A stretch of DNA of 64,000 nucleotides, from positions 25,643 through 89,642 of the IMG/VR virus record IMGVR_UViG_3300042935_001795, one strand, 5' to 3'. Below are positions 1-64,000 of the stretch, in pieces. The number at the start of each line of letters is the position of its first letter. Position 1 is the stretch's first letter. The stretch is from a virus. The position numbers and the translations under genes were made by a program. A model generated the notes under the pieces. It did not search any database. It had not been told where the DNA came from and worked only from the letters and a program-made list of their open reading frames with translations.

Positions 1-30
1 ATATGTAAATATAATACAAAAAATCGACAT

Positions 31-75
31 AAAAAAATCCTGACTAAAAAAGTTATTAACAATTTTGTCAGGATT
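31..75 (-). terminator. Rho-independent terminator
   Basis: Nine-base perfect inverted repeat (36-44 with 67-75, arm AATCCTGAC) around a 22-base A/T loop. On the minus strand the stem is followed by a run of T (35-31). It would end the transcript coming from the 84-398 region or from the DUF2828 gene. Confidence 0.7.
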
Positions 76-384
76 AAATTATTACGGGATCGTTTTTCGT
101 GATTTTCTTCCCGGCGGAATAACCCATTTTATAGTCTTCGGCTTTGATGTTCGCGAGCGTCTACTAAACTTCGACCCATCCTACTTATCACCTATTGGGG
201 TGGTGCGACTGGTGATCTATTTTTTATACTGGTTAAACTTCCATTTGCCTGTTATACTTGATACTATCTCTGTAATACGTCTGGCTATCATAGTTGTGTG
301 AGTACTTTTTGCTGTACCGATCCACCTGGTTCCGATTTTGCGTAGTTTATAATTGCTTGTATCGTTTGCTGTAAGGAACCAATT
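31..384 (-). ncRNA. Candidate structured non-coding RNA downstream of the Ro-like gene
   Basis: This is the only stretch of more than 300 bases without a supported gene. It is visibly GC-richer than its neighbours. On the minus strand a GATATATAC promoter-like box (389-397) precedes it, and a hairpin with a T-run (31-75) ends it, so it looks like a separate transcription unit. Inverted repeats inside include TGGTTCC (about 384-374) with GGAACCA (about 335-326), ATCACC with GGTGAT (about 216-186), and CGGGA with TCCCG near 113-84. The gene just upstream encodes a DUF2828 protein related to Ro60/TROVE RNA-binding proteins, whose partners are Y RNAs, so a Y-RNA-like role is one inference. No canonical Y-RNA motif was recognised. 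An alternative is a decayed coding gene: one minus frame is open except for two TAG codons. Confidence 0.35.
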
Positions 385-388
385 TATT

Positions 389-397
389 GTATATATC
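389..397 (-). promoter_or_regulatory. Promoter-like box GATATATAC
   Basis: One-base variant of the recurring minus-strand GATATATAA box. It lies 2 bases after the TAA of the DUF2828 gene and just ahead of the candidate non-coding RNA. Confidence 0.4.
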
Positions 398-398
398 T

Positions 399-1829
399 TT
401 AAACAACTGGAGCGTATCTCTCACTCAAAATTGTTTTATCCATGATTTGTTGTGGAGATTCTATATCTCCTCCAAGTAAACTTGTCATAATTGCTGGAGA
501 GAATCCTGAAACAAGTGCGGTTCCTTTAGCATCAAATGCAACTGGTACTCCTCCGTTTCGGGATTGAATATTCCAGTAAACAATTTGAGGTACTTTGTAA
601 CCTGCATCGGCATACATTTTCTCAATTAACTGCTGAGCAGTAGGTGTCCATTTTCCACCTTCGTTTCTCCAACCTCCACCTCCGGTTGCCGAGTTAAATT
701 CCATATCCGATAGGATTAAGATTTTGTTTGGCATTTTGTCTTGAGACAATTTGTGCTTAGTGGCCTGATCTAGGATCAGTTTGAATGTAGCCTCAAGATC
801 TGTTGACATTCCCCAATCAGAGTCTGACATCTGTGTGTAGCGATCATTCAGTGAGCCACTTAATACTTGCAACTGTGGTTTACTTGAGAATGTTATAAAT
901 GCATCTTTGAAAGGACCCACATTTCTTTCAGAAATATAGAGACCTAATGAGATTGCAACATTCATACAAGTTACAGTTTTACTTCCACCAGCTGGACTTG
1001 ACATAGAACCTGAAACGTCTACTACTGGTAAAATCATATCGTTTGCACCTTCCAAATAGTTTGGCAAGGCTTTCCATTGTTCGTTTGCTACGGTTGCATT
1101 TCCACGCTCTAACGATGTAATAATATCGTAAGGATAAACTGCACCTGCATTAATCTTAGCCTCACCTTTTACAAGGGAAGCAATATACGCTGAATAACTT
1201 TCGTATGCATTTTTACCAAAGGCTTTTTGGTAACGTGCAGAAGCTACTGATGGTAATTTACCGAAGTCAATAGAATTCCAGTCTTTAGCACACATTTTAG
1301 TTTCAACAACACTTGTTAAACCTACAAGAGATTTTCTGTATTGTTTTGGGGACATTCCAGTAAATTTACGTAACTTTTCGGCTACTGCTCCTTTACGTGG
1401 CATCCATTTAGCACATAAACCATTTTCGTTGATTAATGCATCTGAAATTAGGGTGAATGCCTCCTTTTCAAGATATGTTCCTGCTAAGGCTAGTAAGTCG
1501 TCCCAGCGTCCGTACTCTGAAATTAAGTGTAAGTTTGGTCTAAGTACCAAATCGTGGTTTTCTGCCAAGTAGACTAAAATGTCTTTGAAAACTTGACGTT
1601 CTCCAGCTCCACCTCGAACATCTCTAGCCCAAAAAAGAAGTTTCATAGCACGCTTTGGGTCTTCATTAAATGCTTTAGAGAAAGTAGTAATCAAACGTTG
1701 TTTGTCCTGTCCTCTCATAGCTCCAATGTTAAAGAAAAGGTCAACACATGCATTCAATGATGTCGAATTTGTCGCCATTCCATTTTCAGTTACCATGTCC
1801 TCTTGTCTTAATGCGTCTATAAATTCCAT
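399..1829 (-). CDS. DUF2828 protein: TROVE/Ro60-like helical domain plus vWA domain
   Basis: 476 residues. The first half carries the DUF2828 signature (R-D-V-R-G-G-x-G-E-R around residues 69-78, followed by a helical-repeat pattern with a G-R-W-D-D-L motif). The second half is a von Willebrand A domain with an intact metal site, D-V-S-G-S at 271-275, and a later S-D-M-E strand. DUF2828 proteins resemble the Ro60/Rsr architecture of HEAT-like ring plus vWA and are known from plants, fungi, giant viruses and phages. RNA binding is therefore a family-based inference. The N-terminus (M-E-F-I-D-A-L-R-Q-E) is only vaguely like the capsid-targeting tags, so packaging is not claimed. It is the last recognisable protein gene of the window, and the candidate structured RNA lies directly downstream. 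Confidence 0.8.
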   Translation of the reverse strand: MEFIDALRQEDMVTENGMATNSTSLNACVDLFFNIGAMRGQDKQRLITTFSKAFNEDPKRAMKLLFWARDVRGGAGERQVFKDILVYLAENHDLVLRPNLHLISEYGRWDDLLALAGTYLEKEAFTLISDALINENGLCAKWMPRKGAVAEKLRKFTGMSPKQYRKSLVGLTSVVETKMCAKDWNSIDFGKLPSVASARYQKAFGKNAYESYSAYIASLVKGEAKINAGAVYPYDIITSLERGNATVANEQWKALPNYLEGANDMILPVVDVSGSMSSPAGGSKTVTCMNVAISLGLYISERNVGPFKDAFITFSSKPQLQVLSGSLNDRYTQMSDSDWGMSTDLEATFKLILDQATKHKLSQDKMPNKILILSDMEFNSATGGGGWRNEGGKWTPTAQQLIEKMYADAGYKVPQIVYWNIQSRNGGVPVAFDAKGTALVSGFSPAIMTSLLGGDIESPQQIMDKTILSERYAPVV

Positions 1830-1884
1830 TTTGTTTATTTTTAAGTTCTTAATTTATACTTGTTATAATTTTTTTATAATCTAA

Positions 1885-2448
1885 TTATTCATAATTAATA
1901 GTTAAAGAAAGCTTTCCATCAACACAGCTTTCAACGCTATGCATCGTTCCGGCTGGAATTAAGAAAGACTGATCTTCTACCAGAATATTTTCATTATTAA
2001 TTTTCCAAAGACTTTTGCCATAAATAGGTTTCACTATTACATCATAGTTATGAGAATGTTGATTAAAACTGACTCTAGAACTTTCGGAACCTTTTGAAAA
2101 ATAAAAGTTTGCATGTAGTTTTTTACCACAAACATTAAATAATTTTTCACTTAAATCTCTTAATTCAACAGAAAGATCTAAAACATCAGCTAAAGTTGTG
2201 GTAAGACCGTAATCATAAAACTTTTTCCACTCATCAAATATAAATAATCCATCTAAATCAAAAAAACCAGATCTCGAGTTTCTTCCCCACTGGTCTATTG
2301 TTTCAACTGTACGATCATTACTATTAAATCGTATTGTCCATCTTTTAGTAATTTTTAAAAAATTAAATACATCTTCTTCAGACAAATTAATTTTATGATT
2401 ATTAATTATATCTAGAGATGTTTTCAACAAACTATCGTATTTATTCAT
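1885..2448 (-). CDS. Cupin / JmjC-like (Cupin_4-type) protein
   Basis: 187 residues. The C-terminal half has a cupin core: H131-x-H133-x-x-D136 on one strand, then G-K-S-L-W, then I-P-A-G-T-M-H170 and a closing L-S-L-T-I strand. The spacing matches JmjC-type Fe(II)/2-oxoglutarate oxygenases of the Cupin_4 (ribosomal oxygenase) group, in which two His and one acidic residue bind iron. The N-terminal half is helical and unassigned. Function is inferred from the motif only; the substrate is unknown. It sits in a short run of genes with a 9-base gap to the next upstream gene. Confidence 0.6.
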   Translation of the reverse strand: MNKYDSLLKTSLDIINNHKINLSEEDVFNFLKITKRWTIRFNSNDRTVETIDQWGRNSRSGFFDLDGLFIFDEWKKFYDYGLTTTLADVLDLSVELRDLSEKLFNVCGKKLHANFYFSKGSESSRVSFNQHSHNYDVIVKPIYGKSLWKINNENILVEDQSFLIPAGTMHSVESCVDGKLSLTINYE

Positions 2449-2457
2449 TATAAATAT

Positions 2458-2727
2458 TTATAATTTATACTCAGTATCTTTGGTTTGTTTCAAAATAATT
2501 TGTTTTTTTAAAATTATTCTTAACCAATATAAGTTTACAATCCATTCTAGTTCCTCTGCTTCAATATTGTCTTCGAGAGCAGTAATCATTATGAATGTGT
2601 CGATCATTTGTTTGGCTGATTCTAGTTGTCTCAGAGTATCACATGATTCGATAGTCTTATTTATCTTTTCAGTGGCCAGTTTTGACCATCTTTCAAAGTT
2701 GTCTGGTTTAAAAAAGTATTGCATCAT
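2458..2727 (-). CDS. Hypothetical protein (small, helical)
   Basis: 89 residues, predicted all-helical, with no motif that I recognise. It is placed between the terminator at 2741-2766 and the cupin gene. The start is MMQYFF; the second Met is an equally good start. The gap to the cupin gene is only 9 bases, so the two are probably co-transcribed. Confidence 0.6.
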   Translation of the reverse strand: MMQYFFKPDNFERWSKLATEKINKTIESCDTLRQLESAKQMIDTFIMITALEDNIEAEELEWIVNLYWLRIILKKQIILKQTKDTEYKL

Positions 2728-2740
2728 TGTTAAATTAAAA

Positions 2741-2766
2741 AAACCTCAGTAGTTATACTGAGGTTT
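2741..2766 (-). terminator. Rho-independent terminator
   Basis: Perfect 10-base stem (2741-2750 with 2757-2766, arm AAACCTCAGT) and a 6-base loop. It is followed on the minus strand by TTTTAATTTA. It ends the transcript of the gene at 2789-3925 and is symmetrical enough to work in both directions. Confidence 0.8.
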
Positions 2767-2788
2767 TAAATATTGTTTCAATTTTTAA

Positions 2789-3925
2789 TTAATAATCAAA
2801 TGGCGGAGTTCCATAATCTGTGTGTTTAACAGCGTACCATACATTTTTAGGTCCTAAAATATACCACCAACCTCTATCTGAATCAACTAGTTGGTATTCT
2901 CCTTTTAGTGAAACGTTTTGAAATTTACTAAAGTTTTTTGTTACTGGAGTACCATCTGGCCATAGTTTAGAACACGTTTGCGCTTTAAATGTTTTTCCAT
3001 CAAATTGTCCTAGAAATATTTTTGCAGAATACCCTTCTTCTTGTTCATCTTTTGCAAATGTATTAATAGAATTTTCTGTGTCTTCATTTAATGATTCTAG
3101 TATTTTGCCATTCTTTTCAATTTCATGAATTGTTTCAGGCATAGAAGTGATTCTTACTCCAATATCGCCGGACCACTTGTAATTGCGATTTTGTTTTAAT
3201 GAAGTATGATTTGCAAATATTCCACCTGGTAAATTTGTAATGATAGTTCCTTTTGGCAAGATAACATTAACATAATCTCCTATTTTTGCATTTTTAACAT
3301 CTTTCTTTAATTCATACTTTTTATTATCTAATAATGTAATAGTTCTACCGCTATTTCCAGAAATTGTTTGTAGACTTGCTTCATTTATAAACTCTTCAAA
3401 AGATTTAAACTTTTTTAAGAACTCTTTGCGTCTCTTTTTTTCTTCTTCCTCTTCCTCTTTTGCATCTCCTCTTCCTTTTGGAACGTCTCCAGAACCTACT
3501 CCAGTTGGTGAAGGTAAGGCAGTTGCTCCCATTCCTCCAATACTATCAGGAGAAACCATTTCTTCAAGTTCATGATAACCATCATTTGCCTGCTTAATAT
3601 AATTATAAGACTGTGAAATATGGTCCTGTAGCCATCCTGGTAGGTCCTTTTCCTCTCTTCCAATTTTTTGAAGTAGCTCTCCAACTGCTTTTGAAATTGC
3701 GTTAAGTTGACTCATTGCCATTCCAACCTCATGGTCTTCACCTTCTTTAACATAGTCAGGTAGTCCTTCATGTTTTGTACTTGCAAAATCTTTCAATTGC
3801 TGAAGTGTCATAGAATCTGCAAGGTCTTTAACCTCTTGGCTTGCATCTTTAGGGTCCATATCTCCTTTTTTAAGAGAGTATGCCATACCCATTAATTGTT
3901 GTTGTGCTTTACTTGTACTTGGCAT
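2789..3925 (-). CDS. DUF3008-like protein with an internal capsid-targeting motif
   Basis: 378 residues. Residues 1-60 resemble the DUF3008 family (M-P-x-x-S-K-x-Q-Q-x-x-M-G-M-A near the start, L-K-D-F-A-S-T-K-H-x-G-L-P at 44-56). A charged, Glu/Lys-rich linker (155-172) follows. At 171-182 comes K-K-F-K-S-F-E-E-F-I-N-E followed by Ala, which is the same peptide that opens many other genes in this window. A second protease-like site, E-S-L-N-E, lies at 277-281. I infer that the protein is cut into pieces in the head and that the middle peptide acts as tag or cleavage site. The C-terminal domain is beta-rich and unassigned. A GATATATAA box lies 18 bases upstream of the ATG. Confidence 0.65.
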   Translation of the reverse strand: MPSTSKAQQQLMGMAYSLKKGDMDPKDASQEVKDLADSMTLQQLKDFASTKHEGLPDYVKEGEDHEVGMAMSQLNAISKAVGELLQKIGREEKDLPGWLQDHISQSYNYIKQANDGYHELEEMVSPDSIGGMGATALPSPTGVGSGDVPKGRGDAKEEEEEEKKRRKEFLKKFKSFEEFINEASLQTISGNSGRTITLLDNKKYELKKDVKNAKIGDYVNVILPKGTIITNLPGGIFANHTSLKQNRNYKWSGDIGVRITSMPETIHEIEKNGKILESLNEDTENSINTFAKDEQEEGYSAKIFLGQFDGKTFKAQTCSKLWPDGTPVTKNFSKFQNVSLKGEYQLVDSDRGWWYILGPKNVWYAVKHTDYGTPPFDY

Positions 3926-3943
3926 GATTTTAATTTATTTTTA

Positions 3944-3952
3944 TTATATATC
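3944..3952 (-). promoter_or_regulatory. Late-promoter-like box GATATATAA
   Basis: Exact copy of the recurring nonamer, 18 bases upstream of the ATG at 3925. It overlaps the TGA of the PolX-like gene (3951-3953). Confidence 0.5.
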
Positions 3953-4451
3953 ACACTCTTAATTGGGGATCTTTTCTTGACCAGCCAAAGAAATCAAAGA
4001 TTGAATTTTCAGAGTCTCCGGCAACTTTATTTCCCGTTGTAGTGCAAAATAGGCCATATTCATTAAGTTTATATCCCATTGCTTTTACTTTGGTTCTTTT
4101 GCGAATATTATAAAAAACAGGCCCAGTGGTTTGGTATAGACATGCGCCAAAAGAATCGCTATCGGTTAAAAATATATTGATTGGTCGTTCTTTATAGATA
4201 CCAAATACCTTTTTAGTACCACCATAATCATAGTCAATTATACCTTTAATCTCTATTAGAAAATTATCGATGTCTTTAGGTATTACAACAATGTCAATAT
4301 CTCCAACCTTTTCCGCGCTTCTACGAATAGAACCACTAATTTCTATAGAATCGCACATGTGTTCTATTTCGTGGATTAATTGGTGTGCCACAATTTTTGC
4401 ATCAACTAGGCCCGTCTTTTCAAAATTATTTTTGGCTGTTTTCTTTTTCAT
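3951..4451 (-). CDS. DNA polymerase X-family nucleotidyltransferase-like protein
   Basis: 166 residues, covering only the palm and C-terminal part of a Pol beta-type enzyme. The nucleotidyltransferase motif G-S-x-R-R-x7-D51-I-D53-I-V-V is intact. The S-F-G-A-x-L-x-x-x-T-G strand and the E-Y-G-L-F motif also fit PolX. At the place where PolX has its third catalytic Asp (the V-D-L strand before S-F-G-A) this protein shows I-N92-I, so the third carboxylate may be missing. No PHP or HhH domain is present. It overlaps the ligase-like gene by 4 bases (ATGA), pointing to coupled translation and a shared pathway. A DNA gap-filling role is inferred and uncertain given Asn92. Confidence 0.7.
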   Translation of the reverse strand: MKKKTAKNNFEKTGLVDAKIVAHQLIHEIEHMCDSIEISGSIRRSAEKVGDIDIVVIPKDIDNFLIEIKGIIDYDYGGTKKVFGIYKERPINIFLTDSDSFGACLYQTTGPVFYNIRKRTKVKAMGYKLNEYGLFCTTTGNKVAGDSENSIFDFFGWSRKDPQLRV

Positions 4452-4972
4452 ATTTTTGCTTTTACTTTAATCCAATCTCTTTCGATGTTTGATATGTTTT
4501 CTCCATATCTCCAAACGCTATCTTTTAATTTTAGTACAATACCCTCTCTACCTAGAGATAATGCATTTTGTAGAATAGAATTAACTTCGTCAAATGATTT
4601 TGCTACTTCATGCTTAACCTCGATTCCAAAATCATTTTTTAATATTTTTAACCTTTCAATTAGGTTTAAACTCGGTTGGGATGGAATAAAAATATCAAAA
4701 ATCTTAATTTCATAATCTCCACTTTTAATAGCACCTTTAACTTGGTATTCTATTTCCTCTGATTTGCTAATAATTTCACCATCTAATTGATAATCATAAG
4801 ATTGTTTAGGGAAATAGGTCGTAATGTCAATCTTCTTTTTTGTTCTAGTAAAACATTCTCCGTTTTGGTTGATACATATTCTCCATCCTCTCCACTTCCA
4901 TTGCACTAGATAATTTTCTAATGGAATTGATTTAAAGAATATTGTACCAGGCTTAGGCGGATAAAAGAACAT
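4448..4972 (-). CDS. Minimal ATP-dependent DNA/RNA ligase-like adenylation domain
   Basis: 174 residues, just an adenylation domain. Superfamily motifs in order: motif I K26-W-R-G-W-R, motif III L-D-G-E-I (63-67), motif IIIa F-D-I-F-I (92-96), motif IV R-E-G-I-V-L-K (142-148), motif V W-I-K-V-K-A-K (167-173). In known ligases motif I is normally K-x-D/N-G; here the third position is Arg, which is unusual. There is no clear OB-fold or DNA-binding domain. The 4-base overlap with the PolX-like gene suggests a repair pair. Ligase superfamily membership is well supported; activity is not established. Confidence 0.7.
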   Translation of the reverse strand: MFFYPPKPGTIFFKSIPLENYLVQWKWRGWRICINQNGECFTRTKKKIDITTYFPKQSYDYQLDGEIISKSEEIEYQVKGAIKSGDYEIKIFDIFIPSQPSLNLIERLKILKNDFGIEVKHEVAKSFDEVNSILQNALSLGREGIVLKLKDSVWRYGENISNIERDWIKVKAKI

Positions 4973-5450
4973 CTTCGTAGAAATTTTCGTGTCTAGCAGT
5001 GTCTCTCATCTTAACATAAACTTTATAAACCTTGTCATTTGCGTTTATTTTATCACCTAATGTAAGTAACTCTTCATTGATGTGTTGTTTAAGTTTAGCC
5101 AATCCTAAAGGACCTACATTATTGATAATTCTATTTTCACTTTTAAAGTAGCTTGACGATTCGTGAATTTTGTCTCCATCTCGGGTACAACATACAATAC
5201 AATCAACACCTTCTATGGCTCCGGCGGGTAGGATAAACGCGGGAAATCCGGCAAAAGGAATAGATTCTACAAGGTCGATGTTAGGATTATCGACGACACT
5301 ATTTTTGTTTTTAAATCCCATTTTAGCAGCTGCAAAAAATGCTGCTCTACCTTGTGCAAGTGAGGCTGCTTCATTGTCATCATAACCTAGAATTTTGGCA
5401 GCTTCAAAATAAACTAGTGAACATAAAGGAAATCGATTAAATTTGTACAT
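4953..5450 (-). CDS. Hypothetical protein in the PolX-ligase unit
   Basis: 165 residues. It overlaps the ligase-like gene by 20 bases, so it belongs to the same translational unit. The N-terminus is an Ala-rich helical segment (residues 28-45) and the middle has a G-x-P-A-F-I-L-P-A-G-A-I stretch followed by several Cys. I do not recognise the family. It is preceded on the minus strand by a terminator and the motif ATTATATTTACA. Confidence 0.6.
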   Translation of the reverse strand: MYKFNRFPLCSLVYFEAAKILGYDDNEAASLAQGRAAFFAAAKMGFKNKNSVVDNPNIDLVESIPFAGFPAFILPAGAIEGVDCIVCCTRDGDKIHESSSYFKSENRIINNVGPLGLAKLKQHINEELLTLGDKINANDKVYKVYVKMRDTARHENFYEDVLLSA

Positions 5451-5475
5451 AATATTTCTTTGTTAAAATTAGATA

Positions 5476-5487
5476 TGTAAATATAAT
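5476..5487 (-). promoter_or_regulatory. Post-terminator motif ATTATATTTACA
   Basis: One of four near-identical 12-mers in the window, each directly after a minus-strand terminator. It lies 25 bases upstream of the ATG at 5450. It partly matches the Bacteroidota -7 element TAnnTTTG, so a promoter role is inferred. Confidence 0.4.
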
Positions 5488-5493
5488 CAAAAA

Positions 5494-5517
5494 AACCCAG
5501 ATTAAAAAATCTGGGTT
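5494..5517 (-). terminator. Rho-independent terminator
   Basis: Perfect 10-base stem (5494-5503 with 5508-5517, arm AACCCAGATT) with a 4-base A loop, followed on the minus strand by T5. It ends the internal-protein operon. An almost identical hairpin plus flank recurs at 50430-50453. Confidence 0.85.
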
Positions 5518-5540
5518 GTTAAAGTTTTGTTAAAGTTTTG

Positions 5541-5873
5541 TTATGCTAAATATTGTTTTTCATCACCTAACTTTGAATTTTTTAGGGCTGATGAAAACAT
5601 GTCAGTATATTTTAATCCATCTAAATCTTTCATTCTTTTGGCAATAAACTTTGCAACGTCTGCTCCGTCTTTTGCAACGTTCTTTCCTAAGTAGTGAATT
5701 GCATTTCTTAAATCTGTTAAATCTTTAATAGGAAACCTACCACCTGGCATCGCTTCTCCATTTTTTTCTAATTCTTTTCTCTCTTGTGAAGTATACTTTT
5801 TTTCGTATAATTCATAAGATTCATGAATCATTGATTCATTTAAAAATTCTTCGTATAGTTTAATATGTTTCAT
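5541..5873 (-). CDS. Predicted internal head protein with N-terminal capsid-targeting tag
   Basis: 110 residues. It opens with M-K-H-I-K-L-Y-E-E-F-L-N-E, which resembles the T4 internal-protein capsid-targeting sequence ending at a gp21-type (L/I-x-E) cleavage site. The mature part contains E-A-M-P-G-G-R-F-P-I-K-D-L-x-D-L-R-N-A-I followed by a K-F-I-A-K-R motif, a small helical module often seen in phage proteins (DUF6582-like). The first 38 bases of the gene are identical to those of the next upstream gene at 6411. Ejection with the DNA is inferred from the tag. Confidence 0.65.
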   Translation of the reverse strand: MKHIKLYEEFLNESMIHESYELYEKKYTSQERKELEKNGEAMPGGRFPIKDLTDLRNAIHYLGKNVAKDGADVAKFIAKRMKDLDGLKYTDMFSSALKNSKLGDEKQYLA

Positions 5874-5874
5874 C

Positions 5875-6411
5875 TTACTTTTGGTCTATTTGCATGATTT
5901 CAGAACCTCTGATTTCAACATTATTTTCTCCAATTTGGGCATCATATCCACCATAAATATCTTCTCCGCCAGCAATTGCAGTGTTTAACATACCTCCTAA
6001 TTTTTTAGAATATTTACTACCATCAGCATCATCCATAAAACCGACGTTAATTACAAAGTCTCCAGGAATTCTAATATAAAGTGGACCTCCATCTCTATTT
6101 AATCCATTAATAGTATCTGGCTCCCATGAAAGGTTTAATCCTTGAACATGAACATAAACAACTTGGTCCATGTCTCTTACTGCCTTTTCAACTTCAGCTA
6201 GAATCATTTTTTGGGCATCTTTTCCAAAATCCCACCATGCTCCATTAACTTCTTCTAAAGTATCTGCCGCGTCTCCTTCAAAAGAGACTCTTTCAATTTC
6301 TTTTTTAAAAGCCTGCATAACTTTACCAATAATACCTTTAGAGGCATACGGCCCAGTCATTCTGTAGACTTTCTCATTTAAAAATTCTTCGTATAGTTTA
6401 ATATGTTTCAT
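5875..6411 (-). CDS. Predicted internal head protein with N-terminal capsid-targeting tag
   Basis: 178 residues starting M-K-H-I-K-L-Y-E-E-F-L-N-E. The remainder has no family that I recognise. It has an amphipathic first half and a beta-rich second half with many Gly and Asp. It is one base away from the downstream gene and in the same run of tagged genes. A GATATACAA variant box lies 1-2 bases upstream of the ATG, too close for a normal leader. Confidence 0.6.
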   Translation of the reverse strand: MKHIKLYEEFLNEKVYRMTGPYASKGIIGKVMQAFKKEIERVSFEGDAADTLEEVNGAWWDFGKDAQKMILAEVEKAVRDMDQVVYVHVQGLNLSWEPDTINGLNRDGGPLYIRIPGDFVINVGFMDDADGSKYSKKLGGMLNTAIAGGEDIYGGYDAQIGENNVEIRGSEIMQIDQK

Positions 6412-6424
6412 ATTGTATATCTTA

Positions 6425-6934
6425 TTATGAATAGGCTTCGATGTCCCATTGAATTCTATCTAATGGTTTTTCGCCGTACGCTACATTTCTCTTAACCCAA
6501 TCAATAAGACCTGGTTCAAACTTGGCATTTTGGGCCATATCATATGCGTGGTCTGCACCACCATCTCCTGACATGTTTTTAATCCATTTGTCATATTCCT
6601 TTTGGTTCCATTTTTTAGGCTTAGAATGTGGTCCATTACCTGCTGTAGAAAATGCGGCCATCGATGAACTTGGAATAAATACATCAGTAAGACCTGCGGT
6701 ACCTGACTTACCATTGTCGTATCCAATCTTTTTTCTGAATTTAACTAGGGCATAATCAGCAGCCTCGATTTGACTGTTGCGTGACATTGCTCCAGTTTTT
6801 TTACCATAGGCTCTTTTAAGTTCCTCTTGTTTATCAGGGTCAGTTTCAAAGTGAATTTCTTTAATGCTATCAGTTCCCCAATCCTCATTTAAGGATTCAT
6901 TAACAAAACTTTCAAATGTAGGTATGTGTTTCAT
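6425..6934 (-). CDS. Predicted internal head protein with N-terminal tag and two cleavage-like sites
   Basis: 169 residues starting M-K-H-I-P-T-F-E-S-F-V-N-E followed at once by S-L-N-E-D, giving two successive protease-like sites (V-N-E and L-N-E). The mature part is about 150 residues, basic and charged, with no recognised domain. It lies 2 bases upstream-to-stop from the neighbouring tagged gene, in the same operon. Confidence 0.6.
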   Translation of the reverse strand: MKHIPTFESFVNESLNEDWGTDSIKEIHFETDPDKQEELKRAYGKKTGAMSRNSQIEAADYALVKFRKKIGYDNGKSGTAGLTDVFIPSSSMAAFSTAGNGPHSKPKKWNQKEYDKWIKNMSGDGGADHAYDMAQNAKFEPGLIDWVKRNVAYGEKPLDRIQWDIEAYS

Positions 6935-6936
6935 AA

Positions 6937-7281
6937 TTATCTTTGTTTTCCAATTGTTACTTGTCCCATTTGAATAGCCTTTTCGATTTGATCGTATAAC
7001 TCTTGGGCATTTTTAATATCTTTTGTGGGAATCTCAAATTCTCCTTTTTTGCAAAGAAGAACGTAATACTCACCATTGTTAGTTATATTAAAATACTCAT
7101 CTCCTGTCATAAAAGGAATTTTCTTTCCTCTAACAGAACCAGACCCTATTTCAATTGTTCCTTTAGAAGAATTTAATAGTTTAGCCACCTTGTCAAGTAT
7201 TTTATCATCCGTTGTTTTAACTCCCTCCGGATATTCTATCTTTTCATTAACAAACTGTTCGAATAGTTTAATATGTTTCAT
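6937..7281 (-). CDS. Predicted internal head protein with N-terminal capsid-targeting tag
   Basis: 114 residues starting M-K-H-I-K-L-F-E-Q-F-V-N-E. The mature part is about 100 residues, mixed alpha/beta, with a glycine-serine stretch (G-S-G-S-V-R-G) and no recognised family. It is separated by one base from the large polyprotein-like gene upstream. Confidence 0.6.
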   Translation of the reverse strand: MKHIKLFEQFVNEKIEYPEGVKTTDDKILDKVAKLLNSSKGTIEIGSGSVRGKKIPFMTGDEYFNITNNGEYYVLLCKKGEFEIPTKDIKNAQELYDQIEKAIQMGQVTIGKQR

Positions 7282-7282
7282 C

Positions 7283-9577
7283 TTACCAAGCGTAATTTTT
7301 AGCTTCTACTTTCTTAACGTAATCAACGATTGTTTTAGAACTTTCTTTTAATCTACCTTCATAGAATTTTCCGCTATAACCGGTTGCAACTTCTTTTTCA
7401 GCATCAACAACGTATCCAACGTATCTGTTATATTCATCTAAGATATTTCTCATTAAATTAGAAGCATCGCTCATTTTGATTTCTCTACCTTTAGGGTCTA
7501 GTCCAACAATAAGTTCTCCATATCTTCCTTTTTCACCTTTAGATAGTGCATCTTTAATTTGAGTAGCAAGAGTATCAATAGCTCCTAATACAACTGAATC
7601 CATCGGCATTTCAGATGCTTTTTGCGCTAAGATTTGGTTATAACGGGCTTTGTTTTCTGCTTTAAAGTCTTTGTCACTTTGAAAAGCAGTAGCTCCTCTT
7701 TTATCATTAGCTCTTTGTAACTGAAGTGATGTTGTAGAATATCTTGCTTTAAGAACATCTAAGTCAATAACGTAAACGGTATCTGCTAGTTCAGCTACTT
7801 TAGTAAGGGAGGTAATTCCTGAACCATCGTATCTTTTAGAGTCTCTTTTATCAAAACCTGCTGCATCTTCTCTAGTTTTTGTAATTTTTAAAGTTTCTCC
7901 TTTTGTATAGCTATTGTATGCAGTTGAGTACCATTCATTACTTCCGTTAGTTATTGCTAATAAGGTATTTGATTGGATAATTCCATTATTATAAGTACTT
8001 GGAATACTACCTTCGATGTATGGATTTTCTTTTTGGTTATTTACTATATAGAAGTAAACACCATTAGCTCTTTTTTCTTTACGAGCAGTTTGAGGGTCCA
8101 TTTCAATAATGTCATAATCTTCAATTTTGTCAATTGCTAATTTTGAAAAGTTATAGAATGCTCCTGCAAGGTCTTTAGTACCTGCGCTTCCTACTGAAAA
8201 AAGGTTAGCCAGTTTAGCACTTTTAAATGCCTCATTTAATGTACTTTCATTTAGTTTGTTTGCAACGAAATCCGCGAAAGATTCGTAAATAAATTTTGTT
8301 GTCATATCATTTATATTTTTATTTTCGTCTAAGTCAATTACCCAAGCATATTCAACATACTTGATAGCATCTTCTGGATTCACATCCCATTTAAGTGCCG
8401 CATCTAATACGATTTTTCTTGTGATTTTTTGGTTTGGGTATTTTGCAATTTCTTTATCAAATCCTCCAGGAACCCAAATCTTTGGGGCCTTTGTAGTGGC
8501 TTCTGAAACCATTACATTTTTAAGGATTCTTGAACCTGTTTTTGATAGTGATATTCCATCTTCAGATACGTTAAAACACTGAGCGTTTCTTCTCAACCAT
8601 CTTTTAGAATCTGTGGTCATTTCTTTAAGAATATTATTAAAATCTTCCTGTGAAACTTTACCATCTTTAATAGCCTCTAACATTCTGTTACGAACTTTAG
8701 CAGCTTTACCTACAGTAACTGCCGGATTTTTATCAGTATATTGTCTTTTGATTGTAACGTTTCTTTCATTAACTACTGATTCGTTTAAACCAAACTCTCT
8801 GATATCGTTTTGTCCATTGTCAAATGATTTTTGAATAGAGTCTAGTGCTTCTTTTCTATCGCTTGATTTTTCAAAACCAATTTCACTATCAGTAAATGCT
8901 CTTGAATATTTTTTCCATGAGTCTTTTGATAAATCAGCAACTTTTCTTAAGTTGATTGCTGTAGATTCTATACGATATCTTCCAATTGTTCCGGCTGGGT
9001 AATTGTTAGTTGATAAACCTAAAAATAATTTAGCCTCATCTAAAGAAGATTCTTTAATAATTTTATCATCTTTATGGAAAATGTATTCCATTTTCTTACC
9101 AGTTTTCTTGAATTCACCAGTATAAGAAACTTCTCCATCTTTATTTTTAAAAACTTTATCAACTACAAATTCTCCATCAGATGAAGCGTATGGAATTACA
9201 ATACTTCCTTTTTTAACGGTAGCCTCATTTGTAACTGATTCATTCGCCATCATCTTTTTAAAACCTTTTGCAATAGTTTTAATATCGTCTTTAATTTTAC
9301 CTAAAACTGGATTTTCGCGAATGGCCATATTTACAACATTACCATTTTTGTAAATGTTGTATGAACCACCATCAAATTCTTCGTCATTATAGTCTAGGTC
9401 AAAACCATCTTCCTCTAATGTTCTTTTATTTACTGCCCATTTTCCATTTTCAGGGTCTACACTAGCCGCAGCATCTGCAAATTTTTGAGCAATTTTAAGT
9501 GTCTCATCTTTAGTAAGTCCAGCAGGTCCACCATAAGTTGAGGTACTACCTTCGTTTAGGAATTCATTAAAATTCAT
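7283..9577 (-). CDS. Tagged internal-protein polyprotein with multiple prohead-protease-like sites
   Basis: 764 residues. It starts M-N-F-N-E-F-L-N-E followed by Gly, a short form of the capsid-targeting tag. Internal sites of the same type occur after E118 (E-S-V-T-N-E then A), E181 (E-S-S-L-D-E then A), E271 (E-S-V-V-N-E then R), E359 (M-V-S-E then A) and E449 (E-S-T-L-N-E then A). A second tag-like stretch, Y-E-S-F-A-D-F-V, precedes the E449 site. Cutting at all sites would give five short segments and a C-terminal domain of about 315 residues. That domain is alpha/beta, contains Y-F-Y-I-V-N-N, and matches no family that I can name. T4 Alt is a precedent for a large packaged protein, but no ADP-ribosyltransferase motif was seen. 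Confidence 0.65.
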   Translation of the reverse strand: MNFNEFLNEGSTSTYGGPAGLTKDETLKIAQKFADAAASVDPENGKWAVNKRTLEEDGFDLDYNDEEFDGGSYNIYKNGNVVNMAIRENPVLGKIKDDIKTIAKGFKKMMANESVTNEATVKKGSIVIPYASSDGEFVVDKVFKNKDGEVSYTGEFKKTGKKMEYIFHKDDKIIKESSLDEAKLFLGLSTNNYPAGTIGRYRIESTAINLRKVADLSKDSWKKYSRAFTDSEIGFEKSSDRKEALDSIQKSFDNGQNDIREFGLNESVVNERNVTIKRQYTDKNPAVTVGKAAKVRNRMLEAIKDGKVSQEDFNNILKEMTTDSKRWLRRNAQCFNVSEDGISLSKTGSRILKNVMVSEATTKAPKIWVPGGFDKEIAKYPNQKITRKIVLDAALKWDVNPEDAIKYVEYAWVIDLDENKNINDMTTKFIYESFADFVANKLNESTLNEAFKSAKLANLFSVGSAGTKDLAGAFYNFSKLAIDKIEDYDIIEMDPQTARKEKRANGVYFYIVNNQKENPYIEGSIPSTYNNGIIQSNTLLAITNGSNEWYSTAYNSYTKGETLKITKTREDAAGFDKRDSKRYDGSGITSLTKVAELADTVYVIDLDVLKARYSTTSLQLQRANDKRGATAFQSDKDFKAENKARYNQILAQKASEMPMDSVVLGAIDTLATQIKDALSKGEKGRYGELIVGLDPKGREIKMSDASNLMRNILDEYNRYVGYVVDAEKEVATGYSGKFYEGRLKESSKTIVDYVKKVEAKNYAW

Positions 9578-9601
9578 AGGATTTCTATATTTATTTATGT
9601 T

Positions 9602-9610
9602 TTATATATC
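9602..9610 (-). promoter_or_regulatory. Late-promoter-like box GATATATAA overlapping a stop codon
   Basis: Exact nonamer, 24 bases upstream of the ATG at 9577. Its last three bases are the TAA of the upstream gene, which ends Asp-Ile-stop. Confidence 0.5.
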
Positions 9611-11473
9611 TTTGTTAATAAATTGTTCGAATGTCATAATTTCATTGGAAGCCGATTCAGCTACTACTCCCATTGCATCTTCAATTTTAGATTTTAGTTC
9701 ATTGTACATTCTATGAATTGCGTTTGGAGTTAAATTGTTAAATAGTTTTTCGTCTCCATCTAATAGCGCATTTCTAACTGCAGTAGCCGAAATATCATCG
9801 TCAGTTCTTGGAATTTCAAAAAGTCCAAAATCAGCTCTACAGTTTAATTGGTCTCTATATGCATCATTATTAACTTGATAACCATAACTTGTCATTCTAT
9901 CACTTCCCGTTCCCCAAAGTACTGGCTCATATTTAGGTCTCATTTCATTAAACATAATATCGATACCTCCGGTTGGAACTACAAATATTTCTTTAAGGAA
10001 TGGATATTGTTTTTTAACATTGTTGAACATATCAATTTGAGTCTTTTCATCGTATGGTCTGCTAAATTCATCACCTTTCTTTTTGGTTTTTGATTTAACA
10101 AGGAATACAACTACAGGGAATCCATTCTCTTTATGTATAGTTTCTAAAACTTTTGCATGTCCCAGTGTAAATGGCTGAAATCGTCCAACAAACATGTTTA
10201 CTGGTTGTTTTCCTTGTTCAACATGAGTAAGTTTAAGTGCCTCGTTTAAGTCAACTGAGGATTTAATTCTATTACGTAACATGTAATTTTGGAAATCATA
10301 GATTGCATTTTCATCAGTATTTTCAACAAATATCTTTTCATTAATTTTTTCGATGATTTCGTTTAAACGTTCCATAGTATCTGTGTCTATTAAATCTGAA
10401 GTTTTGGTTCGCTTCTTTCTAAAAGAACCTAAAATCATTTTAAAAAGTTCTGCTAAAATATCATTTGAAACATATTTTAGGGTTTTTTCATCAGTAATAT
10501 ATTTGGCGTTTAATTTAAAAGATTCTGCTGATGAAAATTCAGCACTTTCAAAATTAACTCCAATATATTTTGAAGAGTTTTTGTCGACATATTCATTAAA
10601 TATAATCGACATTATTTCAAGATATCGATAATCTGCTCTTTCGTCTTCGAGTTGAACTTCATCGATTTTAAATTGAGTTATAAATTCTAAAAAGTCAGTG
10701 ACTGCAATTTGATACATGTGACTTGAAGAGTTATCGATTGTATTTTTTCGAATAAAGTCCTCTAATTTAAAAGATTTAATAGATTTTTCATCAATAAAAT
10801 TAACAACCAATCCATCAAATTCGTCTTCAATTCCAGAATTTAGGGCAGTTTCAAATGCACTATTGTTAAAAAGTTTAACTATTTTACTAGTAAAACTTGT
10901 TTTGTCTTTTGTCTCCTCTAAATAATCAAATGTTTCGCTAAATTCTCTATCGCTCATTCCAAGTAATTCTAGTAACTCATCCCGTTGTAATTGAGATAAA
11001 TAGCCATCAAAAATTACACTTGGCCGTTGAACATCAAGAATTTTTGCCCATTTATTTAAGATAACCGGGTCATTTATAGTTTTCTTAACCTTATCGCCTT
11101 CTCCTATTTGTTGAATGTGAGTTAGGATTAAGTTATTTTTTGGAGTTTTTTGGTATTTAATTTTAGATACATTAACTTCTGGTAGGTATTCAAAACCAAA
11201 TCTCCAATCAAGTGGCATTTGGTTTTTAGTAGAGCTTGGTAAACTTTGCATATAGTTGATTGCAATCTCATATAGAGAAATAATAGTTCGGTCAACTAAA
11301 TTTAATTTGTCTGAATTTGAAGATTTAAAATATTCAAATCCATCAAGATTTCTTTTAACAAGAAATGTAGGTGCAGAAACTTTCTCAGTTACTAACACCC
11401 TATTTTTTAACATTTCAATAAAGGTTTCTCTATTGGTTTCGTTAAAATACTCTCTTAATTTTTGTAATGCCAT
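9602..11473 (-). CDS. Ligase-superfamily domain fused to an NMN-adenylyltransferase-like domain, with C-terminal capsid tag
   Basis: 623 residues. Residues 25-240 look like an RNA/DNA-ligase-type nucleotidyltransferase: V-T-E-K31-V-S-A for motif I, W-R-F-G-F-E-Y-L (90-97), D-E-F-D-G-L-V-V-N-F (217-226) for motif IV, and S-F-K-L-E-D for motif V. After a helical linker comes a nucleotidylyltransferase domain with G-R-F-Q-P-F-T-L-G-H (430-439) and I-S-A-T-A-V-R, the HxGH-class and ISxTxxR motifs of NadM/NMNAT enzymes. Protease-like sites sit at L-N-E411 then A, exactly between the two domains, and at S-A-S-N-E611 before a final 12-residue I-M-T-F-E-Q-F-I-N-K-D-I that copies the capsid tag at the C-terminus. 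I infer a packaged enzyme cut into two. It overlaps the next upstream ligase-like gene by 1-3 bases. Confidence 0.65.
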   Translation of the reverse strand: MALQKLREYFNETNRETFIEMLKNRVLVTEKVSAPTFLVKRNLDGFEYFKSSNSDKLNLVDRTIISLYEIAINYMQSLPSSTKNQMPLDWRFGFEYLPEVNVSKIKYQKTPKNNLILTHIQQIGEGDKVKKTINDPVILNKWAKILDVQRPSVIFDGYLSQLQRDELLELLGMSDREFSETFDYLEETKDKTSFTSKIVKLFNNSAFETALNSGIEDEFDGLVVNFIDEKSIKSFKLEDFIRKNTIDNSSSHMYQIAVTDFLEFITQFKIDEVQLEDERADYRYLEIMSIIFNEYVDKNSSKYIGVNFESAEFSSAESFKLNAKYITDEKTLKYVSNDILAELFKMILGSFRKKRTKTSDLIDTDTMERLNEIIEKINEKIFVENTDENAIYDFQNYMLRNRIKSSVDLNEALKLTHVEQGKQPVNMFVGRFQPFTLGHAKVLETIHKENGFPVVVFLVKSKTKKKGDEFSRPYDEKTQIDMFNNVKKQYPFLKEIFVVPTGGIDIMFNEMRPKYEPVLWGTGSDRMTSYGYQVNNDAYRDQLNCRADFGLFEIPRTDDDISATAVRNALLDGDEKLFNNLTPNAIHRMYNELKSKIEDAMGVVAESASNEIMTFEQFINKDI

Positions 11474-12762
11474 TATCTTCCGTATTTTATAATTCCCATT
11501 AATTGATTAATTGCAGCGAATGTTCCTGTTAATTTGTACATGTGTCCTTTGTATGAAAATACGATACCTTCAGTCGGTATAATAGATTGGATTCCTCCAA
11601 TTCTCTCTAATCTGTCAAGTTCTTTTGCAACCTTTTCGATTTGAGTAAGGTCTCCATTTAGTTTAATTTTGTCGGCTTCGGTTCGGATTTCGTTATGTAG
11701 TCTTTGCATTTCTTTTTCAGGAGAAGCAGCAACAAAATTACTTGCATTCTTTAAGATAACACTTCCCAATTCTAAGAAAAGGTCTTCAAATGGTCGAATG
11801 TTTTCTTTAAATTTTACTTTAAAGTCCTCTTTGTCGAACTTTTTAACGGCTTCGGCTTGTTCCTTTGTTAACTCCTTGTCTAAAGAACGCATGTTTAATG
11901 TTTTCTTGTCGTCATATGCCCATCTTAACAATAAACCTTCTTTGATATTCTGGGGTAGGTCACCAAATATTGTTTCAATTTGCTCTCTCCACCACATTTC
12001 ATGGTAGCGAGCAACTGAGTCAGCATCGGTTAATTTATAACGATTTTTAAGAGTATCTAGTTTTCCTAAGAATTTAGACTGATTCTCTTCAAAATTTATA
12101 TCTTTTTGTAGTTTAATAACTTGTGGAGGGATTATTGTAAATGTTTTTCCAATGTCAGCATTTAAAGATTTAAGAACTCCGGTAACACTTTTTGCCGCAC
12201 TATTGTCGTCTCCAACTATATTTCCTGCGCCATCAGTCTTCTTGATACCATGAAATTGAATTACGTCAACGTCATAGTGAATAACGTTAGGGTTAGCAGA
12301 ATATATCAACTCCATGTTCATGAAGTTCAGACCATTCTGGAACACTTCCTCTTGTGTTTTAGCCGGTAACTTTATAAGCAGAGTTGCTAAATCAGTGGCT
12401 GCAAATTGGAAAGTATCTTGTACTAATTTACTTGCATGTCCTTCAAATTTATTTTGAAAATCCTTAAGGCTCATTGGAGTTTGCAACTCAGTTTTATTTC
12501 TGGCAAATTTAACTTCACCATTTTGAATAGTTGCAAAAACGTTTTGACCGTCAGTTTTTTCAGTAGGCTCTTCTTCGAAGTTTAATTCTCCTTGAAGTCC
12601 ACCAATAATCATATTCTTGAAGTCTCCGAATGTTAGGTCATTGTTATCGAATGGATGAGACATGTGTCCGGCAGCTCCACCTTCTAATAGTAACCGTTCA
12701 TTCAATTTAACTTCGTACCTTTCGGTTATGAACCGGTTAAAATTAAGGATTCTTTTTTTCAT
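11473..12762 (-). CDS. Tagged ligase-superfamily nucleotidyltransferase
   Basis: 429 residues. The N-terminus I-L-N-F-N-R-F-I-T-E14 then V-K-L-N-E22 then L-L-L-E27-G-G carries up to three protease-like sites and the F-x-x-F-I-x-E capsid tag. The enzyme core has E-K69-T-D-G-Q-N-V (motif I, KxDG), a M-N-M-E-L-I-Y strand, and near the C-terminus E-G-I-V-F-S-Y-K-G then Y-K-L-T-G (motifs IV and V). The spacing between motifs I and IV is long, so a helical insertion lies between. ATP-dependent adenylation of a nucleic acid or other substrate is inferred from the superfamily. It is adjacent to the ligase-NMNAT fusion, suggesting that the two act together after injection. Confidence 0.65.
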   Translation of the reverse strand: MKKRILNFNRFITERYEVKLNERLLLEGGAAGHMSHPFDNNDLTFGDFKNMIIGGLQGELNFEEEPTEKTDGQNVFATIQNGEVKFARNKTELQTPMSLKDFQNKFEGHASKLVQDTFQFAATDLATLLIKLPAKTQEEVFQNGLNFMNMELIYSANPNVIHYDVDVIQFHGIKKTDGAGNIVGDDNSAAKSVTGVLKSLNADIGKTFTIIPPQVIKLQKDINFEENQSKFLGKLDTLKNRYKLTDADSVARYHEMWWREQIETIFGDLPQNIKEGLLLRWAYDDKKTLNMRSLDKELTKEQAEAVKKFDKEDFKVKFKENIRPFEDLFLELGSVILKNASNFVAASPEKEMQRLHNEIRTEADKIKLNGDLTQIEKVAKELDRLERIGGIQSIIPTEGIVFSYKGHMYKLTGTFAAINQLMGIIKYGR

Positions 12763-12763
12763 A

Positions 12764-13240
12764 TTATAAGCTTTCTAATTTTTTACTTAAATCAAGTATG
12801 TTTGCATTAATTCTTATTTTTTGATTATCAAGGTCAAGAGCTGACATTTTAAGAGTTGCTATTTGGGCTTGAATTGCAGATTTTGGGTCATCTACTTTTT
12901 GGTTTAAGTCATTAACTTTATTTCTAAGTTCTTTTCTTTTTAAGAGTAGATCGGATGCTTTTAATGAAAGATCAGCTCTTGCATCAGAGTAATTAGATTC
13001 TGCAACACCATTATTTCCTTCCATTCCATCATATACAGAGTTTAAGTTTTCTAAAGAAACTGTTAATTGAGAAAACATCCAAGACTCTAGTTGTTCTCCT
13101 TCTGTCATTCTCTGTTTAATCATGCCTGCATATTCTGCAATTTTTTGAAGTTGACCCATAGTCATATCATTTAATTCGGCTAGGGTATCTCGACCCTCTG
13201 CTTCATTTAAGAACTCTTCAAATAGGTTAATATGTTTCAT
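12764..13240 (-). CDS. Predicted internal head protein, coiled-coil, with N-terminal tag
   Basis: 158 residues from the chosen start M-K-H-I-N-L-F-E-E-F-L-N-E followed by Ala. An in-frame ATG 39 bases further upstream would add an untypical hydrophobic leader lying over a terminator, so I use the tag start. The mature part is almost entirely helical with heptad character (residues 75-158), similar in size to T4 prohead core and internal proteins. ATTATATTTACA lies 2 bases upstream of the ATG. Confidence 0.65.
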   Translation of the reverse strand: MKHINLFEEFLNEAEGRDTLAELNDMTMGQLQKIAEYAGMIKQRMTEGEQLESWMFSQLTVSLENLNSVYDGMEGNNGVAESNYSDARADLSLKASDLLLKRKELRNKVNDLNQKVDDPKSAIQAQIATLKMSALDLDNQKIRINANILDLSKKLESL

Positions 13241-13242
13241 AG

Positions 13243-13254
13243 TGTAAATATAAT
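13243..13254 (-). promoter_or_regulatory. Post-terminator motif ATTATATTTACA
   Basis: Exact copy of the 12-mer, directly after the terminator at 13258-13287 and 2 bases before the ATG at 13240. If it is a promoter, the mRNA would be leaderless or start inside the gene. Confidence 0.35.
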
Positions 13255-13257
13255 AAA

Positions 13258-13287
13258 AATACCTGACATGGTAAAACATCAGGTATT
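13258..13287 (-). terminator. Rho-independent terminator
   Basis: Nine-base stem (13258-13266 with 13279-13287, arm AATACCTGA) and a 12-base loop, followed on the minus strand by a T-rich stretch. It ends the large polyprotein transcript. Confidence 0.7.
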
Positions 13288-13304
13288 ATTTATTTAGATT
13301 ATTT

Positions 13305-15893
13305 TTAAGATTCCTGAGCGATCATTGCATCAATAATATCGAATGAGATATATCCTTTTGCTTTAACAAATTCTTTTGCAAGTTTAAGGACTTTCTTTTC
13401 TCCAGCCGGTGTTACCTCATTATCTGGACCATCTTCATTGTTATCATTCCAATCTTCAACGGCAGCTTGTACGTCTTGTTGGATTTGCATACCAGTTGGG
13501 TTTTTCGTTTTTTGAGCTCCTTCTTGGTAATCTTCCCAGTAGTTCGCATCAAATCCTTCAGTAACTACTGATTCTCCTAATGAGCTTGTTAACGTTCCAA
13601 CACATGCTCCGTAATCATCACCACATTTTTTAAGAATTCCATCAACTACTTCAGTAGCTTTAGCCTCATCAAAGTCATCTCCAAATGCTTTTTTCAAAAC
13701 AGCCATTGCGTATTCTTTAAATTCATCATCAGAACTAACTTCAGCTTCATTAACTATTGATTCAAAAGTAGCTGTAATTCCTTTAATTTTATATTCCTTT
13801 GATAATGCTCCTAATTTATTATAAAGTTCATCTAGTTCATATTCAACTAAATGCTTATAGCCTTTTTTAATGTTAATGTCTGCATTTCCAGATCTTGCCA
13901 TATAATCATCTTTACCTTCAGCAACTACAGATTCTTTAGCAGATCCAGCGGCTTTAGCTCTTTTTGCTTGTAGTTTTTTAAGTTTTTCTGTTTCTTCTTG
14001 GCGAGCTTTAAAGGCTTTTAATTTTTTTAATTGTTCAGCTCTACTTGTTTTTTCTGCGCTTGGATCTTGACCTTCAGTTAAAGATTCTTGAACATTGTTT
14101 TCCCACCATGCTTTAAGTGCTTCAAAATCTTTACGACCCATGTTAGAAAGAGTATACTCTACTATGTCATTATCGTAATCATCTGCTTCATCTTTGAAAC
14201 CTCCTGGAGTATCGATGTAATCTTTACCCATGATTCTTTTAATTCTAACCTCTGGCATACCATCAATTTCCTCTAAGAACTCTTCAAAGTCTTCAGTTGA
14301 TTTGAATTTTTCAGCTTCATTAACTACTGATTCAATTAATTCCATATTGTATGCATTTGAAATATCTGTTTTAATTTCTCCAGTTTCTTTTGAATGCAAT
14401 TTCATAGTTTTACCATCAGGATTTAATTTAATGAATGTAACTTCACCATAGTCTGATGTGTATTTGTGGTTTGGCTTCAAGTCTTTTGCTTTACCTTCGT
14501 AAACAGTTCCAGCAACTTCTTCAGGTTTGTTAAATTTCTTAACAGATTTTTTAACAGTATTTAATTGTCTAACAACAGAATCAATAACTCCAGTATCAAT
14601 ATCGTTTCCAGCAGCAGCGCTGCTATATAAGTTAGTTAAATTTTGAGATGCTAAATATAATTCATTTCCAATAACATCTTTTGGTAATCGGTTGAATGCT
14701 TCAGAAACTACTAATTCTAAATCTTTATCTTTATCGGCGATTGTTGCATCAAGTTCAGCTTCTAGGGCTTTCTTCTGAGCAGTCATCTCTTTTAATTTTC
14801 CAAGTAACATTTCTTTAGCAGGACCTTCAGCGGCTTTCCAATTTTGTGCGGTAGCCTGCATTGTAGTTGTCAGTTTAGACCAGTCATATTGAATTTTAGC
14901 AATTGTACGAGCCTCATTAACCAAAGATTCATTTTTCTTTTGGCTTGCTTTTAAATCTGCAAGTTCTCCTTTTAATTTAGGGTCTAATTGTCTTTCAATT
15001 CCCCAGTTAAAACTTGCATTTATCAACATATTCAATGGTAAGTTTTCATTTTTCTTACCAAACGCAGATGTACTAATCCAGTTTAAATAATGGTCAGCTA
15101 ATTCTTTTGATAATTTGATACCTTCTGCTTCTGAAGAATCTCCATCAACAATTCCTTTAAGTAATTTTTTAGCCATTCCATGCTTACCTTCATTTAAAGA
15201 TTCTTGTATGAAACTAATATCTTTAAGATAAAACTCATGGTCTGAACCATCCTGAGTATATCCTATAAAAGAATCACCTTTGTCACCTTTTAATTCTGCA
15301 GGGTTAACTGAGTACCAATCGTTTCCAACAAAAACTTCTACAGGTTTTCCACCAATTTGAGTATAAAGGTCATTTGCAGTTTTACCAGTAAATTTACTTC
15401 TTTTAGCCTCTTCAATTTCGTAAGTTTCACCATCAACTTCAAATTCATCTTCGTCATCTTCTTTTGCTTTTTTAACAGCAGCTCCAAACGCATTACCTTC
15501 TTTAAGACCTGTGTCTTTTTTAATGGTTACTTTATATTTTTTACCATTAAATTCAAACTCAGATTTTCCATCTTGTTTAGCTTTACCGGCTGCAAATATA
15601 AATGCATTTCCCTCTTCTAGTTTTTTAGGTTCTCCTAATTTATTAAGTTCGTCTTCAATATCTTCTGCTTCATCTTCTGAAACGTTTCCAAACATTTTGT
15701 TAATTAAGGCTTGTTTTTTCTCTTCATCTAATTCAGATAGAGATGTTAAACCCATTTCATCAAGGATTGCTCCAATTTTACCAACAGTTTCCTGTCTTTT
15801 TGCATTGTTTGTTTCTCTTAGTTTCATCGTAGCTTCCTGATTCTTAACTTCAGTAAAACTCTTAAATGTAGAGATTTTGTTAACTTGTGCCAT
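13305..15893 (-). CDS. Large internal-protein polyprotein with repeated prohead-protease-like sites
   Basis: 862 residues, highly charged and largely helical. The N-terminus I-S-T-F-K-S-F-T-E is a tag-like peptide. Seven strong sites of the form E-S-x-(x)-x-E before Ala or Gly end at E235, E327, E526, E607, E659, E716 and E779 (for example E-S-V-V-N-E then A, E-S-L-T-E then G). Weaker sites end at E94, E132, E162 and E398. A 35-40 residue unit beginning E-G-N-A-F is repeated in tandem at 94-131 and 132-165. Full cleavage would give roughly eight to twelve small proteins. T4 gp21 cleaves core and internal proteins at similar (L/I)-x-E sites, so an internal-head polyprotein is the best reading; a scaffold/core protein is an alternative. 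Confidence 0.65.
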   Translation of the reverse strand: MAQVNKISTFKSFTEVKNQEATMKLRETNNAKRQETVGKIGAILDEMGLTSLSELDEEKKQALINKMFGNVSEDEAEDIEDELNKLGEPKKLEEGNAFIFAAGKAKQDGKSEFEFNGKKYKVTIKKDTGLKEGNAFGAAVKKAKEDDEDEFEVDGETYEIEEAKRSKFTGKTANDLYTQIGGKPVEVFVGNDWYSVNPAELKGDKGDSFIGYTQDGSDHEFYLKDISFIQESLNEGKHGMAKKLLKGIVDGDSSEAEGIKLSKELADHYLNWISTSAFGKKNENLPLNMLINASFNWGIERQLDPKLKGELADLKASQKKNESLVNEARTIAKIQYDWSKLTTTMQATAQNWKAAEGPAKEMLLGKLKEMTAQKKALEAELDATIADKDKDLELVVSEAFNRLPKDVIGNELYLASQNLTNLYSSAAAGNDIDTGVIDSVVRQLNTVKKSVKKFNKPEEVAGTVYEGKAKDLKPNHKYTSDYGEVTFIKLNPDGKTMKLHSKETGEIKTDISNAYNMELIESVVNEAEKFKSTEDFEEFLEEIDGMPEVRIKRIMGKDYIDTPGGFKDEADDYDNDIVEYTLSNMGRKDFEALKAWWENNVQESLTEGQDPSAEKTSRAEQLKKLKAFKARQEETEKLKKLQAKRAKAAGSAKESVVAEGKDDYMARSGNADINIKKGYKHLVEYELDELYNKLGALSKEYKIKGITATFESIVNEAEVSSDDEFKEYAMAVLKKAFGDDFDEAKATEVVDGILKKCGDDYGACVGTLTSSLGESVVTEGFDANYWEDYQEGAQKTKNPTGMQIQQDVQAAVEDWNDNNEDGPDNEVTPAGEKKVLKLAKEFVKAKGYISFDIIDAMIAQES

Positions 15894-15925
15894 TTTTAAT
15901 ATGTTTTTTTATTACGTTATTATGT

Positions 15926-15934
15926 TTATATATC
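15926..15934 (-). promoter_or_regulatory. Late-promoter-like box GATATATAA overlapping a stop codon
   Basis: Exact nonamer, 32 bases upstream of the ATG at 15893. Its TAA is the stop codon of uvsW, which ends Gly-Asp-Ile-stop. Confidence 0.5.
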
Positions 15935-17434
15935 CCCATCAAAATCCACTTTCTTTACAGTGTATTCAAATTTCTCTTGTTTGTATATTGATTGTCGCAC
16001 CTTTCCGTGCTTGTATAAATAATTATCCCATTCAACTGTTCTAATATCATCAACAAAATCAACAATTAACACCTTGTCTTTTGAGTGATGTTGTCTCAAC
16101 CCCCGTCCAATTGATTGTCTAATAATCACTTCTGACTTGAATGATTCTGTGAAAAATATGTTGTGGATTTTCTTGATTGAAATACCTGTAGAGAATGTTC
16201 CAAAACTTGCAACAATTACAATTTCCTCTCCAGCCTCCATCTTCTTTTTGTATTCCTCTCGGATTTCTGAGGCCGTACCACCATCAACATAAAATACTCG
16301 TTTGTTGCTCTCTTGCCTTAACTTTTCATATAGTCTCTGGCCATGTTCGATTCGATGAAAAAGTACTAATGAGTTCCTAGGAACTCTTGCAATTACGTTT
16401 GAAATAAAATTAAGTCTTGCCTCACTAGTGATTACAAAGTTTTGTTCCAATGAGAACACATCTTTATTTTCATATCGGTTTTGGGCTAATTCCATAAAGG
16501 CTGTTCGCTGCTTTGGAGTTGCATAGTTCATTTCAATAACCTTAACTACGCATTGCGCAATATGTCCTTGCTCTTGTAGAAAACTTGCCTTAACCTCACT
16601 AATAACAGGTCCGGTTTGGCTCATTAGGGTTAATTTGTCAAGTGTTCCATCTTTTGGAATTGTACCTGAAAGTCCAAACCTATATTTGGCATTAACGCAC
16701 TTGCTCAGGATTTCTTTAATACTTGCTCCTTTTGCCTTGTGAGTTTCATCAACAATAACTGCGTCGAACTCTGCAAAATAGGCAGCGTCTTTTTTAATCA
16801 ATGATTGATAGGTCCCAATAATTATATTTTTGTTCTTTTTAACCTCTTGTCCTGCAAATATTTGTTGGATTCTTAGGTCAATTCTATTTTTACAATTATA
16901 TTCATGGAAATCTTCATGGGCTTGTACAACCAATGAAACATTTGGTACAATAAAAAGAATCCGTTGGGCATGTCCTTTTTCAAGCATGTATGCAACGGTC
17001 ATGAAGCTAATAAGTGTCTTACCTGCTGAAGTTGCAAGTTCTGCTAGACACTTTCTAAATTTTAAAATGTTATATGCAGTTTCTATTTGATAATCACGAG
17101 GTGTAAACTGTGAACCTTTAAAGAATTCTAGAGCCCATTCCTCAAACTGTTCTGCATTAATATTGGAGTCAATAAGCCTCTTAATACCCTCGATTTTAAG
17201 TTCATATCGGTATTCTTTACATATTGTCATAACATGACGCCAAAGTCCGGCTGGAATCCATTTATCATCTTTAATATATGATACGTATCCATCCCAAACT
17301 CCGCGTTTTACTAGAGGGTGAAACCTCCAGCTTTCTATTCTTTTGGTCAGAGAGATTCTAATCTGCTCTAACTCAATTTCAGATGCTTCATCAATTCTTA
17401 AAAATTGATTGTCATCCGTTAATGTTAAAATCAA
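15926..17434 (-). CDS. uvsW: UvsW-type superfamily 2 helicase
   Basis: 502 residues, the size of T4 UvsW (503). The N-terminal accessory domain has W-R-F-H-P-L-V-K-R-G-V-W-D-G like T4. Helicase motifs: A-T-S-A-G-K-T (motif I), V-D-E-T-H-K-A (DExH-type motif II), G-L-S-G-T-I (motif III), and I-G-R-G-L-R-Q-H (motif VI). In T4, UvsW unwinds branched DNA and R-loops and drives recombination-dependent replication. The best start is TTG at 17432-17434, because the nearest upstream ATG (17439-17441) is out of frame. It follows the uvsY-like gene by 16 bases, as recombination genes cluster in T4. Confidence 0.9.
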   Translation of the reverse strand: MILTLTDDNQFLRIDEASEIELEQIRISLTKRIESWRFHPLVKRGVWDGYVSYIKDDKWIPAGLWRHVMTICKEYRYELKIEGIKRLIDSNINAEQFEEWALEFFKGSQFTPRDYQIETAYNILKFRKCLAELATSAGKTLISFMTVAYMLEKGHAQRILFIVPNVSLVVQAHEDFHEYNCKNRIDLRIQQIFAGQEVKKNKNIIIGTYQSLIKKDAAYFAEFDAVIVDETHKAKGASIKEILSKCVNAKYRFGLSGTIPKDGTLDKLTLMSQTGPVISEVKASFLQEQGHIAQCVVKVIEMNYATPKQRTAFMELAQNRYENKDVFSLEQNFVITSEARLNFISNVIARVPRNSLVLFHRIEHGQRLYEKLRQESNKRVFYVDGGTASEIREEYKKKMEAGEEIVIVASFGTFSTGISIKKIHNIFFTESFKSEVIIRQSIGRGLRQHHSKDKVLIVDFVDDIRTVEWDNYLYKHGKVRQSIYKQEKFEYTVKKVDFDGDI

Positions 17435-17450
17435 ATCTCATTTGATATTT

Positions 17451-17879
17451 TTATAAACGACTAATGTCCAACCTGTTTTTGATTGCAAAGCCCATGTTGT
17501 CGAGTGTTTTAATTGATCCCTCAAAAAAACTTTTTTGAGTCACTAATAACTCAAGGATATTTGTATCGTCTGCGATGTCTGCATCGACGAATTTTTCGCG
17601 CATTTTATCGGTGAGTTTATAGTCATAACTATAATACTCAATCCATTTATCTTTATACTTTCGGTCTACTACTGATTTTTGGGTTTTGATTCTATTACCC
17701 ATGGTTGCTAGGTGTTCAACCAATATTTGTCGATAACTAAGTGTGAATGCACTTACACTCTCTAAATTGTTACCTAATTTAAGTTCCTCAGTTAGACCTT
17801 TTATTTTTTGGGTCCAATCTTCTCTTTGTTTAATTAAGTATTCATCAAGTTGTGTTATCTTGTCTTTGACATCTGTCAT
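17451..17879 (-). CDS. uvsY: UvsY-like recombination mediator
   Basis: 142 residues (T4 UvsY is 137). The C-terminal stretch T-L-D-N-M-G-F-A-I-K-N-R-L-D-I-S-R resembles the end of T4 UvsY (A-I-K-S-R-G-F-A-I-K-H), and the central Y-Y plus K/R-rich helix also fits. UvsY loads the UvsX recombinase onto gp32-coated single-stranded DNA. The position beside uvsW and close to gp32 supports the call. Similarity is limited to short stretches. Confidence 0.7.
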   Translation of the reverse strand: MTDVKDKITQLDEYLIKQREDWTQKIKGLTEELKLGNNLESVSAFTLSYRQILVEHLATMGNRIKTQKSVVDRKYKDKWIEYYSYDYKLTDKMREKFVDADIADDTNILELLVTQKSFFEGSIKTLDNMGFAIKNRLDISRL

Positions 17880-17891
17880 ATACTGTGCTTT

Positions 17892-18110
17892 TTAAAAAAG
17901 TGAATTTCCTTTATTGTTTTCCTTAATGAACACTGAACTTTTTAACCGGGACTTTAACCTTGGCTTAGTCATTTTAAATTCTTTTTCAGTGTGGGAATAT
18001 TTTGATGTACTAAAATCTAGCATCATCTTAATATTCTTTCTTTTGTTTTTTTCGTTTTCAAAATCTTCGAATTCTTGGGCAACCATTTCTAAAAAATCTA
18101 TTTTTATCAT
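17892..18110 (-). CDS. Hypothetical small basic protein
   Basis: 72 residues, rich in Lys and Arg, with an acidic helix first and a basic tail (K-P-R-L-K-S-R-L-K-S). No family recognised. The ATG overlaps the TGA of the primase gene (ATGA), which implies coupled translation with replication proteins. Confidence 0.6.
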   Translation of the reverse strand: MIKIDFLEMVAQEFEDFENEKNKRKNIKMMLDFSTSKYSHTEKEFKMTKPRLKSRLKSSVFIKENNKGNSLF

Positions 18111-19231
18111 AGGTAATATGCATCTAGTCGAGAGTTAGTAAAATACTTTTGAATCTGTGCTAAGCATTTATTTTTTGTTAGCCAAGACGCGATCACCAAA
18201 TCGTTTAAATCACCTATTTGTTTAGGATATTTATCTCTTTCATCTTTGTTCAATTTTTGCAAAAAGTCTTCCCAGTCCTTGTCAATTTTTGTATCTTTAA
18301 AGAACTTCTCCCATGTAAATATTTGTTTGCCTCTTCGAATTTTCTCCATCATCTTCTTTTTACCGGTAGTATCGTTATCAAACATATATCGTATTGTAGG
18401 TATCTCATCAAATTCAAGGGTTGAACGACCTGCTGTTGCTAATCCAATTGAATTCTGCATAAACATTGCATCAATAGGTCCTTCAAACATTGTAACTTCA
18501 CGTTCAAAGTCAACTGTCATTACTCCAAAAAGGGTTGAAAGTTTCTTAACGCCAATCAATTCTTCATCAGTCAGCACAATCTCCCGTTGAATCTCTTGAT
18601 ACATCTTCTCAAGGTCATAAGTTAAATAACGAGAATTAGAACGCTTGTCGATTGAACGAGTTTGAAAGCCGATAACTTTATCATTTGGTGCTATATTGAG
18701 AACCACAATTCTTTTATCTTTAGGCGAATACATAAAACGATTCATCTGTGAAGCCAATAATCTATTTTTAAGATAAAAAAATGCAGGGTCTCCTGGTTCG
18801 ACTTCTTTAAATTTAAACCATTCCATAAGTTCTACTCTTGTAGGAGCCATATCGTAAGTCAATTTAAAAACATCATGTTCAAGTACTTCAATTTCATTAG
18901 TTTCCATTTTATGCTCTTGAATATAGTCAATAACTTGAATAGAATCATCGGTACTTTGAAATTTTATATGATGGTCTTTTAATAATTGGTATGCATTTGA
19001 ATGGACGCCGCAGTTAAAACAATGGAATTGTAAGGTGTCCCAGTAGAGATTTCCACGCTTCTTTTTATGGTCAGTAGTCGAGTCACCACAATAAGGACAT
19101 GCCATTGTAATTCTACCTGGCATCTCTTTAATCATATGCTTGCTTGGCTCGTGGTGAGCTTTTACAATTGCTTGTTTTACCAAGCTCCTGATTTTTATCT
19201 TTAAATCTTCTGTGATTTTTTGACTCTGCAT
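18107..19231 (-). CDS. 61: DNA primase (T4 gp61-like)
   Basis: 374 residues (T4 gp61 is 342). An N-terminal four-Cys zinc ribbon is formed by C-P-Y-C and C-F-N-C (residues about 49-76). A Toprim-type core follows: F-E-G-P-I-D-A-M-F and Y-M-F-D-N-D-T-T-G-K. There is no helicase domain, so it should work with a separate gp41-type helicase not in this window. It makes the RNA primers for lagging-strand synthesis. It is located between gp32 (62 bases upstream, beyond a terminator) and uvsY. Confidence 0.9.
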   Translation of the reverse strand: MQSQKITEDLKIKIRSLVKQAIVKAHHEPSKHMIKEMPGRITMACPYCGDSTTDHKKKRGNLYWDTLQFHCFNCGVHSNAYQLLKDHHIKFQSTDDSIQVIDYIQEHKMETNEIEVLEHDVFKLTYDMAPTRVELMEWFKFKEVEPGDPAFFYLKNRLLASQMNRFMYSPKDKRIVVLNIAPNDKVIGFQTRSIDKRSNSRYLTYDLEKMYQEIQREIVLTDEELIGVKKLSTLFGVMTVDFEREVTMFEGPIDAMFMQNSIGLATAGRSTLEFDEIPTIRYMFDNDTTGKKKMMEKIRRGKQIFTWEKFFKDTKIDKDWEDFLQKLNKDERDKYPKQIGDLNDLVIASWLTKNKCLAQIQKYFTNSRLDAYYL

Positions 19232-19247
19232 ACTATTATATAGAAAA

Positions 19248-19273
19248 AAAGGGCTAAGTTTAATTAGCCCTTT
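19248..19273 (-). terminator. Rho-independent terminator after the gp32 gene
   Basis: Perfect 10-base stem (19248-19257 with 19264-19273, arm AAAGGGCTAA) and a 6-base loop, followed on the minus strand by T7. It separates gp32 from primase. A CTATATAAT sequence just beyond it may be the primase promoter. Confidence 0.85.
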
Positions 19274-19293
19274 AGTTTATAAAATAACTTTGA

Positions 19294-20220
19294 TTAAATA
19301 TCTAAGTCGTTCAAGAATGAATCTAAGTCATCAGATGAATCTACATTAGTAGAACCTCCTGGAGTTCCTACCATTTCGGATGGGAATTCAAAGTCGCTAG
19401 ATTCTGAAGTTGGTTCAGATTTTGCTGGAGCTTTTTTAGCTGCAGGTTTTGAAATAACTGAATCTATTGAACTTCCTGGATTTAAGTAATTTCTAAGAAT
19501 AGAATTAACAAAATCAAGAGTTTCTCCGTCCCATGCTTTGTATTCGTATGGCTCTAGACTTGGAGCCGATTCCAATTCTGCTTTAATAGCACCCATTGAT
19601 TCAGGAGTACGTGTTGCACCTTTACCATCAATTTCAACTGGTGAAGTTTTTGAAGAGAATTTTGATTTATCGTAGTTGTTAAATTCTCCTTGTCTTGTGA
19701 TAATCAATTCGAAGTTTTTACCTGCAAATAGGTCAAATACTTGAGTTGGTTCACCAAATGCTGGTTTTAATTCCTCATCAATTTTCTCTTTGATTTTGTA
19801 ACCAAATTTGAAAACTTTGTATTGTCCTTCTAGTTCAGGATTTTGTGGGTCTTTAATAATTTTAATAAGTGCAAAGTATTGCTCACGTCTTTTAAGTTTA
19901 TCACTCATTTTACGGTCAACTGCTGAGTCACTTTTACGTAACTTAAAGAATACGTCTGCGATAGGACATGGAGCTCCAATTGTCGATGGAGAATCTACCA
20001 TTTTACCGTCACCATTAGCATTAGTTAGCCAATGTACGTATTTTTTCACTAAAGAGTTTCGTGGGTTTGTTGGGTTTGGAACAAAGCGAATCATTGCTTT
20101 ATAAGTTCCATCCTTACCGTCATCTGCGGTAGGTTTGTAAAGATCGCTTCCAGATGAAGCTTGTGTTTCGTGTGTGTCGACGTCATTTACGCCAAGATTA
20201 AAAATGTCAAAATCTGCCAT
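19294..20220 (-). CDS. 32: Single-stranded DNA-binding protein (T4 gp32-like)
   Basis: 308 residues (T4 gp32 is 301). The core matches T4: Y-F-A-L-I-K-I-I-K-D-P-x-x-P-E-L-E-G and F-N-N-Y-D-K-S-K-F. The C-terminus is the usual acidic tail (S-S-D-D-L-D-S-F-L-N-D-L-D-I) that recruits other replication proteins. The zinc site of T4 gp32 (three Cys and one His) is not conserved: only one Cys remains in G-A-P-C-P-I-A-D. The gene stands alone between a terminator and a 228-base structured leader, suggesting its own regulation, as in T4 where gp32 represses its own translation. Confidence 0.9.
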   Translation of the reverse strand: MADFDIFNLGVNDVDTHETQASSGSDLYKPTADDGKDGTYKAMIRFVPNPTNPRNSLVKKYVHWLTNANGDGKMVDSPSTIGAPCPIADVFFKLRKSDSAVDRKMSDKLKRREQYFALIKIIKDPQNPELEGQYKVFKFGYKIKEKIDEELKPAFGEPTQVFDLFAGKNFELIITRQGEFNNYDKSKFSSKTSPVEIDGKGATRTPESMGAIKAELESAPSLEPYEYKAWDGETLDFVNSILRNYLNPGSSIDSVISKPAAKKAPAKSEPTSESSDFEFPSEMVGTPGGSTNVDSSDDLDSFLNDLDI

Positions 20221-20257
20221 GTCTTTAATTGCTTTAATTTAGTTAAACTTTAATTTA

Positions 20258-20287
20258 ATAAGTCTTAAGGGCCCTTTAATTACTTAT
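20258..20287 (-). promoter_or_regulatory. Hairpin in the gp32 leader
   Basis: Inverted repeat ATAAGT (20258-20263) with ACTTAT (20282-20287) encloses the palindrome AAGGGCCCTT (20268-20276 area). It begins about 38 bases upstream of the gp32 ATG. T4 gp32 binds a pseudoknot in its own mRNA leader; a similar operator role is inferred here. Confidence 0.35.
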
Positions 20288-20309
20288 GATAATTATATAG
20301 AAACTATCT

Positions 20310-20421
20310 TTTTTGTTTCAAGAATCTATATGAATTATATATCTTTTTTATTAGGGAAACCTGTCCCTGAAGACATAAAGTTACCTTCTTAAAATATTTT
20401 TTAAGATTCTTGAAACAAAAA
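20310..20421. repeat. 18-base perfect inverted repeat flanking the gp32 promoter region
   Basis: Arms TTTTTGTTTCAAGAATCT (20310-20327) and its exact complement (20404-20421) are 76 bases apart. Between them lie a GATATATAA box (20335-20343) and a small hairpin, AGGGA-AACCTG-TCCCT (about 20353-20368). It may be an operator, an origin-like element or the base of a large RNA stem. Confidence 0.6.
20335..20343 (-). promoter_or_regulatory. Promoter-like box GATATATAA upstream of gp32
   Basis: Exact nonamer 114 bases upstream of the gp32 ATG, inside the inverted repeat. It would give a leader of roughly 100 bases. Confidence 0.45.
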
Positions 20422-20448
20422 CTCATACGTTGAATATAACTAAAGTCT

Positions 20449-21105
20449 TTAAGCCTCCGGGTAAAATAGAGTCCGGGCTAAGTGGTTCAGAAAATAGGCA
20501 TCCACCAAATCATCTAAAGGTTTTGGGACTTTTTTAGTCTCTCCGATGTGGGTTTTACAGTATTCAAGCAGTGACGAGGATTCAAGCACTGAATCGTTTA
20601 AAACGTTATCCAGGAATTTAACCCAAAGTTCATCCTTCTTCATGTTACCCTTACCTGCATGTTTCTTAATCGTCGAAGGCGCGATGGTCATCATATCTTG
20701 GACTTTAAGCCTCGACATTAACTCCATCTTTAGGATTGCAGCTCCAGCCGCCATATCAATAATATTATTAGTTCCACCTGAAGAACCATAAGAGGAACCT
20801 TCAAAGGCAATCACAAAAGGTGAATCATCGCCTGCAATTTCAATAATCATATTAATAATGTCACTTGCAGTCTGGGTGTGTCGCTGGATTTTAATCATCT
20901 CGCTTTTAGAATAGGCCTCGTTATTCGTCCAATCCGGCTGATGAGTAATCCTGGTATCTTCAAGCAAGTCTAATTCTTGTTGAAGTTTCTGTTCGGCTTT
21001 GGTGCCTGTGTTTGGTTTTAAATACCCAATAAAATAGTACTTGTTCTCTGAGAAGATACAAATACCTGGTGAATTTAGGGAAAAGTCAATTGTTACGAAA
21101 TTCAT
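20449..21105 (-). CDS. RuvC-like Holliday-junction resolvase
   Basis: 218 residues with an RNase H-type fold. Acidic residues sit where RuvC family enzymes have their metal ligands: D7 in V-T-I-D-F-S, E102 in A-F-E-G-S-S-Y-G, and D198/D199/D202 in P-L-D-D-L-V-D-A-Y. The segment A-P-S-T-I-K-K-x-A-G-K-G-N-M-K-K-D-E (142-159) is typical of RuvC substrate-binding loops. T4 resolves branches with endonuclease VII (gp49) instead, so this is probably the functional replacement needed before packaging. The neighbours are gp32 and a tagged head protein 1 base away. Confidence 0.75.
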   Translation of the reverse strand: MNFVTIDFSLNSPGICIFSENKYYFIGYLKPNTGTKAEQKLQQELDLLEDTRITHQPDWTNNEAYSKSEMIKIQRHTQTASDIINMIIEIAGDDSPFVIAFEGSSYGSSGGTNNIIDMAAGAAILKMELMSRLKVQDMMTIAPSTIKKHAGKGNMKKDELWVKFLDNVLNDSVLESSSLLEYCKTHIGETKKVPKPLDDLVDAYFLNHLARTLFYPEA

Positions 21106-21474
21106 TTAGATTTTACTACCAAGAGAAGAACCAAGAGCGGCTCCTACTAGTCTTGAGGTTAACATATCATACATTATACCACTTTGGATTCCTAAGATAT
21201 TGGCAATAGTTTTACCAACAGTTTTACCAAGAGCGAAACCTGCAAGTCCACCAAAGATACTACCTAAAATACCTTCATTAGTAATCTCTTCATTGAATGC
21301 TTGGATATTATAAGTTCCATCTACGTTTTTATACGTCTTTGAAAATTGCTCTAGGGCTGAGTCAACTTTAGCTTCAAGTTCTTCGGTCCATTCGGTTTGA
21401 AGGGATTCGTTTAAGACCTGTAGTTCTGTCTCCGTTATGTCTTGTTCTGCTATGTAATCTAAAAATGTTTTCAT
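21106..21474 (-). CDS. Tagged glycine-zipper protein, predicted internal head protein
   Basis: 122 residues starting M-K-T-F-L-D-Y-I-A-E, strikingly like the T4 IPI/IPIII capsid-targeting sequence (M-K-T-Y-Q-E-F-I-A-E). A second protease-like site is I-T-N-E then G-I-L (about residue 68). After it, the C-terminus is a glycine-zipper segment (G-x3-G-x3-G pattern, residues 69-122) able to insert into or cross a membrane. I infer a packaged peptide that could help DNA or protein cross the inner membrane. Confidence 0.6.
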   Translation of the reverse strand: MKTFLDYIAEQDITETELQVLNESLQTEWTEELEAKVDSALEQFSKTYKNVDGTYNIQAFNEEITNEGILGSIFGGLAGFALGKTVGKTIANILGIQSGIMYDMLTSRLVGAALGSSLGSKI

Positions 21475-21476
21475 GT

Positions 21477-22028
21477 TTAATCTATTTCTAATATTATATT
21501 AAATTTGTTATAGTAAAAATTCAGGTCAAATGTTGTAAATTCTGCAATATTTGAACTCATATTAAGTTCTAAATCTGAAATTGAATTAAGTATTGGTTTT
21601 TCAAAAACAGCACTCATTAAGTGAATCCCCTCTGCATCCATTATTTGAAGCTTGATATCATTGATGAAAGGTTCTTTAACTGTCTTTGAATAATAATACA
21701 ATAAAGTGTCCTGCATAATCCAGTAATTTATATAACCATCTAAGAGTTGCATTGTTACTTTAAACTGTCTATCAATCGTATTCTGGATTGGAATTGAACC
21801 TCTGTGATATGTTATTGTACCATCATTTGGCGAAACTTCAATCGGGTCAAAACTAATTCCTGGAAGACCAACACCTTGTATCGAATAGTTTATAAAATCG
21901 ATAGGTTCTGTAATTAAATTACCTGGTATTCTATTCAAATACTTCTTATATTTATCAGCAACCTCTTTAGGAATAAAAGTCCTAGGAAACTTAAAATTGA
22001 ATAAATTATTTCTACTATTTAATATCAT
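21477..22028 (-). CDS. Tail-tube-fold protein (gp19/gp54-like)
   Basis: 183 residues. The pattern G-V-G-L-P-G-I-S-F-D-P-I-E-V near the start of the core, then I-D-R-Q-F-K-V-T-M-Q-L-L-D-G-Y-I-N-Y-W, a middle I-K-L-Q-I-M-D-A-E strand pair and a final F-D-L-N-F-Y-Y strand resembles the contractile tail-tube fold. It could be the tube subunit or a tube-initiator or baseplate paralogue; the sequence does not decide. It overlaps the next upstream gene by 1 base. Confidence 0.45.
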   Translation of the reverse strand: MILNSRNNLFNFKFPRTFIPKEVADKYKKYLNRIPGNLITEPIDFINYSIQGVGLPGISFDPIEVSPNDGTITYHRGSIPIQNTIDRQFKVTMQLLDGYINYWIMQDTLLYYYSKTVKEPFINDIKLQIMDAEGIHLMSAVFEKPILNSISDLELNMSSNIAEFTTFDLNFYYNKFNIILEID

Positions 22029-24103
22029 TATATGATGTTTACGTTTCCGTAGTAAAGCAGTGACTCAGTACTTCCGTTTTTAATATTAATATAAAATTTG
22101 TCTGCAAATTGATTTGTATCGCTTTGGTCAAATCGTACTGCTACACTTTTTGGAACTTTAAAGAAAACTTCTCCAACTCCTAAATCGACTCCTGGAAAAC
22201 TAGGATCGTGGGATATTTGTTGTTCAATAGTTCCACTCTTAATAATAAGTATCAAATCCTCAGCATTAACTAGACTTATACTCTTCATAGAGTCTCCATC
22301 AGGTTGGGCAACTTTAAATTTAATATAATTATCAGAAACCTTTGAAAGATTAATAATCCCATCTCCTTCTTTTTTATAATCCATTGAAGTTGTATCATTT
22401 ACTGCAGCGCCATCCACCGTTACTTGAGTACTGCCTCCCATAATTCTATAAGTATCAAGGGCGACAGGAACGTATTTAGTTTCTCCAACGCTAGGTCTTA
22501 TAGAATTTACAAATTGATTAAGTTCTCTATTAACACTAGTATTTGGTAAGGTATTATAGACCACACTTGGAGCAAAATTAGAATTAAGGGCCAATTTTAA
22601 TAATTTCTTACCATATTTTTTAGGTTGTGCATATATTAAAGAAGCCGTCTTTACTATTTGAGTATTATCGGTTTCATTGTAAATTCTCATATTGACGGAT
22701 AATAAGAAGTTACTTGACACTGAAGAGTTTAAAATAACTGGTCGGAATACAATAGCTTCATCATAATTCGAAGTCTGTGTAAAAGTATTATTAAACGTAT
22801 TAATATAATTAAGACCTAATTGTTCTGCGACTTGAACTTCGTAAAATATGGTAATGTCATCTCCGGAAGTTGCAATTCTTCCAGTTATATAATTTTCAAA
22901 TGCTGGTTGATTCCCATTATAAGTCCCATAGATTTTAAAATAATCTCCATCCGTAGCATGTTCAACATTAATTGAAATATCTGTATATTCATCTTCTTGC
23001 GCTAATATTAATGATTTTCCTTCAGCAACATTAATATAATCATAACCTCCAAGATTAACTTTGCTATCAATTAATTTAAAATCAAACTCATAATTTGCAG
23101 TTGTTGGAATAGAATTTGTTCCAGATGCTCCAAAGAAGGTGTTTTTAAATAATTGATTTTTACTTGTACCGGCTGGAAACATTTCAACTAATGAAGGAAC
23201 CTTTATTTCAATATATTTAGAATATGAAGACTCTCCTAATATAAATGGATTTGGGTTTTGAATTTCAAAATTTGAAGTGTTTAAATAAACAGTTGAATTA
23301 AAATAATTATAAACTCCAGAGTTTCTTTTAACTTTAGTTTGGAATAAGAATCCATCGTAACCTCTACCACTAAAAGAGTACCCTGTTCTTAAGTGTAATC
23401 TAATAGTGTCATACAAAACTGCCGGAACAACCGCATCATCTACTATTTGCAAATTAGAATCAGATCCTAACCATTCGGCAGAATCTAAATAGTCCAATCC
23501 ATTTCCAAGAAGTGCCCATGTACTTGCTTCATCTGTTGGAACTGCATAGTATCTACCAGACTGTCCTGCTCCGGTTCTAATATCATTTCCAGTGTCTGCT
23601 AATGGAACTGAAAATAAGGAACTTGCACGATTTGAAACTTGAATTTCACCTCCAGTAAATTGGGTTCCTGCTAGATTAGTATATTCATATGCATATTTTC
23701 CATTAGTAGTTGGCGTATAAATGTAAGTATACGTTGATCCTGATTGTGATAAATATCCATTTCCTCCAGGAATAGTAAATCCTGATTTTTTATTAATACT
23801 AACATCACTTAAATCAAATTTATAAGTACTTCCATTTTTTAACAATAACATACGAGATGCAAAATTATTAATAACAACATATCCATTCGATGTTGTTACT
23901 GTAAACTCTACAACATCTGCACCCAGTTCATGTATTAAAAATCTTGACGCACTTGTATTACCATCTACTGTATCTAAATACTTGATTTGACTCCCATTAT
24001 TATCGTTCTCAATTTTGACCAAATCAGGTGTCGATTGGTCATGATACATGAATTCTAATAATACGTCGTCGTCTAATTTAACGAACCTTGATGATTTTGC
24101 CAT
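22028..24103 (-). CDS. Large virion structural protein, unknown function
   Basis: 691 residues, Ser/Thr/Asn/Tyr-rich and beta-strand-rich, with no transmembrane segment. Repeated short beta motifs and its place among tail genes suggest a fibre, whisker or baseplate decoration protein. No family recognised. It is coupled to the tube-fold gene by a 1-base overlap. Confidence 0.55.
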   Translation of the reverse strand: MAKSSRFVKLDDDVLLEFMYHDQSTPDLVKIENDNNGSQIKYLDTVDGNTSASRFLIHELGADVVEFTVTTSNGYVVINNFASRMLLLKNGSTYKFDLSDVSINKKSGFTIPGGNGYLSQSGSTYTYIYTPTTNGKYAYEYTNLAGTQFTGGEIQVSNRASSLFSVPLADTGNDIRTGAGQSGRYYAVPTDEASTWALLGNGLDYLDSAEWLGSDSNLQIVDDAVVPAVLYDTIRLHLRTGYSFSGRGYDGFLFQTKVKRNSGVYNYFNSTVYLNTSNFEIQNPNPFILGESSYSKYIEIKVPSLVEMFPAGTSKNQLFKNTFFGASGTNSIPTTANYEFDFKLIDSKVNLGGYDYINVAEGKSLILAQEDEYTDISINVEHATDGDYFKIYGTYNGNQPAFENYITGRIATSGDDITIFYEVQVAEQLGLNYINTFNNTFTQTSNYDEAIVFRPVILNSSVSSNFLLSVNMRIYNETDNTQIVKTASLIYAQPKKYGKKLLKLALNSNFAPSVVYNTLPNTSVNRELNQFVNSIRPSVGETKYVPVALDTYRIMGGSTQVTVDGAAVNDTTSMDYKKEGDGIINLSKVSDNYIKFKVAQPDGDSMKSISLVNAEDLILIIKSGTIEQQISHDPSFPGVDLGVGEVFFKVPKSVAVRFDQSDTNQFADKFYINIKNGSTESLLYYGNVNII

Positions 24104-24117
24104 TACTCTATAATTTT

Positions 24118-24933
24118 TTAAAACCTAAGCCATTTTGGAGACCATATAAGTCCTACATTTAATGAAGGTCCGATACTAACCACTTGATTATTGTTTAGGT
24201 TAATTCCATATCCAACTCCAACTCCGAGTGACCAACCTGATTTTTTCTCAAGTTTTTGGTTTAATTTGTCGTTAACTAAATTAATATTTTCAATATTAGT
24301 AAATAATACTCCAGGAGACGGTGATGTGATTTTTAATTTGTTAACACCTTCTTCGTTTATAATTGCAGCCTTAAGTTCAATTCCCTGCTCAAAGTTAAAT
24401 TTATTTGAAAGAACTGAGATATTATTAGTCTTTTTATTTCTTAAAAGGTCAACAGTTCCATTAAACTTACTCCAATTATATTTATCCCATTTTTTTTCAT
24501 TACTAATCGATATTGTCGCAGTTGAATCACTTGTTTGAACAACTGAACTTTGGGCATTAATAATAGAATCTTTTACTTTAATTTCGGCTCTTAGTAGAGA
24601 ATTTACTCCTTTAAGGTCTTTATTAAGACCCAAAGATTTTTGATACTTTCCAATAACCTCCTTATTTTCGGCAGTTAGAGTATTAATATCAAACTCATAG
24701 CCTAGTTTGATTGCAACTAGTTCGCCATTCTTATTTCTTTCAAATTTAATGGTATCTTGAGACGCTTTAAGATTATTATAATTTCGGGTTGCAACCTTTT
24801 GTGCATTTTCAGCGTCCTGTGTAAGAGTTGAATTTCGATCGCATTGATATGTTAATAATAAAACAAGAACTATTAGGACTATAAATTGTATAGTGTTCTT
24901 ATTTGTCGGAATGTATTTTTTAAAGTCTATCAT
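24118..24933 (-). CDS. Membrane-anchored coiled-coil protein with beta-barrel-like C-terminus
   Basis: 271 residues from the chosen start M-I-D-F-K-K-Y-I-P; an upstream in-frame start would overlap the previous gene. A single hydrophobic segment (F-I-V-L-I-V-L-V-L-L-L-T-Y, about residues 17-29) is followed by a helical region (35-140) and a C-terminal part with G-W-S-L-G-V-G-V-G-Y-G-I-N-L. That last part looks like a short outer-membrane beta hairpin and ends in aromatic R-F. This layout would span the periplasm, so a spanin-like or envelope-interacting role is possible. It is unusual inside a fibre cluster. Confidence 0.5.
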   Translation of the reverse strand: MIDFKKYIPTNKNTIQFIVLIVLVLLLTYQCDRNSTLTQDAENAQKVATRNYNNLKASQDTIKFERNKNGELVAIKLGYEFDINTLTAENKEVIGKYQKSLGLNKDLKGVNSLLRAEIKVKDSIINAQSSVVQTSDSTATISISNEKKWDKYNWSKFNGTVDLLRNKKTNNISVLSNKFNFEQGIELKAAIINEEGVNKLKITSPSPGVLFTNIENINLVNDKLNQKLEKKSGWSLGVGVGYGINLNNNQVVSIGPSLNVGLIWSPKWLRF

Positions 24934-24953
24934 ATTAGTTATTGTATTTATTA

Positions 24954-27362
24954 TTAATTCCAGACTATAGCAGGATCGCCAGACCAAGGCATTCCTCCCC
25001 TGAGGTTATCTCCACCCGGTAAAGGAGTTTGCACTATATACTGTAAATATACGTAATGTCGGCTATCATTTGTTGGCTGCCTAGAAAAAGTACCGGTAAC
25101 ACTAGTACGATCTTGTAACGCAATTCTATTGCTATCATGGGAACTATAAGAAGTACTAGGATTCGCAATAGAGTTAACGACTAAATTAAAAGCAGGCAGA
25201 CTACCAGGCAGACTCTGAAATTGTCCAGTAACTACTGCATTGGTTCCACTATAGTAATTTTTACTCTGTAAAATATGAACTATTATTTCAACGGGAAATC
25301 CTGTCCAATTTTCTACTGTAAGGGTTTTAGATACTAATCCGGTGCCACTAGTATGATCAATTTCAGTTTCTCCATCAGAAACATAAGAAATAAGCGGACT
25401 ATATGAAAAATCATTAACATTTATAGCATATGGAATTGTTGTTCCCGCTGAAGTAGTTAATGGAAGTCCAGATAACTTAACAGTCATCGTTATTGCCGTA
25501 GCAAAATCGGTTACTGTAACTCCTTGATTTGATAAAACTGAATTCAAAATAGTTATAGTTCCTCCTCCCGCAGGCGGCTGAATTATTCCACCTATTGGAT
25601 TATTTGTTTGAATCCAATAATATGGAGTTGTTTTATATACTAATTGAAACGTAGCCCCCGTATAGAAATTATAGGATACAACCGTTGATTCCGGAGTAAC
25701 ACAGGTTATATGAGTACTATTTGTTCTATTAAGTGTTATATTCACAGCAGCCTCAAGTATAAAATTAGACGTATCAATATTTAAAGTTAGCGCTGTTGCA
25801 TTAGCCGGATGTGAAGTTACATTAAAAGATATAGTAATTGTAGTTGGATATAATCCTGAAGCTACAGTTATACCTGTAATTTGAATTCCACTTATTAATC
25901 CAGTAATATCAGCCGCTGTTGGAATTGGTGTTTTCCAATAATATCCAAGAGGGGCAGTAACGGTTGCCGTAAATGTATAAGATTCTCCTGCACCTTTGTT
26001 AGTTACACTGAATAAAGGGTAGGGGTCTGGTATTAATTTAGGTGCATCAGCCTTTGTGTCATTTAATACAATTGTTAACGGCACTGGAGTAGACTGTCCT
26101 TCTCCTCTATCAAACCAATATAAATCATTTCTACCCAAATAAATAATTTGAGGGATTTGTTTAATTCTAAAAGTTCCATTTGTAGTTCCAAGTCCTATGT
26201 ATGTTAAGTCGTTGTCAACTGTAGATGTAACATTATATGTGGTTGCTGAAACCGAAGTCGCATTCATATTTATACGTGAACCTCCAGTAATATGAGCTCT
26301 TTGTTTATTTGTTTCAACCGAACCCTGTCCAATTGGACTAGTTGAAAATGTATTATCAGCTATCTTGTAGTTAAACCTACCTAACATAGGAATTGTATAA
26401 ACATCGACCCCATCCGTCCAATCCTGTCCATTACAAAGGTACCATCCTTCATAACTTCCTACTCCTTTGCCGACAGATATCGGTAATACGCTTGTGTCGC
26501 CAAGGGATAATATAGTTTCAGAATATTTAAACTTAGTGTTATCCGCAAATATAGAAGGTAATATCGAAACCATCGTACCTATAGGAACAGTTCCTCCAAT
26601 TTCTCGTATACTTTTAAATTTAACAAGACCCTCATAATTGCTAGAAGTAGCAAGTCCATTAAAAGTTGCGCCTGCATTTTCAATAACTAAATCACTTTTA
26701 ATAATAACAGGAGAATTAAATTCTGTGTTTTGTTTAAAGAATATTCCGCTTGGATTAATTAATAAATTATCTGGGGATAGAATAGAACTACGAAAACTAG
26801 TACCTGCTGCAGTATATGAGCTTATAGAGTTTTGAAGATCAAGATTAAAAAATCCCATTGTCATTTGATCTTTACCCGCTAATCTTTCTAATTTAAAATC
26901 ATATACCTTTCCAGCAATACCATCATTTAAAAATCTTAGATTAGAAATAGAATATTGTTTTCTATGGATATTCCATTGATATGGCGTTTTTCCTCCAACC
27001 AAATCAAATTTTGTTCCATATTCCGGATCATTTTCAATATATCCAATATTTATGACCGGGGCAAACTGATTACCTGGAGTATGCATAGGTATTAAAGTGT
27101 CTGCACTAATAGGTCCTGGCGCAATTCTTTTCCAAAGGTTAACAGAAATAGGACCTTCAAACCCTTTAGTTCCCGTTGGTCCAGTAGGTCCTTGGAATCC
27201 TTTTTGCCCGGTATTACCTTGAGCACCTCTTTGTCCAATATCGCCTTGAGGACCTCTAGGACCTCCTCCAGTTGCGACTAACTGATCAAAATTATAATTG
27301 ACATTGTCAAGTTTAATAGTATCAGAATCTAAAGTGTTTATTTGTTTAAGACTAATTGGCAT
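24954..27362 (-). CDS. Collagen-like tail fibre with collar domain and Ig-like C-terminal region
   Basis: 802 residues. The N-terminal attachment module ends N-Y-N-F-D-Q-L and is followed by about thirteen G-x-y collagen triplets (residues 33-70). A beta-rich shaft follows, then the phage collar signature G-W-Y-L-C-N-G-Q-D-W (about 304-313). The last 350 residues contain repeated Ig/BACON-like beta domains absent from its paralogues, and may bind host surface glycans. It is the longest of three paralogues. A box resembling GATATATAA (AATATATAA, 27380-27388) lies 18 bases upstream. Confidence 0.7.
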   Translation of the reverse strand: MPISLKQINTLDSDTIKLDNVNYNFDQLVATGGGPRGPQGDIGQRGAQGNTGQKGFQGPTGPTGTKGFEGPISVNLWKRIAPGPISADTLIPMHTPGNQFAPVINIGYIENDPEYGTKFDLVGGKTPYQWNIHRKQYSISNLRFLNDGIAGKVYDFKLERLAGKDQMTMGFFNLDLQNSISSYTAAGTSFRSSILSPDNLLINPSGIFFKQNTEFNSPVIIKSDLVIENAGATFNGLATSSNYEGLVKFKSIREIGGTVPIGTMVSILPSIFADNTKFKYSETILSLGDTSVLPISVGKGVGSYEGWYLCNGQDWTDGVDVYTIPMLGRFNYKIADNTFSTSPIGQGSVETNKQRAHITGGSRINMNATSVSATTYNVTSTVDNDLTYIGLGTTNGTFRIKQIPQIIYLGRNDLYWFDRGEGQSTPVPLTIVLNDTKADAPKLIPDPYPLFSVTNKGAGESYTFTATVTAPLGYYWKTPIPTAADITGLISGIQITGITVASGLYPTTITISFNVTSHPANATALTLNIDTSNFILEAAVNITLNRTNSTHITCVTPESTVVSYNFYTGATFQLVYKTTPYYWIQTNNPIGGIIQPPAGGGTITILNSVLSNQGVTVTDFATAITMTVKLSGLPLTTSAGTTIPYAINVNDFSYSPLISYVSDGETEIDHTSGTGLVSKTLTVENWTGFPVEIIVHILQSKNYYSGTNAVVTGQFQSLPGSLPAFNLVVNSIANPSTSYSSHDSNRIALQDRTSVTGTFSRQPTNDSRHYVYLQYIVQTPLPGGDNLRGGMPWSGDPAIVWN

Positions 27363-27410
27363 ACCTATCTATATTTAGATTATATATTCTAATTTTTAGA
27401 GAGTATACTA

Positions 27411-28046
27411 TTAAATTTTTTGAATAAACAGGGTAACCATATAAGGCTGTAGGTTGTTGTGCGCATTTCCGCCTCCAGTGTCTGAAGTTCTATAGATTTG
27501 ACCACCACCACTATTACGCGAATTCGCATCATAGGGAAAACTCGAAACAGTTCTATTAGTCCAACCTCCGTAACCATTTCCTCCGGAAATCCAATCATCT
27601 CCTGGAAATAAGTGATTGTGCGTTGGCATTTGAGCAATAGTTATAGCCTCTCCATTATTACCCGAAAAGACTGGTTGACCATTAAGTTTTATATATAGTT
27701 GTCGAATGTCCCATCCATTTTGATCAAAGGCTGCCACATTACCCCATGCCAATGGAACTCTACCGGTTCGGTTCATTGTATTATTTAATCCATTGCAAAT
27801 TGCCCAGCCATCTCTATCACCTCCCGGAAGTCCGCGACCTTGCGTTGGACCTGACGTCTCGAAATTTGCAGTAATATATTCATTAGTGCAATCAATCATT
27901 TTTAAGTCTCCGACTAACCATTGATCTTTTGCAAAATTTAAAATAGCAGTTTCAACCGTTCTATGATTTGCCGCGGTTATTTGCTGGGATGGAGTTGGAG
28001 TTAATAGATTGGATATTAATGTTATTACATCGTTAAATTTTACCAT
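27411..28046 (-). CDS. Phage collar / short tail fibre-type protein (gp12-like)
   Basis: 211 residues. It lacks the collagen segment but has the collar core G-W-A-I-C-N-G, the metal-binding type motif M-P-T-H-N-H and a C-terminal N-A-H-N-N-L-Q-P-Y-M, as in T4 gp12 and other collar proteins whose trimeric tips bind metal through His-x-His. It probably forms a receptor-binding tip or a partner of the neighbouring fibres. It is preceded by an A-rich leader of repeated AAAAAT units. Confidence 0.75.
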   Translation of the reverse strand: MVKFNDVITLISNLLTPTPSQQITAANHRTVETAILNFAKDQWLVGDLKMIDCTNEYITANFETSGPTQGRGLPGGDRDGWAICNGLNNTMNRTGRVPLAWGNVAAFDQNGWDIRQLYIKLNGQPVFSGNNGEAITIAQMPTHNHLFPGDDWISGGNGYGGWTNRTVSSFPYDANSRNSGGGQIYRTSDTGGGNAHNNLQPYMVTLFIQKI

Positions 28047-28079
28047 TTTTATTATTTTTATTTTTATTTTTATTTTTTA

Positions 28080-29465
28080 TTAATACACATTATACTCAGT
28101 TGTTACATAGTCTGCATTATTATAATCACCTGTTGCTGTTTGACCAGTTCCTAGCTGTGACCACCATAAATTCCTAGTCCTTAAATAAATAATTTGAGGT
28201 AACTTTTTAATTCTAAATTGTCCACCTGCTGGATTTATTACTATTATCGGATCAGTAGACTGATTAGCTATATTAATATTATAATTAGCAGCGGTTGCAC
28301 CAACAGGTATGCTAGCGTTAACAAAATGTGCTGCACCTCCAATTAATTGAATGTCGTCATTGAGTGCACCTATATATCCTTGACTATTAGGATCTTCGGT
28401 TATCGGGTTAGCCAATATTTGATATGAAAATGAATTAAGATCGGGAACCAACGTTGTTCCTGCTACAGTGTTATCGGTCCATTGTTGTCCATTACAAACA
28501 TACCAACCATCATAATCTCCAATTCCAGCTCCTATTCTTATTTTTAACGGGTTATTTGGATCTAGATTTGTATCTATAAATTGATAATTAATAAATTTAG
28601 ATGAGTCACTAAATATTGAAGGCAATATAGAAATAATAGTACCTATTTTAACATCACCTCCGAGTTCATCAGTTGTTTTAAAAGTTACATCTCCGGCTGT
28701 ATTAATTGTAGTTAATATTTTATTTACCCCAGGATTAGCGTTTTCAATACTTAATGGGGCATTAAATTTAACTTGCTTTTCAAAAATTGTATTACTATAT
28801 GTATTTCCGGAAGTAGTTGAAATATCAAAAAGTTCTGAGTCATTAGAGTCTATAACAATATGTTTTTCTGCTTTTAGATTTAATTGTGAATTTAGATTAT
28901 CAGTAAAACCTAGATATAGTCGGTACTCATCAGTTACCGAATTATCCATGGTAATATCAAACGAATTAGTAAGAATACCACTACTTGTAAATCTTAAATT
29001 CGAGGCAACTTTAGCACTTCTTCGGTTAACAACCCATTGATATTTTGGTAAATTGGTACTATTTGATTGTTGTTGTATATATCCATTGTCTGCTCCTTGT
29101 CCGTTTATATTTGGTCCTATATAACCAGCCGCAATAACAGCACCAAAAGTAGGAGTTGTTCCTGAAATAGGATGTCTTGCAAATAAAGTCGACATAATAT
29201 TCGATGAATCTGTAAAATTTTGAGGAATAGAGTTCCAGTATGATTCAACAACGACCGCATCAATTCCTTGAGCTCCTCGTAATCCTTGAAATCCTTGAGT
29301 ACCTTGAGCTCCTCGAAATCCTTGATATCCTGTGTTTCCATCGGGTCCTACATAGCCTTTAGGACCTCCACTATTGGCAATTAACTGATCAAAATTATAG
29401 TTAATTTTGTCAAGCTTAATATTGTCAGTATCAAGTGTCCGTATCTGTTTTAGGTTAATTATCAT
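28080..29465 (-). CDS. Collagen-like tail fibre with collar domain
   Basis: 461 residues. It has the same N-terminal module as its paralogues (L-K-Q-I-R-T-L-D-T-D then N-Y-N-F-D-Q-L), collagen-type G-x-y repeats at about 33-70, a beta shaft, and the collar motif G-W-Y-V-C-N-G-Q-Q-W near residue 325. It ends shortly after the collar domain, so it is the minimal member of the family. Confidence 0.7.
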   Translation of the reverse strand: MIINLKQIRTLDTDNIKLDKINYNFDQLIANSGGPKGYVGPDGNTGYQGFRGAQGTQGFQGLRGAQGIDAVVVESYWNSIPQNFTDSSNIMSTLFARHPISGTTPTFGAVIAAGYIGPNINGQGADNGYIQQQSNSTNLPKYQWVVNRRSAKVASNLRFTSSGILTNSFDITMDNSVTDEYRLYLGFTDNLNSQLNLKAEKHIVIDSNDSELFDISTTSGNTYSNTIFEKQVKFNAPLSIENANPGVNKILTTINTAGDVTFKTTDELGGDVKIGTIISILPSIFSDSSKFINYQFIDTNLDPNNPLKIRIGAGIGDYDGWYVCNGQQWTDNTVAGTTLVPDLNSFSYQILANPITEDPNSQGYIGALNDDIQLIGGAAHFVNASIPVGATAANYNINIANQSTDPIIVINPAGGQFRIKKLPQIIYLRTRNLWWSQLGTGQTATGDYNNADYVTTEYNVY

Positions 29466-29491
29466 CTAGACTATATATATTATTTTAATTA

Positions 29492-31108
29492 TTAAACACA
29501 TCTAATTCCTCTTTGAGTAAAATTACCAGCAAAAGAATTCCAATATATTGGATATCCATCGACATTTGCATACCATCCAGATGGAGCATACGTTGTAGTT
29601 CCAAGATTAAACAATTTATATGTTGTTGATGGAACTGTAAAGGTATTCCACACTGCTGACGTAAACTCATTCCAATCCTTTGGTTCGTTAACATTCAGAC
29701 CACATACTAAGGTACTGTTAGAACTCGGTTGCGTTAAGAAAATAGTATAATTAGTATCTGGAGTTGTTAAAGTAGTTGACCATTTTAAATTTGGATTTCC
29801 TAAATAAACAATATGAATCATTCCGCTTATTCTATAGCCTTCGTTAGGTACATCCAAAGGCCCCATAGATATATCACTTTCTCCGGGAGATGTATCATTA
29901 TTATAAAATTGACTTGTATATCCTATTGAATATACTCCAGTAGCGTTAGGTATCCCTGAAATGCGCATATCATATCCTCCAATTAATATAGGGTTTTTTG
30001 CAGGAAGCGTAACTAAATTTTGTACATCACCATTTGCACCTATAGTATAATTAAAGTTATTTAGATTTGGAGTTAAAAATTTATTGTACCCTTCTACCGT
30101 TTCCCAAGTCTCTCCATTGCATAAATACCAGCCTTCAAAATCTGTACCAATCTTTCCTCTTCCATAAATATTATTTAATGGAGAACCAGTATCTACCGTT
30201 ACCGAATCATTTAACCAAAAATGTTCAGTAACAAAAACGTCATTTTTAATTGAAATTATAGAACCTATTGGAAATACACCAAAAACGTCTTTAATATCTT
30301 TCCATTCAACATTTCCACTCGTATCAGTCGATACAAGAATCCTATCTTGAATGGCTCCCGGTGTAAACATAAAATTAGTTGATGATTTTGTTGTTCCACC
30401 ATTTACACTTAAATTAAACGCAGGACCGATAATTCCACCAGTATTAACAGTAATTAAATCTTCAGTAATAATAATTGAATCTTTTAATACTGACGATATT
30501 CCATCAGAAGTACCTGTTCTAATCACTATGGTCTGTGCAGTATAAATAATTCTAAAATTCGGACTAGTCAGGTTTGGAGTAATCTCAAATCTTGGATTAA
30601 CGCCAGAATATCCAAGCCTAAAATTATAACCATCAAACCCACTGTTATCTTCAACTCTTAGATTAACCCAATCGTTATCTGCAACTTTTATAGATTGAAT
30701 AGGTGAATCAATTGCCGGATCTACTCCGACGCCATATACTCCAGTATCACTAATTTTATATCCAATTCTTAAAGCAACTGGAGCTAACTGAATTTCAGTT
30801 ATAGGGTTTTTTCTAGTAAATAAATATCCTGGTAAACCTTCGGCTTCTGGGAAATAATCCCACTCGTTTAAATTTCCTGCTCCTTGAAATCCTTGAAATC
30901 CTTGAGAACCCCTATATCCAACGTAACCTTGAGGTCCTACATGTCCAGCTCCGCCATCTACTCCGATATTTCCACGAGGTCCTGGTGCACCTCCATTTGA
31001 AAACTGATTAAAATTATAATTAATCTTATCAATTTTGCTTTTAGACCACCAGGCTCCACTATTTGGATCAAGATCAGTTACAAAAAGTTCTTTTATTTTA
31101 ATAGCCAT
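29492..31108 (-). CDS. Collagen-like tail fibre with collar domain
   Basis: 538 residues. Third paralogue: module I-D-K-I-N-Y-N-F-N-Q-F, G-x-y repeats at about 41-80, shaft, and collar motif G-W-Y-L-C-N-G-E-T-W near residue 328. The C-terminal 100 residues differ from the other two, suggesting a separate receptor specificity or a distinct place in the baseplate. It lies 3 bases from the giant structural gene upstream. Confidence 0.7.
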   Translation of the reverse strand: MAIKIKELFVTDLDPNSGAWWSKSKIDKINYNFNQFSNGGAPGPRGNIGVDGGAGHVGPQGYVGYRGSQGFQGFQGAGNLNEWDYFPEAEGLPGYLFTRKNPITEIQLAPVALRIGYKISDTGVYGVGVDPAIDSPIQSIKVADNDWVNLRVEDNSGFDGYNFRLGYSGVNPRFEITPNLTSPNFRIIYTAQTIVIRTGTSDGISSVLKDSIIITEDLITVNTGGIIGPAFNLSVNGGTTKSSTNFMFTPGAIQDRILVSTDTSGNVEWKDIKDVFGVFPIGSIISIKNDVFVTEHFWLNDSVTVDTGSPLNNIYGRGKIGTDFEGWYLCNGETWETVEGYNKFLTPNLNNFNYTIGANGDVQNLVTLPAKNPILIGGYDMRISGIPNATGVYSIGYTSQFYNNDTSPGESDISMGPLDVPNEGYRISGMIHIVYLGNPNLKWSTTLTTPDTNYTIFLTQPSSNSTLVCGLNVNEPKDWNEFTSAVWNTFTVPSTTYKLFNLGTTTYAPSGWYANVDGYPIYWNSFAGNFTQRGIRCV

Positions 31109-31111
31109 TCA

Positions 31112-34100
31112 TTATGCTTGTATTTTAATGTGTACTTTAAATTTATAAGAATACCCATATTTTTTATTATATATTAATCTAAAACTCAAACCATCATTTT
31201 GATAACTTTGAATGTTAAAATTAGTTAGCTCTACATAATTATCAGCAGTCAACTGCGACGTTTGAGTAACAGAAACAAATTGAGTTTGACTAAGTTGATT
31301 AAATAATCCCTTACCTCTCTTACCTGGAATTCCATATATTTTAATCGAATCGATAATAAAACGAGGAGATATATTTGAATTTGAATATATTTGTAAATCA
31401 TCTTTTATCGAAGATTTATCTCCATACGAATTTAAAGGGTTAACATATCTTCTAAAATTATTTTCAATTCCATCTTCAATCAATTCATTTAATATTGCAG
31501 TTGATAAATAAAAATCTGCAATCACTTGAGATTCGTCTTCAATCCAATGAATAGATGCCTTATTAGACCTTACAAATCTTATTTTATCTAAACTTTTAAT
31601 TGAAGCTTCTTTAATATTATCGAACTTAGTTATATCATAAGTATCTCTAACCTTCATGACAGTTGATGTCATAAAAGTTTTCTTTTCTACTGGACTCAAT
31701 GTTCCATTTGTTGTTTCAGATTCTCCAGCACTTAGCGCTCTTGTGAAATAATCTTTTGCATATTTAGATTTAAAAACATTAATATTTTTTTTGTCAATTG
31801 CAATTTCCCCAATCATTGGATACAATGGTAATTTATCGGTTGTTTGTGAAAGTTTTAATATGTTTTTTGAGTCCTTTTCATTAACTTTATGATAAAAATA
31901 ATTATTAATAAAACCATAATTGGTTGTATTTTCTTTAAAAGAATCAAAAGAGATTCCCTTCCCATTTAATTGGTCGTATACTATAGTACTAGGATTTGGT
32001 GGTATATTTCCAAAACCTATCTTAAAATAAGGATCGATTTCCGAAAAAGTTATAATATTGTTAAAAATAGGATTATAATCACCATTCATTCTTCTCAAAA
32101 TAGTTGCGTATCCTCCATCCTCTCTATCTTCTATAATATTGCCAATTTGACTTGAAGACAATCTATATGCCTTTGGTCTTTCTGGATCTGCTGCGGGTTG
32201 AACAATAGAAGGGTTAACAACATCCACTCCTGATTCTATTGAAAGAACAAAATCATTATCAATTCTTGTTCCATCTTCGGTGATTGTAATATAATTTATT
32301 TGTTCAAAGGAATTAAATCTTTTAGAATATCTATATGCACTAATTGAATCTAATAAATTAGCAAATTCATTTTCACCTCCGCGCGAATATCTAAATGGCC
32401 CGATTAAAGGCACTAGTGACATAAGCTGTGGATTTAGTCGTGATAGATTTCCATCGTCCTCATTTAAAATCGGTACAGCTAAATTTATATCAAATTTCCA
32501 TGGATGTCCACTTACTAATATTGAAGTGTCATCAATAACATCAACAACTTTTATGGCATATGCTACACCTGACACGCTAAAATATATCCACGAGTATTCT
32601 CCGGAAGAATTTCTTTTAACAAAATCAGTAAATTTTGCGGTTCCATCTTGAATCGATATATCTGAAGCCTTAATAATAAAAGGAACATCCGGCTGCGAAT
32701 CTTCATCCGGAGCAGATCCAGCAAAATCAATACGAAATGGAATCCTAGTGTCTATAATATCTCCAGCTAATGTCAAATCAGTTAATGTGTATAATAAATA
32801 TCTATTTAATTCATCTTCTGCTATATCGTTTTCAATAACGTTTAATTGTATGTTAACACAAATAAATTTAAACTTGTCATTTTTAACACAATTAAAAACA
32901 ATTGAATTAGATGGAATAGTCCCATTACCAAGATCAGGTACTATATTATAAGAAAGATACGCTCCAAACTTATAATCACTAATATCAATACCATTTAAAA
33001 ATTCTGTTGGAATGTCACTAGTAATTTCTTTTCTTTTTTGGTAAACATATCGAAGACCTCTAAAAACTGTCGATGAATTTTTTTCAAAATTACCTATATC
33101 AAACTTAGACCATAACCTTTTGTACGCATTATTAAACCATGTTTGTAAAAGGTCGCTTGAATCATAATATCCAGTCCAATTGAAATGCTTATCAAAATAA
33201 TTAAAAGTTGTACTTTCTAATTTGAGAAGATTTAATCCACCGTCATTTGCAAAATCTAAATAATTATTTAAGTCTTTTCTATCGCCTAATATATTAGTTG
33301 GAATCCTATTTAGATGAAAATGTTCCATATTTAAGTATTCGACATTTCTTTTTGAATCTATTTCTATATTTGGGGATAAATTGTCATCTCCAAATGCTTC
33401 ATTAACGTTTAAAACATAAGGTAAATTTCTAGCATTTAAAGCATCTTTAAGCTCATATTTACAAATAGTAGGAACCATTCTACTTAAAAGAGCAGTTTCT
33501 TTAAGACTATTTTCTTTAAGTCTATCATACTCGCTCAAAAGCACACTTTTCGTAACTGTTTTCGAAGTTTCAGAAGATAAAATATCTCTAAGACCAGAAT
33601 AGAACGTTATATCACCGACTGTGCCGGTTCCTGTTAATAATTTAGGCACATCAGGAGTGTCAATTGGATTTTTATATGCCGGATTTGGATATGTATATTT
33701 ATCATAAACCAAGTCTCCTAGGTCTGAGTTTCTTGTTGAGTAAAAATCAAAATCAAAATCTTTAAAATCGTATGCTGCAAATTTACCATGAACCGTTTTA
33801 TATTCATCATAAACTTCATATACTCTATCATTTGAAAGTTTTGTAGAATTATTTAAAATAACTCTATAATAATCCGGATCAAATGGGTCTTGGTTAACTT
33901 CTATAATTCTAACAAATTTATCAGAATCTTTTTGTTTTAAATATTCTCCAACTTGAACATTTCCAATTTCTGAAGACTTCACAAGAACTGACTGTCCTTC
34001 ATTTGCTCCGGCTATAGTGGTCCATATATTCCAATTATTTGGATTTACAATATTAGTTTTTAACCCAATGTCATTAAATTCACCATCGTCAACTGTAATA

Positions 34101-35680
34101 AAATCAACTAAATTAGTATTGTATACTCCGAACGCAGTCTGTCTTCTCTTGTTTCCAGCGGAAATCTCTTCAATAATTATCGAAGTATCGATAACTTTTG
34201 TTTTGTATGTTATAATTTCTCCATTGTTAATCGCAGCCGCAATTGCTATTGCTATTTGCTGCAAGCTTCCTAGGTTTGAAAACTTATTTCCGGCCGCTCT
34301 AGCCGCAGGCAGTGACGGGTCTGCAATAATAAGATAGTCTCCTAAATTGTATTGCGAAATTTTAATCTCAGTTTTATCTCCAATAAAAATTCTATCATTA
34401 ACACTTGGAACATCTTTTATAGTCACTTTAATAAATCCTTTATAACTCGGTTCTTTTAGATCTGCAGTTATTTTGTTTCCATTTTTTGCAAATCCAATAA
34501 AAGATTTTCCATCGTTATTATTTGGAGAGATTAACAATTTATAAGACCATACTTCAGGTATAGAAAGTCCCGGATTACCTTCACTAATTAATTTTCTAAA
34601 TGAATTTTTTATATTATAAAAAGTGCCTGCTTTATCTTTAACATATTGTAGAGATGGAACCAAAAATTGTTCACTTCCTGGAAACATTTCAACATCAGTA
34701 ATTGAAAATCGACTTAAATCATAAAAGGTTTTATAACTAGAATATTCAACGCTTAATTGACCATCTACGCTGAGTCCAATTGAACCAAAGTTTCCTTCAT
34801 CAATATCATCTGCATAAATACCAAAGTATCTATATATTTTATAGTTCTCTGCGGTATAGTCGTCAAATAAGAACTCTAAATTAATTATATTAGCGGAAAC
34901 AATTCCATTTCTTTCAAGACCATTTGTAATGGTTTGATTGCTAAAAATTTCAGGATAGTCAACTTGAATATAGTCTCTATCTAATTGTTCGGTTTTAGCA
35001 GTAAATCCGCCATTAACAATATCAATGCCATTAAACGTTGATTGAGAACCTTCTTTAAAGTTTATTGAAAGTAATGAGTTTGGAAATCTTTTATCGTTAA
35101 CATGTGTATTTAAGTATTCTCCAATTTTTGAAGATTTGCTCAAATCAAATGTCTTAATTATTGTTGCATTTTTAAGAAGTTCCAGAATCCTAGAATTTTG
35201 TCCAGTGGTATCTTCTGTATAATCATTTTTATAATCAACGTCCTCGATTCTATAAATTATAAATTTAGAGGGTACTTCTTTTTCAAGCCAAATTGGAGCA
35301 AATATTTTATATTGCTCATCATATAATTTAGTAGTGTTTTGAATTGCACCATATTGGTACTGGTCTTCGTATTGAAATTCATAATCAGAAAACAGGGTAA
35401 TATCTGAAGATGTTCTAAGAGTTTCATATCTTTGGGTTAATGGAAGATTTCTATAAAAATTAGCAATATCGATAGAATATATTCCCGAAGATTTAATCTC
35501 ATATTTTTGAAATTTAATTTTAGAAAGTTGTTTATTTGCTCTAAAAGAACTTAAAAACAAGTCGCCATTTGAGTTAACAAGTAACTTTGAATTACTTGTT
35601 AACTTTGGGTTTGTTCTCAATAAAGCAAAAGATTTATTATCTATTGAATTGTTTACAGCACTAGTATTAATTATAGCCAT
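31112..35680 (-). CDS. Very large virion structural protein, unknown
   Basis: 1522 residues, the largest protein of the window. It is beta-rich with many Tyr, Asn and Asp and no membrane segment. A segment near 440-500 (V-N-D-R-I-F-I-G-D-K followed by A-I-A-I-A-A-A-I-N-N) resembles modules found in phage baseplate and tail proteins. It sits between the fibre set and other structural genes, so a baseplate-wedge, fibre-hub or tail-sheath-associated role is possible. I do not recognise a T4 counterpart. A GATATATAA box lies upstream, and the leader contains the SD-like AGAGG, rare in this genome. Confidence 0.55.
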   Translation of the reverse strand: MAIINTSAVNNSIDNKSFALLRTNPKLTSNSKLLVNSNGDLFLSSFRANKQLSKIKFQKYEIKSSGIYSIDIANFYRNLPLTQRYETLRTSSDITLFSDYEFQYEDQYQYGAIQNTTKLYDEQYKIFAPIWLEKEVPSKFIIYRIEDVDYKNDYTEDTTGQNSRILELLKNATIIKTFDLSKSSKIGEYLNTHVNDKRFPNSLLSINFKEGSQSTFNGIDIVNGGFTAKTEQLDRDYIQVDYPEIFSNQTITNGLERNGIVSANIINLEFLFDDYTAENYKIYRYFGIYADDIDEGNFGSIGLSVDGQLSVEYSSYKTFYDLSRFSITDVEMFPGSEQFLVPSLQYVKDKAGTFYNIKNSFRKLISEGNPGLSIPEVWSYKLLISPNNNDGKSFIGFAKNGNKITADLKEPSYKGFIKVTIKDVPSVNDRIFIGDKTEIKISQYNLGDYLIIADPSLPAARAAGNKFSNLGSLQQIAIAIAAAINNGEIITYKTKVIDTSIIIEEISAGNKRRQTAFGVYNTNLVDFITVDDGEFNDIGLKTNIVNPNNWNIWTTIAGANEGQSVLVKSSEIGNVQVGEYLKQKDSDKFVRIIEVNQDPFDPDYYRVILNNSTKLSNDRVYEVYDEYKTVHGKFAAYDFKDFDFDFYSTRNSDLGDLVYDKYTYPNPAYKNPIDTPDVPKLLTGTGTVGDITFYSGLRDILSSETSKTVTKSVLLSEYDRLKENSLKETALLSRMVPTICKYELKDALNARNLPYVLNVNEAFGDDNLSPNIEIDSKRNVEYLNMEHFHLNRIPTNILGDRKDLNNYLDFANDGGLNLLKLESTTFNYFDKHFNWTGYYDSSDLLQTWFNNAYKRLWSKFDIGNFEKNSSTVFRGLRYVYQKRKEITSDIPTEFLNGIDISDYKFGAYLSYNIVPDLGNGTIPSNSIVFNCVKNDKFKFICVNIQLNVIENDIAEDELNRYLLYTLTDLTLAGDIIDTRIPFRIDFAGSAPDEDSQPDVPFIIKASDISIQDGTAKFTDFVKRNSSGEYSWIYFSVSGVAYAIKVVDVIDDTSILVSGHPWKFDINLAVPILNEDDGNLSRLNPQLMSLVPLIGPFRYSRGGENEFANLLDSISAYRYSKRFNSFEQINYITITEDGTRIDNDFVLSIESGVDVVNPSIVQPAADPERPKAYRLSSSQIGNIIEDREDGGYATILRRMNGDYNPIFNNIITFSEIDPYFKIGFGNIPPNPSTIVYDQLNGKGISFDSFKENTTNYGFINNYFYHKVNEKDSKNILKLSQTTDKLPLYPMIGEIAIDKKNINVFKSKYAKDYFTRALSAGESETTNGTLSPVEKKTFMTSTVMKVRDTYDITKFDNIKEASIKSLDKIRFVRSNKASIHWIEDESQVIADFYLSTAILNELIEDGIENNFRRYVNPLNSYGDKSSIKDDLQIYSNSNISPRFIIDSIKIYGIPGKRGKGLFNQLSQTQFVSVTQTSQLTADNYVELTNFNIQSYQNDGLSFRLIYNKKYGYSYKFKVHIKIQA

Positions 35681-35704
35681 CTAGGACACCTCTTTTTATT
35701 TATA

Positions 35705-35713
35705 TTATATATC
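35705..35713 (-). promoter_or_regulatory. Late-promoter-like box GATATATAA
   Basis: Exact nonamer preceded by GG, 24 bases upstream of the ATG at 35680 and clear of any stop codon. Confidence 0.55.
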
Positions 35714-35747
35714 CCAGATTATAGGAAAACATAAAGAGGCAGAATTC

Positions 35748-38700
35748 TTAATAAAACCTATTAATATCCGGGAAAGAAAGATTCATAAAACTAGAAGTTA
35801 ACCATCTACGTCTTCCTCTTCCTGGTTGATAATTGTTTTGATATGTTGTCAACATCGTGCTTGTTACATTATTAATGTTTCTACCTTCAGCTGCATATTT
35901 AGCAGTTACTTCAACATCAAATTTAAAATCTTCTCCTCCAAAAATATCGATATCGATTCCTATTTTTTTCGCGTAACTTAGGTTTGTAAAAGTATTATCT
36001 AAAATTCCACCAATTCTACCGGTTCCGGTCGCTGCAGGTCCATAATAATCAGTCATACGATATTGGTATACTAAGTCAACCGATATTGCGTTTCCGCTTC
36101 CTCCTTTAATTATCTTTTTACCACTTTTATTAGAAGCATCTACCGCCAATGAAGTAGTGTTTAATGGAGAAAGGTAAAGAAAAGATCCGCACGATCTTCC
36201 ACCTAATAAGTATTGATCTTCTGGAGAGAATCCAGCCTTACAAGTTTGTCTTATACCCGGCACAGCCCCATTAGTACTGCTATACGTGCTTACGGTACCA
36301 ATTATTCTAAGAGGTGTTTGTTTTTTACCGAATATATCTGTTGCTCTTAAGGGTGCAGTTTTCGGCATTCCAACAATTCCATTACTTGCAATTTGTTTTA
36401 AAGTAGTACCCACTCCAGCGTTATCATTATATGTTTGTAAAAGAGGATGGTCGACGTGCATATAAATACCATTTGAGTATTTAGAATAGGTTATGTCAGA
36501 TCCAATTGCAACTTTTTGAGGAGTTGTTCCGCTAAAACCTCCAGACCATACAAAATCGTTTGGACTAGCAGATACTGGAAGAAATGGAGTTGCAGTTACA
36601 TTTGAAAAGTTTTTAAATCCAGTGGTATCTACCGGAACCGGAGTAAATGTATATGAAATTCCATATTCATAAGTGTCATACGCACTATTTGTGCCCAAAT
36701 CACTCGCTGTATTAATGTTTCCATCTACACCTTCGGTAATTACATATAAATTATCGTCGTTTGCAATATTTCTAAATCTAGAGTAAACAAATTGTCCCTT
36801 TAACTGAGACGACTGATCAGGGCCACTATTAATATATTCATTTTCATCAGCAGTAGAAATATTTTGATAAACTACAGGAACTAAATCATATTTGCCTTCT
36901 ACTGTATAATATGTATTACTACCATAAACTGAATCAATTGAATTAATTAATGTTCCAAGTCCAAATATAGTATTACTTGTAGAAACCGGAGCTGGAAGCT
37001 TTGTGTCTCCCACAATTCTAGATATTAACTCAAGGTCAGAAGCTTTAGTATTTGATAATTCAATTTTAAAGTTTTTAGTAACGATTGCTCCTTTTCCATT
37101 AGTTTTTGGAATTTCTTGACTATAGTAACCTGCAAACAACTGCACTGTTGAGTTATTTGTTACTGGTGTAACGTTTCCGTTTTCATCAATAATTCTTACA
37201 AGTAATTCTCCAGTTGTTTTCTCAATAACCGCTCTTAAGCTAAGAACCTCATTTTGAAGAGCTAATAGCTTTTCATAAACAGTGATTGGTGCTTGATTAT
37301 CGGTTATAAATCCGGAAGATATTGTATTTGCACTATGCGCAAATGTTTGACTACCAACCGTAAAAGATTCTGCAACGTGTTGGAATACACCTGCAGATTC
37401 TAAGTCCTGTTGTATTTGTACTTTTAATAGGTCAAGTTCATTAGCTTTAATAACATTTCCTAAATTATCGGTGTTAATTTCACCTTGTGGAAATTCGATT
37501 TTTTGAATTAACGACCATTCAGATTCTAAAGGATTCGCCGGGAATCCAGCTTCAGAAATCGATTTAATCATAAATTCAACAACTTCACCCGGGTTAATTG
37601 CAATATCAAAAGAGTTAAAGTTTACTGCATTAGCATCTTCTTCACTTTCAAGAATCCATCCATATTTTCCATTAGCATCCATTGCTCTCTTTCGAACAGG
37701 TCCATGGACCTCTACCCAATTTGAAAAAGCAGCTGTTTTTTCAGTTTGGTTTGTCGCATCTACAAATTTAAGTTGATCGATATTTGAAGTTTTTCCAGAA
37801 GTAGAAACGTAGCGATATCTAATTTTAAATTGAACAACTTCCTGTGATACTTGGTTTCCAATCCTTTTAGGTTCCGGAACCGCCCAAAATCCTCTAACTT
37901 TATATTTTGGAGCTACTGTTTGTAGGTCTGAAGATTCTGCTGAAGATTTAATTTCACTAACAACTGAAGAGAAAAGTTTTGATTCAGATTCTCTTTGAGT
38001 AACTAGCGAGTTTAATTCATTTTTATGAGTATCGCTTTCTGCCTGAGACGCAAATTTCTTAGTATTAATTAAAGATTTTTTCTGTTTGATAGATTCATCA
38101 AGTTGTTTTAATGATTGCTCTGTTGATGATTTATCAGACTTTAATTGTTTAATTTTATCAGTTGTTGTATTGTCAGTTAAGTGCTTATTAATTTGAACAA
38201 CTTTAAAGTTTTCAACATTAATAACTGGGGGTGTTGGCATAATTCCAGAAGCTGCAGGCGGAATATAATCTACCTTTAGCGATTTAAGGAATTGTCCAAA
38301 ATCTGCAACTTCGTTTTTATAATATTCTGCTAGGGTCATTTTAGTACCTGTAGAGTCGGTTGTTTCTAAATTATTAGAATAGAATCCAACTCCTGGAGAA
38401 AAATCTTCAGCAGGTATTTTTGAAATAGGGTCGATTGGTTTAACAAAAATAACCTGTCTTTCATCAAATGCAACATTGATTTCGATATTCAAATCAGTAT
38501 CAATATCTTTATAAATTCCAAGTTGATTGACTCCAATTTTAATAGATTCGGAACCTTCAAGTAATAATAACTCAATTTGCGAAGTCGAAGCATCAATAGA
38601 AAGAATTTGGTATCTTGTTCTATAATTACCAGAGTTAACAATAAGAGAATCTCCAGTTTTTAAAGTTTCAGTATCTTTAAGCGACTTAGTTGAATCAGTA

Positions 38701-39440
38701 AAGGTTAATTTGTTAAGTGTGAATAACTTAACAGTTTTAGTTTGAGCAATTCCATCGATAACAACGTTCTTTTGGGCGTTGTCGATTTTAACTACATCAA
38801 AAAATCCAGTATACTGAATTGTTCTAATAGGCATATCAATAACTTGAGAATCTAAATAGTATGCAAAGTTACTATTAACTAATTGCGTATTAAAATCAGA
38901 ATAAACAATTTCACTACCACCTTTATAAAGTTCATCAAAGGCAGTAACTGAAGCCGGATCATTTTCGTTAAATATGTATCTTTCAACATATACCTTTTCA
39001 GTTTCCACTGGTATTTGCTTACTTACATCTAAATTAATCGTAAGCAATGGATTTAAAAAGTTTTCGAAAAAATCATTTAATTTAGTTGAAAACTGAGTAG
39101 GAGACGCAAGGGTTGTAATAGAAGGAGATGGTCCTTTTAATCTAGAAGTATGGATAGTTCTAAAAGAACCGTCTTTTAGTCTTACATTTGCGTTTGAACC
39201 TTCAAGCCCGCTAATTGAACTCAAATTAGTATTCAAACGATCAATTTCTCTTTTCAAGTACCCAAACGCAGGTATTTGAATAGTTTCCATTGTGTTTGTT
39301 TTACTATTGAAAAGGTCAATACTAACAGTTTCCTTATCAGTAGTTATAGCTTCATTAATTCTTTTAAATGTTTCCAATGAGTTAGTGTTTAACTCTAGAA
39401 ACTGTTCAAGTAAATGTGATATTGAATTGCTAGCGCTCAT
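35748..39440 (-). CDS. Large virion structural protein with coiled coil and fibronectin-like region
   Basis: 1230 residues. A strongly helical Lys/Glu/Ser-rich coiled coil lies at about 425-500. It is followed by an Ig/FN3-like stretch (Q-F-K-I-R-Y-R-Y-V then E-V-V-E-F-M-I-K-S-I-S-E-A-G). The C-terminal part is beta-rich with Gly and Arg near the end. A trimeric fibre or baseplate appendage is inferred from the architecture and the neighbours. It is one base from the next gene upstream. Confidence 0.55.
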   Translation of the reverse strand: MSASNSISHLLEQFLELNTNSLETFKRINEAITTDKETVSIDLFNSKTNTMETIQIPAFGYLKREIDRLNTNLSSISGLEGSNANVRLKDGSFRTIHTSRLKGPSPSITTLASPTQFSTKLNDFFENFLNPLLTINLDVSKQIPVETEKVYVERYIFNENDPASVTAFDELYKGGSEIVYSDFNTQLVNSNFAYYLDSQVIDMPIRTIQYTGFFDVVKIDNAQKNVVIDGIAQTKTVKLFTLNKLTFTDSTKSLKDTETLKTGDSLIVNSGNYRTRYQILSIDASTSQIELLLLEGSESIKIGVNQLGIYKDIDTDLNIEINVAFDERQVIFVKPIDPISKIPAEDFSPGVGFYSNNLETTDSTGTKMTLAEYYKNEVADFGQFLKSLKVDYIPPAASGIMPTPPVINVENFKVVQINKHLTDNTTTDKIKQLKSDKSSTEQSLKQLDESIKQKKSLINTKKFASQAESDTHKNELNSLVTQRESESKLFSSVVSEIKSSAESSDLQTVAPKYKVRGFWAVPEPKRIGNQVSQEVVQFKIRYRYVSTSGKTSNIDQLKFVDATNQTEKTAAFSNWVEVHGPVRKRAMDANGKYGWILESEEDANAVNFNSFDIAINPGEVVEFMIKSISEAGFPANPLESEWSLIQKIEFPQGEINTDNLGNVIKANELDLLKVQIQQDLESAGVFQHVAESFTVGSQTFAHSANTISSGFITDNQAPITVYEKLLALQNEVLSLRAVIEKTTGELLVRIIDENGNVTPVTNNSTVQLFAGYYSQEIPKTNGKGAIVTKNFKIELSNTKASDLELISRIVGDTKLPAPVSTSNTIFGLGTLINSIDSVYGSNTYYTVEGKYDLVPVVYQNISTADENEYINSGPDQSSQLKGQFVYSRFRNIANDDNLYVITEGVDGNINTASDLGTNSAYDTYEYGISYTFTPVPVDTTGFKNFSNVTATPFLPVSASPNDFVWSGGFSGTTPQKVAIGSDITYSKYSNGIYMHVDHPLLQTYNDNAGVGTTLKQIASNGIVGMPKTAPLRATDIFGKKQTPLRIIGTVSTYSSTNGAVPGIRQTCKAGFSPEDQYLLGGRSCGSFLYLSPLNTTSLAVDASNKSGKKIIKGGSGNAISVDLVYQYRMTDYYGPAATGTGRIGGILDNTFTNLSYAKKIGIDIDIFGGEDFKFDVEVTAKYAAEGRNINNVTSTMLTTYQNNYQPGRGRRRWLTSSFMNLSFPDINRFY

Positions 39441-39441
39441 A

Positions 39442-41388
39442 TTATCTTATTATTTCAAGTTCGAATGTCTTGTTTATTTCGTCTATACATATTAATTCAA
39501 AGTAAGGTTTTTGACTTAGAATATTAGTAGCATCTATAGAAGCCTTTAATACATAGCTATTATATTTGTCAGTGTATATGTTTATTTTGTAACTTTCTAG
39601 GTTTGGCAATTGATCTTTAAAAGAAAACTTAACAGTTTGTCCGTTTTTCCAAGTATTGATAGTATCATCTAAGTATATATTCAAGTCTCCGGTCAATGTG
39701 CCACCGGTGGCACCATTATGATTAATTCTAATTAAATTATCAAATGGTCGTATTCTTGCAATTAAACTAGCAGACGCAGTAAGATTTAAGTTAAATTTAT
39801 TGCTTGTAGAAATTATGGAACCAAGTGTTTTTGAAACTGCATCATAGTTAAAAACAGAATTTAATGTATATCCATTATTGTCATTGGTTATCTTAATCGA
39901 GGTGTTATTCAACTTGTCAATTTTTATTCCATCTCCAGCAGCAAGAACATTGGTGTTATATTGTATTTCAGTTGGAATAACCCCGCTAATCACTTGGTTC
40001 AATCTAGCATTTACCGAAGTAATCATATCTAAAATTGAAGTAGATGACGCATAGTTTAAAGATGCATTTTCAATAGAAGCTTCAAGTGATGCGATTCTTT
40101 CTGAAAAATCTGATGAGGTACTAGACCCTACTAAATTTTCTAGTTCAGCTACTCTTTGCGCAATTGCAGCATATGAATTTCCAGCTTCAACCAACAATTT
40201 AGCAGCATTTTCTAGAGCAGTTGTTGTGTCCAAGAAAATATCCATGGAAAACGTAGAGTAGTCATTTATATTTAATTCAACCCCTACGTTATCTAATGAA
40301 GAGTTAAATTTTACATTTAACTTAAGAGCAAATGCATTTCCATTTAATCCAGTAACATCATTAGGTTTGTATTTAGAAAGTTCAGGTATGTACCATCCTG
40401 CAGAGTTTGGGTCATTTTTAAAATTATCTAATATCAATATTCCATAAAGATTTGTGGATTTATTAGCAATATTTGATTTTGAATATAAATCATAATAAAC
40501 CAGTATTGCATTAAATCTGAAATCTCCTCCTCTTTTAGAAAAGTCTAGAAAATTATTTAATTTAGTGTCATTTGCAATTTTGGTGTATATTGTTGAATTC
40601 CATTCAATACCAATGCCATTATGTATATCTAACGGATTCAAACTTATTCCACCGCTTGAAGTATCAGCAAGAGCATCTAAATTTAAGAAAGCGTCAGGAT
40701 GTGTTTGTCCATTTCTTCCATTAATAAAACCACTATTTAAGTTGGCATCATATGCAACCGCGTTTGTATTATAAGATGATTCTTTGAATAATATTTCGGG
40801 AGTGTACCCTACCGAAGACGGAACATTTACAAATATTTCATTGTAAATATTTCCTTGATAATTTTTATCATTTGAAACATCGATACTTCCAATATACTTT
40901 ACAACTCTAGAATAGTTATTACCAGTATTTGTTGTATCTTCGTTTTCTATAGCTCTAGAATATCCACTTACAGCTTGCTGTGAATTTGCAGTTTTAACCT
41001 CAAATGCACCTAAATGATGTAACCACTTAAATAATATTTTTTCAGCATCTGTAGAATATAGTGTATTGTCAAAATCATCATCCGTTAGGATAAAATTCTC
41101 AAAGTTAAGCGCGTAGTTTTGTAGAGTTTGGGCAAAATCAACATTTGCGTTTGCATTTACTCCAGGGTCGTATGGAACTCCAGAAGCTTGATACAAGTTT
41201 TCAAATTCAATAAAGTTTTCTCCGTTGCTAGGAACCGATACCGCTGGAATATCTATCAATGCAAACTTAGAGTACTCAAAATTTATGTCAGGATTATAGT
41301 AAGCCCTTGTCAAATCTCGAGCAGCACTTGAAAATGCATACATAGTACCTCCCTGTTCTTGGGGTATTCTTATTAATGGTGTTGCCAT
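39442..41388 (-). CDS. Virion structural protein with central coiled coil
   Basis: 648 residues. The N-terminal 380 residues are mixed alpha/beta. A heptad-rich segment (about 395-475, with A-E-L-E-N-L and I-A-S-L-E-A-S-I) suggests trimerisation, and a beta-rich C-terminal domain follows. This is the plan of a fibre or fibre-linker protein. No family recognised. The gene starts just after the 41408 gene with no clear promoter. Confidence 0.55.
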   Translation of the reverse strand: MATPLIRIPQEQGGTMYAFSSAARDLTRAYYNPDINFEYSKFALIDIPAVSVPSNGENFIEFENLYQASGVPYDPGVNANANVDFAQTLQNYALNFENFILTDDDFDNTLYSTDAEKILFKWLHHLGAFEVKTANSQQAVSGYSRAIENEDTTNTGNNYSRVVKYIGSIDVSNDKNYQGNIYNEIFVNVPSSVGYTPEILFKESSYNTNAVAYDANLNSGFINGRNGQTHPDAFLNLDALADTSSGGISLNPLDIHNGIGIEWNSTIYTKIANDTKLNNFLDFSKRGGDFRFNAILVYYDLYSKSNIANKSTNLYGILILDNFKNDPNSAGWYIPELSKYKPNDVTGLNGNAFALKLNVKFNSSLDNVGVELNINDYSTFSMDIFLDTTTALENAAKLLVEAGNSYAAIAQRVAELENLVGSSTSSDFSERIASLEASIENASLNYASSTSILDMITSVNARLNQVISGVIPTEIQYNTNVLAAGDGIKIDKLNNTSIKITNDNNGYTLNSVFNYDAVSKTLGSIISTSNKFNLNLTASASLIARIRPFDNLIRINHNGATGGTLTGDLNIYLDDTINTWKNGQTVKFSFKDQLPNLESYKINIYTDKYNSYVLKASIDATNILSQKPYFELICIDEINKTFELEIIR

Positions 41389-41407
41389 TTAAGCTATTTT
41401 GTTTTTA

Positions 41408-41995
41408 TTAGTAAGATATAGCACAATTACTTGAAGATATTATTACAAATCCACCGATTGCCGTAATATATCTTAAAGTTAATGTACCGCCTGCGTTAAT
41501 TATTATATCAGAACCATCAGTTCCAATTATATTATCGGGAGTAATTTCAACTATTCCACCTATCGAAACAAGCGTAAACTCTTGGCCATTATCTGCATCT
41601 GATAAAATAACAGGGTTACTAAAAACTGGATTAGTTGCATCTAAAACATAAGTTGTATAATCATATGCGTTTGCTAAAGGGAGAACTATTGCGCTGCCAG
41701 GGTAAATAGAGTGAATTAATCCTTTACCAAGAACAACTTCTTGATTAAGATTAATTGGAAGATATACGTTAACCGCATTTGAATCAACTTTGAAAAGTTC
41801 AGCACCATTATAAATTCTTAAAGTACCTCCAGAAATTAATCCCGTTAATGTAAGAGTTTGGGCATCTGTATCAAGCAATCCTGAAGGTCCTGCAATATCT
41901 AATAGTTCACTATTAAGAGCTGCAAAATTATTATTAATTACGATTCTAGATGAAGAAACACTGTCGGTTCCTAAAATTGTTGTTATGTTTGCCAT
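41408..41995 (-). CDS. Small fibre-associated structural protein
   Basis: 195 residues, beta-rich. Its N-terminus (S-S-S-R-I-V-I-N-N-N-F-A-A-L-N) resembles the N-Y-N-F-D-Q-L attachment module that opens the collagen-like fibres. It could plug into the same baseplate site and carry a short beta-helix. It is one base from the gp7-position gene. Confidence 0.5.
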   Translation of the reverse strand: MANITTILGTDSVSSSRIVINNNFAALNSELLDIAGPSGLLDTDAQTLTLTGLISGGTLRIYNGAELFKVDSNAVNVYLPINLNQEVVLGKGLIHSIYPGSAIVLPLANAYDYTTYVLDATNPVFSNPVILSDADNGQEFTLVSIGGIVEITPDNIIGTDGSDIIINAGGTLTLRYITAIGGFVIISSSNCAISY

Positions 41996-41996
41996 T

Positions 41997-44909
41997 TTAA
42001 ATGATTTTTAATATATTTTTATTTGTTGTGTTTTTATTTCCATTTACGTCAGTCAATTCTAATTCAACCGTATAGTCACCTTTATGTTTGAATAAGTAAG
42101 TCAGCCATGTATTACTATAATATATATCATTTACATTCTCGTTATTATTTTTAAGAGTCCATTTTTGAGCAATGATTCCAGGCATATTTGTAATATCATA
42201 TGAAAATGTAACATGATTTAATCTTTTAACCCCCATGTGACTATCAATGACACATAAGTCTTGATAATCAGGATTGTAACTTTCAAAATGAGTTTCAGAA
42301 TCTGGTAGTATTTCTCCACCTACTAAAGTACTAATTATAATTCCAGCTGAGCTGCTAAATCCAACACTAAAATAATCATGAGTTCTTGCAGATTCTTCAG
42401 CAACTACTAGAATATAGTTACATACGTCTTCAGTTCCATCTATATCTACATCAATTAATATCGGATTGTAATTAAATTTAGTTAATATTGGATGCTCTAC
42501 GGGATCTAATTGAGAAAGTTCATTTGCAATAGCGTTCCAAGCCGTCAAATTTGTGTTAGTTGTCGGATACGTTGATTGTATTTGATATGAATCAATAACT
42601 AATAAATTTGAATTAGTATCATATTGAGTTATATAAAAATAATATCCATTGGTATGTCCATTAGATTGCAATAAATCCATCTTAAATGATGAGTTTATAT
42701 CAGCGCCAACTCTCATCATGTTCCAATTAACTTCATCGCCATCTTCCCATAAATGGGTTCTTAATTCTCTCCATTGATATGGTCCCGGAGTTTCAGCAAA
42801 TCCAGAAGCAACACTTGAATCAATATATCTTCTTACTGTAGAAAATTCCGGACCATCCTCTTCGTCATGTATATAATTTGACCGGTCTAATGTTAAATAA
42901 TATGTTGCAATAATATCATCAACCTCCTTTGTATTCTCTCTAGCCCAATCCCAGTCACTACCCGCAATATCATAAGAGTACTTGTACTCATTCCAATTCA
43001 ATTGAGGTACCATTCTTTGGAATATTCCATAAACTTCAACATTTTTGTTTTTTACTTCAAAGTAGTCAGGTTTTCTATAAGAACTTCGTATATTATATAG
43101 GTCAAATATAGACAATTCAACCGAATATACTCCAGCGTATGGAAGTACTATCGGAAACTGTTGATATTCTGGATGAAAAACTCCAGCACCATCATAGTAA
43201 CCGACTCCTCCTCTAAAAGATTTTGAATAATCTCTAGGTCCAATTATTGTCCATTCCATTTCATAGATTCCCTGTCTCCACCAATTATTCCATGTTAATA
43301 GGTTATATTGTTCATTTTGTTTTAACAGATCATAGTAATTTATAGATGGATTTGTGGGATCTTCAAAATCATCTCTAAAATTGTTTAATCCATGAGGACC
43401 TGCATATTCTCTACCTGCATCGATATACGTAAATTCTGCAGAATCCCAACTTCCTATAAATGATTCTGCATTTAAAACAATAGGACATCCAACTGGAATT
43501 CCAGAAAGAGTATTAAAACTTGATAGGTCATCATTGTAATATTCGTCATAGAAATTTATTATAGATTCCGAAATCCCTTCTCTATTTGTATTACTAAGTG
43601 TTGAAAAGTCTTGAGTAATTCCGGTCAATCTATAGTCAACTTTTCGCAGATCTTCAATAAATAACTGTCTTTCTGCAGGATATCTGCTAAAATTAACAAT
43701 TTGTCCAGCAGTTTGGTCTTTAATAACATGCTGATTGTTCCAAACGTTTAAATTAAATTGTGCAAAATAATCGCCTTCTCCTGTAATGTCTACAATTTTA
43801 GCCTGGAGCGGTAAGTATTTTGACTGTAATTTATTCTTAAGTCCATATAGTTTTATAAGTACTTCATCTGGACTATAATCAGTCGACTCAACGACAGTTG
43901 GGATATCCCATTCGTCAACATTACCATCTACCTCATTTAATCGGTAGACAAGAGAAAATCTACTAGTCTTTTTTAAATTTGAACTTGGTAATTGGTTTCC
44001 ATTATTTTTGTTTGCAAGGAATCCAACAGTATCTTGATTTGGAAGTGCAATTGCCTGTAGTTTTCCAAAGTTTTCTGCCTGTTCATTAATATTTAACCAA
44101 TACTCCTTGAGTGTTATTTTATTGTAACCATAAAAATCAATAGCATTTAGGAGGGCTTTATAAGTACCAACAAATGGTTGGATTTGAGATGCTTGTAAGA
44201 GAAGTTCCTTTCTTTTTTGATTCATTAAAATCCAGTCTGGAGAAAACTCTAAAATATTAGAATCTTTAAGTATGATATACTCTTCCTCAGATAGGGACAT
44301 TCCCATATTTGATAGTAGAACTGATAATCTTTCGTCCTCAGATTCAGTCTCTCCGTAGATTCTAATACTTGCAATTAAACTTTCTGATCCAAAAGTTCCA
44401 GGTGTTCCCTCTTCGGATGTATATTCTACCGCATAAATATCAAGAATTCGGGTATGATAATTATCTTCATCGCTCATAAGTGCAACATTACACTTAACGG
44501 GAATCATTGGAATATTATTACTAATAATTTTAAATCCATTTGCATTGTTTCCTACTGTTGATGCTGGACCTAATATTGGATAGATTTGAACCTCATCTTT
44601 TTGAATTTCAAGTACTCCATTATTATTTTTAGCGCTGTACATAAATATGTCTTCACTAAATTCATAACCGCTAAAAAATTTGAATTTAATTTCATTTTTA
44701 AAATTACCTTGACCTATTGGAGTAATAAACCTTTCACCTCCTAATTCACCTTCAACCTGTTCTAATATGTATATTGTTAGGGTCTCATATAGTCCAGTAG
44801 ATACTTTCGGTAAATAACAAACTCCCTCCCATATATCCGTGTCAGAATTATATAGAAGGTTTAGGTCATTTGATTCACTATCAAAAAATCTTAAATTTTG
44901 TATTTGCAT
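41997..44909 (-). CDS. Large baseplate wedge protein (gp7 position)
   Basis: 970 residues (T4 gp7 is 1032). The functional link is positional: it follows gp25, gp6 and a small gene in the same order as a T4 wedge cluster. The middle contains a gp6/gp7-like long helical stretch around P-F-V-G-T-Y-K-A-L-L-N-A-I-D-F-Y-G-Y. The C-terminus carries PKD/Ig-like segments (Y-A-G-V-Y-S-V-E-L-S-I-F-D and G-D-Y-T-V-E-L-E-L-T-D-V-N-G), which are not typical of T4 gp7. A wedge-to-fibre connector is an equally good reading. Confidence 0.5.
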   Translation of the reverse strand: MQIQNLRFFDSESNDLNLLYNSDTDIWEGVCYLPKVSTGLYETLTIYILEQVEGELGGERFITPIGQGNFKNEIKFKFFSGYEFSEDIFMYSAKNNNGVLEIQKDEVQIYPILGPASTVGNNANGFKIISNNIPMIPVKCNVALMSDEDNYHTRILDIYAVEYTSEEGTPGTFGSESLIASIRIYGETESEDERLSVLLSNMGMSLSEEEYIILKDSNILEFSPDWILMNQKRKELLLQASQIQPFVGTYKALLNAIDFYGYNKITLKEYWLNINEQAENFGKLQAIALPNQDTVGFLANKNNGNQLPSSNLKKTSRFSLVYRLNEVDGNVDEWDIPTVVESTDYSPDEVLIKLYGLKNKLQSKYLPLQAKIVDITGEGDYFAQFNLNVWNNQHVIKDQTAGQIVNFSRYPAERQLFIEDLRKVDYRLTGITQDFSTLSNTNREGISESIINFYDEYYNDDLSSFNTLSGIPVGCPIVLNAESFIGSWDSAEFTYIDAGREYAGPHGLNNFRDDFEDPTNPSINYYDLLKQNEQYNLLTWNNWWRQGIYEMEWTIIGPRDYSKSFRGGVGYYDGAGVFHPEYQQFPIVLPYAGVYSVELSIFDLYNIRSSYRKPDYFEVKNKNVEVYGIFQRMVPQLNWNEYKYSYDIAGSDWDWARENTKEVDDIIATYYLTLDRSNYIHDEEDGPEFSTVRRYIDSSVASGFAETPGPYQWRELRTHLWEDGDEVNWNMMRVGADINSSFKMDLLQSNGHTNGYYFYITQYDTNSNLLVIDSYQIQSTYPTTNTNLTAWNAIANELSQLDPVEHPILTKFNYNPILIDVDIDGTEDVCNYILVVAEESARTHDYFSVGFSSSAGIIISTLVGGEILPDSETHFESYNPDYQDLCVIDSHMGVKRLNHVTFSYDITNMPGIIAQKWTLKNNNENVNDIYYSNTWLTYLFKHKGDYTVELELTDVNGNKNTTNKNILKII

Positions 44910-44911
44910 TC

Positions 44912-45181
44912 TTATTTAACTTTTTTATCGTCTTTTCTAATTGTATATGATTTGTATGCTTTTAAATAAGTTACAGAATCAACCCAATCAGCGACAACAT
45001 GTTGCATCATCGTAATAAAATCAAACATTGTATCATTTCGCTGTATGTATTTTGATAACGAATTAATTAGTATGTTTGTTCGATAATCATTACCCTCGTG
45101 TAGACGTTGGTCCATCACCGAAAGTCGAGTATCGTAACTCTTAACTTTACGAACTTTAAATAAATTACTTAAAATACCCAT
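44912..45181 (-). CDS. Hypothetical small protein in the baseplate wedge cluster
   Basis: 89 residues, basic and helical. The ATG overlaps the stop codon of the gp6-like gene, implying coupled expression. No family recognised. By place it could be a small wedge component or assembly factor. Confidence 0.55.
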   Translation of the reverse strand: MGILSNLFKVRKVKSYDTRLSVMDQRLHEGNDYRTNILINSLSKYIQRNDTMFDFITMMQHVVADWVDSVTYLKAYKSYTIRKDDKKVK

Positions 45182-47001
45182 TATAACGCTTTTCTATTTT
45201 GAGCCTGGATTCTACTAAAAATGGTATTTGGTACGGCAGGTTCATCAAAGTAAACAGATAGCGCCGCCATCTCTCCAACTTTAGCATCATCTAAAACCAT
45301 TGCGCCGCCTCGATCAACCCATCCTCCTCTGAACAGGGCAACCTCTTCTTTCTCTAAAATAATGTCTCCAAAAGAATCCAGATTAATTACATTTTCTGGA
45401 AGTGCTGCGTTTGGTTCAAAATTAACTAGGTTTGTCTGTACATTTCTTTTAAAGAAAACGTATTTTTGTTTTCCATTTCCAATATCTTCAAGTGTTGTAG
45501 TTGAAGGAGTTACTGTTACAGTTTCACTTACATAATATCCTAATCTTCTAGCAGTCTCCTCCTTTTCAGAAACAAAACGTACATTAACAGAATCAATTCC
45601 TTCAACACCTTCCAATAGTGCTATAATATCTGATTTTGGTAAACGATCTCTTCGTGTTATATTAATCAAGTATTGAGAGATTTTTGTTCGAATTTCTCCA
45701 AACAGGTTAATTTTGTTATACCCTTCAAAATATCTTACCTTAACATCCATTCTAAAATATTGAACTTTAGGTTCTACAATCTTAACTTCAGTAGTTACCA
45801 TTTGTCTACCTGAATTTTCTAAAGTTCTAAGGATTCCGTTCTTTTCCTCTTCTGAGAAAAAGAATTCCTCTTGGTGTAGGTTAAAATAGTCGTTATTTTT
45901 AGTCAGTTTTCTTTTAGTATCGGGTAGCATGAATAGGTAAATCACATTGTCGTCATCAATATATCCATCATCAGTAGTGTTGTATGCGTCTAGATATGAG
46001 AACATACCATATTTTGATAGAAATGACTCGTAATTGTCCGGAGTTGCTAGTACGAATGAGTGACTTTGTAAAGGTGCAATCAATTTGGTAAGTTCAATAC
46101 TTTCAGGGTCAGAACCCATAGTAGGTGCAACTGTAAATGAAGACTCCAGTAATTTATTTAGGTCACATGAATTTCCAAGAGAATCAAAACCTTCAGTTTG
46201 AAATTTAAAATTAAGGTCTTTAGAACCTGTTAGGTTACCTTTAACCCCATCTGAAACAATATATTCAATTGCAATAGAAGAACCAGTCGCTGGAATCATT
46301 CCAAATGAACCATTACCAAAATAAATATCTAGACCTCCAGTGATTCCGGTCTTAACAAGATATCCCTTGGTTCCAACTTGCATATCATATAATGAATCGT
46401 ATTTGCTCCACAATTCACTATTAACACTAATCCGAACTGAGTCGTTATCTGTTGGTTTTTTAATAATTACGTTAAATGATTGTAGTTTTTCACCAGTACC
46501 TGTTAGAGTCTGCCTTTCAATTTTACCTTGAATAACAGGTATGTACAAATAATCAGGACTACTCTTTTGAATTACAAATTGGTCATTGTTTGTTTTTAAG
46601 ATATATTCTAAACCATTTTTACTTGCCTTAATTACTGAATTTGCAGGAATATTTAAAGTGTCTCCTTCAATATCATTAAATGCACTTGTATTTAATCTTA
46701 TTTTTAATTCACCTAGAGCAGAAGAACCTCTAAATGAATCGTGTCCTGCAAGTCTTGCAAGTCCATATATAGATTCTGGGTCCTGTGCTGTTAATATATT
46801 TTGTTCAACTGTAGCATCTTCAATATAAAAGAATACTAAATTAGTAATTTCAGCTAGCACTTCAAGTATTTGAGAATACGGTGAAGCGGTTGTAAATAAA
46901 TCGCTTGATCGCCCATATACTCTTGAAATATATGTTCGAGTATCGGCAATCATTTCAGTAGCCTTAATTCTGGCCTTTGATAAAAATTTTAATTCAGTCA
47001 T
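45181..47001 (-). CDS. 6: Baseplate wedge protein gp6 (J-type)
   Basis: 606 residues (T4 gp6 is 660). The opening F-L-S-K-A-R-I-K-A-T-E-M-I-A-D, then T-A-S-P-Y-S-Q-I-L-E-V-L-A-E and the later G-Y-L-V-K-T-G-I-T-G-G and I-P-A-N-S-V-I-K-A strands fit the gpJ/gp6 wedge fold. The gene directly follows gp25, the standard order in contractile tails. It forms the dimeric ring of the baseplate wedge that triggers sheath contraction. Confidence 0.8.
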   Translation of the reverse strand: MTELKFLSKARIKATEMIADTRTYISRVYGRSSDLFTTASPYSQILEVLAEITNLVFFYIEDATVEQNILTAQDPESIYGLARLAGHDSFRGSSALGELKIRLNTSAFNDIEGDTLNIPANSVIKASKNGLEYILKTNNDQFVIQKSSPDYLYIPVIQGKIERQTLTGTGEKLQSFNVIIKKPTDNDSVRISVNSELWSKYDSLYDMQVGTKGYLVKTGITGGLDIYFGNGSFGMIPATGSSIAIEYIVSDGVKGNLTGSKDLNFKFQTEGFDSLGNSCDLNKLLESSFTVAPTMGSDPESIELTKLIAPLQSHSFVLATPDNYESFLSKYGMFSYLDAYNTTDDGYIDDDNVIYLFMLPDTKRKLTKNNDYFNLHQEEFFFSEEEKNGILRTLENSGRQMVTTEVKIVEPKVQYFRMDVKVRYFEGYNKINLFGEIRTKISQYLINITRRDRLPKSDIIALLEGVEGIDSVNVRFVSEKEETARRLGYYVSETVTVTPSTTTLEDIGNGKQKYVFFKRNVQTNLVNFEPNAALPENVINLDSFGDIILEKEEVALFRGGWVDRGGAMVLDDAKVGEMAALSVYFDEPAVPNTIFSRIQAQNRKAL

Positions 47002-47014
47002 CTCATTTATTTTT

Positions 47015-47368
47015 TTATATAGCGATGGTTATTCCAAACCTATAATCAATAGATATATCTATAAAAACCATATTTTTTTCGGTTAATTCCGCAAATTCAA
47101 CAGTAGTATGGACTGGTATTTTTGCAGCTAATGGAATGTATCGCTCAATTGCGCTTTGGACTACTCCTTGTAACATCGTATCATTATACATAAAGGAATA
47201 CACATAATCTTCAAGGTTAAGCCCAAATTCAGGGTCTCCCATCACATCACCCTTTTCGGTAAATATCAATGTTTCAATTTGGGATATTATTAGGGCAATA
47301 TCTTCATCGATTTGTAATTGATCTTCATCGTAATTAGGGTCTTCTAGTGATTTTATGTACAATTCCAT
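47015..47368 (-). CDS. 25: Baseplate wedge protein gp25
   Basis: 117 residues from M-E-L-Y-I-K-S-L-E-D; an upstream in-frame start overlaps the neck gene. Features are typical of the gp25/gpW family: I-E-T-L-I-F-T-E-K-G-D-V-M-G-D-P-E-F-G-L-N-L-E-D-Y near residues 32-56 (the E-P-R-x-P-x-F-G-x-x-L type turn) and a C-terminal I-S-I-D-Y-R-F strand. It caps the sheath-baseplate contact, and the neighbouring gp6 confirms it. Confidence 0.8.
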   Translation of the reverse strand: MELYIKSLEDPNYDEDQLQIDEDIALIISQIETLIFTEKGDVMGDPEFGLNLEDYVYSFMYNDTMLQGVVQSAIERYIPLAAKIPVHTTVEFAELTEKNMVFIDISIDYRFGITIAI

Positions 47369-47384
47369 AATAGTATATATTTGT

Positions 47385-48215
47385 TTAAGAATGGAACATC
47401 CAGTCGGTACCTTCGTCGCTTTTAATTTCTTCAATTAATGAAGATAGTTCCTCTTCACCAAGTCCTTTAATTAGGTCTGGATTAATTTGAATATTTCCAG
47501 GAAGAGAGAATCCAAATATTCCAAGTTTTTGTCCTAATGAGATTTTAATCTTCGCAGAGCAATATCTAAAAAATGCTTCATCTCCGAATAGAGCGCATTC
47601 CGGAATTGTTTGGTAAACCTTTAAAATAGTATCTTTTTTAGGAGTTTCTCCCATAAATTTTAATTCGTGAGTAAGTTGACTATAGTGGAAACTATAAGGA
47701 TTTTTAAAAATCTGTCTAGCCATATCAAAAAACATTTCATTGATTACGTAATATTGTAAATTTTCTGCAGCCTGTCCGGTTTTAGAACCTCCGTATATTC
47801 CACCCATTAACATTCTCTCAATTGCGAAATCTCCTTGAGTAAAGTTAATATCCATACTTCCACCCCAGGTATTTCCTCTTTCAAGCACTGCAAATACTGA
47901 AAATATTTCACCACCACCGGTTGTCGGATTCATTCCTGGCAGGGTAAAACTTCTAGTTAATTTAAAATGAGGCGTGTCAAACATCGCCGCTGGAATTACC
48001 AAGAAGTTTTCTTGAACTGAATACTCGTAATTTTTATAAAACCATTTCTTTGCTCTTTTAACTATATTTTGAACCTCTGTTTTTGGAAGATTCATTGGAA
48101 TCATACATGAACCTGTTATGTCAGCCGCAAGTTCATCTACAAATTTATTAAAACAGTCCGTATCCCATGTCGGATCTAGTAGACTTGAATTTCCAATTGC
48201 TGTTATATCACTCAT
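47385..48215 (-). CDS. Neck / head-completion protein (gp13-like)
   Basis: 276 residues (T4 gp13 is 309). Similar order of elements: a long helical start with K-W-F-Y-K-N-Y-E-Y, a central beta region, then L-T-H-E-L-K-F-M-G-E-T-P-K-K-D-T-I-L-K-V-Y and a C-terminal A-K-I-K-I-S-L-G-Q-K-L-G-I-F-G-F-S-L-P-G-N-I-Q-I-N-P helix-loop like the T4 M-L-P-G-G-V-T-I-D. It probably sits between portal and tail. The resemblance is clear in the C-terminal half only. Confidence 0.6.
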   Translation of the reverse strand: MSDITAIGNSSLLDPTWDTDCFNKFVDELAADITGSCMIPMNLPKTEVQNIVKRAKKWFYKNYEYSVQENFLVIPAAMFDTPHFKLTRSFTLPGMNPTTGGGEIFSVFAVLERGNTWGGSMDINFTQGDFAIERMLMGGIYGGSKTGQAAENLQYYVINEMFFDMARQIFKNPYSFHYSQLTHELKFMGETPKKDTILKVYQTIPECALFGDEAFFRYCSAKIKISLGQKLGIFGFSLPGNIQINPDLIKGLGEEELSSLIEEIKSDEGTDWMFHS

Positions 48216-48230
48216 CTTTTTATTTTATTT

Positions 48231-49523
48231 TTATATTGCTCTAGACTTAACAATTTCAACATCGTTAAATTTAGCCAGTTTTTTATCAAACGAACCCTCT
48301 CTAAAGATTCCTCCATTCATTGTTCCTTTAAATGTTCCTTTTCCATATACATAACAGTCGTTCGCAGTACATGTTCCATGAACATATGAACCGTCTAATT
48401 TGGAACTATTAATTTGAGTTGATTGATAGAAATTACAATAATGAATATCAGAACCACTAACGTCGCATCCGTATATATCACATTCGGTAAATTCTCCTCT
48501 TAGGAAACAACTTACAAATTCATACCCTCTAAGGTCAACACAATATTCTAAACGACCTCCGTTTACTTGAATTTTACCAGAATCAGAATCATAGTTGATA
48601 TGTCCCTTACTAAGGTCTCCGTGTGTAAATAATCTCATCACACTACTTTTAACTGCATTCCAGTATAAGTCAACTACTTTAGGATCGTCTTTCAAATCAA
48701 CGGTAAACTTGACGTTTTTCCAATTATCTTTGATCGTTTTCCAGTCCCTTCTAGCGTCGATTATTCTTTGATTATCTGCAACTATCTTTTTTAATTCAAT
48801 TGCATTTAATTCCGTAAAGTCTGGATTTTCAGTTGATTTCCATAATTGAAGTAAGAAACGGTCAACTAAATAGAGAATTGTAGTTGTTTTCTTTTCCCAG
48901 TCTTTTCCTCCAATATAACGGAATTCAAGATAGTTTTTATGTCTTTTATCAAAATTTATCCCGTAGTATTTTGTATCAGGGTAAATAAAATTCTGTTGAT
49001 TGATATGTTTTCCATCAAAGAAATATGTGTCCTCTTTTGGTAGGACAAATTTGATAGATTTTGCGTATGCTGAGTTTTCTCTTTTAGGAAAGAATTTGAA
49101 TACTTGCTCTTCATTAAAATCTAAAATGAATTTAAGAACGTTCATCTTAGAGATACGATACTTGTTTTCAATTTTTGATTTATCAAATGAAAGATTCAAA
49201 TGTATTGAAGACCTGTCATTTGTATATCCATTCTCTTGAATCCATTGACAAACATTAATTATCATTAGTCGAGCGGCGGTGTATGGAAGGGCTCCAGTAA
49301 CCAATTCAAGAAGTTTTGCTCCACCTGACATATCAGGCTCTATTTTAAATTCATCACGAGTTACTTCAAAATCACTATGTGCTTTGTCCTCGACATGAAT
49401 CTTTTTGCCAAGTAATTTTGCAAGTTTTTTTGCAGTATCTTCAGCACTGAAATTTGAGTAAAATTCAAATTCAACACCAACAAGGGCATTTTGCAAAATA
49501 TTAGATTCATTCAGATTATTCAT
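48231..49523 (-). CDS. Amidoligase-like (glutamine-synthetase-fold) enzyme with pentapeptide-like tail
   Basis: 430 residues. Residues 12-235 fit the Amidoligase_2 group: G-V-E-F-E-F near the start, K-I-E-P-D-M-S, E-L-V-T-G-A-L-P, S-S-I-H-L-N-L-S and N-Y-L-E-F-R-Y-I-G-G. Such enzymes join a carboxyl to an amine using ATP. The last 100 residues form short repeats rich in Cys, Tyr and Gly (C-D-I-Y-G-C-D-V-S-G-S-D-I and so on), like a quadrilateral pentapeptide helix. The place between neck and tagged internal protein genes suggests modification of a head or tail protein. A GATATATAA box lies upstream. Confidence 0.65.
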   Translation of the reverse strand: MNNLNESNILQNALVGVEFEFYSNFSAEDTAKKLAKLLGKKIHVEDKAHSDFEVTRDEFKIEPDMSGGAKLLELVTGALPYTAARLMIINVCQWIQENGYTNDRSSIHLNLSFDKSKIENKYRISKMNVLKFILDFNEEQVFKFFPKRENSAYAKSIKFVLPKEDTYFFDGKHINQQNFIYPDTKYYGINFDKRHKNYLEFRYIGGKDWEKKTTTILYLVDRFLLQLWKSTENPDFTELNAIELKKIVADNQRIIDARRDWKTIKDNWKNVKFTVDLKDDPKVVDLYWNAVKSSVMRLFTHGDLSKGHINYDSDSGKIQVNGGRLEYCVDLRGYEFVSCFLRGEFTECDIYGCDVSGSDIHYCNFYQSTQINSSKLDGSYVHGTCTANDCYVYGKGTFKGTMNGGIFREGSFDKKLAKFNDVEIVKSRAI

Positions 49524-49552
49524 TCAATTTAGATATATTAACTTAAGTTAGA

Positions 49553-49561
49553 TTATATATC
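49553..49561 (-). promoter_or_regulatory. Late-promoter-like box GATATATAA
   Basis: Exact nonamer, 29 bases upstream of the amidoligase-like ATG at 49523, in the gap after the 49576 gene. Confidence 0.55.
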
Positions 49562-49575
49562 CAAGTAAAAAATAA

Positions 49576-50385
49576 CTATACCATAGAATCCCGTTTTGCC
49601 TGTAGTTTTTTAAGTTCTTTTTGCCAATTAACTACATACTTTAATTTCCATTCAATATTCATATGCTTCCATGATGCTATTTTACGAGCAATTCCATTTT
49701 CACGTTCTGAATTATAGAATGCCTCATTGTCATTATAATTTTTAGCGGCTTCTCTTTTTACAATGTCAGACCATGTTGGCCATTCATACCAAGATTCTTT
49801 TGGATCGTCTTTAATGGTTTGAATGATTTCAGCATCTGTTAATTTAGAATTTGTATTGGCATCTTCAGATGTTTTTTTAATTCTTATTTCATAATCTCTG
49901 ATTTCTTTGCTAATTTTTTCAATTTTAGACATTTTCTTAATCTTCTCAGAATATTCTTTAGCAATTTCGGTAGCTCCAGTTTTTGGAAGGTTTGTTTTAA
50001 CAATATATCTATAATGAAGTCTTTGGATATTATGTCCTCCTGCGTAAATTGCTTCAGTTGCAAAACTATAAGTAGTTTCTCCTCTTTGGATTTGAGAAGC
50101 TATCTCAATATTTCCTTTAGCGCTCTTACGAACATTCATTGATAACAGTGAATCGGTTGGTAGTGTATACATTTCAATAGATTTAACCATATCATAGGTT
50201 AAATTGATTCTAGCATACTCTCTGTCATATTTGGTAAACTCCTGTTTAAAAGTCTCTACAAACCATTTTTCGGTTGCAGCTAGCATCTCAACGATGGTAG
50301 GCTCCAACGAATCTAAAATAACGTTAACAATATTGTCTTGATTTGACTCATTTAAGAATTGTCCGTATGTTTTAAATTTGTTCAT
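49576..50385 (-). CDS. Predicted internal head protein with N-terminal capsid-targeting tag
   Basis: 269 residues starting M-N-K-F-K-T-Y-G-Q-F-L-N-E before Ser, close to the T4 tag. The mature part is about 255 residues: an alpha/beta front and a long Lys/Glu-rich helical middle (145-180), then W-Y-E-W-P-T-W. No family recognised. It stops at TAG. A GATATATAA box lies only 3 bases before the ATG, so its mRNA may be leaderless or the real promoter lies further up (ATTATATTTACA at 50412-50423). Confidence 0.6.
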   Translation of the reverse strand: MNKFKTYGQFLNESNQDNIVNVILDSLEPTIVEMLAATEKWFVETFKQEFTKYDREYARINLTYDMVKSIEMYTLPTDSLLSMNVRKSAKGNIEIASQIQRGETTYSFATEAIYAGGHNIQRLHYRYIVKTNLPKTGATEIAKEYSEKIKKMSKIEKISKEIRDYEIRIKKTSEDANTNSKLTDAEIIQTIKDDPKESWYEWPTWSDIVKREAAKNYNDNEAFYNSERENGIARKIASWKHMNIEWKLKYVVNWQKELKKLQAKRDSMV

Positions 50386-50388
50386 GTT

Positions 50389-50397
50389 TTATATATC
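50389..50397 (-). promoter_or_regulatory. GATATATAA box adjacent to the start codon
   Basis: Exact nonamer only 3 bases from the ATG at 50385. With the spacing of a -10 box, transcription would start at or inside the gene. Confidence 0.35.
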
Positions 50398-50411
50398 TGT
50401 TTTAATTATAA

Positions 50412-50423
50412 TGTAAATATAAA
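50412..50423 (-). promoter_or_regulatory. Post-terminator motif (TTTATATTTACA)
   Basis: One-base variant of ATTATATTTACA, directly after the terminator at 50430-50453. About 40 bases here nearly match 5476-5517. Confidence 0.35.
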
Positions 50424-50429
50424 CAAAAA

Positions 50430-50453
50430 AACCCAGACTTAAAAATCTGGGTT
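50430..50453 (-). terminator. Rho-independent terminator
   Basis: Eight-base stem (50430-50437 with 50446-50453, arm AACCCAGA) with an 8-base loop and a following T-run on the minus strand. It ends the S1-like gene and is a near copy of the hairpin at 5494-5517. Confidence 0.85.
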
Positions 50454-50481
50454 GTTAATTTTATGTTAAAGTTATTAACAA

Positions 50482-51696
50482 TTATAGTTTCAAGAATACT
50501 TTGCGGGTTGCAACATCCATTCTTGTAATCTGAACCGTGATACTATCATTCTTTGCAAGTGAATCTACTTTAACATTATCAGGAAGCTCTGAAACGTGAA
50601 GTAGTCCAACAATTCCATCTCCAACATCTACAAATACTCCGTAATCTTTTACAGATTTTATTGTACCTTTAACTTCAACTGGAAAGCTTTTGTATTTAGT
50701 TGCAACATCAGCCCATGGATCGTTAATTTCGACATGCTCTAATTGAGTCAACGTTATTTTATCATTGTTGATTATTTCTTTAATCTTAAACTCAATAACA
50801 TCGCCTGGATTAATTTCTCTAGCCTTATGTTTTCTTGCCATTTCAGGGTTTAAATCATTTGCATGAATCATTCCAGTTAAACAATTATCAAATTCAACAA
50901 ATACCCCGTATTTAGTAGAACCCGTTACGTTACCCTCTTTAGTTTCTCCAGGAGTATTTCTAAGGTCTTCAATAGCATTTGGAATAAGTGCTTGAAGATA
51001 CTTTCGGTGAGATACAATTACTGTTCCTTTTTCAGGAGAGTAGCTCATTGGTACAACATACATTTGAGTGTTAATTACAGAACCAAAGTCTGCGAGTTTA
51101 TTAATACCAGCAAGGGATCCTGGCATAAAGCAATCAACTCCTTGTACATTAACAAAGTAACCTCCACCTGGAATCATACTTGTTACAGTTCCCATATACG
51201 CGGTATTTCCATTTTCAGCAGATGCTAAAATATCTCTTAAAGTAGCGGCTTTAATACCAGCTTCTACAGAACCTAATACAAATCCTCTAGTACTTTTACT
51301 TTTTTCTGCGGTAATTTCAACTGCAATTTCAGTTCCAGGAACTAATCGTGCTCTTGAGATTGCAGATTCTTTTGACAATTGGACATACACCATTTCTCGA
51401 TATCCAATATCGATAGATGCCCATTCCATGTCTACTGCGTAAACTTTACCAGTGTGCATTTCTCCAGCATGTATCGCATGTGTTTGATTATTTTCACTCC
51501 AGTGACTTTCCATTAAATTAAGAAGTTCTTGAGCGTACGGTTCTCTTGAATACACCTTAACACCTTCTGGCGCTTTTACATGGTGGTTTATCTTTCTAAG
51601 AGTAGATGGACAATCTGCAGAATACAAATCCCAATCGAAGTTAGAGATATCGTTAGATTGATTCTCTGTTTGTTTAGTTAAAACGTCTTGTGACAT
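50482..51696 (-). CDS. Ribosomal protein S1-like protein with four S1 domains
   Basis: 404 residues. Four OB-type S1 repeats at about 78-145, 163-232, 250-320 and 338-404. The last two are textbook (G-V-F-V-E-F-x-x-C-L-T-G-M-I-H and G-V-F-V-D-V-G-D-G-I-V-G-L-L-H-V-S-E-L). Bacterial S1 has up to six domains, of which the first two bind the ribosome and the rest bind mRNA; the first two domains here are divergent. The phage may use it to steer host ribosomes to its own A/T-rich leaders. It has its own terminator and probably its own promoter (AATATATAA type, 51731-51739). Confidence 0.85.
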   Translation of the reverse strand: MSQDVLTKQTENQSNDISNFDWDLYSADCPSTLRKINHHVKAPEGVKVYSREPYAQELLNLMESHWSENNQTHAIHAGEMHTGKVYAVDMEWASIDIGYREMVYVQLSKESAISRARLVPGTEIAVEITAEKSKSTRGFVLGSVEAGIKAATLRDILASAENGNTAYMGTVTSMIPGGGYFVNVQGVDCFMPGSLAGINKLADFGSVINTQMYVVPMSYSPEKGTVIVSHRKYLQALIPNAIEDLRNTPGETKEGNVTGSTKYGVFVEFDNCLTGMIHANDLNPEMARKHKAREINPGDVIEFKIKEIINNDKITLTQLEHVEINDPWADVATKYKSFPVEVKGTIKSVKDYGVFVDVGDGIVGLLHVSELPDNVKVDSLAKNDSITVQITRMDVATRKVFLKL

Positions 51697-51743
51697 TATT
51701 TTTATTTTAAAAGGTTAATAAATTATTAAATTATATATTTGTT

Positions 51744-54038
51744 TTATAAGGCCAATGGTGAAAAACCGATCATTGGAACAGGACCACCGGGTGTCGGTAT
51801 TTGTCCATTGTATAAAAACTTTAATTCTAAAAGATGTTTTGCACATGATACTGCAACTGCCGCGGAAACTGCTTTAGTAGCTGTTTGTAGAGTTGGCTCC
51901 ATTTTAAATCTTTTACCAGTATTCCATGCCTTTCTTAAATCTGCACCTAACTTTGCTTCACTTCCATAATATATTGGAATGTACTTTCCAGGGGAGGGTA
52001 TTAGACATGGTAATATAGGAGGGGCTGCAGCAAACGGCTGTACTGCCGTAGATTTCCAATAGTCAATAATACATTTTGACATTACGCAGTACGGATCATC
52101 AGCTCCACCTGGATTTTCAGCCTTTTTATTATCTTCTGCTATTTGATTAATATGTCTTATTTTTAGGTCTCTATATTTAACCTTTTCAATCTCATATTTA
52201 GTTAACTTTGCATTTATACGGCCTGGTTCGGTTCTCTTAGACCATTGGCTAAATGTTTCATTTCTTGAATTATTTCCATTATAGTTACCGTAATTAACGT
52301 AACCATTATTATAACTAGTAGTATTAGCTGCAATTATTGGATTTTTACTTGGTGCTCCTTTTTGATTATTATCAATTCCTTTAACATAGCTAAATACACA
52401 TATTATTCGTGATGTAATCCATGACGGAACGTTATCAGGTCTATCGCTATGCTCTTCTTGGAATATTCTATCATTAGAATATTTTTCTTGTTTAATTTTA
52501 TTTTTAAGTTTTATTGCACGAAGAGCCAATACTGTCAATTCTCTATTTAGTATATCTTCTTTTCCATCTGAATTACGATTACGGGTATTCAAAACCGATA
52601 ATTCTTTTAGATTTATCTTAACTTTAGCCATTATAAATTCAATTGAATCAATATCTTTAATATTTTTAATATTTTTATTTGCAATATTAATATCTATAAG
52701 TCGCAATTCTACTGCAAGTTCAAGATTTAACCTTTCAATTGCCTGATTTCTTGAATCAGGCTTATATTCAGAATTGTTTAATCTTCCAATAGCTATTTCA
52801 ACCCTTTCTATATAGATTTTTGCTTTAATTACTTCAATATATGCATATTTTTTTTGAATCTCCTGTGCCGCAATTAGTTGTTCATTTTTTTTAGCGTTAT
52901 ACGAATATACGGGTTTATTAAACACGTCATACGCTGCTTCTACCTTTTTTAAAGCGGTTTTAGCAGCATCTAATGAATATTGAGAATTAAAAATACTAAT
53001 ATTTATTGGTTTATTTGTGCTTGCGTTTGATATAGAAATTCCAGCAACTTTGGCTTCATTTTTTATAGATGTAACTTCTTTGTCAAAAAAATCTAAAGCT
53101 TTTTTACTTACTTTTTTGGCTAAATCTCCATGGTATGAAAGTCTATTAATCCAATCTAAATATTCTTCGGTTCCATCATTTTCATAAAGGACTCTATTTA
53201 AAAGTTCATCGACCTTTTGAGCTTCAGTCATTGGTTTTACAAGTTGAAAATTTGGAGAAGGAGCAACTGCCGGATCAACTTTAACTTCAACTGCTCTTGA
53301 ATTTTCTTTTATTTCTATAGAAGCACTTCTATTAATATTTTTAATTTCTGCCATTTTAGATGCATCCATTGCACTAATAAAAGTATAATCATATTTGCCA
53401 GGATCAGTAGGAGCCAAGAACCTTACAACTCCCTGACTATCAGAAGTCAGTGTTGGTTGTATGATTCCATTTAATGAATATGTAAATTCGTATGGAGAAG
53501 TTCCATCGCCACCAAAAACTGACATTGTTACATATCGAAGTTCCGGTTGTCTATCGACATTTTCGGAAGTAATTGTTTCAGGAATTTCAGAACTAATGCC
53601 GATATCTCCAAAAATATTTATTTCCGGAACAATTGGCTTTGGAATTATACATGTTGTAGGAAACAGGGGGTAGAATTCGAAGGGCGTTATTGTTTGTTTA
53701 TTCTTTATGGTCCACTCTTCAAAGTCACAATCTGGATTCATACTTAAATCTATTCCAGGAAGTCTTTGAAACATGTCATCGTATAGTGGGTTTCCAAATT
53801 TATCTTCTAATTGAGGTTCAAGAGATTTGAATAACATATTGAACGCCTTTTTAAACCCAGCTTCAAGTATAGGTTTTTGTCCAGATTTATGTAAATTTCC
53901 AAATGGAGTTTGTGCAGTTTTAACAGCATTAAAATATTCATTAGCAACAAACGTACCAATATCATCTGGACCTTTAGAAGTTCTACTGGCCAGTTTTTTG
54001 GAAAGGTTATTAATAAATATTGGCCACTGTGCAGGCAT
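51744..54038 (-). CDS. Large structural protein, unknown
   Basis: 764 residues. The N-terminal third contains a beta-sandwich-like stretch (E-F-T-Y-S-L-N-G then V-V-R-F-L-A-P-T-D-P-G-K-Y-D-Y-T-F, an Ig-like domain at about 190-225). The middle (280-560) is a long helical, Lys/Glu/Asn-rich region, and the end is rich in Gly, Pro and Ala (residues 690-764). No family recognised. Neighbouring the spike gene, it is probably a tail or baseplate component. Confidence 0.5.
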   Translation of the reverse strand: MPAQWPIFINNLSKKLASRTSKGPDDIGTFVANEYFNAVKTAQTPFGNLHKSGQKPILEAGFKKAFNMLFKSLEPQLEDKFGNPLYDDMFQRLPGIDLSMNPDCDFEEWTIKNKQTITPFEFYPLFPTTCIIPKPIVPEINIFGDIGISSEIPETITSENVDRQPELRYVTMSVFGGDGTSPYEFTYSLNGIIQPTLTSDSQGVVRFLAPTDPGKYDYTFISAMDASKMAEIKNINRSASIEIKENSRAVEVKVDPAVAPSPNFQLVKPMTEAQKVDELLNRVLYENDGTEEYLDWINRLSYHGDLAKKVSKKALDFFDKEVTSIKNEAKVAGISISNASTNKPINISIFNSQYSLDAAKTALKKVEAAYDVFNKPVYSYNAKKNEQLIAAQEIQKKYAYIEVIKAKIYIERVEIAIGRLNNSEYKPDSRNQAIERLNLELAVELRLIDINIANKNIKNIKDIDSIEFIMAKVKINLKELSVLNTRNRNSDGKEDILNRELTVLALRAIKLKNKIKQEKYSNDRIFQEEHSDRPDNVPSWITSRIICVFSYVKGIDNNQKGAPSKNPIIAANTTSYNNGYVNYGNYNGNNSRNETFSQWSKRTEPGRINAKLTKYEIEKVKYRDLKIRHINQIAEDNKKAENPGGADDPYCVMSKCIIDYWKSTAVQPFAAAPPILPCLIPSPGKYIPIYYGSEAKLGADLRKAWNTGKRFKMEPTLQTATKAVSAAVAVSCAKHLLELKFLYNGQIPTPGGPVPMIGFSPLAL

Positions 54039-54069
54039 ATTGAGTTAATTTATAGGATATTTATCCCAA

Positions 54070-54789
54070 TTATTTATTCTTTTGCTGATATGTTATATGT
54101 GAACTTTTAAGACTTGAAACTGTCGAAGGAGTCGGTGGAGAAGGAGGACCTGAAGGGCCCGTTGGCGTTGGATGTATATGCGCTTTATAATCATCTAATA
54201 ATTTATTTAACCATTTCTCTAGAGAGACTCCGCGAACTGCAGGCTCAGCCTCATTTTCGCTTCCCTCTCCGGTATTACTTAAGAATATGTTTCCAGAATC
54301 AAGGAATATTTTTTCACTTGTTGAAATTTTAATAAATCCCTTTTCATCAATTTGAATTAATGGACGTTCTTTAGCTCCGGTTCCTCTTGTAATTACCAAT
54401 CCATCTTCAGGCGAATGATAGATTCTAATATTTCTTACTTCGTCGTATATTAATGAAACAACATTATGCGCTGCACCAGATTTATCAAGAACATCTGCTT
54501 TAAGGGCTTTGCTTTGGTTAATCTGAAACCAATATTCAGGGTGATAGAGATTTCCATTGTCAAAACGAACTGCAACTACAGTTCCTACATTTGGAGTATT
54601 GTGCGCACCTACAAGGTCTCTATTCATTGGCGTTGCCCATGGAATAGCATCATTTGGTAGTTTATCAAACTTACCAAACACCTTAACCCTGCATCTTCCC
54701 CAATTCTTTGGATCTGCGTTATCTACAACTTCACCTATCCAGTGAGTTTCTCTAAGGTTATCCTTTTCTAATTCGGTATCTGTCGCCAT
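54070..54789 (-). CDS. 5: Baseplate central spike protein, gp5/gpV-like
   Basis: 239 residues. The OB-fold domain is clear: T-H-W-I-G-E-V-V-D-N-x-D-P-K-x-W-G-R-C-R-V-K-V-F-G then I-P-W-A-T-P. Next come V-G-T-V-V-A-V-R-F-D-N-G-N-L-Y-H-P and a short beta-helix-like part (I-Q-I-D-E-K-G-F-I-K-I-S-T-S). The C-terminus has an H-I-H-P-T-P tract followed by Pro/Ser/Thr-rich residues. No lysozyme domain is present, unlike T4 gp5, so wall digestion must be done by another protein. It punctures the outer membrane at contraction. It overlaps the upstream gene by one base. Confidence 0.8.
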   Translation of the reverse strand: MATDTELEKDNLRETHWIGEVVDNADPKNWGRCRVKVFGKFDKLPNDAIPWATPMNRDLVGAHNTPNVGTVVAVRFDNGNLYHPEYWFQINQSKALKADVLDKSGAAHNVVSLIYDEVRNIRIYHSPEDGLVITRGTGAKERPLIQIDEKGFIKISTSEKIFLDSGNIFLSNTGEGSENEAEPAVRGVSLEKWLNKLLDDYKAHIHPTPTGPSGPPSPPTPSTVSSLKSSHITYQQKNK

Positions 54790-56000
54790 TATTTATAAAT
54801 GTTACCTAAGTTATTAACTGCTGCTTTATTAAGTCCTTGTCCTATTGTAGTACCCGGTAGGATTCCATATACATTTGCTTTAATAGCTGCTCCTATATTT
54901 CTACCTGCTACGACTTCATTTAATGCAGTAGTAGAAGCTTGATCTGCCCTTCTTACAACATTTTGAAATACATTTTCAAATTTAGGAATTCTATTAATTG
55001 TTTCGTCTTTTAGCTTTTGAAGTAATTCCGCCTTCTTTTTTTCGGCAAGCGCCTTAAGGTCTTCTTTTGCACTCGCGACTGCGCTATCAATTTTACCTTT
55101 TATTTTATCTTTAGCAAATTCAAGAGGAGTTTTTGATTCATTTGAAAGCATTTCTTTGTCAGGGGCAGGAGACAATTGAGCTTCTGCGTAGCTTTGCGTA
55201 ATGATTGCATTCAATACTCTTGCCTCTACCTTTTCAATTTTTTCATATTTAATACTAAGTGCCTCTTTTGCCATCTCAGGATTTTTACTAAGATCTGCAA
55301 AAATAGTAGTTCCGGATGCTAAATCAAACTCACAATATTTTGCTCCTATTAAAAAGTAAGGACGACCTTCTGGTCCAGAAATACCTGCATTTTTATTTTC
55401 AACATCAATTTTTGGCTTAAAATTACCGGGAAACCCTGTTATTACGCTTTTATCCATTTTTTTAGGAATTCCATTTACCTTTACATTTTCTACAATTGCA
55501 ATTGAACGTACTTCAGTAACGTATACCCACATTCTAAACTTTCTTAAGTTGGCGGGAATTATATAACTCCATTTTCTCTCATCGAATATTGCTCTTCTAT
55601 ATAAGTGCATTAAACCTGAAATTGTAAGATTTAAAGATTCTAAGGTTTCAATTTCAAATTTTGCATCATCACCTCCAATATATGCGTTTAAAGGATCGTA
55701 TTGTTGTAGTCTTTCAAGTCCCTTAAATGATTGCCAAAACCAAGGCAATTCAGTATTAATTGTTTGTAGAGTTTTTATAAAATTCTGTAAATCATTTAAT
55801 CTTTCTGCATAAAATGTGCTTCCTTTGTCTCTATCTGCCAGATCTTTTAAAAATGCCTCAGCCCCTCCAGCAAGAAGTGGCGAACTTTCTATATCATAAA
55901 AATCGAATAATAGAGCAAAAGAAAGGTACGTTGGATCTTGGTAAGGGTATTTCTTATAGGAACCCTTTCTAAAATCCATTGTTGTTTTAAAATCTGACAT
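54789..56000 (-). CDS. Baseplate/tail protein next to the spike, unknown
   Basis: 403 residues. A helical first half with W-F-W-Q-S-F-K-G, then a beta section R-M-W-V-Y-V-T-E-V-R-S-I and P-Y-F-L-I-G-A-K-Y-C-E-F-D (about 160-235) that resembles tail-tube or baseplate-cap beta structure. A Lys/Glu/Ala-rich helical tail ends it. It could be a tube-initiator or hub-associated protein. Coupled to the spike gene by a 1-base overlap. Confidence 0.5.
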   Translation of the reverse strand: MSDFKTTMDFRKGSYKKYPYQDPTYLSFALLFDFYDIESSPLLAGGAEAFLKDLADRDKGSTFYAERLNDLQNFIKTLQTINTELPWFWQSFKGLERLQQYDPLNAYIGGDDAKFEIETLESLNLTISGLMHLYRRAIFDERKWSYIIPANLRKFRMWVYVTEVRSIAIVENVKVNGIPKKMDKSVITGFPGNFKPKIDVENKNAGISGPEGRPYFLIGAKYCEFDLASGTTIFADLSKNPEMAKEALSIKYEKIEKVEARVLNAIITQSYAEAQLSPAPDKEMLSNESKTPLEFAKDKIKGKIDSAVASAKEDLKALAEKKKAELLQKLKDETINRIPKFENVFQNVVRRADQASTTALNEVVAGRNIGAAIKANVYGILPGTTIGQGLNKAAVNNLGNIYK

Positions 56001-56029
56001 GTATTATATATTATTTTTATTTAACGGTA

Positions 56030-57991
56030 CTATTGTTTTGGAACGTCTACTACATTAAAGCTTATTGGTCCTTTTTTAAATGTTTTTCCTTCTGCCTTTA
56101 AGGTAACAATTAGTGTATATTTTCCTTCTTCCATAGGACCTGCTTCGGTCCTCATATCTATAAGAATTCCACCATCTTTTTTAACCCGCATTCCATTACT
56201 TTCGTTAATATCGAAACTATCTCCTAAACCAGCAACCTGATCTATTGTTGCACTAAATGAATCAAATACCAATTCGCCTTGTGGTCTATTTGCTGTATAA
56301 CTTCCAGTTAGCAGAACATATTTGTTTTGACTTTGGAATGGAGACCAAGTATCTTGTTGAACATCTCCACCATTCATCGTAATATCGATCTTTAATGGTT
56401 CTTCTTTTTTAGGCGGTGCTGGCGGCGGCGGTGGAACCGGTGCCGGAGTTGCAGGCGGCGTAGGAGGTGGAGTTGCAGGCGTCGGTTTAGCAGCAGGAGG
56501 AGCTACTGTTTCTGGATTAATATTATTAATTCTGCTTGGCCATTCTCTTCTTAGCAATTTTAATTTTTGTTTAATAGAAGGGAAACCTGCTTTAAACGTA
56601 TATTCAATTCCTCCAACAACATAATATGCTGATAAAAATTCATCAAGTACATATTCTCCAGGATCTACGGTTGACTTGTCTTCTTCTACAGTGGTATCAA
56701 ATCCCTTTTCTTTTTTAGCAGTTTTTATAACTTTATCTGCACCTAATTTTTCTTGTTGGTTTGTATAAATAGCAATTGGTAATTTTTGATACAAATGAAT
56801 TGCAGGATTAAAAGATGCCAATGAAACTTCAAGTGACATTTTTTTAACCTCATCCAAGTTTTGCGCATTACTTACTGCGGAATACTCGTAATTTAAGTGT
56901 GTGTGCGATGTTTCGGGATCTGCGTTTTTTCTACCAGTGTATTTAGTCTTGGTTTCACCTTTATATCGGTCTTCATCTCTTCGACCCTTCATAGGTTCTT
57001 CAAGGTCTGACATATTTTTACTTGCAAGCGGTTCAATATCATGACTTACCAATCCTTCATCCGAATCATTTTCAAAAAATTGAAGGGTTCTTTTATAACC
57101 ATTCTTTTTCGCCTTGTCTCCGGTACTATTTGCTAGAGACTGCGCCTCTATAAATAAGTTAGTACCTGCGTCTCTCTTATGATTGGTTAGTATAAGTGGT
57201 TTTTTAGTTTGATTTGCAGCGTCTTCAGACCCATTTCCAGGAACATCATTCATTTCTCTATCATATGCTGCAATAACATCTTCAATAGTCTCTTCAGATT
57301 CTAATAGAGTGTTTAAATTTACATAGTTGACATAATAGAATTGATCAATACAATAGGCCTGAAAGCTATCCTCGTCAATATAGGAGTGTTTTACCAAATC
57401 TTCCAATGTATCAAATCTACTATTATAAGGTAGGATTAGGTTCATCTTATCATCAGCCGAATCAATGTTTGTTGCAACTCCAAGTTTTAAATCATTTGCA
57501 ATTGATTCAATATGGTCTAAAGAAGTTCCTGTTCCATAAGATTTACATTCATCAGCATATAGTCCTGGAACTTTAATCCTTCCTGAAAAACTATACTTTC
57601 CTCCTTTAACATTTGAGTTTTGTTTAGGCTGGTCTGCTGTTGTAATATCAAAATCTATTCGAATATCTTTATATGACGTCTTCTCAAGAGTACCCATTCT
57701 AAAATTTATAACATCTCCATCTCTAGGAAACGTATCAATCGTAAATAGCCCTTGATTATCGGAAAGAGTAAGTTCTATAGTAGGAAGAGAACCATTGCAA
57801 TCTAATGTCATGTTTAAAACGTCTTTATCACTAAAAACATATCCATTAATAGAAATCATTATTAAATAACCTTTACTTGTTTCTACTTTGGTTGCATCAC
57901 CTTCTTTCTCACCAAACGATTCAAAAACTACCTCATCTAATTTAATAGTAGGCTCTGTTATTGTAAGAATATGATTGTTAATTGATGCCAT
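56030..57991 (-). CDS. Baseplate hub protein, gp27/gpD-like, with proline-rich linker
   Basis: 653 residues. The N-terminal part (F-S-D-K-D-V-L-N-M-T-L-D-C-N-G then P-T-I-E-L-T-L-S-D) and the following I-N-F-R-M-G pattern fit a gpD/gp27 hub that holds the gp5 spike. A Pro-rich linker of alternating Pro, Ala and Thr runs at about 494-529. Beyond it, about 120 residues form an Ig-like domain with K-Y-T-L-I-V-T-L-K-A, an addition not seen in T4 gp27. It stops at TAG. The neighbours (LysM-like, spike) match a hub cluster. Confidence 0.55.
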   Translation of the reverse strand: MASINNHILTITEPTIKLDEVVFESFGEKEGDATKVETSKGYLIMISINGYVFSDKDVLNMTLDCNGSLPTIELTLSDNQGLFTIDTFPRDGDVINFRMGTLEKTSYKDIRIDFDITTADQPKQNSNVKGGKYSFSGRIKVPGLYADECKSYGTGTSLDHIESIANDLKLGVATNIDSADDKMNLILPYNSRFDTLEDLVKHSYIDEDSFQAYCIDQFYYVNYVNLNTLLESEETIEDVIAAYDREMNDVPGNGSEDAANQTKKPLILTNHKRDAGTNLFIEAQSLANSTGDKAKKNGYKRTLQFFENDSDEGLVSHDIEPLASKNMSDLEEPMKGRRDEDRYKGETKTKYTGRKNADPETSHTHLNYEYSAVSNAQNLDEVKKMSLEVSLASFNPAIHLYQKLPIAIYTNQQEKLGADKVIKTAKKEKGFDTTVEEDKSTVDPGEYVLDEFLSAYYVVGGIEYTFKAGFPSIKQKLKLLRREWPSRINNINPETVAPPAAKPTPATPPPTPPATPAPVPPPPPAPPKKEEPLKIDITMNGGDVQQDTWSPFQSQNKYVLLTGSYTANRPQGELVFDSFSATIDQVAGLGDSFDINESNGMRVKKDGGILIDMRTEAGPMEEGKYTLIVTLKAEGKTFKKGPISFNVVDVPKQ

Positions 57992-58482
57992 TAAATTCTA
58001 ATTTGACCGTTACCGATTTTAATATTAGTGTCTCCTTCTTTTAGGATATTTGGAGGCAAAATTTGTTTTGCTCCATTTGGTTTTTGTGCTGCCTTTCTTT
58101 GTAAATATTCAATCCTCTTCGCGTCTTTAACCGGAAGTCTTTTAGTGTCGACAAACTGGTCTCTAATTGAAGGTTCATTTGTTGTATTTAAGACTTTAAT
58201 TTCTTTGACAGCTTTAAGAGCCTGTCTGTGGTTTGGAATCTCTAAAACGTCTCCTAATTTAATAGAAAATGGATTTGAAATACCATTCCATTTTAATATG
58301 TAATCACAATAGTTTGCGTTTCTATAATATAGTAATGAAATTAAATCAATTCTACCTACCTGATCTTCGGTAACAGTATGCTCATTTATTATTTCATTGT
58401 TTTCTAGAAATACAAGAGTAGGCTTGGTAAATTTGTACTTACCATCTATCATTTTTTTATTATTTAGTGTATCAAACTGCAT
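57991..58482 (-). CDS. LysM-like baseplate protein (gp53/gpX type)
   Basis: 163 residues. The segment R-I-D-L-I-S-L-L-Y-Y-R-N-A-N-Y-C-D-Y-I-L-K-W-N-G-I then K-L-G-D-V-L-E-I-P is a LysM-type turn as in phage gpX and T4 gp53, which connect wedge and hub. The end is a basic helical tail. It overlaps the hub gene by one base and starts at the stop of the 58482 gene. Confidence 0.6.
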   Translation of the reverse strand: MQFDTLNNKKMIDGKYKFTKPTLVFLENNEIINEHTVTEDQVGRIDLISLLYYRNANYCDYILKWNGISNPFSIKLGDVLEIPNHRQALKAVKEIKVLNTTNEPSIRDQFVDTKRLPVKDAKRIEYLQRKAAQKPNGAKQILPPNILKEGDTNIKIGNGQIRI

Positions 58483-60326
58483 TATCCGTTACTTAATTTT
58501 CTAAAGTTATTTACAAAGGTATCTTTACCTGCTCCTTTTCGATCTTTATTTCCATATTCATTGACATCAACTGTTTTGTTAATATCGGCAACATCATCAG
58601 GCTGGAGGTAAAAACGACCTCTTCCCGAGTTAAACATTGATTCAATTTCCGCTTTATCTCTTGGTCGACCTGGTTTTAATTTAATAACGGCGGTCATGTG
58701 TTCCGGAAAATCTTGTATTCCCATACCGCCTTCAAATGTAATTTCACAATCAGTCATACATAAGTTACCAATTACCATTATTGGATTAAGCGGATTCCCT
58801 ACAGTTAAGTGCCAGTTTCCAGTTGGATCCCCTGTAAGTAATGAAGCGGCTGCTTGTCCTCCTTGTGGAGTGTTAAACATATCCATTGCCATACCTCCAA
58901 TAAGATTATTTAAGAATTTATTATCTTTTAAGGCTCCTAGGGCTCCTCCTACATCTCCGTTCATTAATGCTCCCGCTGCACCTGCCATACCTGTTCCGGC
59001 TCCTTTAAACATTTTACCCATATCATCGACAATACTTCCGGCAAATCCAAGATAATCTCCTTCTCGAAGTTTACTTAAATTACCTAGAGGTTTTGCAACC
59101 GATCCATCTCCAATATATCTAACAGATCCTCCCCAGAAAGGAGCGTTGTTATATGTCAATGCCAAAATATTTGCAAGTTGGTCTAACATCATGATTTTAG
59201 GATTTGCTCCTTCAAATGCTCTAAGTTCATATTCAAACTTAATAGTAAATTCTTGTTCAAATTTAAGACCTTGCTCTCTAACCAATACGTTTTTAATAAC
59301 GTTCATTGGTCCAAAAACATGGTTCGGATATGTAGCGCTAAATGAATCAAATCCTGCATTTTGTTTATTAGCATTAGCAGCTACTGCGTCTCTACCCGCA
59401 CCTCCATTTGCCATAGCAGAAAGAATTTTGTTTCCCTCAACCATACTACCAAATTTTCCGGAACTGGCTCCTTGCTGAGAATTTAATGTTTGTACTGTTG
59501 ATTCTGCATCTTTCCATGAATATCCGTTTGAGAATTTTAGTATGTCTCCCATTACATTACCAGGTGCTTCTCCAAGCCAAGTTACGGCTCTAGCAATATC
59601 TGGTTGCTGAATTTTTTCCATGGTTTTTCCATCTGCAGAAAGTGCTTGTGGAGTTACAATATCATCAGCCGCTGGATATGAGAATCTACGAAGTGTAATA
59701 AGCATATTGTTAGGGATTTTACCATAATATTTTGCCAATGCAAAATCTGAATATTGATACCTATACGCATAATTATCGGTAAGTGCTTTAGTTCTTTCTA
59801 TAATCTGGGTAACAGTTGGATTTTGAAGGTCCTTAACATTTATTTTTTGATAAACAGTATTTCCCTTTTCGTTTGATATAAATCCGTTTTTAGTAGAGTC
59901 TAGTGGATTTCCTCTATAATTTATAAGTGAGTATTTATTAAAAGCAGAGTATGGCCTTGCTCCAATCGTTATTTTTTTACCTTCATTTCCTGGCTGAGTC
60001 GATTTATAAATTTCAGAATCAACAATATCGCTATAATATTTTGAACCTTTTTTTGAATTAAGTACACCGAAAGGAGCATCTTGCGAAGCTGCTCTTAATT
60101 GAGTTAAATTTGTACTTTTTTTATTTGTTGCAACGGGTTTTCCTTTTCCTTTTGAACCAGAATGCACACCATCAGGATTTGACCCATCTAAATTCTCAAG
60201 GTCTAATCCGGATACATTTTTAACGGCGCTAATAAAACCTTTTCCTATAGCGGAATCTTTAGTAGTTTTAAACGCCGATCCAGCTTTCTCTTTTACTTTA
60301 TCAAAAAAGCCCTTTGCTTCAGCCAT
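58482..60326 (-). CDS. Tail/baseplate structural protein, tube-cap-like
   Basis: 614 residues. A Gly/Lys-rich N-terminus (1-100), a mixed middle with G-A-G-T-G-M-A-G-A-A-G-A-L-M-N-G (about 455-470), and a C-terminal G-N-P-L-N-P-I-M-V-I-G-N-L-C-M-T-D-C-E-I-T-F-E-G then V-I-K-L-K-P-G-R-P-R-D. The last part resembles a tube/baseplate beta domain, so gp48/gp54-like tube initiation is one possibility. No firm family. An AT-rich variant box (GATATATAC, 60350-60358) lies upstream. Confidence 0.5.
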   Translation of the reverse strand: MAEAKGFFDKVKEKAGSAFKTTKDSAIGKGFISAVKNVSGLDLENLDGSNPDGVHSGSKGKGKPVATNKKSTNLTQLRAASQDAPFGVLNSKKGSKYYSDIVDSEIYKSTQPGNEGKKITIGARPYSAFNKYSLINYRGNPLDSTKNGFISNEKGNTVYQKINVKDLQNPTVTQIIERTKALTDNYAYRYQYSDFALAKYYGKIPNNMLITLRRFSYPAADDIVTPQALSADGKTMEKIQQPDIARAVTWLGEAPGNVMGDILKFSNGYSWKDAESTVQTLNSQQGASSGKFGSMVEGNKILSAMANGGAGRDAVAANANKQNAGFDSFSATYPNHVFGPMNVIKNVLVREQGLKFEQEFTIKFEYELRAFEGANPKIMMLDQLANILALTYNNAPFWGGSVRYIGDGSVAKPLGNLSKLREGDYLGFAGSIVDDMGKMFKGAGTGMAGAAGALMNGDVGGALGALKDNKFLNNLIGGMAMDMFNTPQGGQAAASLLTGDPTGNWHLTVGNPLNPIMVIGNLCMTDCEITFEGGMGIQDFPEHMTAVIKLKPGRPRDKAEIESMFNSGRGRFYLQPDDVADINKTVDVNEYGNKDRKGAGKDTFVNNFRKLSNG

Positions 60327-60349
60327 TCCTATTAAATATATTTGTTTAA

Positions 60350-60358
60350 GTATATATC
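60350..60358 (-). promoter_or_regulatory. Promoter-like box GATATATAC
   Basis: One-base variant of the recurring box, 23 bases upstream of the ATG at 60326. Confidence 0.4.
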
Positions 60359-60369
60359 ACAGAAACAGG

Positions 60370-60957
60370 CTATTCTAAATTATCATAGTCAATAGATAGA
60401 GGTCTATATAATAATTTATCAAAGTAATCCTTTTGTGTTCCTGCTCGTTTGTCCAAGAATTTTTTAATATGTGCTTCAAATACTCCTCGACTTTCGTAGT
60501 AATATTTACCCTTTGAATACGCTGATCTAGTTGTAAGTTCATAAAGGTCTCTAATAGACTTTTCAACTAAGAAGTCTTGGATATTGTTCTGTAGCTCATT
60601 AAGTTCATCGTAAGTTCTAACACACATTACGGAGTCGACAACTATCAAGAAAGTTTCCCACTTTGAATCAATATAATTCTGGAGTTCTTTTATATTGGGT
60701 ATGTTTGTTCTAGAAATTCTAAAGATTGTATTTCCACCCTCAAATGAACGGTCAAATTTCATATCAAACATATATCTTTTAAGAAAGTCTATGTCGTCGT
60801 AAAACTTAACGATTCGGATTTGATATCTGGGCATTTTATCATTGAACTCAATATCGTGGATTATTGCCTTAACGGGGAAAACAATATTGCTATATCTATT
60901 ATTTGTTATTAGAACATTAATATATTCACCCTTTGAAAAAAGTTTATGTCTAATCAT
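60370..60957 (-). CDS. Hypothetical protein
   Basis: 195 residues, basic, aromatic-rich (many Tyr and Phe), mixed alpha/beta, no recognised motif. The ATG overlaps the preceding gene's TAG, so the two are translated together. It stops at TAG. It could be a tail assembly or baseplate hub factor by context. Confidence 0.6.
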   Translation of the reverse strand: MIRHKLFSKGEYINVLITNNRYSNIVFPVKAIIHDIEFNDKMPRYQIRIVKFYDDIDFLKRYMFDMKFDRSFEGGNTIFRISRTNIPNIKELQNYIDSKWETFLIVVDSVMCVRTYDELNELQNNIQDFLVEKSIRDLYELTTRSAYSKGKYYYESRGVFEAHIKKFLDKRAGTQKDYFDKLLYRPLSIDYDNLE

Positions 60958-61357
60958 TTAGAATTAATTTAACACTGTCAAATTGAGATATTATTTTATC
61001 ATCAATTTTTTTATTTTTATCGATGACGATTAAAGAGATTTGAAGTTCTCTTTCGGTATTTGTTTGAATTAATGTTTTGAAGTTACTTACAATATCATAA
61101 TCAAGGTTTCTAAAAACATAAATTACGCGATCTACGTCCTTTGTGTCGGAACGCAAGCATCGCGTAATTTCATTTATTATAGTTAAACCAATTATTGAGT
61201 CATTCGGGTCCCCGCAGTACGGGTCAGCTTTAATAAGTTTATTTTTAATACTAAAAAAGTCGATTATTTTAGTCGACTCTTTTATTGTACCTTTAATAAA
61301 CCTGTTAAAATCTCTTCGAGACGGACACCAAATGCAATCAATTTGTAAGTTGTTCAT
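60950..61357 (-). CDS. Hypothetical protein
   Basis: 135 residues, mixed alpha/beta, with a hydrophobic C-terminal strand (L-Q-I-S-L-I-V-I-D). No family recognised. It overlaps the upstream gene by 20 bases and the downstream gene by 8. Its terminal TAG lies across the next start codon, good evidence that TAG acts as a stop here. Confidence 0.6.
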   Translation of the reverse strand: MNNLQIDCIWCPSRRDFNRFIKGTIKESTKIIDFFSIKNKLIKADPYCGDPNDSIIGLTIINEITRCLRSDTKDVDRVIYVFRNLDYDIVSNFKTLIQTNTERELQISLIVIDKNKKIDDKIISQFDSVKLILND

Positions 61358-61673
61358 TAACTGTTAGCTTTCCACCCGATAATTTTTTAAGATCGGATTT
61401 AATAGCTTCTATTTTTTCATTTTTATCTTTATCATTTGGAATATAATCAACTCCCCATGATTCGATAATTTTGATTTGGTTTTTACTTTTGGAATTACCA
61501 AAAGAAAGACCTATGTCAATGCATAAATCTTCAATGAATTTAATTTTGGAAATTTGGTCAGAGAAATCATATACTATGGTTGATTCATAACTTTCGCCTC
61601 CAGCATTTATATTATCATCTACTACCGTTTTAATAACGCCGTTGTCTGCTAGTGTTATCTTAACTGTTTGCAT
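61338..61673 (-). CDS. Hypothetical protein
   Basis: 111 residues. It begins with beta strands (T-V-K-I-T-L-A-D-N-G-V-I-K) and ends helical with K-L-S-G-G-K-L-T-V-N-E. It overlaps both neighbours, so it belongs to one translational unit. No family recognised. Confidence 0.55.
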   Translation of the reverse strand: MQTVKITLADNGVIKTVVDDNINAGGESYESTIVYDFSDQISKIKFIEDLCIDIGLSFGNSKSKNQIKIIESWGVDYIPNDKDKNEKIEAIKSDLKKLSGGKLTVNEQLTN

Positions 61674-62052
61674 TTAATCTCCCTATTAGTAGCTCTTTAG
61701 CGTCCTTCATTAATTTTCTAGCAGCTTTTTTATCTTCTCTAATAGTTTGTTTATTTTTAACAGCCATTATAAAAAATGCCTCGCTTAGCATTTCAATTTC
61801 TGCATCATTATAACCGATTTGCTTCCAGGTCTCTTTTAAACTTTCAGCTTTTTGGGCTAATTGTTCTTCTAATTGCTCCATGATTTTTTTTTCATGGGCC
61901 TCTTTTGCTGCTTTAGAACTTGCACGTAAACTTTCTCTTAATTGAATTCCTTCAGAGGAAAGAGGACTTAACATGTTCTTGATTTTTAAATAACCCATCG
62001 CGCTCAGTTGAGCTCTTCTTTGTCTTCTAGAGACTGTTGCTGTTTTAGCCAT
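61660..62052 (-). CDS. Hypothetical helical protein
   Basis: 130 residues, very rich in Lys, Glu, Ala and Arg, all-helical (coiled-coil-like 45-85). The opening T-V-S-R-R-Q-R-R-A-Q is strongly basic. No recognised family. It could be an assembly chaperone like the small proteins near T4 tail genes, but this is only context. Confidence 0.55.
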   Translation of the reverse strand: MAKTATVSRRQRRAQLSAMGYLKIKNMLSPLSSEGIQLRESLRASSKAAKEAHEKKIMEQLEEQLAQKAESLKETWKQIGYNDAEIEMLSEAFFIMAVKNKQTIREDKKAARKLMKDAKELLIGRLNANS

Positions 62053-62572
62053 TATAGTAATTGTTTATAAAAGTTGATACTTCTTCAGTTAAATATTCTT
62101 GTAGTTTATGTATCTCAATTTGAGACACTGCCACTTTTGCAATGGTCTTAATTAATTCTTCTCTGTCCTCGTCTGCATTATCTATTAACATCTCAAATAC
62201 TTTTTTATTTGGTATGTTTAAGTTAATTTTAGCTTCGAAAGGTTCAACATTCTTTTTCGACAATTTGTTAATTAATTGTTCTAATGGAGATTCTTTAGGT
62301 TTAGTAGGAGTTACATCCTGCGTATTTACTTGAGTAACATTAGGAGTTATATTAATTCCTTGTGCTATTGAAGACATTTGATCTGCTCCTGGAAATGGTA
62401 TAACTCCATCTATAATTTCTTCTAGAAATTCAGGTAAAACTTCATTGTATATCTGAGATCCATCTGTAAAATATGTAAATTCTCCATCAATTGAATTAAC
62501 TTCAACTATCTTACCAAAATTATCTCCAGTTTTCCACTGGTATTTTCTTACATCTTCTTTCACTAGTTCCAT
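62045..62572 (-). CDS. Hypothetical protein
   Basis: 175 residues from the chosen start M-E-L-V-K-E-D; an upstream in-frame ATG (62653) would overlap the previous gene by 35 bases and add 27 basic residues, and remains possible. The front third (W-K-T-G-D-N-F-G-K-I-V-E-V then F-T-D-G-S-Q-I) is a small beta domain. A Pro/Thr-rich linker and a helical end follow. No family recognised. Confidence 0.55.
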   Translation of the reverse strand: MELVKEDVRKYQWKTGDNFGKIVEVNSIDGEFTYFTDGSQIYNEVLPEFLEEIIDGVIPFPGADQMSSIAQGINITPNVTQVNTQDVTPTKPKESPLEQLINKLSKKNVEPFEAKINLNIPNKKVFEMLIDNADEDREELIKTIAKVAVSQIEIHKLQEYLTEEVSTFINNYYNG

Positions 62573-62618
62573 TTTTAGTGTATTTTTATAATTATATTGC
62601 TTTTTGAAAAAATGTTTC

Positions 62619-62819
62619 TTAGTCCAATTCAAAAAAGACTGAATCACTTTCATTTCGATATTTATTTTTAAATTTATCTATGTAATCTACAGACTTTGAA
62701 CTACCTATTAATGCATCTACATTTTTAACATATCTTCTAAAAAAAGAAATACTTCCCTTACATTTAAGAAATTCTTTTAGAGCCTTTTTTTCAGGCACAA
62801 ATATTTTATTAATACTCAT
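62619..62819 (-). CDS. Hypothetical small protein
   Basis: 66 residues from M-S-I-N-K-I-F, basic, helical, no recognised motif. Its start overlaps the end of the dCMP deaminase gene by 11 bases. Confidence 0.5.
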   Translation of the reverse strand: MSINKIFVPEKKALKEFLKCKGSISFFRRYVKNVDALIGSSKSVDYIDKFKNKYRNESDSVFFELD

Positions 62820-63321
62820 TCCACGCAATTACTTGTTCAACTTCAATTTCTGCCTTTTTAAGTAGTTCGACGCCACTCATATCTCTATAATCTTCTGTGT
62901 AGTATACCTTTTTTATTCCAGCTTGTATTATTAATTTTGCACAATCAAAACAAGGGCATGTTGTAGTGTATAAATCAGCTCCATCGCAACTCATTGTAGA
63001 TTTTGCAACTTTCATAATTGCGTTAGATTCTGCATGTAGGACTTCTCTTTTAGTTACATTTCGACATGCGCATCCTGATTCCGGTAATATTGTCCAACCG
63101 TTATCTTCTAAACGTTCAGCTTGTTCTGGAAAATCCCATCCTGTTGTTTCTAACATCTCGCATTCATTTTCGAATCCATGGGGAGTGCCATTATATCCAA
63201 ACGAAATTACTTGTTTGTCTTTTACAATAACACACCCTACCTTTCGGCGTTCAGCATAGCTAAGTTTTGCGAACTGATATGCAACTTGCATATAAATTAT
63301 TTCGGTCGGAATTTTTGGCAT
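62809..63321 (-). CDS. Deoxycytidylate (dCMP) deaminase
   Basis: 170 residues. The zinc site is intact: H96-A-E98 and P-C124-F-D-C127. V-G-C-V-I-V and G-Y-N-G-T-P-H-G-F-E-N-E-C-E match dCMP deaminases of phages and bacteria (T4 gene cd). It turns dCMP into dUMP to feed thymidylate synthesis in the cytosol during infection. The ATG directly follows a hairpin and T-run. Confidence 0.9.
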   Translation of the reverse strand: MPKIPTEIIYMQVAYQFAKLSYAERRKVGCVIVKDKQVISFGYNGTPHGFENECEMLETTGWDFPEQAERLEDNGWTILPESGCACRNVTKREVLHAESNAIMKVAKSTMSCDGADLYTTTCPCFDCAKLIIQAGIKKVYYTEDYRDMSGVELLKKAEIEVEQVIAWNEY

Positions 63322-63323
63322 AA

Positions 63324-63361
63324 AAAAAGTCTATATATGTTATATTATATATAGACTTTTT
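63324..63361 (-). terminator. Hairpin terminator directly before the dCMP deaminase gene
   Basis: Perfect 15-base stem (63324-63338 with 63347-63361) and an 8-base loop, A/T-rich, followed by a T-run that touches the next ATG. It ends the 63391 gene. The loop region also holds TATATAATATAA, so it may double as a promoter. Confidence 0.7.
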
Positions 63362-63390
63362 ATTTAGTTTACCGGTTGGACCGGAATTAT

Positions 63391-63873
63391 TTATTTTATA
63401 TCTTCAGCGTCGGTAGCAGCAGTAGCTTCTTTACTTTCATTAATTTTCTTACTGAAAGCCTCGCTCATTTTGTTTAAGCATGCTTCATATGCTTCAGACT
63501 CCATGTTTTCTTTCATTTCTTTCACACAATTAGCCGCCATACCTGCAACGAGTGATGCATTTTCAGCCATATATGTTTCTATAGTATGCTCATCATGCGC
63601 ATCTTCTTCCCATGTTTTAGCCTCCGCAATAACTGCTTCATAACATTCTTTTAATAAGTCCGCAACTGGTTTGGTCTCTTCTTTGATTTTTTCAGCATCA
63701 TCTCCGATAACTGCCTCTCCAGCCTCGTCTACTCCTTGAACCTCTTCTGCTTCCTCTTCTGCTTCCTCTTCAGATTTAACTTCAGGTGTTCCTTTAGCAA
63801 CAATGTCTGCTTCTATTTCCTCGGCTCTGTCCATTTCTGAAACAAATTCCTCGAATTTTTTAATACTTGCCAT
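63391..63873 (-). CDS. Acidic predicted head-core/internal protein with N-terminal tag
   Basis: 160 residues starting M-A-S-I-K-K-F-E-E-F-V-S-E, a variant of the capsid tag ending in V-S-E. It is very acidic, with a Glu-rich tract at 34-46 and an Ala/Glu/Lys-rich helical end. T4 prohead core proteins gp67 and gp68 are small and charged in the same way, and a core or internal protein is inferred. A GATATATAA box lies 26 bases upstream. Confidence 0.6.
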   Translation of the reverse strand: MASIKKFEEFVSEMDRAEEIEADIVAKGTPEVKSEEEAEEEAEEVQGVDEAGEAVIGDDAEKIKEETKPVADLLKECYEAVIAEAKTWEEDAHDEHTIETYMAENASLVAGMAANCVKEMKENMESEAYEACLNKMSEAFSKKINESKEATAATDAEDIK

Positions 63874-63899
63874 AATTTATTTGTATTTTTGTTTAGATT

Positions 63900-63908
63900 T
63901 TATATATC
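63900..63908 (-). promoter_or_regulatory. Late-promoter-like box GATATATAA
   Basis: Exact nonamer, 26 bases upstream of the ATG at 63873. In one open frame from the right edge its TAA would again be a stop codon after Asp-Ile. Confidence 0.5.
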
Positions 63909-64000
63909 TTTATTTTTTAAATAACTGAAACTGTCTGAAAGAAAGTAGTCCCGCAGTTTTAAATAGTGTATTAATATAAAGAATATTGAACCTCCTGGCA
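63900..64000 (-). other. Possible 3' end of a gene cut by the window edge
   Basis: Two minus-strand frames are open from the edge: one ends at 63900-63902 (last residues N-K-D-I), the other at 63910-63912 (last residues L-F-K-K). The first copies the Asp-Ile-stop and GATATATAA overlap seen twice elsewhere. Too little sequence remains to choose. Confidence 0.3.

Follow-up and report, generated by a model that had tools for sequence, protein, structure and literature searches.

Probable two-half capsid-targeting tags and ESxxNE-linked polyproteins as predicted head cargo of a large T4-like phage

Why should so many genes with unrelated bodies open with the same short peptide? The question is raised by a 64,000-nucleotide stretch of viral DNA (the window), which lies within a fragment, 89.6 kb long, from the genome of a large T4-like phage. 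The T4 tag and its modularity have long been known, and the T4 internal proteins IPI, IPII, and IPIII reportedly carry a capsid-targeting sequence (Mullaney and Black 1996; Repoila 1994). The sequence-only reading of the window had proposed the same role for the peptide found here. We consider it very likely that this peptide acts as a capsid-targeting propeptide of the T4 type, composed of two halves, by which proteins would be loaded into the head, cut by a gp21-type protease, and injected, the long cargoes being polyproteins with ESxxNE motifs.

Tagged genes and conservation of the tag

Ten genes of the window open with a tag of the form M-K-H-I-K-L-[FY]-E-x-F-[VIL]-N-E, and one weak, one internal, and one C-terminal copy are also present. 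All copies listed by the sequence-only reading were found where it had placed them, although the M-(K-H-I) opening ascribed to them was too general, as only five start with MKH. All features of the window given below with coordinates lie on the minus strand. Tagged proteins of 110 aa (5541..5873; tag MKHIKLYEEFLNE at 5835-5873), 178 aa (5875..6411; tag MKHIKLYEEFLNE at 6373-6411), 169 aa (6425..6934; tag MKHIPTFESFVNE at 6896-6934, then SLNE), and 114 aa (6937..7281; tag MKHIKLFEQFVNE at 7243-7281) were identified; the first has a tagged homologue that is 94% identical (L094), and the body of the second represents the largest tagged body family, with 15 members. In the ORF listed at 12764..13279, the tag (MKHINLFEEFLNE, 13202-13240) sits at residue 14, and the true start is therefore probably the ATG at 13240; shorter tagged homologues exist. 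A 122-aa protein with a glycine-rich C-terminus (21106..21474) opens with the T4-like tag MKTFLDYIAE, a 269-aa protein (49576..50385) with MNKFKTYGQFLNE, and an acidic 160-aa protein (63391..63873) with MASIKKFEEFVSE. Beyond the window, the same contig holds three more tagged genes (MKHVKLYEEFVNE, MIPIKLFEEFVYE, and MKYIKLYEDFINE).

When genes of at least 60 aa in the 89.6-kb record were counted, 11 carried the core motif N-terminally, whereas its internal rate predicts 0.26 and shuffled sequences gave 0.12 (maximum 2). The corresponding numbers were 22 against 1.0 and 0.44 in a 234-kb relative, and 23 against 0.9 and 0.40 in a 256-kb relative. Two relatives have 25–27 tagged genes per genome, and 367 distinct ORFs on related contigs open with the tag, on approximately 150 body families, a frequency that does not equal prevalence because the tag itself was used to fetch the loci. 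The original observation was thus confirmed, and it had been understated. No exact match to the tag was found in 257 Gb of cellular genomes.

The tag is conserved at the peptide level and not at the DNA level, as MKHIKLFEQFINE occurs 31 times in 27 different encodings; a DNA-level or translation signal was rejected in view of this synonymous diversity. One could also suppose that the shared N-terminus marks a single paralogous family with fast-diverging bodies, or such a signal, and has no targeting role. The tagged genes do cluster and recombination can spread tags, but the bodies come from different superfamilies, the peptide is kept through many synonymous encodings, tag-like copies also occur inside proteins and at protein ends, and one body (Tad3) has an untagged homologue, which makes this explanation highly improbable. 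Among 106 aligned members, selected in part for the cut Glu, the mean column identity was 5% and the cut Glu alone was invariant; some homologues have the targeting half and no Glu.

Head genes in relatives and the predicted route into the head

Of 15 viral records with the tag, 13 contained a gp21-type (Peptidase_S77) protease, as expected under the capsid-targeting reading, and none was seen in two tag-bearing fragments. All of 10 tag-bearing records had a gp23-type capsid protein. The relatives have a T4-type head, with gp23 capsid, portal, core, and protease genes in the T4 order. The record of the window itself contained no S77 protease; being a fragment without its head genes, the contig does not allow the phage's own protease to be demonstrated. 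In every relative, the protease domain is followed by RVNE/[AST] (a slash marks the predicted cut), and the scaffold fused to the protease is separated from it by the same motif as that of the predicted cut sites. The capsid protein starts with LINE/AE or LLNE/AE in 11 of 11 cases. Thus, this short motif is found again on head proteins. In every resolved relative, the targeting half of the tag opens the gene between portal and protease, the slot of the T4 core proteins gp67/68. Taken together, the N-terminal enrichment, the S77 and gp23 genes of the relatives, and the tagged core protein support the earlier proposal, and capsid targeting in the manner of T4 has good support as a prediction.

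The short N-terminal peptide matches the T4 pattern aromatic-x-x-F-aliphatic-x-E. In the T4 IPIII tag, targeting depends mainly on residues 4 and 7 and processing on residues 8 and 10 (PMC9026906), and these correspond to conserved positions of the tag described here. A short N-terminal peptide of this pattern on unrelated bodies is common to T4 and the present phages, and relatives of the window also share a gp21-type protease and a T4-type head with T4. We propose that the targeting half (M-K-H-I-K-L-[FY]-E-x-F) would bind the prohead core and take the protein into the assembling head, and that the cutting half ([VIL]-N-E plus a small residue) would then be the target of a gp21-type protease encoded by the phage itself. 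The freed proteins would remain in the head and enter the host with the DNA, where they may repair RNA, modify the host, or block host defences. Core binding, cleavage, packaging, retention, and injection are steps that we infer from the sequences.

The tagged proteins might instead be mainly prohead scaffold or core that is destroyed at maturation. The tag is present on both the gp67/68-slot core protein and the acidic 63391 protein, and gp21 degrades T4 core proteins (PMC9026906). The 63391 protein is possibly a prohead-core component, and several of its homologues keep the targeting half and lack the cut Glu. As a general explanation, however, disposable scaffold is quite improbable, since many of the bodies are enzyme- or inhibitor-like, which is hard to reconcile with such a fate, and the repertoires differ between close relatives, as those of effectors would.

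Chained modules and separable halves of the tag

Besides the tags, ESxxNE motifs overlooked by the sequence-only reading are repeated within the long proteins. A predicted cargo polyprotein of 764 aa (7283..9577) opens with the tag MNFNEFLNE (9551-9577) and contains four predicted cut sites, at the linkers ESVTNE/A (9224..9241), ESSLDE/A (9035..9052), ESVVNE/R (8765..8782), and ESTLNE/A (8231..8248). Its modules match stand-alone tagged proteins (L069 7304-7867, L069 3103-3447, and L003 972-2021). In 19 of 20 homologous contexts, including N-terminal tags, the Glu of ESVVNE/R kept exactly the same register, and where close relatives have gained or lost modules, the change ends at linkers.

A second predicted cargo polyprotein, of 862 aa (13305..15893), has a weak N-terminal tag (MAQVNKISTFKSFTE); the weaker form recognized here earlier, ISTFKSFTE, is indeed weak, and its Glu is not kept in all homologues. 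Seven ES-linkers follow: ESLNE/G (15189..15203), ESLVNE/A (14913..14930), ESVVNE/A (14316..14333), ESLTE/G (14073..14087), ESVVAE/G (13917..13934), ESIVNE/A (13746..13763), and ESVVTE/G (13557..13574). Other polyproteins and stand-alone tagged proteins share modules with this protein, and in L008 and L074 the module after ESVVTE/G has a complete N-terminal tag in front of it. The gene at 2789..3925 encodes a DUF3008 domain (Pfam, E=2.3e-11), then an internal tag (3380-3418) and two modules, with a second linker, ESLNE, at 3083-3097. The internal copy had been noted before and reads FKSFEEFINE (residues 173-182); in L110, L153, and L061, both modules exist as separate proteins with an N-terminal tag. 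When tagged bodies inside polyproteins were examined, 68 of 165 junctions had [LIVM]xE exactly where the cut would be expected, against a null of 2.6%, the junctions not being independent because many derive from related proteins.

Predicted cargo modules thus occur either alone behind a full tag or chained, with an ESxxNE linker in the exact register of the tag, and the putative targeting and cutting halves are separable. The long cargoes would be polyproteins with one targeting half per chain and ESxxNE linkers between modules, cut by the same gp21-type protease. It could be argued that the tags work as in T4 and that ESxxNE is only a flexible linker, the long proteins being packaged and injected uncut. 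Some multidomain proteins are known to be injected without being cut (PMC5512222), and [LI]xE is a loose motif; against this, the linker Glu shares its register with the N-terminal tag of the stand-alone version, module indels stop at linkers, and the motif also separates the protease from the scaffold fused to it. We regard uncut passage as unlikely. On balance, it seems probable that cargo in large T4-like phages follows a two-part grammar, with the targeting half once per chain and the cutting half at each module boundary, so that interchangeable polyproteins would mature in the head into injected effectors, CBASS and Thoeris inhibitors included, which would be ready before phage gene expression.

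The halves also occur in the opposite order. The cytidylyltransferase-like protein of 623 aa at 9602..11473 (CTP_transf_like, Pfam, E=8.6e-07; phrog_3041 cytidyltransferase, PHROGs, E=9.9e-17) has no N-terminal tag and carries a C-terminal targeting peptide. The tag reported at its end is present but lacks the terminal Glu, and a cut-site-like motif lies upstream: the predicted cut motif ESASNE/ (9641-9658) precedes the targeting half IMTFEQFINKDI (9605-9640), so that the order of the putative halves in this C-terminal tag (9605..9658) is mirrored. In this form, the cut site would come first and the targeting half second. A TFxQF-type C-terminus is kept in most homologues. The N-terminus of the protein (REYFNE) was rejected as a tag, its Glu not being conserved.

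Tagged bodies and comparison with other phages

The tagged bodies show resemblances to GNAT, AAA/kinase, 2H phosphoesterase, ligase-like, and Tad3 proteins, and the earlier statement that they are unrelated agrees with the number of body families. A Tad3 homologue is tagged in three phages and untagged in a fourth, which supports the claim that the tag behaves as a plug-in module. Tagged homologues of Acb1 (anti-CBASS) and Tad3 (anti-Thoeris) were found among the cargo in relatives and are suggestive of action inside the host after injection. Inhibitor homologues are thereby placed among the likely injected proteins, and their arrival with the DNA becomes testable.

The protein of 429 aa at 11473..12762, an RNA-ligase-like nucleotidyltransferase, carries the tag MKKRILNFNRFITE (12721-12762) and a second candidate cut, LLLE/GG, at residues 24-27. 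The tag was retained in all 17 aligned homologues, in which the EKTDG and EG motifs are invariant. Its predicted structure gave weak matches to RNA ligases (best E 5.6e-3, low TM), and the label rests mainly on the conserved motifs. PHROGs and Pfam searches of the window proteins gave few matches, leaving most bodies without an assignment; Pfam matches to SseC, Cytochrom_C1, and GeBP were below the cut-off and were disregarded. PADLOC returned marginal matches only. An AlphaFold model of one module, module F (pLDDT 79, pTM 0.53), matched no solved fold, and searching the PDB by sequence with profiles of the ligase and of module F gave nothing meaningful.

What appears to be new is the scale of tagging and its grammar, the exchange of tag and linker. 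Compared with three internal proteins in T4, two relatives have 25–27 tagged genes; the tag has 13 residues instead of 10; chained, internal, and C-terminal forms occur; and the cargo includes anti-CBASS and anti-Thoeris homologues. No published description of tag expansion or linker exchange was found in a search made mostly outside the subscription literature. In the giant phages SPN3US and phiKZ, packaged and ejected head proteins are trimmed after x-x-E by a gp21 relative, as is predicted here, with several cuts within one propeptide (PMC10052503). The motif there is A-x-E and the propeptides are mostly long (111–254 residues), unlike the present tag. No short tag is common to many unrelated cargoes in those phages, and module exchange between tagged and chained forms is not known to be reported for them.

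Polyvalent proteins (PMC5512222; Iyer et al. 2017) combine several domains and, according to predictions, are packaged into the head and then injected; the present polyproteins, for which injection is likewise a prediction, hold several modules per chain. Many polyvalent proteins, though not all, have a metallopeptidase domain of their own, to which their processing is attributed (PMC5512222), whereas the window polyproteins seemingly rely on the head protease; no metallopeptidase Pfam domain was found in the window proteins scanned, including those at 7283, 13305, and 2789. Given the polyprotein form, the head protease may also act as a general cargo processor, which is of relevance for phage heads as protein carriers. 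Most such phage proteins have no assigned function, and the tag would allow the injected proteins of uncultured phages to be listed straight from sequence. The record showed no DNA similarity to named phages. A strict DNA pattern of the tag had no match in KVP40 and Mel-JY01; among cyanophages, it matched twice in P-SSM2 and once in S-SM2.

Distribution and conservation of the tag

The sequence-only reading had reported copies of a peptide tag, M-K-H-I-K-L-[FY]-E-x-F-[VIL]-N-E in its full form, in the window (bases 25643–89642 of a virus record of 89.6 kb), and every one was found: ten N-terminal copies and a weak further one (13305), one internal copy in 2789–3925 (-) and one C-terminal copy in 9602–11473 (-). 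Three additional tagged genes lie in the record outside the window. Among genes of at least 60 aa, the core motif was N-terminal in 11; its frequency in the remainder of these proteins would predict 0.26, and shuffling gave 0.12.

The conserved entity is the tag peptide, not its DNA; MKHIKLFEQFINE had 27 different encodings among 31 occurrences. In ORFs selected by the first six residues only, the following positions were F/Y (7, 99%), E (8, 98%), Q/E/D (9, 91%), F (10, 98%), V/I/L (11, 94%), N (12, 80%), and E (13, 93%). Selection on positions 7–13 gave a tag start of K (93%), H (66%), I/V (90%), K (80%), and L (84%).

An exact degenerate pattern written for the DNA that encodes the tag matched at least 118 stretches of viral contigs and had no match in bacterial or archaeal genomes (257 Gb scanned). 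All loci fetched contained 367 distinct tagged ORFs, of which the 307 no longer than 300 aa grouped into 150 body families by BLAST linkage, counts that reflect diversity and not prevalence, since the loci were picked by the tag itself. Hand counts of clear N-terminal tags came to 27 in a 234-kb relative and to 25 in one of 256 kb. One strict DNA pattern matched three times in T4 (ipII, ipIII, and gene 61.1), twice in P-SSM2, once in S-SM2, 11 times in the 462-kb phage LR756500, 16, 10, 7, and 10 times in four relatives, and not at all in KVP40; the reversed pattern, used as control, gave one match over all genomes scanned. The uncharacterised T4 gp61.1 (NC_000866 18966–19130) begins MKTFKEFIKE, which resembles the capsid-targeting sequence, and is possibly an unrecognised packaged protein.

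Head genes of relatives and the role of the tag

A gp21-type protease (Peptidase_S77) was present in 13 of 15 tag-bearing records; Gp23 capsid protein was present in 10/10. The gene order in relatives was portal, small core protein, protease, and capsid protein. The small core protein occupies the slot of T4 gp67 and gp68, and its N-termini, where resolved (in stretches other than L121), are tags, e.g. MKYVKLFEQFIKE, MKHIKLFEEFVSE, MKIIKTFEDFITE, and MKKLIKTFEQFIFE; two close sequences retain the targeting half with Glu a few residues further on (TFEEFTSSLQE). Protease and scaffold-like region are continuous in one long ORF in the relatives (~580–640 residues or more in loci L121–L132); the T4 counterparts, 21 and 22, are two distinct genes. 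RVNE|[AST] stood immediately behind the protease domain, before the scaffold-like region, in every relative, LINEAE or LLNEAE at the start of 11/11 capsid proteins, and KLYE or NLNE ~40 residues later; we infer that these motifs would be cut sites. A second, short S77-like match (G003:36115–36369, with corresponding G001 and G002 matches) lies in a 132-residue frame and may represent a protease paralogue that has been truncated.

The tag is very probably a capsid-targeting propeptide. In T4, the capsid-targeting sequence is established as modular on diverse internal proteins and is used in engineering (PMC3012670, PMC9026906, PMC5694885), and Ip1–3 block type IV restriction enzymes (PMC12373910). 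In giant phages, related proteases go with the motif A-x-E, and most of the propeptides are long (PMC10052503). Polyvalent proteins are injected and multidomain, and are processed differently (PMC5512222). In the literature searched, of incomplete coverage, no account was found of tagged cargoes numbering in the dozens, of modules that trade places between tagged and chained forms, or of a mirrored C-terminal tag.

Chained modules and their junctions

Long proteins contain bodies otherwise seen as stand-alone tagged proteins. [LIVFM]xE lay within 5 residues of the expected cut in 120 of 142 distinct junction contexts versus 29% of random positions and, with a stricter set and motif, exactly at the expected residue in 68 of 165 junctions versus 2.6%, although homologous proteins contribute and the junctions are not independent. 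The KRQYT module follows N-terminal MNFQDFLNE, YEEFLNE, or TFDEFITE in some phages and in-chain ESVVNE in others, with an identical Glu register in 19/20 contexts; two other modules likewise occurred with full tag and with linker. Close relatives of 7283–9577 have gained, lost, or replaced whole modules of ~60–75 residues, and these changes end at the linkers. Since modules swap tag for linker in register, with linker-bounded gains and losses, internal junctions retain the cutting half only. Such polyproteins are fairly likely to be cut. Some head-core homologues of the acidic tagged protein 63391..63873 (-) have the targeting half only. At the C-terminus of 9602–11473, ESASNE precedes TFEQF, the reverse of the N-terminal order, and most homologues keep this. 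The T4 IPIII tag is split alike, residues 4 and 7 mainly serving targeting and 8 and 10 processing (PMC9026906).

Probable cargo, possible host and other genes

The claim that the tag sits on unrelated bodies, including enzymes, was supported by the body families and by the Pfam and PHROGs domains of 106 representative tagged proteins. Pfam identified Acb1 (2), Tad3 (1), GNAT acetyltransferases, zeta-toxin/AAA kinases, and 2H RNA-ligase-like, HD, ATP-grasp, and cytidylyltransferase domains; PHROGs added RNA ligase and polynucleotide kinase. Enzyme-like tagged cargo is likely to be injected. Three of the four Tad3 homologues in 48 records had the tag and one had none. Acb1-like proteins, which like the Tad3 homologues all came from relatives and not from the window, had both H-x-T motifs and carried the full tag in 8/10 cases and the targeting half only in 2/10. 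Some Acb1 matches scored very close to the curated cut-off, on one side of it or the other, which makes anti-CBASS activity a lead rather than an established result. Two Acb1-like proteins with the targeting half lack the cut Glu (L187 1285–1917 and L178 1420–2091; FEQFVKD, FKGFLKQ); in the T4 tag, Asp at the cut position stops processing and leaves targeting unaffected.

In the window, 9602–11473 is cytidylyltransferase-like, as judged from its sequence. In 11473–12762 (-), the ligase motifs EKTDG and EG were invariant and the model gave weak fold matches to RNA ligases; its first 33 residues, tag included, mostly had very low model confidence, as would be expected of a removable leader.

Ribosomal protein S21 was encoded in 4/7 tag-bearing records, and one described group of Bacteroidetes phages also encodes it (PMC9723584); because of this common gene, a Bacteroidetes host is plausible but unproven. 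By eye, a family-B-like DNA polymerase apparently lies in two ORFs (L001 9808–11004 and L002 3–1220), between which stand ribonucleotide reductase and other genes. Tail-region proteins have long collagen-like GxQG/GFQG repeats (L001 1–3583, window 24954–31108), and the 476-aa protein at window 399–1829 looks, also by eye, like a TROVE/von Willebrand type RNA-binding protein.

Follow-up and report, generated by a model that had tools for sequence, protein, structure and literature searches.

An RNA-ligase-fold and NMN adenylyltransferase-type fusion with a conserved C-terminal tag, a candidate internal head protein of uncultured phages

The protein considered here is encoded in a 64,000-nucleotide stretch of IMG/VR virus record IMGVR_UViG_3300042935_001795 (the window) and combines an N-terminal RNA-ligase fold with a NadM-type NMN adenylyltransferase (NMNAT) domain, followed at the extreme C-terminus by a short conserved tag which probably directs it into the viral head. 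With a probability of roughly 0.6, it is a prohead-targeted internal head (ejection) protein, probably split into its two halves by the prohead protease. An earlier note on the same DNA had outlined this arrangement and is partly confirmed, with its C-terminal cut site corrected and the adjacent ligase gene, which it had missed, added (Table 1).

The gene and its relatives

The open reading frame holds up as a real minus-strand gene at the coordinates first assigned to it. An alignment-based scan of IMG/VR viral contigs returned 175 relatives, 80 of which were kept and, joined with earlier matches, gave an alignment of 84 sequences; the dereplicated set comprises 44 viral relatives at below 95% identity, the window's own protein among them, and in addition a distant full-length homologue from the 462 kb phage LR756500. 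No relatives of the protein were found among the bacterial and archaeal genomes searched, and a search of isolated phages turned up none related to the window at the DNA level. The owners of the gene appear to be a marine and freshwater phage family, which the best explanation places, with somewhat better than even confidence, in a large T4-like phage lineage. The full-length AlphaFold model (pLDDT 76.8) matches both Rnl2 and the NadM NMN adenylyltransferase.

Table 1. Coordinates of the fusion gene, its parts and its tagged neighbours in the window (a slash marks a putative cut)
Feature	Position	Strand	Basis
Focal gene, 623 aa	9602..11473	minus	ORF list
Rnl2-type RNA-ligase-fold domain, residues 1-383	10325..11473	minus	AlphaFold and Foldseek
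Motif I, residues 30-37 EKVSAPTF, K31 putative adenylyl-accepting lysine	11363..11386	minus	Alignment of 44 relatives
Disordered linker, residues 384-411, ending in putative site DLNE/ALK after E411	10241..10324	minus	pLDDT and conservation
NadM-type NMN adenylyltransferase domain, residues 416-602, GRFQPFTLGH and ISATAVR	9668..10228	minus	Pfam, NCBIfam, fold match
Disordered linker, residues 603-612, putative tag-removal site VAE606/S	9638..9667	minus	pLDDT and site enrichment
C-terminal tag MTFEQFINKDI, residues 613-623, predicted helix 615-622	9605..9637	minus	Matrix score, conservation, model
Downstream cassette genes, N-terminal tags YEEFLNE, YEEFLNE, FESFVNE, FEQFVNE, FNEFLNE	5541..9577	minus	Tag list
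Upstream cassette gene, N-terminal tag FEEFLNE	12764..13279	minus	Tag list
Neighbour gene, 429 aa, N-terminal tag NFNRFITE and complete ligase motifs	11473..12762	minus	Motifs
N-terminal tag of the neighbour ligase	12721..12762	minus	Tag list

A tag shared with the neighbouring genes

N-terminal tags such as KLYEEFLNE are present on window genes 5541, 5875, 6425, 6937, 7283, 11473, 12764, 21106, 49576 and 63391, and the motif at the C-terminus of the fusion protein matches those of its neighbours, so that a short terminal tag is common to it and to other putatively head-targeted proteins of the same phage. On a scoring matrix trained on the N-terminal tags of other window genes, the C-terminus reaches 16.2 bits, on a par with the tags used for training; 9 of 183,790 interior 7-mers attain this score. 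At identities as low as about 51%, the 44 complete relatives all end in [MLQ]T[FY]xx[FY][ILVM], which bears out the earlier placement of the tag at the C-terminus. At the protein's own N-terminus, LREYFNE resembles a tag at first sight but was rejected as one, with a score of only 3.5 bits and a non-conserved Glu.

The two classes of tag differ in the residue that follows the core: 117 of the 130 N-terminal tags of neighbouring genes have Glu there, the 44 C-terminal copies never (K, N, S or H instead). Such a loss would be expected if binding were kept and a useless cleavage residue dropped. In other loci, N-terminal tags are concentrated on the genes from position -1 to position +4 relative to the focal gene, which across loci is almost the only gene with the C-terminal version. 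Possible further C-terminal tags end four short proteins of other contigs (L004 5755-6303, L013 15308-15856, L017 14260-14643 and L045 7117-7683), with the tag-like endings FKSFEEFVKK, FKSFEDFIKD, FIKTFNEFKTEYK and FKTFEQYTNKDSK, respectively.

Putative cleavage sites and the prohead protease

Both linkers listed in Table 1 are predicted to be disordered (pLDDT below 50). The first ends in the L-N-E then A site at 411 to which the earlier note had drawn attention, and the alignment sustains it as a conserved site between the domains: [LIV]xE/[AG] fits in 44 of 44 dereplicated relatives, the P2 residue is variable, with N, T, L, S or I at position 410, and E411 is the sole [LIVM]xE/[AGS] site across the 623 aa that 90% or more of the sequences retain. 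By the same criterion, four of five untagged control genes have no such site and the fifth, the primase, has one. A fixed hydrophobic residue at P3 next to a variable N410 is the pattern to be expected of an [hydrophobic]-x-Glu protease site, which E411 may therefore represent.

In the second linker, a [LIVMA]xE[SGANKRT] site is found in 37 of 44 relatives versus 12.6 +/- 2.9 after shuffling, the window copy reading GVVAE606/S. This makes VxE606 a better supported candidate for tag removal than SNE611, which had originally been proposed; the Glu of the latter is Asp in several close orthologues and lost elsewhere, and SNE611 was rejected as the main cut site for its lack of conservation. Two long proteins of the window (13305-15893 and 7283-9577) contain repeated internal ES-x-VNE/A-type sites and look like polyproteins for the same protease.

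A T4 gp21-type S77 prohead protease occurs in near relatives and scores over the cut-off in 7 of 10 records searched, and the gp23 major capsid protein is likewise found in near relatives, in 7 of 10 records; the capsid and protease genes lie outside the window. In the window's own record, an 89.6 kb fragment, neither a prohead protease nor a NAMPT-like gene was found. In one contig (L027 1441-3348), a single ORF of about 646 aa seemingly joins the S77 prohead protease to a long repetitive stretch, which may be the scaffold or core protein.

The distant homologue of LR756500 retains E-A-L without the hydrophobic P3 residue and lacks the tag, and this means that E411-A-L could be kept for structural reasons. 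It fits the alternative that the protein is an ordinary bifunctional enzyme of the infected cell which is never packaged, with E-A-L as a structural element that opens the NMNAT domain and the helix at the C-terminus serving assembly or docking; the location of the gene among replication and tagged accessory genes, away from gp21-23, is also in line with it. On the other hand, the tag matches the neighbours' N-terminal tags in all but the cleavage residue and belongs to a cassette of tagged proteins, and both cleavage-type sites fall into predicted disordered linkers. An enzyme that stays out of the particle is consequently considered improbable, and packaging is the preferred reading.

The NMN adenylyltransferase half

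Pfam CTP_transf_like (PF01467) matches residues 427-567 with an E-value of 8.6e-7, two PHROGs 'cytidyltransferase' families match the protein, and among NCBIfam models the archaeal/NadM NMNATs are closest, all under their equivalog cut-offs (28-37 bits, versus 181 for TIGR01527). By fold, this half matches NadM 2qjo and the archaeal NMNAT 1m8k, with a TM-score of 0.67 to the archaeal NMNAT target; it has a HIGH-superfamily fold with the [HT]xGH and ISxTxxR motifs. The HxGH-class and I-S-A-T-A-V-R motifs noted earlier at 430-560 thus prove to belong to an NMNAT domain by Pfam, NCBIfam and fold. In 44 of 44 relatives, GRFQPFT[LI]GH and ISATxVRNA are invariant save for L or I at position 437, and the half as a whole is under stronger constraint than the ligase half. 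The invariant motifs suggest that residues 416-602 are active as an NMNAT.

The ligase-fold half and the neighbouring ligase

Modelled separately, residues 1-402 reach a pLDDT of 82.6, and Foldseek places T4 Rnl2 (2hvr) first among PDB matches (E 1.3e-7, probability 1.00), nearly all of the top 45 being RNA, tRNA or DNA ligases; whole-chain TM-scores are low (0.3-0.4), as is expected with differently placed subdomains. The model thereby indicates the nucleotidyltransferase fold of the ligase superfamily, the absence of which had been named in advance as grounds for abandoning the proposal. A sequence-only search of solved structures with this half matched no solved ligase, and profile comparison detected no homology to the neighbour ligase.

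Of the ligase-superfamily motifs claimed at 25-240, the fold is borne out, and motif I turns out to be degenerate. Among the 44 dereplicated relatives E30 is kept in all and K31 in 43, position 33 holds D or N in just two and in most cases S, A or Q, and at position 34 the usual G has mostly given way to A; elsewhere, E/D95 (44/44), D220 (38/44) and K236 (44/44) are kept. The lysine is replaced by N in one subclade (L007, L009, L015) and in LR756500. A large stand-alone family in huge phages (L125-L204, L018-L021) is homologous to the ligase-fold half by profile comparison (probability 100) and reads ED[IV]QGS, with the catalytic Lys replaced by Asp in 74 of 80 members. As motif I is without D/N and mostly without G, and as its lysine is replaced in some relatives, the case for an active enzyme is weakened, and catalysis by this half is putative only.

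The gene directly upstream, a ligase to judge by its motifs (EKTDGQN, FARNK, NMELIY, TEGIVF and KLTG), also has a conserved LLE/GG site at E27. In another contig the corresponding ligase gene (L053 508-3012) is split directly after the motif I lysine (EPTEK/C...VHN/TDGQN, slashes marking the junctions) by an apparent split intein, and a free-standing 281-aa ORF between the ligase/intein halves (L053 1008-1853) possibly encodes a homing endonuclease.

These observations bear on whether the Rnl2 fold of the fusion protein is a pseudo-ligase, that is an RNA- or protein-binding platform for which the adjacent tagged ligase supplies catalysis. The degenerate motif I, the loss of the lysine in the relatives and stand-alone homologues listed above, the intact set of motifs next door and the faster evolution of the N-domain compared with the NMNAT half all speak for it. 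K31, K236, E/D95 and D220 are, however, kept in the viral clade beyond the needs of a dead fold, and the motif I of T4 Rnl2 is itself non-canonical. A catalytically dead N-domain is not accepted for the window's clade, given K31 in 43 of 44, but is retained as a serious rival with odds that fall just short of even.

Ligase and NMNAT-like domains meet in other phages as well. A neighbour-type ligase is fused to an NMNAT-like domain in Mel-JY01 and LR756508, and in CP220 an NMNAT-like domain is linked with a region that contains a KYDG motif and weakly matches Pfam RNA_ligase, so that, with the focal protein, the pairing recurs in several architectures. Short of systematic scoring, no C-terminal tag was noticed in these three fusions.

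A possible link to NAD+ restoration

Three near relatives (G001, G002 and G003) encode a NAMPT-family protein. In the vicinity of this NAMPT/Namat-like gene are one gene resembling PRPP synthetase and another with a weak Macro-domain match (L114-L116, L122-L124). The cluster fits either canonical salvage with NMNAT as the last step or NARP1, which makes NAD+ without NMNAT. The best solved match of the NAMPT-family protein, 9w5x/9w5w, is taken for Namat, since R40, F392 and Y396 in the numbering published for that enzyme (PMC12774641) land on the right residues; in the protein of the three relatives F392 and Y396 of the clamp are kept and R40 is replaced by K. With two of the three clamp residues checked retained, a simple NARP2 assignment is not accepted. 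In the 735 kb phage LR756501, a nicotinate phosphoribosyltransferase adjoins an ORF with an SGGIDS motif, a possible NAD synthase (L112, L121), and a complete PRPP synthetase is found elsewhere in the genome.

NARP2, an anti-NAD-depletion protein, has been reported in particles of vibrio phage 6E351A (PMC12028318), which sets a precedent for packaged NAD+ enzymes. Together with the NAMPT/Namat-like and PRPP-synthetase-like genes of the three near relatives, this gives the NAD link indirect support, and a role of the focal protein in NAD restoration is plausible. Within the open-access subset of the literature, the passages considered from reviews on multi-domain injected phage proteins (PMC5512222) and on phage NAD+ systems (PMC9503650) do not describe a ligase-NMNAT fusion.

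The NMNAT-like domain might instead serve the ligase and not cellular NAD+, by supplying it with NAD+ as the AMP donor or by adenylylating a phosphorylated RNA end or a small molecule in RNA repair. That the focal protein, Mel-JY01, LR756508 and, by a weak match, CP220 all bring the two domain types together, in one chain or side by side, is compatible with this, as are the missed equivalog cut-offs; the GRFQP...GH signature nevertheless indicates a NadM-type NMNAT, as does the best fold match, and the salvage-type genes of the near relatives indicate NAD+, which renders a service to the ligase unlikely.

Proposed course of events

In the preferred reading of a packaged and processed precursor, the C-terminal helix would be a displaced copy of the neighbours' N-terminal capsid-targeting tag and would dock the precursor on the prohead core. 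A T4 gp21-type S77 protease would detach the tag near E606, within the second disordered linker, and, as site conservation suggests in both cases, would also cut after E411, thus freeing the Rnl2-fold domain and the NMNAT domain, which would enter the cell with the DNA. There the NMNAT, if active as its motifs imply, would make NAD+ at once from NMN and ATP, and the ligase-fold half and the adjacent N-tagged ligase would act on RNA ends or as an RNA-binding partner. That such a C-tagged polyprotein, cut between its domains, delivers an RNA-ligase-fold protein and an NAD+ synthase with the genome for RNA repair and NAD+ restoration before phage gene expression is a tentative proposal, with the odds somewhat against it.

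If this account is true, capsid targeting works from either end of the cargo and a single precursor can supply the head with two separate enzymes. The particle would then come pre-loaded with two known counters to host defences, NAD+ restoration and RNA repair, which would not have to await synthesis after infection, and the tag would serve as a simple sequence handle to predict which proteins a large group of uncultured phages injects.

Comparison with known systems

The T4 Rnl2 family shares with residues 1-383 the fold and, in most members of the focal family, the motif I lysine, a motif IV-like D-G and a motif V-like lysine, whereas the focal motif I is degenerate, its lysine is absent from some relatives and the second motif V lysine is replaced by Glu. 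With NadM and the phage NMNATs of NARP2-type salvage, the protein has in common the GRFQPFxxGH and ISATxVR motifs, the fold and, in three near relatives, a NAMPT-family partner; unlike them, it is without a Nudix domain and fused to a ligase fold, and the partner looks as much like Namat as like NAMPT. The 'cytidylyltransferase'-annotated fusions of Microcystis phage Mel-JY01 (WWT39297), LR756508 and Campylobacter phage CP220 (gp026) equally combine a HIGH-type nucleotidyltransferase with a ligase-type domain, but differ in domain order or ligase family.

The CTS tags of T4 are N-terminal. As with the T4 internal head proteins and Alt, several accessory proteins of the focal phage have a short amphipathic terminal tag with putative cleavage after [hydrophobic]-x-Glu, and an S77 protease and gp23 as in the T4 gp21 system occur in its near relatives. 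In contrast to the T4 CTS proteins, the focal tag is at the extreme C-terminus and has lost its own cleavage Glu, an extra conserved site lies between two enzyme domains, and the cargo is an RNA-ligase fold plus an NMNAT. The statement that a C-terminal tag departs from the T4 arrangement hence applies to the CTS but not to every T4 head protein, as Alt also undergoes a cut close to its C-terminus, at LTE-619, which costs it 63 C-terminal residues (PMC5694885). Beyond T4, a C-terminal targeting propeptide removed by the prohead protease has been proposed as probable for SPN3US gp245 (PMC7411985). There, it is the protease itself of a phiKZ-type phage that carries a propeptide of 64 residues, whereas in the present case an enzyme cargo would be directed to the head by a tag of 11.
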